This document shows, in pieces, positions 1 through 37,407 of a stretch of 37,407 nucleotides of DNA. The notes under the pieces were generated by a model. The model did not search any database. It was not told where the DNA came from and worked only from the letters and a program-made list of their open reading frames with translations. Position 1 is the stretch's first letter. The number at the start of each line of letters is the position of its first letter. Source of the DNA: Klebsiella pneumoniae (lineage in GTDB: Bacteria; Pseudomonadota; Gammaproteobacteria; Pseudomonadales; CAMAPQ01); contig CAMAPQ010000018.1 of assembly GCA_945860125.1 (NCBI GenBank), positions 1-37,407 on the forward strand, read 5' to 3'. The translations under genes were made by a program, and so were the position numbers.

Positions 1-36
1 TTCTTCTAAAAGCCTAATTTTTTCAGCCTTTTCCAT
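1..36 (-). CDS. 5' end of an unknown gene, cut by the window edge
   Basis: Only the first 12 codons are inside the window; they read MEKAEKIRLLEE. An AGGA ribosome-binding site lies 8 nt upstream of the ATG, which supports a real start. The charged, helical opening is not enough to assign a family. Confidence 0.45.
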   Translation of the reverse strand, partial: MEKAEKIRLLEE

Positions 37-117
37 GGTAACGATCCTGGTTACTTAGCAACAAGGCATAGCGTCATACAAGTTGGAAAAAATAGCAAGA
101 AAAAATCACGCTTGGCA

Positions 118-165
118 ATGTAGTTTCAAGGGGTGATCACTTACGAAAACTAAGGGGCGATGATA
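118..165. repeat. possible insertion-sequence end remnant
   Basis: Two tandem imperfect copies of a motif built on AAGGGG[T/C]GAT lie here (128-137 and 152-161). The first continues into the palindrome GTGATCAC. The 12-mer GGTGATCACTTA recurs inverted at 7032-7043. Repeated motifs of this kind are seen at the ends of some IS21-type elements, but no transposase is present, so this is at most a relic. Confidence 0.3.
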
Positions 166-176
166 GTAAGGTGGGC

Positions 177-243
177 TTGCTTGGTCTGGCTTGCCTAGTT
201 TGAAAAATATTTCCCAAAAACTAGCATCAGCAAAACCAAGCAA
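177..243. other. nested inverted repeat downstream of the Arc-type gene
   Basis: The outer arms TTGCTTGGT (177-185) and ACCAAGCAA (235-243) are perfect complements. Inside them CTAGTTT (195-201) pairs with AAACTAG (227-233 region). RNA from the minus strand would fold just past the stop codon at 264. No clean U-run follows, so it may be a structured 3' end, a processed RNA or a mobile-element relic. Confidence 0.4.
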
Positions 244-263
244 AAGAATCTCATTGCAAATGA

Positions 264-581
264 TTAAATTGCAGCAAGTAGTTCCATCAACGCTTCTCTT
301 TTTCCTTCAGGCAGTCTACGCACTTGTTCAATAATTGCGTGTTCTTGACTGCTCAGCTCTAGCATGATGGTTTTGCCTGCATCAATAAGATCATCTTCTT
401 GAATTCTCAGCTCGCCGCGTAGGCTGCTCTCTAGTCGAGAAACAATTTCAGAATTCATGCTGCGGTGGTAATTTTTAGCAACGTCAGCAATTCTTTGTCT
501 CATACCTTGTGGTAAGCGAACAACAAATTTATCTGCATTACGGCTGCTATAAGATTTGATGTCGATAATTTCTTCTTCCAT
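264..581 (-). CDS. Arc-type ribbon-helix-helix transcriptional regulator
   Basis: A 105-residue protein. Residues about 14-55 match the Arc-like ribbon-helix-helix family: a short beta strand with KFVVRLP, then two helices, with SMNSEIVSRLE in the second. Such proteins dimerise and place the paired strand in the DNA major groove. The last 50 residues form an extra charged helical tail that phage Arc lacks. The ATG has an AAGGA site 7 nt upstream. The gene stands alone. Its promoter region carries three GTTTGC-type half-sites (620-665), so I infer autorepression. No toxin gene is adjacent, so an antitoxin role is not supported. Confidence 0.8.
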   Translation of the reverse strand: MEEEIIDIKSYSSRNADKFVVRLPQGMRQRIADVAKNYHRSMNSEIVSRLESSLRGELRIQEDDLIDAGKTIMLELSSQEHAIIEQVRRLPEGKREALMELLAAI

Positions 582-611
582 TGTGGAATCCTTTTAATGT
601 TTCAAGGTTGA

Positions 612-665
612 CTTATATAAGTTTGCAAAGCGAGTTCGCAAACTTTCCAAAAACTTAGTTTGCAA
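612..665 (-). promoter_or_regulatory. likely promoter and operators of the Arc-type gene
   Basis: On the minus strand TATAAG (612-617) and TTGCGA (636-641), 18 nt apart, fit a sigma-70 promoter. Three copies of the same sequence overlap it: AGTTTGCAA at about 620-628, its inverted form TTCGCAAACT at 635-644, and AGTTTGCAA at 657-665. The spacing and inversion are what a dimeric ribbon-helix-helix repressor would bind. The link to the encoded regulator is inference. Confidence 0.5.
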
Positions 666-1037
666 TACAAGATACGAAAGGCTGGAATCTGTTTAGTGTA
701 CCAGTCATTCGTTAAAACAAACGTCGGAAAACGAGGCGCGCTAGCAGTCTAGACTAATGACATACTGTAAGCAAACGCTCTGTAATCAAGCTCTGTACAG
801 CAAGCTAGACGACTACAACAAAATAAACTTCTACTTCTCGCAACAGAAAAGAGAAGAAAAAATACACGTAGAATCGTAGATGACAACGCTAAAACAATCA
901 AGGTATTTTGCTATGTGTTACCATATTCGTTTTCTATGTTATTGCTGGTTACGATCCAGCTTTTGCACGCATTATATGAGCAGCTTAACATTAAGCCAAC
1001 TATAAAAAATAATTAATCCTAATTAATAGGTGTGAAG
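666..1037. other. intergenic region with small palindromes only
   Basis: I see no gene. Small structures present are a perfect 10-bp palindrome AGTCTAGACT (746-755), a stem CTTCTC/GAGAAG (834-856), a stem GCTGG/CCAGC followed by T residues (about 945-966), and GCTTAACATTAAGC (about 982-995). The last two lie beyond the 3' end of the DUF2189 gene, but neither is a convincing minus-strand terminator. No tRNA fold was apparent. Confidence 0.4.
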
Positions 1038-1847
1038 CTATATGAAAAGTACACCCTCTTCATGGGCTCGATGACGGAATAGCGTGTTACGATACGCGTG
1101 CCATGTGCTAAATCCAATGATAGGTAATGTAATGATAAGGCCTAAACCAAAAGTTGCTAAGCCAATTAATACGGTCAAAAAAATAATTAAAGCCCAAAAA
1201 GCTGAAGTAAATATGTTTTCTTTAACAACATTTATACTGCTTGCCATAGCTGTCCAGATACTGACGCGCCTATCCATTAAAAGCGGCATAGAGAATGCGC
1301 TAATTGAAAAAATAACGGACGCAAGAATCAGTCCTATCAAAGAGCCGATACCATAAAAAAGTACAAGTTGAGGCAGTATGACGGGATGTTGCGGGGGATA
1401 AAAAAGCATTATTACACCTGCTATTTGCGTCCAAAAAAAGCAGTAAAAAAAAAGTAATGCAGCGAAGCTCCATGTTGCTGTTTTATTTCTAAAAATAGAA
1501 TAAAGGCTGCGTTTTAGAGAAGGAAATTTATTTTGGCGTAATTGTCGGCTCGTATCATAAAAGCCATAAGCAAGAATAGGGCTGATCCACATAAAAGCAG
1601 AAATAGAAGCAAAAATAAGCAGGTAGTTGCCTGTTAAAAAAACAATAAATGCTATTGTGTAGGTGATAAAAAGAATAATGAGTCCGTAAAATAACGCCTG
1701 AAGAGGCGCTTTTTTAAAGTCTTGCCAGCCTAGCCACAGCCAATACAGAGGATCATTAAAAGAAAGTGCTTTGCAAGGAATAATACGAAACAGCTCACGA
1801 TCATGAGCATTAATTGGTGAGGCGACAGGGGTTGAGTGAAAATCCAT
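1038..1847 (-). CDS. DUF2189 family inner-membrane protein
   Basis: A 269-residue hydrophobic protein. The soluble start (residues about 18-48, with RIIPCKALSFNDPLYWLWLG) is the typical DUF2189 entry and leads into about five or six membrane segments. The usual endings LGLIITLPIIGFSTWHAYR are present near the C-terminus. The family is widespread in proteobacteria and has no defined biochemical role; some members are annotated as cytochrome-oxidase-like from hydrophobicity alone. AGGAG lies 9 nt before the ATG. It is divergent from the gene at 2017, with about 170 bp of shared upstream DNA. Confidence 0.8.
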   Translation of the reverse strand: MDFHSTPVASPINAHDRELFRIIPCKALSFNDPLYWLWLGWQDFKKAPLQALFYGLIILFITYTIAFIVFLTGNYLLIFASISAFMWISPILAYGFYDTSRQLRQNKFPSLKRSLYSIFRNKTATWSFAALLFFYCFFWTQIAGVIMLFYPPQHPVILPQLVLFYGIGSLIGLILASVIFSISAFSMPLLMDRRVSIWTAMASSINVVKENIFTSAFWALIIFLTVLIGLATFGLGLIITLPIIGFSTWHAYRNTLFRHRAHEEGVLFI

Positions 1848-2016
1848 ATTCAGTTTCTCCTACTCCAAAAACATTTACTGGAGTGCGTCGTATATGTAGC
1901 AGTCATAGCGTATGATTGCAATTTTTTTGACGAGAGAATTGAATCTTAATAAGATCCTGAAGCGTAAGAATACGAAATGTTTACGTGTAACTTCCACGGT
2001 GGCTAAGGATGCAGCA

Positions 2017-3252
2017 ATGACACAACATAAAAATGTTTTTCCCGCAAAAAGCCAGTGGCTTATTTTAGGTGCCACCCATTATATGGGGCGTGCTTTGGCT
2101 AAAAAAGCGCAATCAGAAGGTTTGGTTCCTGTTTTGGCAGATAACTCTATTTCTCGCCTCAGACACTTTGCGCAAAAACTCGATTTGCCTTGGTGTTTAG
2201 TTTCGTATGATGAAAAAGCTTCTTTAGTTAAGGCGTTTTCAAAAGTAGCAGTTGTTATTAACTGTTATACCTCATCTGTTCGTAAAACGCAGGCATGTGT
2301 TGAAGCTTGTATTCAAGCAGGCGTGCATTACATTGATGGGTGTCAAGACTACCGTCTTTTATCTGTTTTATATCATTATCATGATGAAGCGCTAAAGAAA
2401 AATATAATAGTCATGTCTAGTTGTGGCTTGGCCTCTGTAACAGAAGCAATGGCGCGTTTAATGGTAAAGCAATCGTTAATGTTCGATGAAAAAAAAGAAG
2501 AAAAACATACTTTTGTTAATCGTATTGTGCCGTTTAAATTCCTGGTCGCAATTGAGGGATTTGATCCTAAGAATATTATTCATTTAGGTAGTATTTTAAA
2601 TATGGGTTTGCCCACAGGTATTGAGTGGCGAAAAGGTGCATTAAAAAAATTAAAGATTTCCAAAAGAATAAGAAATATTACCTTACGTAATGAAAAAAAG
2701 ACGGGCATTGTTTTTCCCTTGCCTGAAATTATTTCTTTGCCTCGTCGCTTACCTGTTGAGTCAATTAGAACATTAATTATTCAGCCGCGACTTTATGCCG
2801 GTTGTTTTGCTTTTATGGGTTGGCTGAATGAAAAAGTGACGAAAAGAAAATCATTGTTGGGCTTTTTTCAGAAAGGTGCCGTGCCTTTATCAAAATATTT
2901 GCGCACTAAAATAGTACAGCTCGATAAAGAGCGGCTTTATATTTGGATAAAAGGTAAGCAAGGTGAATTGGATTTACCGATGGTTGGCATTGAAACAGAA
3001 GGGTTATATCCGCTCATACTTGATGCTCAAATAAGAGCGCTGAAAGCTATTCCTAGCGTGACAGTAAGAGGCGTGGTTAGTATGGTTGATGGGTTAGGTG
3101 AGAGGGCTGTTTTACAAGGAGACTTGCGCGTATTGTATGGCATAAATTCTGATATGGCTTCGGCAGAAGGACAAAGAATAGCCGCCACTCCAGCGGCTGA
3201 ATTATTAAGCAATCAGGGTAATATAATCAGGGATGAGGTTGTTTATGAGTGA
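2017..3252 (+). CDS. saccharopine dehydrogenase-like NAD(P)-binding protein
   Basis: 411 residues from the ATG at 2017. This start is chosen because AAGGA sits 7 nt upstream; a start 105 nt further up has no comparable site. The N-terminal Rossmann fold opens with WLILGATHYMGRALA (residues 14-28), matching the GATGYTGR motif of saccharopine-dehydrogenase-like and trans-acting enoyl-reductase proteins. A conserved cysteine and dyad region (INCYTSS, HYIDGCQDY) follows. The middle and C-terminal parts are divergent. The family covers lysine-pathway enzymes and many proteins of unknown substrate, so the reaction cannot be named. It overlaps the next gene by 8 nt, so the two are probably translated together. 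Confidence 0.7.
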   Translation: MTQHKNVFPAKSQWLILGATHYMGRALAKKAQSEGLVPVLADNSISRLRHFAQKLDLPWCLVSYDEKASLVKAFSKVAVVINCYTSSVRKTQACVEACIQAGVHYIDGCQDYRLLSVLYHYHDEALKKNIIVMSSCGLASVTEAMARLMVKQSLMFDEKKEEKHTFVNRIVPFKFLVAIEGFDPKNIIHLGSILNMGLPTGIEWRKGALKKLKISKRIRNITLRNEKKTGIVFPLPEIISLPRRLPVESIRTLIIQPRLYAGCFAFMGWLNEKVTKRKSLLGFFQKGAVPLSKYLRTKIVQLDKERLYIWIKGKQGELDLPMVGIETEGLYPLILDAQIRALKAIPSVTVRGVVSMVDGLGERAVLQGDLRVLYGINSDMASAEGQRIAATPAAELLSNQGNIIRDEVVYE

Positions 3253-4273
3253 CATAAGAAAACAGTTATTTAAGCTACAGATGAATCATATTGAGAAAAT
3301 GCTTTCTCCTGGTTTGTTAGCTCAACAATCAGTATCAGAAGCAGAAAAGTGCCTTGAGTGGTTAAAGGCGCATACGATTGAACAGGCATTTTGTGCTGAA
3401 GAATTACATGAGTTAGCTGTTAATTTGATTTTGAAGTCTGAGTTTGATGATCTCATGGTTGAGGCAAGAGCAGCTGATGTGCTGCTTTTTCTCAAGGCTG
3501 ATATTCATGATACAAAAGTACTTAGTGATTTAATTCAGACTGATCATGTTCATGAGTTTATTTCTTTTCTAATGAGTTTGACTGATGCTCGTCGTTTGTT
3601 GATTCATCAGATTGTTGCTAGCCCTGTTTATTCTGAGCTTATATCGGGTGTGCTATATACAGGAATTCGTGGCTTTTTTATTGAAGAAAATTTTTTATCT
3701 AAAGTACCGGGGTTATCTTCTTTGCTTAAAGTCGGTAAGTGGGGGGTTAGTAAAGCCGTTCCCAATATGGAAGCAACGCTTGAAAATACGGCAAGAGCTT
3801 ATATCAAAAATAATATTAATCGTATTATTCAGTTGAGTGAAAAAGTGATAGATCATAGTTTAAGTGCCGAACAGATACAGTCCTCAGGGTTTAAGTTATG
3901 GGAAAAAATAAGCGATACAAAAATCTCGAGTTTATTTTCTTTAATTAAAGCTTCATCCCTTAAATCTGTTTTTAGTCTTCAAGCTAAAATATGGAATCAT
4001 TTAAGATTACAGCCCTTTTGCGCTGATCTTTTGCGCGAATTTTGTGCTGCATGGTTTGAGCAAAATAAACAAGTAACGTTATATGATGCGTTAAAAGGAT
4101 TGGGTTTAAAAGATGAAATTGTTTTAGAAATGACGGAAAAGATCGCTTTTTATGTGGGAAGATTATCGCAAAAAGATAATTTTTTAATGGCACGTGTGCA
4201 GGCTCATCTTGAGCGTTTTTATGAGTCTGCTGAGGTGAAAATTTTATTGAGCAGTCGTGAGGAAGTTGTCTAA
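3245..4273 (+). CDS. helical protein of unknown function, coupled to the dehydrogenase-like gene
   Basis: 342 residues from ATG 3245. GGATGAGG lies 6 nt upstream, a better fit than the ATG at 3233, which has no spacer to its Shine-Dalgarno sequence. The sequence is almost entirely predicted helix and soluble, with one more hydrophobic stretch around residues 130-165 (LISGVLYTGIRGFF, then LSSLLKVGKWGVSK) that could touch a membrane. I do not recognise a domain. The 8-nt overlap with the upstream gene argues for a shared task. A palindromic repeat follows its stop. Confidence 0.6.
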   Translation: MSDIRKQLFKLQMNHIEKMLSPGLLAQQSVSEAEKCLEWLKAHTIEQAFCAEELHELAVNLILKSEFDDLMVEARAADVLLFLKADIHDTKVLSDLIQTDHVHEFISFLMSLTDARRLLIHQIVASPVYSELISGVLYTGIRGFFIEENFLSKVPGLSSLLKVGKWGVSKAVPNMEATLENTARAYIKNNINRIIQLSEKVIDHSLSAEQIQSSGFKLWEKISDTKISSLFSLIKASSLKSVFSLQAKIWNHLRLQPFCADLLREFCAAWFEQNKQVTLYDALKGLGLKDEIVLEMTEKIAFYVGRLSQKDNFLMARVQAHLERFYESAEVKILLSSREEVV

Positions 4274-4314
4274 GCTTGGTAATGTCTTAGATATCTTTAT
4301 CGTAAGGCATGATA

Positions 4315-4442
4315 TATACCCTTCGTACTTGAAAACACGGTATTGTTGGCCTCCGCTCATTCAGCCCAATCACATAGTTTATCTATGCTCATGGGGTTCA
4401 CGTGCTTGCCGCCTCACCGTGATTCCAATTACTTTGGGTATA
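4315..4442. repeat. 128-bp palindromic element with 27-bp terminal inverted repeats
   Basis: The left end starts TATACCCTTCGTACTTG and the right end, read inverted, starts TATACCCAAAGTAATTG. About 21 of the 27 terminal positions match. The centre holds CATAG-TTTAT-CTATG, so the whole element can fold as one long imperfect hairpin. A 40-bp copy of the left end recurs inverted at 34011-34050. It has the size and structure of a MITE or large REP element. A 73-residue reading frame spans it, but this is the translation of repeat DNA. Confidence 0.7.
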
Positions 4443-4474
4443 AGAGAACGAGATAAACTTAAGGGAGTGAGTTT

Positions 4475-5005
4475 GTGAGTTTTCAGAGTTTAAAAAAAGT
4501 TAATGTGCTACTTGTTGAAGATGACGATCTTGATATTACTGTTGTAAGACGTTTTTTTGCAAAATATGATTTTCAGCATCCTCTATATTTTGCGCGTGGT
4601 GGCGCAGATGCGCTTGCTTTATTGCAAGGTAAGATTCCTTTTGCTTCTCGTGCGGCGCATTTAATAGGTGCGGTAGAGGGCGGCCAATCGCTTGGTTTTG
4701 AGACGCAAGACTTTAGTCGTGAGCAAAATATTCGACACTATCCTTTAGTTATTTTGCTCGATATTACTATGAGTTCTATGGATGGTTTTGAGTTTTTAGA
4801 GACGATTAGATCTGATCCCTCTTTAAAACATATCACTATCTTTATTTTTTCTGGTTCAAATATAGAGGTTGATGTAAATCGAGCGCACGCTTATAACGTG
4901 GCAGGTTATTTTCTAAAGCCTTCTCCTGGTGAAGGCTATGCCCGCTTTGTTCATTTCTTTAATGAATATATCTTTTTTAATGATTTCCCACCTGCAATCA
5001 AATAA
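4475..5005 (+). CDS. stand-alone response regulator (REC domain only)
   Basis: A 176-residue protein that is only a receiver domain. Visible sites are the acidic cluster E15-D16-D17, phospho-acceptor D96 in LLDITMSSMDG, S126 and K148. An insertion of about 25 residues sits between helix 2 and strand 3 (residues about 52-88), and the usual proline after the acceptor (DxxMP) is replaced by serine. Single-domain regulators like Rcp1 or CheY-type proteins pass phosphate or bind partners rather than DNA. The start is GTG, with AAGGGAG about 8 nt upstream. No kinase gene is adjacent, so its partner is unknown. Confidence 0.82.
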   Translation: MSFQSLKKVNVLLVEDDDLDITVVRRFFAKYDFQHPLYFARGGADALALLQGKIPFASRAAHLIGAVEGGQSLGFETQDFSREQNIRHYPLVILLDITMSSMDGFEFLETIRSDPSLKHITIFIFSGSNIEVDVNRAHAYNVAGYFLKPSPGEGYARFVHFFNEYIFFNDFPPAIK

Positions 5006-5008
5006 AGT

Positions 5009-5052
5009 AGCACCCTTCGATTTTCACTTGTTTGTTCCTTGAGGGTGTTTTT
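5009..5052 (+). terminator. weak terminator or leader hairpin before uup
   Basis: CACCCT (about 5011) can pair with AGGGTG (about 5042), followed by TTTTT. The loop is long and the GAGGG arm is also the ribosome-binding site of the next gene. It could be a weak terminator for the response regulator or a structure that hides the uup start. Confidence 0.3.
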
Positions 5053-5054
5053 GT

Positions 5055-6950
5055 ATGATGTTGATTCAGTCGAAAGCGCTTTGTATTGATTTAGGTATTT
5101 ACCCTATTTTAAACAAGGCAGAATTTACTTTAGATCAAAAAGAAAAAGTGTGTCTTGTTGGCCGTAATGGTGTGGGTAAGTCAACGTTGCTTAAGCTCAT
5201 TTCACGTCAAATAGACCCAGATAGCGGTGAGATTATCTACCGCAATGGAATGGGTATTAGTCAGCTAGAGCAAGATTTACCCGGTCAGCTTGATCGCACG
5301 GTTAAAGAAGTAATAGAGGAAGGTTTGGCTAGTGTTAAAGCGCTGCTTGATCATTTTAATCTTCTTTCAGATACCGCCTCAACCAACGAAGACTTAAAAG
5401 TACTTGATGAGGTGCAGCAAGAGGTTGAGGCAAGGGGTGGCTGGCATATTGATCAAAAAGTGGAAAGTATTATTGATCAACTTAATTTGCCTGCGCATAA
5501 AAAGCTCACTGAGCTATCAGGTGGCTGGCGTCGTCGGGTAATGCTCGGCAAAGCCTTAGTAAGTCAGCCTGATTTATTATTGTTAGATGAGCCTACTAAC
5601 CATTTAGACATTAATACGATTGATTGGTTGGAAGAGAAAATCATTAATTATGCGGGTGCTGTTCTTTTCGTTACCCATGATCGCTTTTTCTTAAATCGTG
5701 TGGCGACACGTATTTTGGAGATTGATCGGGGTAAGTTAGTGTCTTTTCCTGGAAATTATGAGCGTTATCTTGATTTAAAAGAAAAAATGTTAGAAGACGA
5801 AGCGACGCATAATGCCCTTTTTGATAAGCGTTTAGCGGATGAAGAAGTGTGGATTCGTCAAGGTATTAAAGCGAGAAGAACACGAAATGAAGGACGGGTG
5901 AGAGCCTTAGAGTCACTTCGCGTTGAGCGATCTTCGCGTGTGGATCGTGCAGGAAAAGCAAGTGTGGTGGTTCAAGCGGCAGATCAATCAGGCAAAAAAG
6001 TGATTGAGGCGGATAACGTTAGCTTTTCATTTGGAACACAAAAGTTGGTGGATCAATTCTCATTAACCATTACCAGAGGCGATCGTATTGGTTTGATTGG
6101 TAATAATGGTTTAGGAAAAAGTACGCTGCTTAAGATTTTACTGGGCGAATTAGCGCCTCAGCAAGGAAAAGTTAAAATAGGGACATCACTTGAGATTGCC
6201 TATTTTGATCAAATGCATCGTGAGTTAAATCTTGATAAAACGATTATTGAGAATATTGGTGATGGTCAAGATTATGTGATGATTAATGGCGAAAGAAGAC
6301 ACATGATTGGTTACTTATCAAACTTTCTTTTTTCACCTAAACGTGCGATGACGCCTGTGAGTGCTTTATCCGGAGGCGAAAAAAATAGAGTATTACTTGC
6401 AAAGCTTTTTGCTAAGCCCTCCAACCTACTTATTTTAGATGAGCCTACTAATGATTTAGATATTGAAATGCTTGAGGTGTTAGAAGAGCAGCTCGTCAAT
6501 TATAAAGGCACGCTTATTATTGTAAGCCACGATCGAAACTTTTTAGATAACGTTGTGACAAGCACGCTTGTTTTTGAAGGCGAAGGGCAAATTGGTAAGT
6601 ATGTAGGTGGTTACAGTGATTGGTTAAAAAGAGGCAAGGCGTTGGGTGATGTTGAGTCGCCTTTTAAGCGAGTCGCAAAAGAAAGTAATCAGAAAAATAA
6701 ATCGCCCGTAAGTTCAGCTGAGCTGAAACAAAAGCTTAGTTATAACGAGCAAAAACAGCTTGAGTTATTACCCAAAAAAATAGCTGAGTTGGAGAAGAAA
6801 ATTTCAATCATGACTCAAAAAACCCATGAACCTAGTTTTTATGGGCAATCTTACCAAGAAATGCAAAACGTACTTAATCCTCTTGCTGAGACACAGAAAC
6901 AGCTAGATGAAGCGATGGCGTTATGGGTTGATTTAGAGGAAAGGCAATAG
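5055..6950 (+). CDS. uup: ABC-F ATPase Uup
   Basis: 631 residues, matching the length of E. coli Uup. There are two ABC ATPase domains in one chain and no membrane part. Domain 1 has GRNGVGKST (Walker A), LSGGW (signature) and LLLDEPTNHLDI (Walker B). Domain 2 has GNNGLGKST, LSGGE and LILDEPTNDLDIE. The linker between them is charged, and a C-terminal coiled coil (about 560-631) is the DNA-binding tail that marks Uup among ABC-F proteins. Uup acts in the cytoplasm on ribosomes and branched DNA and limits transposon precise excision. Tandem ATGs at 5055 and 5058 leave the start uncertain by one codon. A strong terminator follows. Confidence 0.92.
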   Translation: MMLIQSKALCIDLGIYPILNKAEFTLDQKEKVCLVGRNGVGKSTLLKLISRQIDPDSGEIIYRNGMGISQLEQDLPGQLDRTVKEVIEEGLASVKALLDHFNLLSDTASTNEDLKVLDEVQQEVEARGGWHIDQKVESIIDQLNLPAHKKLTELSGGWRRRVMLGKALVSQPDLLLLDEPTNHLDINTIDWLEEKIINYAGAVLFVTHDRFFLNRVATRILEIDRGKLVSFPGNYERYLDLKEKMLEDEATHNALFDKRLADEEVWIRQGIKARRTRNEGRVRALESLRVERSSRVDRAGKASVVVQAADQSGKKVIEADNVSFSFGTQKLVDQFSLTITRGDRIGLIGNNGLGKSTLLKILLGELAPQQGKVKIGTSLEIAYFDQMHRELNLDKTIIENIGDGQDYVMINGERRHMIGYLSNFLFSPKRAMTPVSALSGGEKNRVLLAKLFAKPSNLLILDEPTNDLDIEMLEVLEEQLVNYKGTLIIVSHDRNFLDNVVTSTLVFEGEGQIGKYVGGYSDWLKRGKALGDVESPFKRVAKESNQKNKSPVSSAELKQKLSYNEQKQLELLPKKIAELEKKISIMTQKTHEPSFYGQSYQEMQNVLNPLAETQKQLDEAMALWVDLEERQ

Positions 6951-6956
6951 CTTATG

Positions 6957-6994
6957 GCGGCACCGAAAATTAGTTTTTCAGTGCCGCTTTAATC
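6957..6994 (+). terminator. rho-independent terminator of uup
   Basis: GCGGCAC (6957-6963) pairs with GTGCCGC (6981-6987), with further GAAAA/TTTTC pairing inside, followed by TTTAATCGTTTCTTTT. It starts 6 nt after the uup stop codon. Confidence 0.75.
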
Positions 6995-7001
6995 GTTTCT
7001 T

Positions 7002-7034
7002 TTCTAACACGTAAGAAAGATAGAAATAAGATAA
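7002..7034. repeat. left 33-bp direct repeat flanking the NACHT-nuclease island
   Basis: This segment aligns without gaps to 11684-11716, with about 28 of 33 positions equal. The core AAAGATAGAAATAAGATAA is identical over 19 bases. The two copies have the same orientation and enclose only the large NTPase-nuclease gene, which suggests insertion or a recombination boundary. Confidence 0.55.
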
Positions 7035-7054
7035 GTGATCACCACACTGATACT

Positions 7055-7122
7055 CAGTTTGTCCTGAGCCTGTCGAAGGATAAGCTTTAATTAAAACCCT
7101 TCGACAAGTTCAGGGCGAACGG
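7055..7122. repeat. REP-like palindrome
   Basis: The arms GTCCTGAGCCTGTCGAAGG (7061-7079) and CCTTCGACAAGTTCAGGGCG (7098-7117) are inverted copies around an 18-bp loop. This is the common bacterial CCTTCGACA...TCAGGGCGAACGG intergenic palindrome. Such units often end transcripts or attract transposition. It may be a second barrier after uup. Confidence 0.65.
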
Positions 7123-7525
7123 AAAATTAAAAACTAAAACTGGCAATTTAAGGGGTGTGATTTTTACTAATTTTTAGTTTTTTCAGCGTAAATATATACT
7201 CTATCGCCAAATGACTTGCCAAACAGGCGAGCACATAAATCATCTGATACCTTAGTATCGTGTACGTTACCTGGGCGCATTGCACACTCAAAAGTTTTTC
7301 TTTATCACTGATAACGAGATATAACTTAAAGTCAAAAATTATCTATATTTTCTGTCATTAAATGGCATTGATTTCACTGAGGCTTTTTTTGAAATTTTTT
7401 TAATACTACAGAAGCAATATTCACTACTACCTATTTATTACTTTTTCTTCTAGCCTGTACTATCTTAATTTAAGCTAAAAATAGATAGAATATATCGCTT
7501 AAAATTTAATGAAAGAAACTGTTTT
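7123..7525. other. AT-rich upstream region of the NACHT-nuclease gene
   Basis: I see no gene here. A 14-mer GGCAATTTAAGGGG (7142-7155) recurs inverted at 37277-37290, beside the broken metE remnant, and resembles an insertion-element end. Closer to the large gene the DNA becomes very AT-rich, with many possible -10 sequences (for example TAGAAT near 7487), so no single promoter can be chosen. Confidence 0.35.
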
Positions 7526-10500
7526 ATGATTAATCCTGAATATATAGATCGACATTTAGTGTGTGATAACAAAACAATTCATGAGGATGATTTGCTTGCT
7601 ATAAACAAGTGCATTATCGTGCTTGCAGAGCCAGGTGCAGGTAAAACTTACCTGCTTAAAAGTCTTGCTAGAAAGCTTAATTCACAACTAGTAAGGGCAA
7701 GCATCTTTTTGCACAAATCTTTGCAACAAGATATTTTGATAATTGACGGATGTGATGAAATTGTAAGCATAGATAACCAAGCTATGGACGCATGTATTAT
7801 AAAAGCATGTGAAGTTAATGCCAAACATCTTATTTTTTCAAGTCGTTCGAGTGAATGGGATGAGGGTCGTAACAGAGGTCTCATCAAAGATTGTATTGGA
7901 AATGAACCAACTGTTGTTCGTTTATCCCCTTTTAATGAAGATGAGCAGCAAAGGTATTTCACCAGTATTTATCCTCAACAAGATTTCTCACTATTTTTAT
8001 CTCAAGTTAATAAATTAGATATTAACCCTCTAATAAGTAATCCATTATTTTTAAAATTATTTTCTGCTGCTTATATTCAAAGCGGGGGAATATTGCAGTC
8101 AAAAAAAAGTATATTCGATGATGCGATTCAAAAGCTATCTCAAGAGCATAATGATGATATCCCGCAAAAAAAAATATTACAGTCAAATAGAATCATTAGT
8201 GCTAGTGAAAAAGTTTTCACTAGGCTACTTTTATCTGGTTGTGACGGCATATCAATAAGAAAATCAGGCGCAAACGATAGTTTTCCATTTTTATTTGATA
8301 TTATTAATGATGCAAGTAATGAATTGAGATCTATATCGAATTCAGGCCTTTTTAAAATGGAAGGCAGAGAATACTTTTATGAGCCAGTACATAGAGTTAT
8401 TGCTGAATACTGTAGTGCAAAATATCTTACAAATCGTATACAAGATGATAAAGATCAATTAACGCTTAATAGAACTCTCGTAATCATTGCACCAAATCGT
8501 AATGTTCGCCAAGAATTACGTGGTTTACTTGGTTGGATGGCAACTTTAGGCAATCAAGAAATTCAAGAAAAAATAATTGATTTAGATCCTTATGCTGTTA
8601 TTGCAAATGGAGATCCTTCCTATTTATTAGCAAAATCCAAAGAAAGGTTGCTAGAAAATTTAGAGAAACTTGCGTCGGTTGATCCTTTTTTCAGATACAG
8701 TGATGAGCGGCGTAGTTTTAATGTTAGGGGTTTTTTAATTCAAGAGGTTGTTGATCAAACAAGAAAATTACTGTTAAAAAGTCCTGATACTAATCATTTT
8801 CTTGGGCTGCTTTTTGAGCTTATAAATGGGTCAGGAGTAGAAAAAGAATTCGAGAAGGAATCAGAGTCTATTTTATTTGATATAAAAAAATGTTTAACAA
8901 CACGGAAGCTTGCCAATGATTCCCTAATTTTTATTGATAGTCGAGATCACAGGAGTGCTTTGCAAAAGCTTCTAGAACAAAATGACAAAGAATCATTGAT
9001 TTTAGCATGTGCACTAGTTGAAAAAGTGGGTGTTTCTCACTTTGATAGAAAACAAGTTCAACAATTATTGAAACAACTTTCTCAGTTTTATTGCTATGAA
9101 ATTTACAATGAAAAATATGATTGTGATATTAAATATCACAATATTAAAAATTTAATTTTCTCGTTTTATTTGGAAGATCTAGTATGGTTTCTTGATCAAC
9201 TAAGTCAAGACATTCAATGTGTTTGTGAGCAAAAAAATAATTTTTCATGTCACTGTAGAAATGGTATTGGCAAAATAATAACTCACTTAATGGACCAATA
9301 TTTCAAGCTTACCGACGTACCTTTTGATCCAGTTCAAATTTGGAGTTGGGTGAAATTATTGTTTTTGAAAAGCCCCATTGACAGAGAAGACAGTTATTCA
9401 GTAGAAGTACTACAAGAAAATAACGAACTGCGGCAAGCTATTCATTTTTTGGCATTTTTTGGTATTGAAAATATAGATAAGTTGCAGGAAATACGGTCAT
9501 ACTTTTTTTATCGTGGGTATGGGCATCAAGGTTTGCGTATGAATCAAGAAGACATTAAAAAAATTGTTGATTTTTCATTGGCTAAAAAAAATTACCAGTT
9601 GTGGGATCTGTTTTATAAACACCATGACTTTTATTCTAAAAGAACAACCAAAGACGAGCTTAGAGCACATATGCGCAGGCATGCGCGTAATGATGCTGAA
9701 TTAATGAAACTATGGGCAAAGCATATTATTGATGAAAGACGCACAGTCCACAAAAACAGAGAGAAGCATAATTATTTTAAAAGACGCCAAAAATATAAAG
9801 AAAATAAACGTAAAGAAAAAAATGAAATTTATCTTAAAAATAATAGGGGCTTAATAGAAAGTGGTCGCCATTTTAGTTGGCTGAAAAAACTTGCAGATGA
9901 GTACTTGCTTAATTCACATGAATTTTACAGAAATAAAGAGGATTATTGGCATTTAACTAAAAATGCTTTAACTAATTGCATTTCTTTTTTAGAGCCTGAC
10001 TTACCTACAGTGAGAATGATTGCATGTGCGCTAGTAGAAAATAAAAATTATCCTGTCGTTACAGTTCTTTATGCTGCATGTTTTTTAATATTTAAGGAGT
10101 CAAAAACACTTTCTGGTATAAATAAATCGCTCTTACTTTCAGTAAGAACAATTGAGAGAACATCTGAATTTCCAGAAAAAATTGAAAGGAGCTCTTTTAA
10201 TAAAGAATTGAATTCTTTAGTTTTCTGTTCGGAGAATGAGCTAATCCAGTTTCCCCACGATTTTATTGAACCCCAGCTTGCTGTTGGTGGAGATCATAAT
10301 CTTGAACTTTGGTTAGTAGATGCCGATTTTTTTTCTAAATATAAAGGAAATTTTTGTTTTGAAATGATTAGCAAATATCCCAATATGCCATTTAATGCGT
10401 TAAATAAATTATTTGATATCTGTGTTGATAGTTTTTTAGATCAACAAAGGTTAAAAGAATTTATTTCAAAACACTGTAAAGCACTTTATAAATTCTATGG

Positions 10501-11539
10501 GAATGAACAAAATGCAGACGATAAAAATAAAGTATTAAATTTTTGGTTTATTATTTTTTTTGTATTTATTGATAATGATGATCCTGTTTTTTTAAAATAT
10601 TTAAAATCAAATCCAGATACGATTTTTTCTCTAGAAAATAGAATTGGTTTTAACTCAAGATATCATTTTAATAAAAATAAAAAAATAAACTCTAGAAAAA
10701 TTTATACTATATTAGATATTTATATAGATGCTTGGCCAAAAATAGACCTGCCTTCTGCCTATGGATCAAACTCTCCAAAGGAAGAAAAGGCATATAGATT
10801 TCTTCATTATATTTTTGAGGAAATTCAAAATGATGCTAGTGAAGAAAGTATACAAGTTCTCGATAAAATTCTAGGTGACATACGTTTTAGTGATTTCCAT
10901 GTCATGGCTTTACATATGAAAGAAAAAGCTAAACTTAATCTTGTATTAAGTGATTTCAAAGCACCAACACATATAGAAATCTCAAAATTTTTTGATGAAA
11001 GCCGCGTTGCTTCTGTTGAAGACTTGAGAGCTTTAATGATTGAAAAATTGGAAGACATGCAATCTTGGATTAAAGGGGATGAAACAAATCCTCGGTATAT
11101 GTTTTATGAAAATGGAAACCATGTTGATGAAAATACAGCGCGAAATAGAATTGTAGATTATTTAAGACCACGTCTTAATCCTCTTGATGTAGAAGTTAAT
11201 ATTGAAAGGTATATGAGCGATGGTAGATGCGATTTCACTGCATCAACATCAATAGGCGGTAGACAAACGCTGCTTGTTGTTGAAGTTAAAGGGCAGTGGC
11301 ACGAAGAGCTATATAGCGCAGCTAAAATGCAATTGTATGATCGATATTCATGCCATCAAAACGCCTCACACCAAGGAATTTATCTTGTTTTATGGTTTGA
11401 CAATGAAAAAATAGCTGGCAGGAAAAATAATAAAATTAAGTCTGCCTCTGCGCTCAGAGAAAAAGTTGAAAGTGAGATGCCTGATGATATTAAAGGAAAA
11501 ATAGATGTTTTTGTGTTGGATCTATCGCATACAACCTAA
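7526..11539 (+). CDS. NACHT-like STAND NTPase with C-terminal PD-(D/E)XK nuclease, candidate defence protein
   Basis: A 1337-residue protein. The NTPase comes first: Walker A AEPGAGKT (K40), NACHT-type Walker B ILIIDGCDE (D74-E78), sensor-1 FSSRS (R107), then the usual NACHT signatures LSPF (133-136), NPLFLKLF and EPVHRVIAEYCSAKYL (about 297-312). Residues about 330-1170 are long, mostly helical and unassigned, likely the sensor/repeat region, with a very basic stretch near residues 750-775. The last 130 residues hold a nuclease: D1236, E1253-V-K1255 and Q1269LYDRY1274, the D...ExK...QxxxY pattern of RecB/Cas4-like folds. Known Avs and bNACHT proteins usually carry the effector at the N-terminus; here it is at the C-terminus. 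The gene is alone, visibly AT-richer than its neighbours, and weak in Shine-Dalgarno sequence. Phage-triggered DNA degradation is inferred. Confidence 0.8.
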   Translation: MINPEYIDRHLVCDNKTIHEDDLLAINKCIIVLAEPGAGKTYLLKSLARKLNSQLVRASIFLHKSLQQDILIIDGCDEIVSIDNQAMDACIIKACEVNAKHLIFSSRSSEWDEGRNRGLIKDCIGNEPTVVRLSPFNEDEQQRYFTSIYPQQDFSLFLSQVNKLDINPLISNPLFLKLFSAAYIQSGGILQSKKSIFDDAIQKLSQEHNDDIPQKKILQSNRIISASEKVFTRLLLSGCDGISIRKSGANDSFPFLFDIINDASNELRSISNSGLFKMEGREYFYEPVHRVIAEYCSAKYLTNRIQDDKDQLTLNRTLVIIAPNRNVRQELRGLLGWMATLGNQEIQEKIIDLDPYAVIANGDPSYLLAKSKERLLENLEKLASVDPFFRYSDERRSFNVRGFLIQEVVDQTRKLLLKSPDTNHFLGLLFELINGSGVEKEFEKESESILFDIKKCLTTRKLANDSLIFIDSRDHRSALQKLLEQNDKESLILACALVEKVGVSHFDRKQVQQLLKQLSQFYCYEIYNEKYDCDIKYHNIKNLIFSFYLEDLVWFLDQLSQDIQCVCEQKNNFSCHCRNGIGKIITHLMDQYFKLTDVPFDPVQIWSWVKLLFLKSPIDREDSYSVEVLQENNELRQAIHFLAFFGIENIDKLQEIRSYFFYRGYGHQGLRMNQEDIKKIVDFSLAKKNYQLWDLFYKHHDFYSKRTTKDELRAHMRRHARNDAELMKLWAKHIIDERRTVHKNREKHNYFKRRQKYKENKRKEKNEIYLKNNRGLIESGRHFSWLKKLADEYLLNSHEFYRNKEDYWHLTKNALTNCISFLEPDLPTVRMIACALVENKNYPVVTVLYAACFLIFKESKTLSGINKSLLLSVRTIERTSEFPEKIERSSFNKELNSLVFCSENELIQFPHDFIEPQLAVGGDHNLELWLVDADFFSKYKGNFCFEMISKYPNMPFNALNKLFDICVDSFLDQQRLKEFISKHCKALYKFYGNEQNADDKNKVLNFWFIIFFVFIDNDDPVFLKYLKSNPDTIFSLENRIGFNSRYHFNKNKKINSRKIYTILDIYIDAWPKIDLPSAYGSNSPKEEKAYRFLHYIFEEIQNDASEESIQVLDKILGDIRFSDFHVMALHMKEKAKLNLVLSDFKAPTHIEISKFFDESRVASVEDLRALMIEKLEDMQSWIKGDETNPRYMFYENGNHVDENTARNRIVDYLRPRLNPLDVEVNIERYMSDGRCDFTASTSIGGRQTLLVVEVKGQWHEELYSAAKMQLYDRYSCHQNASHQGIYLVLWFDNEKIAGRKNNKIKSASALREKVESEMPDDIKGKIDVFVLDLSHTT

Positions 11540-11569
11540 TGCGATGGAGATTCCGGCGCGTTGCAACGC
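11524..11569 (+). other. palindromes at the end of the NACHT-nuclease gene
   Basis: ATCGCAT and ATGCGAT form a 7-bp stem across the stop codon, and a perfect 12-bp palindrome GCGTTGCAACGC (11558-11569) follows, then a T-run at about 11580-11588. Together these may end the transcript. Confidence 0.4.
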
Positions 11570-11803
11570 TTGATGGTCGATTTTTTTTATGCATGATTAA
11601 CGGGGGGGTGGCATGCCAATTCAATAATTGAAACAGATTACTTAATTGAATGAATTCAATATTAAAAATATGGGTATTACTTTTTTTAACACAGATCAAA
11701 GATAGAAATAAGATAAAAAACCACGACAACCTTCTGACTCCTCTGTGCGTTTATAAAGCCTCTTTAAATGCTAACTTCATGAATTAAAAATAAAAAAAAT
11801 AAA
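11570..11803. other. intergenic region between the defence-like island and the flagellar regulators
   Basis: No gene is seen. It holds an AT-rich pair of inverted repeats, TTCAAT-A-ATTGAA near 11621-11633 and ATTGAAT-GA-ATTCAAT near 11646-11661, then the right 33-bp direct repeat (11684-11716). The rest is featureless up to the sigma-54 promoter. Confidence 0.4.
11684..11716. repeat. right 33-bp direct repeat flanking the NACHT-nuclease island
   Basis: This is the partner of 7002-7034, in the same orientation, with an identical 19-bp core at 11698-11716. The interval from one repeat to the other is 4,682 bp. Confidence 0.55.
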
Positions 11804-11819
11804 GGGCACAGGCCTTGCA
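11804..11819 (+). promoter_or_regulatory. sigma-54 (RpoN) promoter of fleSR
   Basis: GGGCACAGGCCTTGCA fits the -24/-12 consensus GGCAC-N5-TTGC with correct spacing. It lies 40 bp before the fleS start, giving a predicted transcription start near 11830. In Pseudomonas and Vibrio the matching fleSR/flrBC genes are driven by RpoN with FleQ/FlrA, so the same is likely here. Confidence 0.8.
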
Positions 11820-11858
11820 GAACTCCTTTTAGAATCATTATGAAAAAGAGGAGTCAAT

Positions 11859-12941
11859 ATGTCATTTCAGGTGGTTGAGAATAATTTTAAAAATTTGCAA
11901 GAAAAAGAAAAATCGTCCTTTATTTCTTATCGTCACATTGACAAGAAGCCCAGCATTGATAATAACGCTTATTTTAATTATGACGATGAAACTTCTGTTT
12001 TAGATATTTTCCCTGCGGGCGTCATTAAGCTGAATAATCAAGGTTATGTTAAATATGCAAATGATATGGCTAAAAATTTATTAAACGAGGCCTTAATAGA
12101 TAAAAAATGGGGCCAGATTATTCAGTTGCATTTTTATCCTAAAATGGATGACGGTCATGAAGTTTCGCTTAAGAATAATCGAAAAATAAGAATTGAAACA
12201 CGCCCCTTGCAGGATCAATCTGGCCAGTTAATTGTTTTATTTGATCTAACGGAAACACGTGTTTTACAGGATGAATTGGCGAATCTTAAAAAACTCTCAG
12301 AAATGGGAAGAATGGTCTCAAGTCTTGCTCATCAAATTAGAAATCCACTCTCTACGGCGCTAATTGTCACAGGTAGAATTAAGAAAAAAATAGGCGAAGA
12401 GGCAGATGTTTCTGAAATGCTTATAAAGCTTGAGTCTCAATTACATCATATTGAAAATCAAATAAAGAGCATGTTGGTTTATTCTAAAAAAGAAATCATT
12501 ATTGAAAAGAAAATTAGTTTAAAAAAAGTGGTGCTAGATGCTTGCGAAATGATGGGTGAAAAAATAAGAAAGAAAGGCGGCATTTTAACAAAAGTATTGA
12601 GTGACAATAATTGCTGTATCGCAGGGAATCACGATGTATTAGTGGGGGCTGTTGTAAATCTTATTCAAAATAGTTTGGATGCTTCTTACATTATGCCTAA
12701 TATTCAAGTGGGAATAGAAGAAAATGAGCATGAACAATCTATTTTTGTGAGTGATTCAGGGTCAGGATTTAACCCTAATGATATTAATAAAGTGCTCGAT
12801 CCTTTTTATACAACAAAAGAAGAAGGCACCGGTTTGGGTTTAAGTGTCGTCAATTTTGTGGCTGTCGCTCATCATGCTCAGGTTGCGATTTCTAATAAGC
12901 CGCAAGGTGGGGCGAGAGTGACTATTTGTTTTGGAAAATAG
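11859..12941 (+). CDS. fleS: flagellar sensor histidine kinase FleS
   Basis: A 360-residue cytoplasmic kinase with no membrane segment, as in FleS/FlrB. A PAS domain covers about residues 45-135 (VLDIFPAGVIKLNNQGYVKYAN). The dimerisation/phospho-acceptor domain has H158 in SSLAHQIRNPLS. The catalytic domain has NLIQNSLDA (N box), SDSGSGF (G1) and GTGLGLSVV (G2). GAGGAG sits 6 nt before the ATG. It phosphorylates the next gene's product to switch on middle flagellar genes, as known for the family. The fleS end, including its stop codon, is partly duplicated just downstream (12929-12972). Confidence 0.88.
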   Translation: MSFQVVENNFKNLQEKEKSSFISYRHIDKKPSIDNNAYFNYDDETSVLDIFPAGVIKLNNQGYVKYANDMAKNLLNEALIDKKWGQIIQLHFYPKMDDGHEVSLKNNRKIRIETRPLQDQSGQLIVLFDLTETRVLQDELANLKKLSEMGRMVSSLAHQIRNPLSTALIVTGRIKKKIGEEADVSEMLIKLESQLHHIENQIKSMLVYSKKEIIIEKKISLKKVVLDACEMMGEKIRKKGGILTKVLSDNNCCIAGNHDVLVGAVVNLIQNSLDASYIMPNIQVGIEENEHEQSIFVSDSGSGFNPNDINKVLDPFYTTKEEGTGLGLSVVNFVAVAHHAQVAISNKPQGGARVTICFGK

Positions 12942-12972
12942 GTTTTGGGGCATAGGTTTTGGAAAATAGGTT
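12929..12972. repeat. 16-bp direct repeat spanning the fleS stop codon
   Basis: TTTTGGAAAATAGGTT occurs at 12929-12944 and again at 12957-12972. The first copy contains the fleS stop TAG. The 28-bp period suggests a small tandem duplication. Nothing indicates a regulatory role. Confidence 0.6.
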
Positions 12973-13028
12973 CAGGTTTTTTATAAAAAAATAAAGCAGT
13001 TTTATTATAATAAATAGAGGGGTCGGTT

Positions 13029-14435
13029 ATGAAATCTCCTGTTTTAATTGTTGAAGATAATGATGATTTAAGAGAAGAAATCGTTAATCTATTAATAGGT
13101 GAGAGTATTTCTTGTTTTGCGGTGAGTAATGGTATGGATGCTTTAAGTTACATCACTCAGAATGATTGTTCTTTAATTCTAAGTGACGTCAACATGCCTA
13201 GCATGAGCGGATTAGATTTGCTCGTCCATGCTAAAAAATTATTCCCTCATATTCCTTTTTTATTATTAACAGCCTATAGCAGTGTCGAAAAAGCAGTTAT
13301 TGCAATAAAACTAGGTGCTGCTAATTATTTAACGAAGCCTTTTGATAGTCAGTCACTGATTGATCAGGTTAGAAAATATCAAATTGATCATGCTTTTTCT
13401 GAGCAATCCTCGGTCATTGCCGCTGATCCTGAATCAATTAAAATGTTTAATTTAGCAAGAAAAATAGCAAACTCTAGCTCTTCTGTTTTTATTTTGGGCG
13501 AGAGTGGTACAGGAAAAGAAGTGCTTGCTAAATTTATCCATGAAAATTCGCCCCGAAAAAATAAACCTTTTGTTGCTATTAATTGTGCGGCTATTCCTGA
13601 AAATATGATTGAATCAACGCTTTTTGGTTTTGAAAAAGGTGCGTTTACCGGTGCCTATGCCGCTAGTAGTGGTAAGTTTGAGCAAGCAAATGAAGGTACT
13701 ATTTTATTAGATGAAATATCAGAAATGCCGCTTAATTTACAAGTAAAATTACTGCGTGTGTTACAAGAAAAAGAAGTTGAGCGCATTGGCGGCAAAAAAA
13801 TGATTTCGCTTGATGTGCGTGTTTTAGCAACGAGCAATCGAAATTTGGCAGAAGAAGTAAAAGCGGGCAGATTTAGAGAAGATTTGTATTATCGTTTAAA
13901 TGTTTTTTCGCTTAAATGGAAACCATTAAGAGAAAGAAAAAAAGATATTTTACCTATGGCAGAAGCTTTGCTGATAAAGCATGCAAAACTCTCAGAAAAA
14001 AATATTCCAAGATTATCTAGTGAAGTAACCATGTTACTTAATCAATATTCATGGCCTGGCAATATTCGAGAGCTAGAAAATGTGATGCAAAGGTTACTTG
14101 TTTTATCAGAAGGTAAAGAGTATGCCACCGCTGATGATTTATGTTTTGATATATTGGAAACACCTATTTTATCTGGATTAAATGATGAAAATGATTGGCT
14201 ATTAGATCAGGATGAATTAGATGTCGATTGCGATGAAAATGACCATGAAAGTGAAGAGGATGGTCATGCTTTAAGTCATGACGTTAAAAAGCATGAGTTT
14301 GAATTAATTAATAAAACATTGGCTGATGTTAGAGGTTCCCGCAAACAAGCAGCCATTAAATTAGGTATTAGTCCTCGAACATTACGTTATAAATTAGCAA
14401 GAATGCGTCAGTCTGGCTTTGAATTAAGTGCTTAG
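13029..14435 (+). CDS. fleR: sigma-54-dependent response regulator FleR
   Basis: A 468-residue NtrC-family activator. The receiver domain has phospho-acceptor D53 in LSDVNMPSMSG. The AAA+ domain has Walker A GESGTGKE (157-164), the sigma-54 contact loop GAFTGA (204-209) and Walker B TILLDEIS. A Fis-type HTH lies at about residues 433-462 (RGSRKQAAIKLGISPRTLRY). An acidic linker rich in D and E precedes the HTH. GAGGGG lies 6 nt before the start. It is paired with fleS and directly ahead of fliEFGHI, the order known from FleSR/FlrBC systems. It is expected to activate RpoN-dependent basal-body and hook genes. Confidence 0.9.
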   Translation: MKSPVLIVEDNDDLREEIVNLLIGESISCFAVSNGMDALSYITQNDCSLILSDVNMPSMSGLDLLVHAKKLFPHIPFLLLTAYSSVEKAVIAIKLGAANYLTKPFDSQSLIDQVRKYQIDHAFSEQSSVIAADPESIKMFNLARKIANSSSSVFILGESGTGKEVLAKFIHENSPRKNKPFVAINCAAIPENMIESTLFGFEKGAFTGAYAASSGKFEQANEGTILLDEISEMPLNLQVKLLRVLQEKEVERIGGKKMISLDVRVLATSNRNLAEEVKAGRFREDLYYRLNVFSLKWKPLRERKKDILPMAEALLIKHAKLSEKNIPRLSSEVTMLLNQYSWPGNIRELENVMQRLLVLSEGKEYATADDLCFDILETPILSGLNDENDWLLDQDELDVDCDENDHESEEDGHALSHDVKKHEFELINKTLADVRGSRKQAAIKLGISPRTLRYKLARMRQSGFELSA

Positions 14436-14450
14436 TAAACCCTTGTTTAC
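14435..14450 (+). other. small hairpin between fleR and fliE
   Basis: GTAAAC-CCTT-GTTTAC forms a perfect 6-bp stem right after the fleR stop. There is no proper U-run, so it may be an mRNA-stability or pausing structure. I found no GG-N10-GC promoter in the 62-bp gap, so fliE may be read from the fleSR promoter or an unseen one. Confidence 0.4.
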
Positions 14451-14497
14451 ATTAAAAATTTTAAAAAAGTTAATTTTTTTAAGGCGAGGATAAAAAA

Positions 14498-14842
14498 ATG
14501 AATAGTATCGGTATGAATGCTGTTGGCATGAGTAAGTTGCTCGAAGATATGCGTGCTTTGCGCGCTGAGGCAATGAAAAATAATGTTATTCCACTAGAAG
14601 GCATTGAGAAAACTCAGCCTTCTTCTTTTAATTCTTTGCTCACTAAGGCTGTGGGTGCGGTGAATGATATTCAAAAAGAATCGAGTGATTTACAGAGTGC
14701 TTTTGAGCGAGGGGTGGCAGGCGTTGATATTACACAAGTAATGATGACCGCTCAAAAAGCAAGTATTGCTTTTCAAGGGGCAACACAGGTGAGAAATAAA
14801 TTTATAGAAGCTTATAAAGAAATTATGAGCATGCCGATTTAA
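14498..14842 (+). CDS. fliE: flagellar basal-body protein FliE
   Basis: 114 residues, the usual FliE length. The C-terminal half shows the conserved pattern SFNSLLTKAVGAVNDIQKES, then GVAGVDITQVMMTAQKASIAFQ and the end VRNKFIEAYKEIMSMPI. FliE joins the MS ring to the proximal rod in the periplasm and is exported by the flagellar type III apparatus, so no Sec signal is expected. GGCGAGGA precedes the ATG by 8 nt. It opens the fliEFGHI run. Confidence 0.92.
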   Translation: MNSIGMNAVGMSKLLEDMRALRAEAMKNNVIPLEGIEKTQPSSFNSLLTKAVGAVNDIQKESSDLQSAFERGVAGVDITQVMMTAQKASIAFQGATQVRNKFIEAYKEIMSMPI

Positions 14843-14892
14843 TTCACTTTCCATGGCAATTGTTTTTTTAATCAGAAATAGGCATAGAAAAC

Positions 14893-16569
14893 ATGGCGAC
14901 AGCGGAAGGTTCTGGTAGAGGTCTTGCCGTTTTAGAAGGTTTTGCAAAACTTACTATTTTAAGACAGTTAGGGCTTTTAATTGGTTTGGCAGCAAGCGTT
15001 GCGCTTGGTGTCGGTGTTGTTTTATGGACAAAAGAACCTGCCTTTAGACCGCTTTCTAGTGATGTCTCCAACCTTGATGCAAGCCAAATTGCGGATATTC
15101 TGCAAACTGAAAAAATTCTTTATAAAGTTGATACCAATACCGGCATGATTTTAGTGGAATCTTCTCGCATTCACGATGCCAGAATGAAGCTGGCTTCTTC
15201 AGGTGTTTCATTGGGCGGCGGTGCAGGATATGAATTATTAGATAAAGAAAGCTCGTTAGGCTCAAGTCAGTTTTTAGAAAGTGCGCGTTATCATCGCAGT
15301 ATTGAAGGTGAGCTTGCTAAAACCATTGCAAGTGTGAGCAGTATTCATTCTGCCCGCGTACATTTAGCGATACCTAAAAATCGTGTGTTTATTTCTGATA
15401 AACAAGAGGCAAGAGCCTCTGTTTTAGTGGATTTATTTCCAGGACAAATGTTATCAACAGGCCAAGTTTCAGCCATTGTAAGTTTAGTCGCTTCTAGCAT
15501 CCCTGAGCTTGATCCCAAAAATGTTACCGTTGTTGATCAAAAAGGGAGCTTGTTAACTAATAATTCTAGTGATCCTTCAGTTATTTTGGCCAATAAAGAA
15601 TTTGATTATGTAAGAAAGTTGGAGAGCTTATACATCAAACGTGTTGAGAATATTTTAATGCCTGTGCTGGGTGAGGGAAAATTTAAAGTTGAATTAACAG
15701 CGGATGTTGATTTTACGCGGATTGAAGAAACCAATGAGGCTTTTGATAATGAGAAAGAGCCTATTGTGCGCAGCGAACAGGTGCTGGATGAGCAAAACTC
15801 AGCGGGCGCTTCTATGGGTGGTATTCCAGGTGCGCTGAGTAATCAGCCGCCTGCTGCAGGTTCAAGCCCTGAAAAAGCAGTTGCTTCTGCCTCAGGTGAA
15901 GAGAAAAAAGATTCTCAGCCAAAACAAACAAGAAAGCAGGCCACGCGTAATTTTGAAATTAATCGCACGATTAGCCATAAAGAAAACCCTGTTGGCTTAC
16001 TTAAAAAGCTGTCAGTTGCTGTCGTCATTGATAATAAGCAAGAGAAAGTAATCGTTGATAAAAAAGAAGAAATAAAAAGTGTTGCGGTTACTGAAGATGA
16101 AATAACAAAGCTAAACAGTTTAGTAAAAAACGCCATTGGTTTTAATGAAGAAAGAGGGGATCAGGTCAATGTTTATAATCGAGAGTTTTTTAAAGATCTG
16201 AATAAAAAAGAAGAAGTGATTCCTGCCTTCTCTATTTTTGAGCAGCCTTGGTTTTGGGATATTGCAAAACAAGGCATTGGTGGTTTATTAGTGTTGGGTT
16301 TATTACTCGGTGTCTTGCGTCCTATTTTGAAAAATTTGTCTAATATTGGCGATTCTGAAAGGTTGATTGAAAGCAATGTTCTAGAGTCATCCTTGCCTGA
16401 CATGATGGAAGACGATTCAGCGGGGGATATTTCAGGGGGCCCTGAAACTTTTTTACTCTCCGTCGATAACTCTTATGAAGGCCAATTAAATGCAGTTAAA
16501 TCACTAATTGCTGAAGATTCAAAGCGCGTAGCACAAGTGGTTAAACAGTGGATTCAGGAAGCGCCTTAA
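14893..16569 (+). CDS. fliF: flagellar MS-ring protein FliF
   Basis: A 558-residue protein. Two membrane helices (about 26-46 and 461-479) flank a large periplasmic part with the conserved ring-building region (AYELLDKESSLGSSQFLESARY, residues about 113-135, and ARVHLAIPKNRVF). A flexible proline/serine-rich stretch lies at about 295-350. The C-terminal tail (VAQVVKQWIQ) is the FliG-binding helix. FliF forms the MS ring in the inner membrane that seats the rotor and export gate. The ribosome-binding site is weak. fliG follows after 12 nt. Confidence 0.93.
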   Translation: MATAEGSGRGLAVLEGFAKLTILRQLGLLIGLAASVALGVGVVLWTKEPAFRPLSSDVSNLDASQIADILQTEKILYKVDTNTGMILVESSRIHDARMKLASSGVSLGGGAGYELLDKESSLGSSQFLESARYHRSIEGELAKTIASVSSIHSARVHLAIPKNRVFISDKQEARASVLVDLFPGQMLSTGQVSAIVSLVASSIPELDPKNVTVVDQKGSLLTNNSSDPSVILANKEFDYVRKLESLYIKRVENILMPVLGEGKFKVELTADVDFTRIEETNEAFDNEKEPIVRSEQVLDEQNSAGASMGGIPGALSNQPPAAGSSPEKAVASASGEEKKDSQPKQTRKQATRNFEINRTISHKENPVGLLKKLSVAVVIDNKQEKVIVDKKEEIKSVAVTEDEITKLNSLVKNAIGFNEERGDQVNVYNREFFKDLNKKEEVIPAFSIFEQPWFWDIAKQGIGGLLVLGLLLGVLRPILKNLSNIGDSERLIESNVLESSLPDMMEDDSAGDISGGPETFLLSVDNSYEGQLNAVKSLIAEDSKRVAQVVKQWIQEAP

Positions 16570-16581
16570 GGAATAAAGAGA

Positions 16582-17625
16582 ATGGCAGAGCCTAAAAATG
16601 CAAATGCAGCCTCGCAGGATAAAAAAGCGGCTAACGTGGGTGATACTTTAAATCAGGCGGCTGTTTTTTTAATGTCTTTAGGCGAAATGGAAGCTGCTGA
16701 AATTCTAAAGCATCTTGGTCCTAAGGAAGTACAGAGAATTGGCGGTGCGATGGCGAGGCTGCATAACGTTACACGTGAAGAGGTTGAGGCGGTTTTAGGT
16801 AATTTTATTAATGAAGTACGTCATCAAACCAATCTTGGTGTGGGGACAGAAACGTTTATTCGTAATGTTCTAAAACAGGCTTTAGGTGAGGAGCGTTCAA
16901 GGAATGCAATTGATAAGATTCTATTAGGCGGTAATACCTCAGGGCTTGATACGTTAAAGTGGATGGATGCCAGAGGTATTGCTGATTTAATAAGATTTGA
17001 GCATCCACAAATTCAGGCAATTGTTTTAGCGTATTTAGAAGCGGATCAGGCGGCTACAGTATTAAAGTCTTTAGATGAGCGTGTAAGGCTGGATATCATG
17101 ATGCGTATTGCCTCGATTGATACAATTCAACCGCAAGCGTTACAAGAATTAAATAATATTTTTGAGAAACAATTTTCTTCTTCTTCTAATAATCCAACGG
17201 CTCAATTAGGCGGTATTAAATGCGCGGCGGGCATCATGAATTTTCTCGAGGCTTCAGCTGAATCTCAGCTTATTGAGTCAATTAAAGAGATAGATGAAAA
17301 TGTCGCGCAGCAAATTCAGGATTTAATGTTTGTTTTTGATAATTTGAAAGAGGTAGACAATAAGGGAATCCAGGCGTTACTACGAGAAGTCAGCTCTGAG
17401 ACATTAGTGCTTGCCTTGAAAGGCGCAGATGATGAAATGAAAAATAAAGTATTTGCCAATATGTCTAAACGTGCGGCTGAAATGTTAAAAGATGATCTTT
17501 CTTCGCGTGGGCCAGTCAAGATAAGTGATGTTGAAAAATCGCAAAAAGAAATCTTAACGACAGCGCGTCGTTTAGCTGAAATGGGTGAGATTATCTTGGG
17601 CGGTAAAGGCGAGGAGATGGTCTGA
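16582..17625 (+). CDS. fliG: flagellar motor switch protein FliG
   Basis: 347 residues, slightly longer than the E. coli protein owing to an N-terminal extension of about 20 residues. The N-terminal domain (KHLGPKEVQRIGGAMARL) binds FliF. The EHPQ motif at 140-143 and the conserved surface of the middle domain contact FliM. The C-terminal torque domain (from about residue 240; MFVFDNLKEVDNKGIQALL) faces the stator. Its stop and the fliH start share one base (TGATG), so translation is coupled. Confidence 0.93.
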   Translation: MAEPKNANAASQDKKAANVGDTLNQAAVFLMSLGEMEAAEILKHLGPKEVQRIGGAMARLHNVTREEVEAVLGNFINEVRHQTNLGVGTETFIRNVLKQALGEERSRNAIDKILLGGNTSGLDTLKWMDARGIADLIRFEHPQIQAIVLAYLEADQAATVLKSLDERVRLDIMMRIASIDTIQPQALQELNNIFEKQFSSSSNNPTAQLGGIKCAAGIMNFLEASAESQLIESIKEIDENVAQQIQDLMFVFDNLKEVDNKGIQALLREVSSETLVLALKGADDEMKNKVFANMSKRAAEMLKDDLSSRGPVKISDVEKSQKEILTTARRLAEMGEIILGGKGEEMV

Positions 17626-18371
17626 TGAATCAAGAGGCTTCTGATGACAATGATGCAGTAGATAAAAGTGAGTCATTTTCAGCAGGTTGTACGCCTTGTT
17701 CAGCAGATTGTACGCCTTGGATTTTTCCTGCGCTTGATCTAAGTATGGGGGAGGAAGCGAATAAGCCTGAGGCTATTTGGAATCCGACGGCGCAAGATAA
17801 AAGAAAGGTGAGATGGCCTACGGCGCAAGAGGTCGAGGCAATTCGTAAGGCGGCTTATGATGAGGGTTTTTCTCAGGGAAAAACAAAAGGTTTCTTAGAG
17901 GGTAAAGCGGAAGGTTTGAAAGCGGGCGCGCAAGATATAAAGCAAAAAGTAGCGCATTTATCAGAAACAATTGCAAAACTAATGAGTCCTATTGATCTTC
18001 GCGATGAGGAAGTGACGCAGTTAGTTTTAGATTTTATTTTAAGTATTTCAAAAAACATTATTAAAAGAGAGTTGAATATTGATTCTTCTTCTTTAAAAGT
18101 CATGCTGAGCGAAGCGGCTGAATTATTACCGCTTGATTGTCATCGCGTCAAAATAAAGTTAAATCCTCAAGATTTAGAGCTGATTAAAAGTGAGATTGAA
18201 AATTTTCCTGATTATCAAAAAGAATGGAAGTTGGTTGGCGATGGAAAAATAAGCCAAGGTGGTTGTATGGTTGAAACTGAGACACTTCTTATTGATGCAA
18301 CCATTGAAAAAAGGATCGCCGATTTAACCGATAACCTATTTAAAGAGCTTGCCGAGAATAAATCTTACTGA
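17625..18371 (+). CDS. fliH: flagellar export ATPase regulator FliH
   Basis: A 248-residue cytoplasmic protein. A divergent N-terminus leads to a region with spaced small residues (EGFSQGKTKGFLEGKAEGLKAG written in parts: GFSQGK, GFLEGKAEGLKAG, residues about 84-104), the GxxxG helix typical of FliH and YscL. The conserved C-terminal domain (LSISKNIIKRELN, then GGCMVETETLLIDATIEKR) binds FliI. FliH dimers hold and restrain the FliI ATPase. Residues 18-31 come from a 21-bp tandem duplication giving two cysteine-containing heptapeptides, SAGCTPC and SADCTPW, which I do not know from other FliH proteins. Confidence 0.85.
   Translation: MNQEASDDNDAVDKSESFSAGCTPCSADCTPWIFPALDLSMGEEANKPEAIWNPTAQDKRKVRWPTAQEVEAIRKAAYDEGFSQGKTKGFLEGKAEGLKAGAQDIKQKVAHLSETIAKLMSPIDLRDEEVTQLVLDFILSISKNIIKRELNIDSSSLKVMLSEAAELLPLDCHRVKIKLNPQDLELIKSEIENFPDYQKEWKLVGDGKISQGGCMVETETLLIDATIEKRIADLTDNLFKELAENKSY
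17678..17719 (+). repeat. 21-bp tandem duplication inside fliH
   Basis: Two adjacent 21-bp units (17678-17698 and 17699-17719) differ at one base. They keep the reading frame and add a seven-residue repeat with CTP in each unit. Confidence 0.85.
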
Positions 18372-18385
18372 GAAAAATAAGCAGC

Positions 18386-19777
18386 ATGGCACGAAAGCTT
18401 CCACTACAACGCTTGAAACAGTTGTTACCTTGCGCAAATTCACCGCTTCCTTTTTGGACGGCGGGTAAGGTATTAAGCTCTCAGGGTTTATCGATCGAAG
18501 TACAGGGTTTGATTTTACCCGTTGGTACACGCTGTGAAATTTTGGGTCACGATAAAAATATTTTAGCTGAAGTCATTGGTTTTAACCGCAGCTCATTACG
18601 TTTAATGGCGATTGATCGTATTTCAGGCTTAATGCCTGGCACTTTAGTTATTGAGCAAAAAAACTATCAAGGTATTAATGTTGGCATCCATTTGCTGGGC
18701 CGTGTGATAGATGGTTTGGGTAATCCACTTGATCGCTTGGGGAAAATTGAGCCGGGTCATTATCTCTCTACCAGCGAGCAGTGGGCGGTGATTAATCCGT
18801 TAAATCGCAAGCCGGTTTGTGAAACATTTGATGTGGGGGTGCGTTTAATTAACGGTTTATTGACGGTGGGGAAAGGGCAGCGCTTAGGTATTTTTGCAGG
18901 AAGCGGCGTGGGTAAAAGTGTTCTATTGGGAATGATGGCGAAATTTTCTGCCTCTGATGTGGTGGTGGTGGGTTTAATTGGTGAAAGAGGCCGTGAAGTT
19001 AAAGAGTTTATTGAATCTATTTTGGGCGAGAAAGGGTTGGCAAAATCGATTGTTGTTGCCTCTCCTGCGGATGATCCGCCGTTAATGCGTATACAAGGTG
19101 CGCACACTGCAACAGCGATTGCGGAGTATTTTCGGGCGCAGGGTAAGCAGGTTTTATTAATTATGGATTCACTCACCCGTTATGCTCAGGCTTATCGTGA
19201 AGTTGCTTTAGCAGGTGGTGAAGCACCGGCAACGAAGGGTTATCCCCCTTCGGTTTTTGCAAAATTACCGCAACTGGTTGAACGTTCTGGTAATGGAGAA
19301 GCAGGTGGGGGAGCAATTACGGCTTTTTACACTGTTTTAGCTGAAGGCGATGATCAGCAGGATCCAGTTGTTGATGCCTCACGCGCCATTTTAGATGGTC
19401 ATATCGTCTTATCAAGAAGCTTGGCGGAGTCTGGTATTTATCCTGCAATTGATATTGAAGCGTCGATTAGTCGCGTCATGTCGAGCGTTGTTGATAAAGA
19501 GTGGATGCAATCAGCGATTGAGCTGAAAAAAAACTATTCGCTTTATAAGCAAAATGAAGATCTCATTCGCTTAAATGCCTATGTTTCTGGCACTGATTTA
19601 CAGCTTGATATTGCCATACAGATGTATCCTAAAATTATGCAATATTTAACGCAAGAAATGAGTGAATCGATTTCAATTAAAACAAGTTTTGATAAGTTAA
19701 AAGAAATTAGAAACACCATTGAACAATTAAAAAAAGCAGGTGAACAAAAACCTGGTTTTGCAGTGAAGAAGGCTTAA
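18386..19777 (+). CDS. fliI: flagellum-specific ATP synthase FliI
   Basis: 463 residues, F1-beta-like. It has Walker A GSGVGKS (172-178), GERGREVKEF, Walker B region VLLIMDSLTRYAQA and the catalytic-domain sequence GGEAPATKGYPPSVF. FliI forms a hexamer at the export gate, frees substrates from chaperones and is regulated by FliH, encoded 14 nt upstream. The ribosome-binding site before ATG 18386 is poor, so translation may depend on fliH. fliJ, which usually follows, is absent; the next reading frame is a broken dehydrogenase. Confidence 0.93.
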   Translation: MARKLPLQRLKQLLPCANSPLPFWTAGKVLSSQGLSIEVQGLILPVGTRCEILGHDKNILAEVIGFNRSSLRLMAIDRISGLMPGTLVIEQKNYQGINVGIHLLGRVIDGLGNPLDRLGKIEPGHYLSTSEQWAVINPLNRKPVCETFDVGVRLINGLLTVGKGQRLGIFAGSGVGKSVLLGMMAKFSASDVVVVGLIGERGREVKEFIESILGEKGLAKSIVVASPADDPPLMRIQGAHTATAIAEYFRAQGKQVLLIMDSLTRYAQAYREVALAGGEAPATKGYPPSVFAKLPQLVERSGNGEAGGGAITAFYTVLAEGDDQQDPVVDASRAILDGHIVLSRSLAESGIYPAIDIEASISRVMSSVVDKEWMQSAIELKKNYSLYKQNEDLIRLNAYVSGTDLQLDIAIQMYPKIMQYLTQEMSESISIKTSFDKLKEIRNTIEQLKKAGEQKPGFAVKKA

Positions 19778-19818
19778 TCAACAAAAAATATCATGCATTT
19801 TATGTTTGTGGATTTACT

Positions 19819-20573
19819 ATGAGTATTGACCTGGATTCTGGTAAAAAAAATAATAGGGTTGCGTTAGTGACTGGCTCTACTTCAGGTATAGGAATGGCTA
19901 TTGCCAAGCAGCTCGCTCTGGATGGTTTTACGATTGCTTTTCACTCAAAAACTTCTGTGGACACTGGTTTAAAATTGGCGAGTATGTATCCATTTGCATC
20001 GCGGACTTATCTCACCCAAATCAAGCGCGTTTTCTTATTTCTGATGTATTAAATAAGCATGGGCGTATTGATGTTTTGGTCAATAATGCTGGAATAAGCG
20101 CTACTATTCCTCATAAGGATTTAAAAAGTGCAACAGTAGAAGTTTGGCGTAATTTATACGACGTGAACGTTATTGCACCTTGGCTTCTAGTAGCTGAAGC
20201 AGAGGCGGCCCTTAAAAAATTATCAACGGTTGAAAATACCAGCTGTATTATTAACATTAGTTCACATGCTGGACTACGTCCAAAAGGAGCATCTATTCCC
20301 TATGCTGCGAGTAAAGCTGCGCTCAATCATGTTACTAAACTTTTAGCATTGGCCCTATCGCCTGACGTTAGAGTAAATGCCATCGCGCCAGGCTTGGTTG
20401 AAACCCCCATGACAGATAACTGGCTTGATGCTAAAAAATTATGGAAAGAACGATCTCCCATGGGGCGTGGGGCAAAAACTTCAGAAATTGCACAACTTGC
20501 ATCCATGCTTATCTCAAATAATTATCTTACCGGTGAGATTATTTTAAGTGATGGAGGATTAAATCTAACCTAG
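19819..20573 (+). pseudogene. short-chain dehydrogenase/reductase broken by a frameshift
   Basis: Frame 1 gives the start with the cofactor motif VTGSTSGIGMAIA. It leaves homology near 19990 and stops at about 20052. The remaining domain continues in the frame one base back: ADLSHPNQARFLISDVLNKH, VLVNNAGIS, the catalytic NISS...Y-AASK triad region and VNAIAPGLVETPMTD. Joined, this is about 250 residues, the normal length of a classical FabG-like SDR. A single-base deletion around 19985-20000 explains it; a sequencing error would do so too. The substrate cannot be told. It is not a flagellar gene, though it follows fliI by 41 nt. Confidence 0.8.
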
Positions 20574-20674
20574 CTGTTATTAATTTTTTAGTTCGCTCAT
20601 TTACTGCTATAAACAGTTTTGGCGCTGTAAAAATAGAGAACCAATTTTAATTTTTAAAAACTGGATCCACGCCT

Positions 20675-20695
20675 ACATCGAACTTAGGTCGATGT
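20675..20695. terminator. hairpin between convergent SDR and WecA-like genes
   Basis: ACATCGA (20675-20681) and TCGATGT (20689-20695) form a perfect 7-bp stem with a 7-nt loop, touching the last base of the minus-strand gene. No U-run follows on either strand, so it is a weak or shared terminator at best. Confidence 0.4.
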
Positions 20696-21732
20696 TATAG
20701 TGCATTGTTTTTCGCAAAAAAAGAATATGAAGGAGGGATAGCAATATAAAGTAAAAGTAAAATACCAAAACATATAAAGAGAATTGCCTCGTGTAACGTT
20801 ACAAGCTGTGTTGCAATAAACCCTGCCATAAAAGTAATTGCATAAATAGCAATCACTGCTTGTGTTACGCCTAAACCTGCTGTGAGCAGTAAGTGATGCA
20901 AGTGATCTCTTGAGGCAGAAAAAATGCCTCTTTTACCGATTAATCTTTTAATAATAACGCTTGCTGTATCAATGAGAGGAACGGCAAATAACCATAGCGC
21001 GCTGACAGGTTCAATAAAAGCCTGCGAACCTTGGCTTGCTTTAATGAGTAGGCAGGCAAGTAAAAACCCTAATACGGTGCTGCCTGCATCACCCAAAAAA
21101 ACCCGTGCTTGTTTTCGCCAAGGAAATCTAAAGTTCATCATTAGAAATCCACAAACAGTACTCACAAGATAGCTGATTAAAATAAACTCAGAGCGTAGCT
21201 CAAAATGGAAAGCTAAAAAAGCGAGAAAAGAAAGGGGAATTAATACGATACCACCTGCCAAACCATCCACACCATCGCACAAATTTAAAGCATTAATACC
21301 CGTGAGTATTGCGAAAAGCGTAATAGGAACAGAGAGTATGCCTAAGTTAATTTCGCCTAGGAATAAAATATCGCCAAGTGTTTCAATGCGTACATCTCCG
21401 CCATATATCGCAATAAGTGCTGCCATTGTTTGAAAAAATAATCTAATCAAAATAGACAGATCATATATATCATCTAAAAAACCGATGATCATTAAAAGAG
21501 CGCCTGCAAATAATAATTCCCAATATTGCATGAAAATATCATGCGAAAAAAAGTACATTGAAATCATGCCAATACCAATCGCAATACCACCTGTTAGAGG
21601 TGTTGCTTCATGGTGTGTTTTTCTGCCGCCTGGCTTATCAACAATGCCAAGTTTTCTTGCCAGTACATTAAGAAAAGGGAATGAGGCAAGTGTGATAAAA
21701 AAAGAAGGGAGTATGGTTTGAGATAATGACAT
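20695..21732 (-). CDS. WecA/MraY-family undecaprenyl-phosphate sugar-1-phosphate transferase
   Basis: 345 residues from the ATG at 21732, which has AAGGA 6 nt upstream; a TTG 42 nt further up lacks a site. It is a polytopic membrane protein with about ten or eleven segments. Family motifs are present: LGIVDKPGGRKTHHEATPL at the start, the Mg2+-binding GFLDDIYDLS, NLCDGVDGLAGG, FLGDAGSTVLGF and the cytoplasmic HLHHLLL. WecA-type enzymes move GlcNAc-1-phosphate (or a related sugar) onto undecaprenyl phosphate at the inner membrane to start O-antigen or teichoic-type polymers. No glycan genes lie beside it, so the exact sugar is unproven. Confidence 0.85.
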   Translation of the reverse strand: MSLSQTILPSFFITLASFPFLNVLARKLGIVDKPGGRKTHHEATPLTGGIAIGIGMISMYFFSHDIFMQYWELLFAGALLMIIGFLDDIYDLSILIRLFFQTMAALIAIYGGDVRIETLGDILFLGEINLGILSVPITLFAILTGINALNLCDGVDGLAGGIVLIPLSFLAFLAFHFELRSEFILISYLVSTVCGFLMMNFRFPWRKQARVFLGDAGSTVLGFLLACLLIKASQGSQAFIEPVSALWLFAVPLIDTASVIIKRLIGKRGIFSASRDHLHHLLLTAGLGVTQAVIAIYAITFMAGFIATQLVTLHEAILFICFGILLLLYIAIPPSYSFFAKNNAL

Positions 21733-21827
21733 TTGCGATCCTTGCAAACCAGAAACAATGGTTGGTATTAGCAAAAGTTAGAATACAAACTGTAAAATAT
21801 CAACCATGTAATCAATTATTAATCTTC

Positions 21828-21929
21828 AGGACTTACGCAAAACTGCCCTAGCTTTTTTGTCGCGCCTAGTCGTACGACTTGTACTGTCTTCATCGCGACG
21901 CCTTGCTAGGAAAGCTTTGCGTAAGTCCT
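21828..21929. repeat. 102-bp palindromic element, copy A (MITE-like)
   Basis: The ends are inverted: AGGACTTACGCAAA on the left and TTTGCGTAAGTCCT on the right. Inside are GTCGCG/CGCGAC arms and the palindrome AGTCGTACGACT. A second copy in the same orientation is at 35904-36004. It has no coding capacity. It lies between the 3' end of the long minus-strand operon and the WecA-like gene's promoter, where it could end the operon transcript. Confidence 0.8.
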
Positions 21930-21999
21930 AATCTTGTTATTTTTATAATGGTTGATTGGTTTTTATATATTGCTATCTTTATGATAATTAAGATACTTT

Positions 22000-22686
22000 T
22001 TATTTTAGATAGTTGTTCACAAAGTGAGCGGCTTCTAAATGAGCAGGGTAACGCATTAAAACTTGTTGATAAGCTAGATATGTTTTATCGTTACGTCCTA
22101 ACCAATATTCACTTCTTGCTAAATACACCCATGTGTCAACATTGCTTGGGTAATATTGCACAATTAAATCTGCATGATCGCGCATTTTTTGCCATTCACG
22201 ATGATGTTCTTCTACTTGTAATAAATAAAGATGCGCTGTGTAATGGCGTGGTACTTTTTCTAAAACGCTATAAGAGCGAAACTCAACTTCTTTCCAGCGA
22301 CTCTGTGCAATTAAAGGTGCTAATAGTCCTATTTCGGCATCTACTGATTTTGGATTATGTTCTAATGCTGCATTATAATGTTCAATAGCACGGCTCCAAT
22401 CACCTGCTAAATAGGCTAACCAACCTAAGCGTAATTCGGTAAATTCTAGCGTTTTCTCATTTTTTTGTTTTGTCAGTACGGACGCTGCCCCTGTATAGTC
22501 TCCTTTGGCTTCAAGTTGATAGGATTGTGCCCAGCTATTTTCTTCTGTGCTAACTAAGCTGGTTGAATTGGCCAAGCCGTTTGCATTAGCCAAGCTGCTG
22601 ACATCGGCTAAACTGTTTGCACTAAGCAAAAATAAAATGATTAATTGCAAGTATGTCTTCATATATTGTTTTATGTTTTTTTTCAT
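22000..22686 (-). CDS. secreted TPR protein (last gene of the operon)
   Basis: 228 residues. A signal peptide (about 1-27: basic start, then LQLIILFLLSANSLA) predicts export to the periplasm. Four six-residue repeats follow (NSLADV, SSLANA, NGLANS, TSLVST; residues 24-47). The rest is TPR-like helix pairs (RLGWLAYLAGDWSRAIEHYN and similar). It aligns along its length with the TPR protein at 28882-29559, so the operon carries two paralogues. TPR proteins of this kind act as scaffolds; next to a predicted beta-barrel the role could be envelope transport. AAGG lies about 7 nt upstream of the ATG. Confidence 0.75.
   Translation of the reverse strand: MKKNIKQYMKTYLQLIILFLLSANSLADVSSLANANGLANSTSLVSTEENSWAQSYQLEAKGDYTGAASVLTKQKNEKTLEFTELRLGWLAYLAGDWSRAIEHYNAALEHNPKSVDAEIGLLAPLIAQSRWKEVEFRSYSVLEKVPRHYTAHLYLLQVEEHHREWQKMRDHADLIVQYYPSNVDTWVYLARSEYWLGRNDKTYLAYQQVLMRYPAHLEAAHFVNNYLK
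22546..22617 (-). repeat. four imperfect 18-bp repeats at the mature N-terminus of the TPR protein
   Basis: Units encode NSLADV, SSLANA, NGLANS and TSLVST. They keep frame and follow the signal peptide. DNA identity among units is partial. Confidence 0.5.
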
Positions 22687-22709
22687 AATGTGCCTTTTTT
22701 AATCTATTT

Positions 22710-23615
22710 TTACCAAGCTTTAGAAATATTCAAATAAGCAAAATTTAATTTGTAAGCTAGGTCAGTTGAAAGATTTTGATGTTCGCTCTGACCATAGAGC
22801 ATAAGTAAATCCCACCGATTAGATAAGTGCCATTCAACGCCGATACGGTTATACATGGTTTGTTTTTCATTCACATTCCATAGCGAGTGACTATCGGTAT
22901 CATAAGCGTAGAGACGATCGCCTATGACACTACCGACAAAAATACTATCAATATCTAACCAAGCGTTATCGCCAAAAAAATGTTTGAACAAAAAATCAAT
23001 CGCTTGATAGCTTTGATCTTGATATGTTTCACTAATTTGGTAATAACGCATTTGTAACCAATTTGCGGCTAATGAAAAGCCAAGTGCGGCATCAATTTGT
23101 GTTGCTTGAATATCTTGCTCATAGTCAGATCGTGCAAAGTGAAAATCTCCTGCATATTTTTGTGTATAGCTTAAGTAGTTTAATCCACCCCCGTAGGCAA
23201 TAACATCGCCTAAGACAGGATCGGATAAAGTACCATTTGCATTCATCAACCAAACATTAGGCGTTAAGCGGCCCTTAAAAAAGTCGCTAAAATAATGTTT
23301 GGCGATATCTATTTGTATGGAGGTTTGATCTAAGCTTTTATCAAGCAGTATTGTCTCATCATAAAAGTGTGTGCTGGTTCTGTTCCCTATAAACGTTACT
23401 TCATAGCGATCAAGATACCCAACTTGCCAATCTAAACCGACCGTTGTCGTCGTTTCTTTTGAGGTGTTTTGTGCATATTGTCCTTGCAAAACATGTCCTG
23501 ATAATGCGCTACCCCAAGGGGAACCCTCTGCTAATGTGTTGCTGTGAATTAAAAAAGCGCAACAACCCACGAGCAGGTGATTTATTTTTTTAATCAGGCT
23601 TGTTTTTTTTATCAT
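22710..23615 (-). CDS. exported outer-membrane beta-barrel-like protein
   Basis: 301 residues from the ATG at 23615, which overlaps the upstream stop by one base (TAATG); a GTG 15 nt earlier is the alternative. A signal peptide runs to about residue 29 (ending SNTLA). The mature part alternates polar and aromatic/hydrophobic residues as in amphipathic strands (DRYEVTFIGNRTSTHFYD; QMRYYQISETYQDQSYQAID; DLLMLYGQSEHQ) and ends in the aromatic residue of ISKAW, typical of outer-membrane barrels. I do not recognise a named family; a resemblance to YaiO-like barrels, which also occur with TPR domains, is only an impression. It lies between the C45 and TPR genes. Confidence 0.65.
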   Translation of the reverse strand: MIKKTSLIKKINHLLVGCCAFLIHSNTLAEGSPWGSALSGHVLQGQYAQNTSKETTTTVGLDWQVGYLDRYEVTFIGNRTSTHFYDETILLDKSLDQTSIQIDIAKHYFSDFFKGRLTPNVWLMNANGTLSDPVLGDVIAYGGGLNYLSYTQKYAGDFHFARSDYEQDIQATQIDAALGFSLAANWLQMRYYQISETYQDQSYQAIDFLFKHFFGDNAWLDIDSIFVGSVIGDRLYAYDTDSHSLWNVNEKQTMYNRIGVEWHLSNRWDLLMLYGQSEHQNLSTDLAYKLNFAYLNISKAW

Positions 23616-24595
23616 TAGTAGTTTACCCACAGTTCTTTTTCTTCAAAAAATTCAAATGATTGATAAACTCTGAGATGTTGTGGCCAGCGATATTCCATCG
23701 CTTTTAATTGTGGGTTATAAACGGCGGTATATAGCGTACCAAACCCCTCGTCATAGCCAGAAACAAATAAAGGCGCATATTCAAAAGCATTAATAAAAGC
23801 ATCAATTGTTATCATAGGATCATAGAGTTTTTCAATGAGACGCTGTCTGCGTTCATGAGAGCGAGAAAAAATAGCATAATCTGTTAATTCAAAATCACCC
23901 TGATGATTTACGGCTAAAGGAATATGTGAAATAACGGCTGGGGAGTGAGGTGCTAATTCTAATGTACATACCTGTGAGTAAGCATCTAATAGTGTAATGT
24001 TATAAGCCATGTGTGTGGGAATACGACATAACACTTTCACCGCTTCTGCTGTCGTTTTACAAAACTCAAGCACATAACGCAAAATGAGTGGAATGCCAAA
24101 ACCTTCACCCACAGTGTCTCTTCCACCAAAAGATAAAGAAACAGATAAACCATATTCATTCATACCGTCTAATACGCCCCACAAGCAATCTGTTGTCGCA
24201 ATGACAGATGTTTTATGCCAGTTACTTTTTAAAATCCGCCCTTCACAAAGCGCGGGTGAATAATCATAATTTCGCACTAAAATAGGATTATAACGCGACC
24301 ATACTGCTTGCGAGCAGCCTGCAATATAAGGCGCTGGGCAATAAAAGCTCAGTAGTCTGGCATCAATATCATCGCCATTGCACAATTTTACTAACCGCAT
24401 CCATAGTGGAACCAGTTCTGGCATGTGATGCTGTAGCGCTTGATGACACTGTTGATACGTGGGACGGTGTAGCTCTCCTTCTTTTAAAAACCAATCTCGG
24501 TATCCTTGTCGATGGGTATTAAAAAATTGAAGCCATTGGATATCGGGTGTAGGTTCTGCAATAAAATTAAAATGTTTGAGTCGATGATTATTCAT
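23615..24595 (-). CDS. C45-type Ntn acyltransferase/amidohydrolase
   Basis: 326 residues. The nucleophile region IAGCSQAVW (C94) followed by ILVRNYDYSP (R108-D111) is the C45/isopenicillin-N acyltransferase-like pattern: autocleavage before the cysteine exposes an N-terminal nucleophile. Further family sequence is seen in LWGVLDGMNEYGLSVSLSFGG and LRYVLEFCKTTAEAVKVL. Members hydrolyse or form amide bonds, for example on 6-aminopenicillanate or N-acyl amino acids. There is no Sec signal, so a cytoplasmic location is likely. It starts 3 nt after the ATP-grasp gene and overlaps the barrel gene by one base. With a decarboxylase and a ligase in the operon, acylating or releasing an amine is a sensible but unproven role. 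Confidence 0.75.
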   Translation of the reverse strand: MNNHRLKHFNFIAEPTPDIQWLQFFNTHRQGYRDWFLKEGELHRPTYQQCHQALQHHMPELVPLWMRLVKLCNGDDIDARLLSFYCPAPYIAGCSQAVWSRYNPILVRNYDYSPALCEGRILKSNWHKTSVIATTDCLWGVLDGMNEYGLSVSLSFGGRDTVGEGFGIPLILRYVLEFCKTTAEAVKVLCRIPTHMAYNITLLDAYSQVCTLELAPHSPAVISHIPLAVNHQGDFELTDYAIFSRSHERRQRLIEKLYDPMITIDAFINAFEYAPLFVSGYDEGFGTLYTAVYNPQLKAMEYRWPQHLRVYQSFEFFEEKELWVNY

Positions 24596-24598
24596 AAC

Positions 24599-26125
24599 TT
24601 AATTAATTGTCTCATTCATAGAGGTCATTTTAATGGAACTGGCTGGGTTATAACGGTTCACTAAATTAATTTCTTCGGTCGTTAGATCGCGGAATGAAAA
24701 TGTTGCATGCACCGCATTAACAAGTAATAAAGCGGAAGGGGTTAATTTTTCTGCGGGTGTTTTTAATATGGTATTAGTAAAGACAATAGCCATATCTGCC
24801 CCAGGATAAATATATTCCTGTTCATTCATAATGCGCATCAAAAAAACCTCGTTGGGCGCTAATGCTTCACGGCGTTGATAAGACGCTTTTTTTAGCACTA
24901 ACTTTTTTGTTCCCTCATCAAATTGATAAACGCCTGAAATAGGGGCTTGCGTAATGACTTGTAAGCCTTGTTCGCGATATTTAAAAATCAATTGGCTAGC
25001 AATGGTTTTTGCACCTTTTTCTAGCGCTAATTGATTATATTCGCTAGGATCAATTGCAAAATTAACTTCGCTAAATTCTAATAAATGCCATAAAAATAAG
25101 GGAAGGGTTTTATAACTAAAGTCGCATAGATTTGTCATGGCACTAATGCCGGTAATCCGGGGGTTAATCTCGCCTAAATAAAGCTCGCCAGAATCTAGAT
25201 CCAATAAATAATCCACTTCAAAGTAACCACGGTAATCACGCTGATATAATATGTCGCCCAGTTGTTCTGTCATTTCTTGTGCTTGTTGGCGGATTGAGTC
25301 AGAAAAAGCCGCTTGATAAAGCTCATTGCCACACCATCCGCCTTGATAAGGCGTTAGTTCTGAAAAACCAATTAATTCAGTGAGTAGTGGGCCAACAAAT
25401 GTGCCACAGCGTGTGGTGCAACCCTCTATGGCTGCACTTGCGCAACGAATACGGCGCATGATTTTTACTTTTTTTTCTGCCTCAATTTTTTCTGCAACAC
25501 GATCATAATCTTCGCAATTTGAAATAAAAAATGTGGTTTTTCCTGAGTCACCATAAGGCGTTTGAACGACTAAATGCTCCCCTAACCCATAGTAATCACT
25601 GATTGCTGTGAGCTCATCATAGCTGCTCACTTTGGCGAGCGTATTAGGTACACTGGCAACGCCTGCTTCATTTGCAATTTGAGTGGTAATAATTTTGCTA
25701 TCCACTTCTGTTACCGTGCTAAAAGAGGGCAGGGCAAGCTTTAAATTTAAAGCAATGCAGGCTTTCTCAATTTCATCATTGAAAAATAAAAATACTGCCT
25801 GACCTTGTGCTTGGTCGCTTTGTAGGTTACCCATGAGGGCATTTTTTTTGATGAGTGCTGCAACGTCAGGATGATTTAATAAAAAGGCATTAATCGCTTG
25901 GCTTGATTCAAATACCGTTGAGCCCCGATTAATCGGTAAAATAATGCTTGAATTTAATCCATCAAAACAATCAATTAAATTAATTGATGTCCAGTTTTTT
26001 ACCCAGTTTTCTAAGTTAAGTAAATTAAAATTAGTCGCGCCTAAAAAATAAATAGGCGTTGTAAGATTTGAAAAATAAGCTTTAACATCTTCAAATTTTA
26101 ATAATGGTTTGGTAGGTAGAGACAT
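24599..26125 (-). CDS. ATP-grasp family ligase
   Basis: 508 residues from ATG 26125, which has AAGGA about 6 nt upstream; a TTG 24 nt further up is unlikely. The ATP-grasp fold is shown by LVVQTPYGDSGKTTFFI (nucleotide lid), GYFEVDYLLDLDSGELYLGEINPR (given in parts: GYFEVDYLLD, LYLGEINPR), the Mg2+/ATP-binding carboxylate run, and TGISAMTNL after it. The C-terminal part resembles biotin-carboxylase-like ends. These enzymes make an acyl phosphate and join it to an amine or thiol. There is no carboxyltransferase or biotin carrier nearby, so a true biotin carboxylase is unlikely; an amide or peptide ligase fits the neighbours better. Confidence 0.75.
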   Translation of the reverse strand: MSLPTKPLLKFEDVKAYFSNLTTPIYFLGATNFNLLNLENWVKNWTSINLIDCFDGLNSSIILPINRGSTVFESSQAINAFLLNHPDVAALIKKNALMGNLQSDQAQGQAVFLFFNDEIEKACIALNLKLALPSFSTVTEVDSKIITTQIANEAGVASVPNTLAKVSSYDELTAISDYYGLGEHLVVQTPYGDSGKTTFFISNCEDYDRVAEKIEAEKKVKIMRRIRCASAAIEGCTTRCGTFVGPLLTELIGFSELTPYQGGWCGNELYQAAFSDSIRQQAQEMTEQLGDILYQRDYRGYFEVDYLLDLDSGELYLGEINPRITGISAMTNLCDFSYKTLPLFLWHLLEFSEVNFAIDPSEYNQLALEKGAKTIASQLIFKYREQGLQVITQAPISGVYQFDEGTKKLVLKKASYQRREALAPNEVFLMRIMNEQEYIYPGADMAIVFTNTILKTPAEKLTPSALLLVNAVHATFSFRDLTTEEINLVNRYNPASSIKMTSMNETIN

Positions 26126-26208
26126 TTTTTTCCTTCTGTTTTTTCTCAAAATATAAGTGAAATAATTTAGTTAAAAATTAAACTGTTGATCGCTGATATT
26201 GCTCATTT

Positions 26209-28869
26209 TTAATGATTCATTCCTTGTAAAAATACATCCGTAAAAATTTTCAAACCTAGGCCAGGTTGCAGGCCATGAATTTCTTTAATTCTCATTTTTT
26301 GTAAATACACTAAAATATCCTGAGTGATAATTTGGCCTGGCACGATAATAGGAAAGCCGGGTGGGTAAGGTGTTACAAAAGAAGCAGATACTAAAGTTTT
26401 ATGTTCAAGAGCAGCCTGTAATGTGGTGCTGTTTAGTGGTATGTAATAAGTATTTATATCATTAAAACCCGCATAATAAGCCATGCGAATATCCAAGGCT
26501 TTATAGTTCAAGCCGTCATAGGGCATAAATCCTTTATGAAATAAACGATGCTGAGGCAGTTCAATAATGGGTGGTGAATGTGGTAATGCAGCAGGATTTT
26601 TTTGCTTGTTTAAATGTTCTGAAATTTCAGATAAGACATGCCATAAGTAATCAACCATTGCTTCTGTTGCGCCAATATTAACGATAAATAAAACAGTTTG
26701 CCGTGAGGTTTTATTCACTTGAATATCATATTTGTTAATGAGTAACTCACGAAAGCTACTGCCATCCATTCCTGTACCGCTTACATCGATTGTAAGTCGT
26801 GTTGGATCAATCACAAAATCTGATTCTCCCCACGCTGTGGGTAAATCATTGTAACGGTAGCAATCTACGCTTGCGGGAATAAGCGTGTGGCAATATTCAT
26901 TGGGGATAAGTTCAGTGGTGCACAGTAGTTGAAAATACGGCTTTAATAAGGCGCTGTTTGTAATGCGCGCTCGTAGCCTCATTGCTAAACGAATAGCACG
27001 CTTAACGCGCTCATAACCTTCTAAGCTCGCTTGTCTGCGCCCTACATCTAAAGACGCGAGCAGTTGATAGTTAGGTGAAGTAGAGGAGTGCATGCGATAG
27101 GCTTCAAGAAACTGTGCTTTACCAAATTGCTCATCAAAAATATGCAGCATTGAACCTTGGCGAAATGCGGTTAATGTTTTATGGGTAGATTGCGTGGCGT
27201 AAACACGTAAGACAACTTGATCAGGATCGGGATATAAAAGCTCGTTTAGTGTGTTTTGGCTGCAATTTTGTTGATAAAAAGCACGATAGGCCTCACTACG
27301 TAAGCGTTTAGCTAAACGGTTTGCCACACTCATTGCCGTACGCTTTGCATACAGCGGATTAAAGTGCGCAAAAGCAAACCATGCTTCATCCCAGTGAAAA
27401 ATAATATCTGGTTTAATCGCTAATATTTCTAGCATGTATCGTTCGGTATGATAAATAAGACCATCAAAGGTAGAGTTCGTTAGCGTGATTTGTTTAACGC
27501 GTGGGAGTAAACCTTGTTCGCGCAAATTAATGAGAATATCTTTGATGTGTTGTAGGGGAACGGCACCGTATAAGTCGTAACGATCAAGCGGATAAGTTTC
27601 AAGAAAAATAGGAAAAGCGCCTGATAACATCACAGCATAAGGAATTGACTTATGACAGTCTGAAGAAATTAGCACAATATCGCCTGGTTGCAAATTTGCT
27701 TGCATCACAATTTTATTAGCGGAAGTTGTACCATTAGTGATAAAAAAAGTATGTATTGCACCGAATGCTTCAGCGGCTTTATCGTGCGCTTGTTTAATTG
27801 CCCCTTTGGGATCTAATAGCGAATCTAAGCCACCTTGTGTTGAGGAGGTTTCGCTCAGAAAAATACCCGGGCCATAAAAATCGAGTAAATCGGTAATCCA
27901 ATGAGAGTCTTGTAACGAGTGTCCTTGTGAAAGGGGCAGCGCATGAAATACGCTATGTGGCTTACGACTATAAGTGCGTAAGGCATCAAAAAAAGGCGTG
28001 GAGTAACGATCACGGATACCACCCAATAAAACGTTATGTAAATCTTGAAAAGGATTCAAATAATGTAGTAGCCTTGTAAAATGGTGACGTACAGTGATAC
28101 TTACGTCAGCCAAAGGTATTTCACTGATAAGGTAATGAGACAGCTCAGGTCTTAAGCCGTGAATGGCTTGTTGTAAACCGATCAATGGTTGTTGTTCAAT
28201 GGCTGAAAAATCCACTCGATGCAATACAAAATTTTTATATTCATTAGCAAATACAGTGCTTACGCTATAAATTTGAAAGCCATCTATAAAAACGCAGGCT
28301 TGAATGCTAGGGTTTGCAAGAATCGCTGTCAGTGCATCTTCTGCCGTGTTTACAAATAATATGTCGTAATAAAATTCATCTTTTTCTGTTTTATATATCG
28401 CTAAACTATTACGATAAAGCAGTTCGTATTCAGCTGGGTTAGGATGAATAATCAGCACTTCAAAATAAGTTTTTTTTACACGACGACGATCTTTTATACC
28501 CAACGACTTACCTTCTGTAAGGGTTGGTTTATTTAGCATCATAAAATTGGTTTGAAAGGGGACAAAAGCTTGTTGTCGGTGTAATTGTTTGGCTAAAACA
28601 TAATAAGTATTTTTGCATAATAAGTGCAGCAGCACCCATTGCGTTGCTTGTAAGTTATAGTGAATATGCGACATCACTTCAAATCCAGGATAGGCCCAAA
28701 ACCGCTCAATAGGCATGAGCTTTTCAAGCAGTATTTGGCAAACTTCTAATGAAGTTGTTTGCGCAAAATCTGTAGCAGCTGCTAACTGTTGCCATAAATT
28801 AAGTCGCCTACTTTCTAAGTCAAAATCCTCAAAGAAAAGATCGTTTTTTATCATAACGTTTTTTGTCAT
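26209..28869 (-). CDS. Orn/Lys/Arg decarboxylase, enlarged PLP enzyme
   Basis: 886 residues, longer than AdiA (about 755) or CadA (about 715). The PLP domain has FFITNGTTSANKIV, SSDCHKS, IIFHWDEAWFAFAHF (PLP-ring aspartate) and the Schiff-base lysine K564 in ATQSTHKTLTAF. The C-terminal domain is complete (FVTPYPPGFPIIVPG). Residues about 1-135 are an extra N-terminal part without a family I know, followed by a receiver-like wing domain (about 136-260) as in the inducible decarboxylases. It turns a basic amino acid into its amine and CO2; the QSTHKTLTAFRQ context is nearest to the arginine type, but substrate is not settled. It starts 12 nt after a TPR gene. An 83-nt gap to the ATP-grasp gene is the widest in the operon. 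Confidence 0.85.
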   Translation of the reverse strand: MTKNVMIKNDLFFEDFDLESRRLNLWQQLAAATDFAQTTSLEVCQILLEKLMPIERFWAYPGFEVMSHIHYNLQATQWVLLHLLCKNTYYVLAKQLHRQQAFVPFQTNFMMLNKPTLTEGKSLGIKDRRRVKKTYFEVLIIHPNPAEYELLYRNSLAIYKTEKDEFYYDILFVNTAEDALTAILANPSIQACVFIDGFQIYSVSTVFANEYKNFVLHRVDFSAIEQQPLIGLQQAIHGLRPELSHYLISEIPLADVSITVRHHFTRLLHYLNPFQDLHNVLLGGIRDRYSTPFFDALRTYSRKPHSVFHALPLSQGHSLQDSHWITDLLDFYGPGIFLSETSSTQGGLDSLLDPKGAIKQAHDKAAEAFGAIHTFFITNGTTSANKIVMQANLQPGDIVLISSDCHKSIPYAVMLSGAFPIFLETYPLDRYDLYGAVPLQHIKDILINLREQGLLPRVKQITLTNSTFDGLIYHTERYMLEILAIKPDIIFHWDEAWFAFAHFNPLYAKRTAMSVANRLAKRLRSEAYRAFYQQNCSQNTLNELLYPDPDQVVLRVYATQSTHKTLTAFRQGSMLHIFDEQFGKAQFLEAYRMHSSTSPNYQLLASLDVGRRQASLEGYERVKRAIRLAMRLRARITNSALLKPYFQLLCTTELIPNEYCHTLIPASVDCYRYNDLPTAWGESDFVIDPTRLTIDVSGTGMDGSSFRELLINKYDIQVNKTSRQTVLFIVNIGATEAMVDYLWHVLSEISEHLNKQKNPAALPHSPPIIELPQHRLFHKGFMPYDGLNYKALDIRMAYYAGFNDINTYYIPLNSTTLQAALEHKTLVSASFVTPYPPGFPIIVPGQIITQDILVYLQKMRIKEIHGLQPGLGLKIFTDVFLQGMNH

Positions 28870-28881
28870 AAAAAAAGTGGC

Positions 28882-29559
28882 TTATTTAGGCTGATTTTTT
28901 TTGGGTGTGAGCAGTTGCATTCCTTGTTTGGCGGAAACATTCTCAGGGTCTAATAACAGAACATAATTAAAAGCGCCATACGCTTTTTGCGTATCGCTTT
29001 GTGCCAAAGTTAACCAACCATATTCTAATAGAAATGAAATATCACTTGGTGCAATGGCTAGCATTTTTAGCGCAATTTTAGCCCCTGCCTCATATTTTTT
29101 ACTGAGTCTAAGTGCGGATAATAAGTACAGGTTAGCGTAGTAGTTATAAGGATCTATTTTTAAAATCTGATAACCTATCGCTTCGCTATCGCTATATTGT
29201 GTTTGTGTATTTAATACGAGCATCATTGCAGTTCGTGGGCTAAGTGATTCAGGTGCGATGGTATGGGCTGCATCATAATATTTAACGGCATTGGCATATC
29301 TTTGGTTGAGATAATTCAAATAGCCTAAACGAATATTAATGGTGTAAGTTTTAGGATACGCTTGATAGACCATCGCCAGGGCATTAATTGCATTGGTATA
29401 ATTCCCCACTCTTTCATATGCATACGATTTATAGTAAGCCTCAGTAATTTCGCTATCGTTCATTGTATTTTCAGCAGAGGCTGTCGAGTTTTTAAAGAGG
29501 CCACTTATTAGCATTAACGTTAAATACAGTACGAGCATTTTTTTAATTCTATTTTGCAT
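28882..29559 (-). CDS. secreted TPR protein, paralogue of the operon's last gene
   Basis: 225 residues. A signal peptide (about 1-29; KKMLVLYLTLMLISGL, cleavage near STASA) predicts periplasmic export. TPR-like helix pairs fill the rest, e.g. RLGYLNYLNQRYANAVKYYD and LLEYGWLTLAQSDTQKAYGA. The order of motifs matches the protein at 22000-22686 (RLGYLNYL versus RLGWLAYL, NLYLL versus HLYLL). GGAT precedes the ATG. The gap is 7 nt to the transporter gene upstream and 12 nt to the decarboxylase gene downstream. Confidence 0.75.
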   Translation of the reverse strand: MQNRIKKMLVLYLTLMLISGLFKNSTASAENTMNDSEITEAYYKSYAYERVGNYTNAINALAMVYQAYPKTYTINIRLGYLNYLNQRYANAVKYYDAAHTIAPESLSPRTAMMLVLNTQTQYSDSEAIGYQILKIDPYNYYANLYLLSALRLSKKYEAGAKIALKMLAIAPSDISFLLEYGWLTLAQSDTQKAYGAFNYVLLLDPENVSAKQGMQLLTPKKNQPK

Positions 29560-29566
29560 CGTTTTA

Positions 29567-31684
29567 TTATCCTGTTATTGATGAAGACAGATGTTTAAGT
29601 TCGTAATCATTAAATTGGATGAGTTTAAATTTTAGATAGGGATCTAATGTTATGCGAGTTTTGTCTTCATGATTAAAAAAATTATTACTTAATAGACCTG
29701 TTATTACGCTTTCGCCGGCAAATTGATAATGTCCTGTGCTGCGTAAATATTGAGGCATAAAGGTATCTAATAAACTGGCAAATAGATTTTGAAAATGAGT
29801 TAGGAAGATATGATTTGGCAATGTATCGTGCCAATGTAATTCGGCTTGATAGTTTAAAGGCATTTTGGGTAAACATAAATAAATTATTTTTAGGTAGGTA
29901 TCATTCCCTTGTAAGTGATACATAAAAAAAGCACCTTCTCTTTTACCAAAATAAAGCTTGCTGTTGCCGCGTGAAAAATAAAAAGTAGAATCAAAGGCCA
30001 TGCTTATTTTTAGCTGAATTTTTTCAATCAGTTGGCCTTTTTTATAGACAGCATAATCAAGTACTTCATCTAAAATAAACGTTGTTATTTGATCGTAATA
30101 AGGTACGGGCCATATAGATGTGAGAATATCACCTTCTTTTGGCTGTGCATGAGCATAAAATAGTTGATTATGATGAAAGTGCTTAAATGTAAAAGGTAGC
30201 GTTTCTGAGCCTACCCATGCCGTTGTTTGTGCTTGAATATGAATATGCGGTTCCGGTGAATAACCTGAATTGCCACATAGGCCAATCATATAACCTGCTT
30301 CAATCCAATTACCGGCAACAACTGTAATGCTGTGCTGTGCAAAGTGTGATAATTCAATATAAGCGCCACGCTCATCATAGATAACAATATAATTACCCCA
30401 GTTATTAATCGTATCGACACTACCGATAGGATTATCCGGTAAGTGTGAGATAACCGTAATTACGCGTCCACTAATCGGCGCAAGCACCCATTTTTTATAA
30501 GCATAATAATCTTCGAGTTTTAAGCCTGTATTACTAAAAGACTTTCCATCAGCATCCTGCACAATAAAGTCATACGCATAACGCCACATACCTTGATGCG
30601 TCCAGCGGCCATTAAAGCCTTGCCAGACTGTCCAAAACCCGATAAAAGGCAACGATAAAGTGTGGGGCGTTGTCGGGAAACGATGTTCGTTTGTTAAGAA
30701 ATAGTCGAGTGTTTTTTCAGGTGTTTCTTTGAAAATAAGCGGTCTTAATCGTGAATCAACCAAGTTTAAAAGATAGACAAAAGATAAGGTAATTAACGCA
30801 AAGGGAAGGGTGAAAACAGGTAAGCCATATTGAGACCAGAAAACGTCAGCTGCGTTAATTAACAGTGTTGAAACAGCAACTGCTACCCCTGCAATAAGAT
30901 AGCTTTTGGGCGAAGGGCGATTAAAAACACCGCCAATCGCAATTGCTGTTAATACATAATTAAAATTACTCGCACTATTAAGTGATTGAGTGTAAGAGCC
31001 AATAAAAGCAGCATTGACACTACAGCCCACAATAAAACCAAAGAGAGCTAAAAGAAAAATAATGCGTGATCTAAACAAAATAATAATTGAAATTAAAGCA
31101 CCCGCAAGTGCGTTGGGCATAAAAATAATTGAGCCTACCGCTTTAAAAAAAGCATTCATGTACTCAGGTAAAAAAATAAGCTCTTGAAAAGAGTCTATTG
31201 AAATATATAAATTGGCTGTATATAAATTAGAAAATCGTGCCGTGGCAAGATAGATAATGCTTGTGACAATCACAAAAGGAATGCTGAGAACTTGTAGCCT
31301 TAGATAGTATTGAAAAGTCGCACTAAGAAAAACAGTGAGCACAAAAGCTAAGATACTGCATCCAGCCAATAAGCCAAATGTTAGCCATGATAATTGAAAT
31401 AAATGACCAATCGCTAAACCAACCAATAGAGGGTTATAAGTGTAATAGCCTGAGTTCAAAAAATTTTTATTAAAGCCAATTAAATGAGCAAAAGCATAGG
31501 CAACAATGGTAGAAAATAACCCGCAAAGTGCAGCGTTATAATTGAGCAAACCTATAAAAAATATTAATAAGCCACTTATTTCTCCGCGTATAAAAAAAAG
31601 CTCGCTATAGCTATTGAGAATGGCAGATAGATAGCTTTTTATTGCAAGATATACAGCTGTATTGGGATATTTAATAACGGGCAT
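29567..31684 (-). CDS. urea-transporter-like channel fused to an M23 peptidase domain
   Basis: 705 residues. Residues about 1-310 are polytopic and match the urea transporter family (LLNYNAALCGLFS, LNSGYYTYNPLLVGLAIG, and a second repeat with FNYVLTAIAIGGVF). Residues about 340-500 are an M23/LytM-type domain with zinc-ligand candidates H363 and D372 (THQGMWRYAYDF) and H480/H482 (PHIHIQ). The last 200 residues are unassigned. The channel would sit in the inner membrane with the peptidase domain probably in the periplasm. No urease or agmatinase lies nearby, so a small amide or amine other than urea is possible. The start has a poor ribosome-binding site; it lies 18 nt after the chemoreceptor stop. 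Confidence 0.8.
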   Translation of the reverse strand: MPVIKYPNTAVYLAIKSYLSAILNSYSELFFIRGEISGLLIFFIGLLNYNAALCGLFSTIVAYAFAHLIGFNKNFLNSGYYTYNPLLVGLAIGHLFQLSWLTFGLLAGCSILAFVLTVFLSATFQYYLRLQVLSIPFVIVTSIIYLATARFSNLYTANLYISIDSFQELIFLPEYMNAFFKAVGSIIFMPNALAGALISIIILFRSRIIFLLALFGFIVGCSVNAAFIGSYTQSLNSASNFNYVLTAIAIGGVFNRPSPKSYLIAGVAVAVSTLLINAADVFWSQYGLPVFTLPFALITLSFVYLLNLVDSRLRPLIFKETPEKTLDYFLTNEHRFPTTPHTLSLPFIGFWTVWQGFNGRWTHQGMWRYAYDFIVQDADGKSFSNTGLKLEDYYAYKKWVLAPISGRVITVISHLPDNPIGSVDTINNWGNYIVIYDERGAYIELSHFAQHSITVVAGNWIEAGYMIGLCGNSGYSPEPHIHIQAQTTAWVGSETLPFTFKHFHHNQLFYAHAQPKEGDILTSIWPVPYYDQITTFILDEVLDYAVYKKGQLIEKIQLKISMAFDSTFYFSRGNSKLYFGKREGAFFMYHLQGNDTYLKIIYLCLPKMPLNYQAELHWHDTLPNHIFLTHFQNLFASLLDTFMPQYLRSTGHYQFAGESVITGLLSNNFFNHEDKTRITLDPYLKFKLIQFNDYELKHLSSSITG

Positions 31685-31702
31685 TCTTTTTTATTTTTGT
31701 GC

Positions 31703-33322
31703 TTATGCGATTTTAAACTTACTCGCTAAATGGTTTAACTGCTTTGCAAGCTCTTCTAACTTATAAGCAGAAGTGGCTGTTTGAGCGACTGTAATGCTAT
31801 TTTCTTCAGCCCCATCAGCAATATGTTCTATTTTGTTTGAGATTTCACGGGTAGCAGATACCTGTTCTTTTAGTGCAAAAGCAATTTCATCCATGGTGAT
31901 AATAACGTGCTGATTACTTTTTTGAATGGCAGTGACAGAGTTTCCTGCTTTAGTGGCAAGGTTCACGCCCTCATTGACGAGTCGCACGCCAGACTCCATC
32001 TCTTGCACGGCACGTTGAACGCCTTGCTGAATTTTACAAATCATGCTGGTAATTTCTTGCGTTGATTTAGCAGTACGATTAGCGAGCGTGCGCACTTCAT
32101 CAGCAACGACAGCAAAACCACGGCCTTGTTCACCGGCACGTGCTGCTTCAATTGCAGCATTCAGTGCAAGAAGATTCGTTTGATCGGCGATGCCCTTAAT
32201 AACATTAACAATACTTGAAATTTGACCAGAAAAACCTTCCAATTCGCCAACGGTTTTTGCTGCATCCTTCACTGCGCTGGAAATTAAACGCATTTCATCT
32301 GTTGCACTATTAATGATTCGTCCACCTTCTGCTGATTCTCTGCCGGAGGCTTGTGTAACCTCACGCGCTTCTCTTGCATGTGTTTCAACCTGGTTGATAG
32401 AGACAGATAATTCTTCAATAGCAGCAGCAATAGATGAGGCCGCATCAGATTGAGTACTACTAACTTCTGAGCTGTTATTGGCTGTACAGACAAGTTCTCC
32501 TGCTGCTTGAGTTACTGTTTCAACATTTTGGTATAAGGTTATAACAATCTCTCTTAAGTTATTGCGCATGGCTGATATTTTCTTTAATAATTCGCCCACT
32601 TCATTATTGTTCGCAACCGGCATAACATAAGACAAGTCGCCATCATAAATTGCTGAAGCTGCTTCTTCTGCTTCATGCAGGCTACGATAAATACGATTGA
32701 TGGTGGGTACAGAAAATAGTAACACCAAGGCGCAGCCAAACACGACTGCAAGACCTAGCTGTAAGTAGCTAGACTTTTCTGTCTGTGTTAGTAGCCCAAG
32801 TTTCTCACTTGCATATTTATTGCCACTGATTACGGTTAAAACGACACCTTGGCGATGTGCTTCATAATGCTTACGGAGAGTCTGCATTGAAAATTTGGCT
32901 GCTTCTTCTTGATTTTCTTTAATAGCCGGAATAAATTTTTCCAATGCTTCACGCCAGAATAAGTCAGCATGTTTGCGCTGTTCACCCATTAAGCTGGTTT
33001 TCAGTTCATGATCAAGGCTGCTAGCTGTCCAGTATTCGTTACGGCTGTCGTAATCATTTTTGAGGCTTTTCAGTTTATCAATAAGAGGTTGGCGCTCGGC
33101 CATGCTTACTGTTAGTAAATCATAGCTAATAAGTTGTGCTTCAATAAGATACAAAGGGGGCGGGAGGATGTCCGCTACGACATCTTTGCCTTGCCCCATT
33201 TGGTCAGCCGCTTCTTTCATTGCGCTTAAGGATAAAAAACCTATGGTGCCTAGCATTATTAAGGCAATCAAAACGATAATTTGATTAATAATTAACGATT
33301 TATTTTTTAAGTTTTGCAGCAT
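31703..33322 (-). CDS. methyl-accepting chemotaxis protein
   Basis: 539 residues, classical layout. TM1 lies at about 10-32 ([16 protein letters not shown]), followed by a periplasmic four-helix-bundle-type sensor (about 33-185), TM2 (about 188-206), HAMP (about 207-262) and a cytoplasmic coiled coil with the tip [20 protein letters not shown] and [12 protein letters not shown]. No C-terminal NWETF pentapeptide is present (end LASKFKIA). The ligand is unknown. It heads the long minus-strand operon with only 18 nt to the transporter gene, so what it senses may be related to that pathway. AAGAGAA lies upstream of the ATG. Confidence 0.9.
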
Positions 33323-33542
33323 GACTATATTCTCTTTTTTACTCTAATTTTTTTCTTATATGAAAGAAAGATTGGTTGCTTTTTCAAGTGTAGATTAGTT
33401 TTTTAGCCTGAGAGCTAGAGACTTTTTAGATTTTTTAAAAAAAATGGAAGAAGTCTAAAAGCGCTTGTTTGCTGATTTTATTTCTTGCATCTACACTTCT
33501 TCTTAATAAGAATAAAAATGAGATGGCATGAGGATGTTCAGT
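33323..33542. promoter_or_regulatory. shared upstream region of the chemoreceptor operon and the HTH gene
   Basis: This is the divergent promoter zone for the eight-gene operon and the HTH gene. It contains an 8-bp inverted repeat GAAGAAGT (33447-33454) / ACTTCTTC (33495-33502), a candidate operator. On the minus strand TTGAAA followed by TATAAG has overly long spacing (21 nt). No sigma-28 (TAAA-N15-GCCGATAA) or sigma-54 promoter was found. Confidence 0.35.
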
Positions 33543-34001
33543 ATGTCCAGAGAAAGAAAAACCTATACAGCGGATTTTAAATTAAAAGCAGTAAAATCAG
33601 TTGATGAGCAGGGCGGCAAAATAGTAGATGTGTCAAAGTATCTGAATATACCTATTCCCACTTTAAATAAATGGTTAAAAGAATATCGCGCAACAACGGT
33701 TAAAAAAACAACCGGTAAAAATGTTGAGTCATCTGTACCTAGAAAAACAGTTATGAAGATTGTTAAAGTAGCTAAACTAAAGCCCTCGAAGAAATCGGCA
33801 TTGAAACAGGCTGTTTCTAGAGTGGTGGCTAAAACTGTTAGAAGTAATCAAGTGAAAAATAAAGCCAAAGCTTCCATTAAAAAAATGGGGCCAAGTTCTG
33901 TGCTAAGTAGCAGGAATTTAGCGCATGAGCTACAAGAAGCCCATGAGTTAATCGCAATACTCAAAAAGACAATTAATTTAATGTCAGAAAAACACGCCTG
34001 A
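33543..34001 (+). CDS. transposase-type HTH protein with histone-H1-like lysine-rich tail
   Basis: 152 residues from ATG 33543, chosen for GAGGA about 8 nt upstream; ATGs at 33528 and 33534 are alternatives. Residues about 4-45 match the HTH of IS3-type OrfA proteins (KTYTADFKLKAVKSVDEQGG, then NIPIPTLNKWLKEY). Residues about 46-115 are rich in K, A, S, V with PSKKSALKQAVSRV and KNKAKASIKK, similar to bacterial H1-like proteins. The end (ELQEAHELIAILKKTINLMSEK) is a short coiled coil as in OrfA. There is no orfB and no IS ends, so it is a domesticated or stranded gene rather than an active transposase. A DNA-binding or nucleoid role is inferred. Confidence 0.7.
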   Translation: MSRERKTYTADFKLKAVKSVDEQGGKIVDVSKYLNIPIPTLNKWLKEYRATTVKKTTGKNVESSVPRKTVMKIVKVAKLKPSKKSALKQAVSRVVAKTVRSNQVKNKAKASIKKMGPSSVLSSRNLAHELQEAHELIAILKKTINLMSEKHA

Positions 34002-34010
34002 TTTAGGCCT

Positions 34011-34050
34011 GAAGCCAACAATGCTGTGTTTTCAAGTACGAAGGGTATAT
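34011..34050 (-). repeat. half copy of the 128-bp palindromic element
   Basis: Read on the minus strand this matches 4314-4353 at about 36 of 40 positions, starting ATATACCCTTCGTACTTG. Only one end is present. It abuts the psd stop codon and would be the 3' end of the psd transcript. Confidence 0.7.
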
Positions 34051-34901
34051 TAGTTAACCATACCAATGGGTTGGCCAACTAATACTGTTCCCATTTCATG
34101 TAATGTTTCGCTAAGCGTTACTTTATCTTGCTGAAAAAATAAAATAACGGTTGAGCCATATTTAAAACGACCAAACTCATCGCCTTTTTTCAAAGAGACA
34201 GGCGTTGCAAATTTATGGTGTATAGGTAAAGACGAAGGGCCAATATTGCCGGAGAATACGGTTTCAATTCCTGCAACAAATAAAGCCCCCACAAGCACCA
34301 TCATCACGTAGCCTAAGTCTTCTGTTTCAATTAAGCACAGCAGACGTTCATTCTGCGCATAAAGACCTGGAATATTATGTGTTGTTAGGGCATTAACTGA
34401 GAAAACCTTGCCGGGCATATATAGCGTTTCTAACACTTTTCCATTAATCGGCATATGTACACGATGATAGTTATAAGGGGCAAGATAGATATTAATAAAG
34501 GGCGCATTATTAAACATATTCGCCCAATCTTTCCTATTGCCAAGAATAGACAGCAGTGAATAGGTAAATTTTTTCGCTTGAATAAAACGATCTTCTTCAA
34601 CTTTTCCTATTTGAGCAATTGTTCCATCGGCAGGCGATACGATGGCGTGTCTATTTGCATCAATCGGCCTGAGTTCTGCTTTTAACGCGCGCGTAAAAAA
34701 AGCATTAAAATGGTTATATTTTTTTAAATCTTCTTCTTGCGCTTCATTGACAGGGATACGATAGCTTGCAATAAAAAGCTTAATCAGTGCATCTTTTAAA
34801 AAGACCGTTTCGTTTTCTGCAACTTTTCCCAGCAAACGTGAAAGCATTGCCTGAGGAATAATCTTTTGAAATATTAAAAAAAGTCGCTCACTTAAAGGCA
34901 T
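34050..34901 (-). CDS. psd: phosphatidylserine decarboxylase
   Basis: 283 residues, in the bacterial Psd-I range. The proenzyme cleaves itself in the FGRFKYGSTVILFF segment before S250, giving a beta chain (1-249) and an alpha chain with an N-terminal pyruvoyl group. Other conserved sites are SPADGTIAQIG, NYHRVHMP and the IEVLVG-like MVLVGALFVAGIETV. It makes phosphatidylethanolamine at the inner membrane. It lies just downstream of the rhodanese gene, the pair order also found in Pseudomonas (rhdA-psd). A four-copy 7-bp repeat fills the gap between them. Confidence 0.92.
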   Translation of the reverse strand: MPLSERLFLIFQKIIPQAMLSRLLGKVAENETVFLKDALIKLFIASYRIPVNEAQEEDLKKYNHFNAFFTRALKAELRPIDANRHAIVSPADGTIAQIGKVEEDRFIQAKKFTYSLLSILGNRKDWANMFNNAPFINIYLAPYNYHRVHMPINGKVLETLYMPGKVFSVNALTTHNIPGLYAQNERLLCLIETEDLGYVMMVLVGALFVAGIETVFSGNIGPSSLPIHHKFATPVSLKKGDEFGRFKYGSTVILFFQQDKVTLSETLHEMGTVLVGQPIGMVN

Positions 34902-34913
34902 AAAAAAACCTAG

Positions 34914-34941
34914 TTATTGGTTATTGGTTATTGGTTATTGG
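34914..34941. repeat. four tandem copies of TTATTGG
   Basis: Perfect 7-bp units at 34914, 34921, 34928 and 34935. The last unit supplies the rhodanese stop codon. It lies before the psd start, so a change in copy number would alter the rhodanese-psd spacing. Confidence 0.85.
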
Positions 34942-35831
34942 TTAACTGCCGCAGAAGGTAGCCCTGTTTCATCACTGATTTGTACTGGTAAGGAAGATGT
35001 ATTTCCCCACTCAGACCAAGAGCCAGGGTAGGCTTTAATATGTGGCCAGCCTAGTATTTTACCAATGAGATACGTCAGTCCAGAACGATGATGTGTTTGA
35101 CAATGTGTAACGACTGTCTTATCACCCTTAATACCGATAGCAGCGAGTTCAGCTTCGATCAGATGTAGGTCACGCAGTCTTAATCCATGGTGACGATCCA
35201 TGGCTAAAACCCAGTCATAGTTTTTAGCGCCAGGAATGTGGCCGCCACGTTCTGCATAGACACGTAAGCCTAAAAATTCAGCTTGTGAACGTGCATCCCA
35301 TATTACAAGGTTGCTATCATCAAGATGCTCATTTAGCCATTGTGCTTCGACCATATACTCAGCGTGTAATGTAAAAGATCTCATGGTCTCCAGTGGGGTG
35401 GGTACCGTAATTTCTTTGGAGGTGAGTAAATCATCACCCAGCCAGGCATGAATTCCACCATTGAGATAAGAATAATTTTTGTGTCCCAGCACATCTAATG
35501 TCCAAATTAATCTTCCTGCCCAACCACCGCCTTCATCATCATAAGCAATTACGTGTTTTTCTTCGCTTAAGCCTAGATCGCTAAATAAAGTCTCAAGCTG
35601 TTGTATCGGTGGGAGTAACCCTGCTGCAGGGGGTTGGCCATGAATTAAGCGGGTATAGGGCAAATGAATTGCGCCTGGTACATGCGCACGGGCAAAAGTT
35701 TGAGATTGCGAGAGATCAAAAATGAGGATGTTGGGATTTTTTAAGTGCTCAGAAAGCATTTTAGGTTCAATCAATAAAGGCAGTAGCGCTGTTTCGCACG
35801 ACTTCTTGCTCGTCATTTTTTCATAAGACAT
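34935..35831 (-). CDS. RhdA-type thiosulfate sulfurtransferase (rhodanese)
   Basis: 298 residues with two rhodanese domains. The N-terminal one is inactive. The C-terminal one has catalytic C244 in the loop CQTHHRS, the form known from Azotobacter vinelandii and Pseudomonas RhdA, unlike the CGSGVTA of mercaptopyruvate sulfurtransferase. WDARSQAEFLGL and AYPGSWSEWG are family sequences. It moves sulfur from thiosulfate to cyanide or thiol acceptors in the cytoplasm. AAGGGG lies about 5 nt before the ATG. It probably shares a transcript with psd. Confidence 0.88.
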   Translation of the reverse strand: MSYEKMTSKKSCETALLPLLIEPKMLSEHLKNPNILIFDLSQSQTFARAHVPGAIHLPYTRLIHGQPPAAGLLPPIQQLETLFSDLGLSEEKHVIAYDDEGGGWAGRLIWTLDVLGHKNYSYLNGGIHAWLGDDLLTSKEITVPTPLETMRSFTLHAEYMVEAQWLNEHLDDSNLVIWDARSQAEFLGLRVYAERGGHIPGAKNYDWVLAMDRHHGLRLRDLHLIEAELAAIGIKGDKTVVTHCQTHHRSGLTYLIGKILGWPHIKAYPGSWSEWGNTSSLPVQISDETGLPSAAVNQ

Positions 35832-36151
35832 AAGAACCCCTTAAATAATAAGCTTGTAGGTGCTATAAATTGTTGGCGAGTCTATCATAAAATATTGAAA
35901 TATAGGACTTATGCAAAGCTGTCCCGCTTCGTTGTCACGCTTTGCCGTACGATTTGTACTGTCTTCATCAGGGCGCCTTGCTAGAACAATTTTGCGTAAG
36001 TCCTAAAATAGTAGAAACTCATTTGAGTTCTAGATTAACTGTGCCTTATTATCTTTGCGTGTTGTACTATTTATTATATTTTGCAGAAGCATTTTTGTGA
36101 GTGCTATCAATTTTGGAAATAAAATAAATATGACAAGGATTTGTTTTCTTT
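35832..36151. other. divergent intergenic region holding repeat copy B
   Basis: No gene is seen. It contains the 101-bp palindromic element (35904-36004) and an AT-rich stretch before the YdjM-family gene with loose promoter-like sequence (TTGCGT near 36054, TATTAT near 36074). Ribosome-binding sequence AAGGA lies about 13 nt before the ATG at 36152, longer than usual. Confidence 0.4.
35904..36004. repeat. 101-bp palindromic element, copy B (MITE-like)
   Basis: The ends are AGGACTTATGCAAA and TTTTGCGTAAGTCCT. The internal segment GTACTGTCTTCATC and the ending GCCTTGCTAG are shared with copy A at 21828-21929. Several substitutions separate the two, so neither is a recent duplicate. Confidence 0.8.
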
Positions 36152-36865
36152 ATGGCAAACTTTAATACACACCTTACGATCGCAAGTATTGTTTCTGGCG
36201 CCGTTGTTTCGATGGCTTATAAAGCAGGCGTGGTTGGTTTTAAAGAAATGTTTTATGCCTGGTTTTTAGGTGTAATCGGCGGCATTTTGCCTGATATTGA
36301 CTCTGATAATTCAGCCGCTGTTCGCCTTATTTTCTCTTTGTTAGGAATATTTTCGATTGCTTGCGTTTTATTGTTTTGGTCTGAACAGCTCTCGCTTATT
36401 GTTTTGTGGGGAATGTGTCTAGCCGCTTTTATCAGTGTGCGTTTTATTTTGATGGAAATCTTTTTACATTTTACGGTGCACCGTGGCATTTTTCATTCGC
36501 AGATTGCAGCTGTGACGTTGTGCGTTACGGCATCAACGCTCTTTCATTTATGGTATGACGCGTTACTGAGTTGGTTTTTAGCAGGAATGCTGTTGATTGG
36601 TTATCTTACGCATTTATTGCTAGATGAACTTTATTCTGTAGATTTAACCGGGGCGAGAATAAAAAAATCTTTTGGTACAGCCCTTAAGCCTTTAGATTTA
36701 GGTAATCCTATCAGTAGTGGTTCTTTTTTAATTGTATTTGTTTTTTTCTTTTGGGCAGCGCCTCCTTTTAAACCTGTGACAAAAGAATTTAGGCAGTTAG
36801 CGCATACTTCTTTTTGGTTGACAGAGTTTGATGTTAAAAGAATGTATCGACAAATGTTACGATGA
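36152..36865 (+). CDS. YdjM-family membrane-bound metal-dependent hydrolase
   Basis: 237 residues. It starts with MANFNTHLTIASI and has GGILPDIDSD (residues about 46-55), HRGIFHS (about 110-116) and HLLLDELYS (about 154-162), the His/Asp signature of the YdjM/DUF457 family, plus about four to six membrane segments. E. coli YdjM is a LexA-regulated inner-membrane protein of unclear activity, annotated as a hydrolase from its metal-binding residues. No LexA box was seen upstream here. It stands alone. Confidence 0.8.
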   Translation: MANFNTHLTIASIVSGAVVSMAYKAGVVGFKEMFYAWFLGVIGGILPDIDSDNSAAVRLIFSLLGIFSIACVLLFWSEQLSLIVLWGMCLAAFISVRFILMEIFLHFTVHRGIFHSQIAAVTLCVTASTLFHLWYDALLSWFLAGMLLIGYLTHLLLDELYSVDLTGARIKKSFGTALKPLDLGNPISSGSFLIVFVFFFWAAPPFKPVTKEFRQLAHTSFWLTEFDVKRMYRQMLR

Positions 36866-37023
36866 TAAACCCTTCTAGGGACAGTTTTTTGTGAAGAAAA
36901 ACTTAAAATTATTTGCTTTGCAAAGAAGTTCTGCATGATGATCAGCCCCTTTATTATTCAGAATTATTCAGAATTATTCAGAGCAGATCACTTTTCAGTC
37001 TGTGTGTAACGACAATCAAAAAA
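36866..37023. other. intergenic region with a 10-bp tandem repeat
   Basis: No gene is seen. Three 10-bp units ending in ATTATTCAG lie at 36952-36981. A tiny stem CCCT-TCT-AGGG followed by TTTTTT (36870-36890) could end the upstream gene weakly. Confidence 0.5.
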
Positions 37024-37263
37024 CTAACTATTTTTCCTCAATGTTTGTCGTAGTTTTTTAGTCGCCGTCATCATGTTGATGAGTGCCGCTTCAGTTTCAG
37101 GCCATGCACGTGTTTTAAGCCCACAATCAGGATTAACCCATAGATTTTCGAGCGGTACAACACTGGCTGCTTTCTCAGTAAGATGTGATATTTCCTGTAC
37201 GGTTGGAATGCGTGGTGAATGGATATCGTACACTCCCGGTCCTATTTCATTGGGGTATTTAAA
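37024..37263 (-). pseudogene. metE: 3' remnant of metE (cobalamin-independent methionine synthase)
   Basis: About 80 codons match the C-terminus of Met[18 protein letters not shown], then [17 protein letters not shown] with the zinc-ligand cysteine, and a normal end. Upstream of 37263 the frame continues for a few codons (NLRGAQCG) but the homology is lost abruptly, and the other 670 or so residues of MetE are absent. No start codon or ribosome-binding site is convincing. The break lies about 14 bp from a 14-mer shared with 7142-7155, so an insertion followed by deletion is likely. Confidence 0.8.
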
Positions 37264-37276
37264 CCCACATTGAGCG

Positions 37277-37290
37277 CCCCTTAAATTGCC
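37277..37290 (-). repeat. 14-mer shared with the defence-like island
   Basis: On the minus strand this is GGCAATTTAAGGGG, identical to 7142-7155. It sits at the breakpoint of metE homology. It may be the end of a lost mobile element. Confidence 0.4.
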
Positions 37291-37378
37291 ATCTTTTATT
37301 TTAAATATGTAACGTTAGTGGTATCTTCACGGTTTTATGCTTGGCATTTATGATTGCTGCTGAAAACGGGAGAGGCGC

Positions 37379-37407
37379 ATGGAAGGCTTGGATATTAAAA
37401 GGTTAGA
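37379..37407 (+). CDS. 5' end of an unknown gene, cut by the window edge
   Basis: Nine codons are visible, MEGLDIKRL, with GGGAG 6 nt upstream. A DIKRL-type opening is common in LysR regulators, but nine residues cannot support a call. Confidence 0.4.

Follow-up and report, generated by a model that had tools for sequence, protein, structure and literature searches.

A conserved bacterial gene set built around a UT-M23 fusion protein, with a possible role in making and moving a small amine or amide metabolite

Eight genes lie close together on one strand of a stretch of 37,407 nucleotides (the window), and their products range from a chemoreceptor and a channel-peptidase fusion to three enzymes and three envelope proteins. 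The locus raises two questions: whether these genes belong together, and what they would do if they did. In the original prediction they form one operon, in which a cytoplasmic trio of enzymes makes an amine and joins it to an acid, the envelope proteins move the product, and the receptor senses it.

The open reading frames bear out the proposed layout (Table 1). All eight are on the minus strand and, with ATG starts for the ATP-grasp and barrel genes, are spaced by 18, 7, 12, 83, 3, -1 and 23 nucleotides, as predicted. The families named earlier were recovered with Pfam and NCBIfam, except for the barrel, which has no match in either. A promoter and terminator scan gave fewer promoter-like sites than shuffled sequences did, and was left unused.

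Table 1. Genes of the locus, with positions in the window
Feature	Position	Strand	Basis
Methyl-accepting chemotaxis protein (MCP), 539 aa; local addition, outside the conserved unit	31703..33322	-	Pfam MCPsignal/HAMP
UT-M23 fusion, 705 aa	29567..31684	-	Pfam UT and Peptidase_M23
TPRa, TPR protein, 225 aa, signal-like N-terminus	28882..29559	-	Pfam TPR
PLP fold-I amino acid decarboxylase, 886 aa	26209..28869	-	OKR_DC_1; PLP-lysine motif HKTL
ATP-grasp ligase, PRK06524 type	24599..26125 (ATG) or to 26149 (TTG)	-	NF005096
C45 family Ntn acyltransferase/hydrolase, 326 aa, nucleophile Cys94	23615..24595	-	NF040521; GCSQ motif
Predicted outer-membrane beta-barrel	22710..23615 (ATG) or to 23630 (GTG)	-	Homology to type A/B barrels; C-terminal W/F
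TPRb, TPR protein, 228 aa, signal-like N-terminus	22000..22686	-	Pfam TPR

Seven of the eight genes are a conserved bacterial gene set, and the chemoreceptor gene is a neighbour only. An initial genome scan using the ATP-grasp protein alone gave no match. Scanning with a UT-M23 alignment gave 357 related stretches, and the analysis went on with the 80 best. The order UT-M23, TPR, decarboxylase, ATP-grasp, C45, barrel, TPR is reproduced exactly in four Shewanella loci and in L099. Genome G304 carries the last six of these genes on one contig and UT-M23 at the end of another, and in G287 the genes are split over two contigs, with the break inside the ATP-grasp gene. The barrel and TPRb genes are placed ahead of UT-M23 in L114, while L077, L078, L080, L086, L090 and L098 hold parts of the unit, some truncated by contig ends. 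The whole or partial set also occurs in other Gammaproteobacteria and in one Bdellovibrionota genome, and strong matches to the ATP-grasp family are found in 9 other genomes of the same class, G304 among them. TPRb adjoins the barrel in L035, L036, L073-L076, L099 and L114; the G287 locus L036 has a tandem duplication of both genes (2042-5634). Since the order recurs in independent genomes, a chance neighbourhood is ruled out.

The chemoreceptor does not share this history. No MCP gene adjoins UT-M23 in about 100 related loci, where the sole MCP match (in L135) is non-adjacent. The genes upstream of UT-M23 vary, and include a short-chain fatty acid transporter, histidine kinases, AmpD/AmpE-like genes and a YHS-domain gene. 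The receptor was therefore rejected as a component of the system; of the proposed eight-gene operon, a unit of seven recurs. By eye, positions 11859-20000 of the window are a flagellar cluster, in which a FleS/FleR-like two-component pair precedes fliE, fliF, fliG, fliH and fliI-like genes, and a chemoreceptor is no surprise in such surroundings. Between an ABC-F gene and the flagellar regulator genes, in DNA of lower GC content, lies a gene for a 1337-residue protein (7526-11539). Close to the N-terminus this protein has a predicted NTPase motif (AEPGAGKTYLL), and its C-terminal region resembles a nuclease (VVEVKGQ); it is a possible defence gene. A reading of the operon as a defence system was rejected, as PADLOC gave no match.

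The UT-M23 protein is modelled with high confidence. In its AF2 model (67 sequences; pLDDT 93.2, pTM 0.89), the UT channel is complete and is joined to an M23 domain. By approximate residues, the UT-type channel spans 8-334, the M23 zinc-peptidase 339-513 and a predicted beta-rich C-terminal domain 515-700; fold comparison barely covered the protein beyond about residue 525, and this last domain was given no fold assignment. Membership of the UT family is clear from PF03253 (208 bits against a cut-off of 25, E 1.7e-61). In structure, the channel part matches UT channels with Z 35-36, and human UT-B with Z 36 over 313 residues. The M23 part has a sequence match at E 2.3e-07 and matches M23 domains with Z about 12-14 (Foldseek was also used), its nearest folds including wall hydrolases of LytM type. 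The HxnD and HxH site is complete, and the zinc-site and catalytic residues (H363, D372, H447, H480 and H482) are invariant in 74 proteins.

This channel is unlikely to carry urea, because neither of the two UT-B glutamines is conserved, and urease and ureohydrolase are both missing from the genome. The first position is Glu or Asp in 66 of 74 family members and the second Ala, Ser or Thr in 71 of 74; the window protein has E28 and S185. The source genome (97% complete) has a single UT gene and neither a urease nor an arginase-family ureohydrolase, for which reason urea metabolism was rejected. UT-M23 would thus be a channel of UT fold with a non-urea pore. The canonical fold would suit an ordinary urea channel placed by chance next to unrelated genes, but this is very improbable given the replaced glutamines, the missing urea enzymes, the gene order in other genomes and the presence of decarboxylase or ATP-grasp neighbours in 66 of 78 loci.

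The side of the membrane on which the peptidase lies can be predicted from the channel. Known UT proteins have both termini in the cytoplasm, and the alignment of UT-M23 to UT-B ends at residue 334, equivalent to residue 382 at UT-B's C-terminal end. With loop sides assigned from the two-fold repeat, the regions placed inside have a mean number of Lys and Arg residues per protein of 3.3 (N-terminus), 1.2 (TM2/3 and TM6/7 loops) and 2.4 (stretch after the last helix). The long central loop averages 0.9, and the three loops placed outside have means of 0.07, 0.18 and 0.35. Homology and charge bias together predict a cytoplasmic M23 domain, away from peptidoglycan; an envelope-facing peptidase is not supported.

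This placement bears on another explanation, in which a periplasmic M23 domain cuts peptidoglycan, the TPR and barrel proteins form an envelope scaffold and the enzymes modify a wall peptide. Such a cell-wall role would agree with the complete, invariant zinc site and the likeness to wall hydrolases, but it is improbable, as the C-terminus is predicted to be inside and positive charges come after the last helix. M23 relatives in haloarchaea, which have no peptidoglycan, also speak against it. Membrane-anchored M23 proteins of haloarchaea and Thermus (L070:5539-6633, L071:5800-6759) belong to the same M23 subfamily as the fusion, and in these stand-alone relatives too the M23 domain is preceded by membrane helices and a run of basic residues. 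Because haloarchaea lack peptidoglycan, this subfamily may have a different substrate.

The fusion is spread over many phyla, and its neighbours fall into two types. Fold-I decarboxylase, PRK06524-type ATP-grasp or C45 genes, as in the window, define type B (13 of the 78 loci with a called UT-M23). Type A (53 loci) has a PylC/carbamoyl-phosphate-synthase-type ATP-grasp protein, a LysA/FslC-like fold-III decarboxylase or both, often with a PqqD-domain protein. The remaining 12 loci have neither set, several owing to contig ends. The enzymes of the two types are unrelated, the two decarboxylases being non-homologous. TPRa-like proteins and homologous barrels accompany UT-M23 in both types and recur across phyla, and TPRa, with profile matches in type A and type B loci, is the most constant partner. 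Core genes are tightly packed (median gap 3.5 nucleotides in type B and -4 in type A).

In the UT-M23 tree, every type B row falls in one set of 17 rows (SH-aLRT 100), in which the window is nearest to Shewanella. This set also includes L085 and L101, for which no enzyme neighbours were called; L096 was entered as type B because its genome is G304. L118, titled Klebsiella pneumoniae, and L121, titled Akkermansia muciniphila, group with Verrucomicrobia rows and are probably mislabelled metagenome bins. Since type B forms a single cluster, it is simplest to suppose that the same envelope module has acquired either of two distinct sets of decarboxylase and ligase. The constant chemistry would then be to decarboxylate and ligate. 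The combination of decarboxylase, ATP-grasp ligase and Ntn hydrolase in the original prediction fits. Its idea of an amine and a ligation is supported independently by the type A loci, where the channel, TPR and barrel proteins go with another ATP-grasp protein and a decarboxylase that is not homologous to the one in the window.

The enzymes of the window were compared with known families. The decarboxylase belongs to PF01276 (OKR_DC_1; 245.9 bits, cut-off 27, E 8.8e-73) and keeps the PLP lysine (QSTHKTL), while falling below the NCBIfam equivalog cut-offs for LdcC (201 against 968) and arginine decarboxylase (148 against 1167). Its match to PDB entries 9n0n and 9n0o (phmmer E about 1e-181) covers residues 43-883, near full length. 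Both entries are listed as "probable amino acid decarboxylase", M. tuberculosis Rv2531c, a protein with a solved structure and no known activity (PMC12910592). The ATP-grasp protein is clearly related to NF005096 ("biotin carboxylase" PRK06524; 517.7 bits, E 1.9e-155), short of the cut-off of 684, and its nucleotide and metal motifs are intact, with YGDSGKTT, E311, E327 and N329 invariant. Its model has a biotin-carboxylase-like fold that also matches an L-amino acid ligase; as this model, built from only 10 sequences, is of moderate quality (pLDDT 74.5), the ranking of relatives was not used for function. The C45 protein scores 165.6 bits against NF040521 (cut-off 85). Neither the ATP-grasp nor the C45 protein found a useful relative when its sequence was searched against the PDB. 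In L073-L076 (four Shewanella), Gly replaces the nucleophile Cys of C45 (GGSQAVW) in an otherwise intact operon; with the type A loci that have no C45, these copies argue that C45 is dispensable.

The enzyme trio, whole or in part, also occurs without UT-M23, beside amidases or nitrilases, arginine catabolism genes, glutamate dehydrogenase, proline dehydrogenase and peptide ABC transporters. These neighbours suggest, in general terms, a part in the metabolism of arginine, ornithine or lysine, or of the amines derived from them. Plasmids of Rhizobium and Sinorhizobium also carry the trio or parts of it, close to genes for glutamate dehydrogenase and peptide ABC transporters (L065, L066, L067), and in L065 transposases come after the ATP-grasp gene. 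The CATCH-N paper on rhizobial arginine does not mention ATP-grasp or C45.

Barrel homologues begin with a signal-like segment and end in an aromatic residue, W or F, as is typical of outer-membrane barrels. The barrel is predicted to lie in the outer membrane, and the TPR proteins would be periplasmic.

Taken together, the system may make a small amine or amide metabolite and move it across the envelope, a tentative proposal that falls somewhat short of an even chance. The PLP enzyme would decarboxylate a basic amino acid in the cytoplasm, either free or already linked as an amide; the match of the type A enzyme to N-citrylornithine decarboxylase offers a precedent by analogy for the latter. 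The ATP-grasp enzyme would join the amine to a carboxylic acid at the cost of ATP, and C45 could then trim or acylate the conjugate, a step that seems dispensable. In the inner membrane, UT-M23 would act as a non-urea channel, with the zinc-peptidase at its cytoplasmic mouth processing the conjugate as it enters the pore. The periplasmic TPR protein and the outer-membrane barrel would complete the route, and in this genome a chemoreceptor gene would have been put at the front of the operon. The identity of the product, the direction of export and the coupling of peptidase and pore are hypothetical. Passage through UT channels is passive and restricted to very small solutes, which limits the products that could be exported.

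The main rival runs in the reverse direction. Here the barrel, TPR and channel proteins would import an amide or peptide-like amine, M23 and C45 would hydrolyse it, the decarboxylase and ATP-grasp enzymes would feed arginine or polyamine nitrogen metabolism, and the receptor would give chemotaxis. Uptake and breakdown is doubtful as an overall account, but the genomic neighbours of the UT-M23-free trio, arginine catabolism genes and peptide importers among them, count against export and suit it at least as well. In L027 and L069, the trio or the ATP-grasp and C45 pair occurs with an agmatinase-family enzyme, 5-guanidino-2-oxopentanoate decarboxylase, aldehyde dehydrogenase and D-amino acid dehydrogenase; gabT and peptide ABC transporters are found in L068 and L066, and glutamate dehydrogenase in L066. 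The adjoining receptor would suit an attractant. No such catabolic genes were found near UT-M23 in the loci examined, however, and the source genome has no arginase-family ureohydrolases. An ATP-using ligase is also unusual for a purely degradative route, although the glutamylated putrescine pathway offers a precedent for one.

Alternatively, the decarboxylase and ligase might build a rhizoferrin-like carboxylate metallophore, exported via the module. The nearest PDB relative of the type A decarboxylase is indeed N-citrylornithine decarboxylase, and type A proteins score 200-248 bits with NCBIfam FslC, but these scores stay under the cut-off of 500. Neither an NIS synthetase nor a TonB receptor is found among the annotated neighbours, and the UT pore is small for a chelator. 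This explanation is slightly less probable again than a role in the cell wall.

A more specific form of the export proposal is that UT-M23 is a biosynthesis-coupled channel. Its cytoplasmic zinc peptidase would cleave the amide conjugate made by ATP-grasp at the mouth of a repurposed pore, the product would leave via channel, TPR and barrel, and interchangeable decarboxylase and ligase modules would define different products across phyla. In this full form the proposal is unlikely. If the export proposal is right, it would mean that a urea-channel fold serves another solute, that an M23 peptidase acts inside the cell, and that a metabolite release route can keep a fixed channel while its enzymes are swapped. 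As the module is present in many phyla, the trait is likely to be widespread.

Searches of open-access PMC full texts turned up no account of UT-M23, nor of either type of cluster. Within that literature, the earlier statement that no described pathway has this set holds, and provisionally there is no described system of such make-up. Parts of the system do resemble known ones. UT-M23 shares with the UT/SLC14 urea channels (UT-B and dvUT, 3k3f) the two-fold fold, at the Z scores given above, and the half-helix motifs YN..LVG and FN..L, but differs in both UT-B glutamines and in carrying the M23 and beta-rich domains. With LytM/LasA-type M23 zinc peptidases it shares the fold and the full set of invariant residues, whereas its peptidase is fused to a channel and predicted to be cytoplasmic.

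The exporters PgaA, BcsC and AlgK/AlgE combine a periplasmic TPR protein with an outer-membrane barrel, a pairing also predicted here. In this case the two are separate small proteins, there is no sugar polymer synthase, and the TPR similarity is generic only. Among solved structures, FslC, the N-citrylornithine decarboxylase of rhizoferrin synthesis, comes closest to the type A decarboxylase, and it follows a ligate-then-decarboxylate logic; it is non-homologous to the fold-I enzyme of the window, and type A proteins score below its cut-off. In the Puu putrescine pathway, gamma-glutamylation is followed by hydrolysis. An amine, an ATP-dependent ligation and a later amide hydrolysis would be common to both systems, but the enzyme families differ, and those of the window are accompanied by UT-M23, TPR and barrel proteins. 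Finally, the Rv2531c-type decarboxylases (9n0n, 9n0o) are near full-length homologues of the window enzyme and share its PLP lysine. The window enzyme differs in being clustered with ATP-grasp, C45 and UT-M23, and the unit thus supplies a genome context for these solved decarboxylases.
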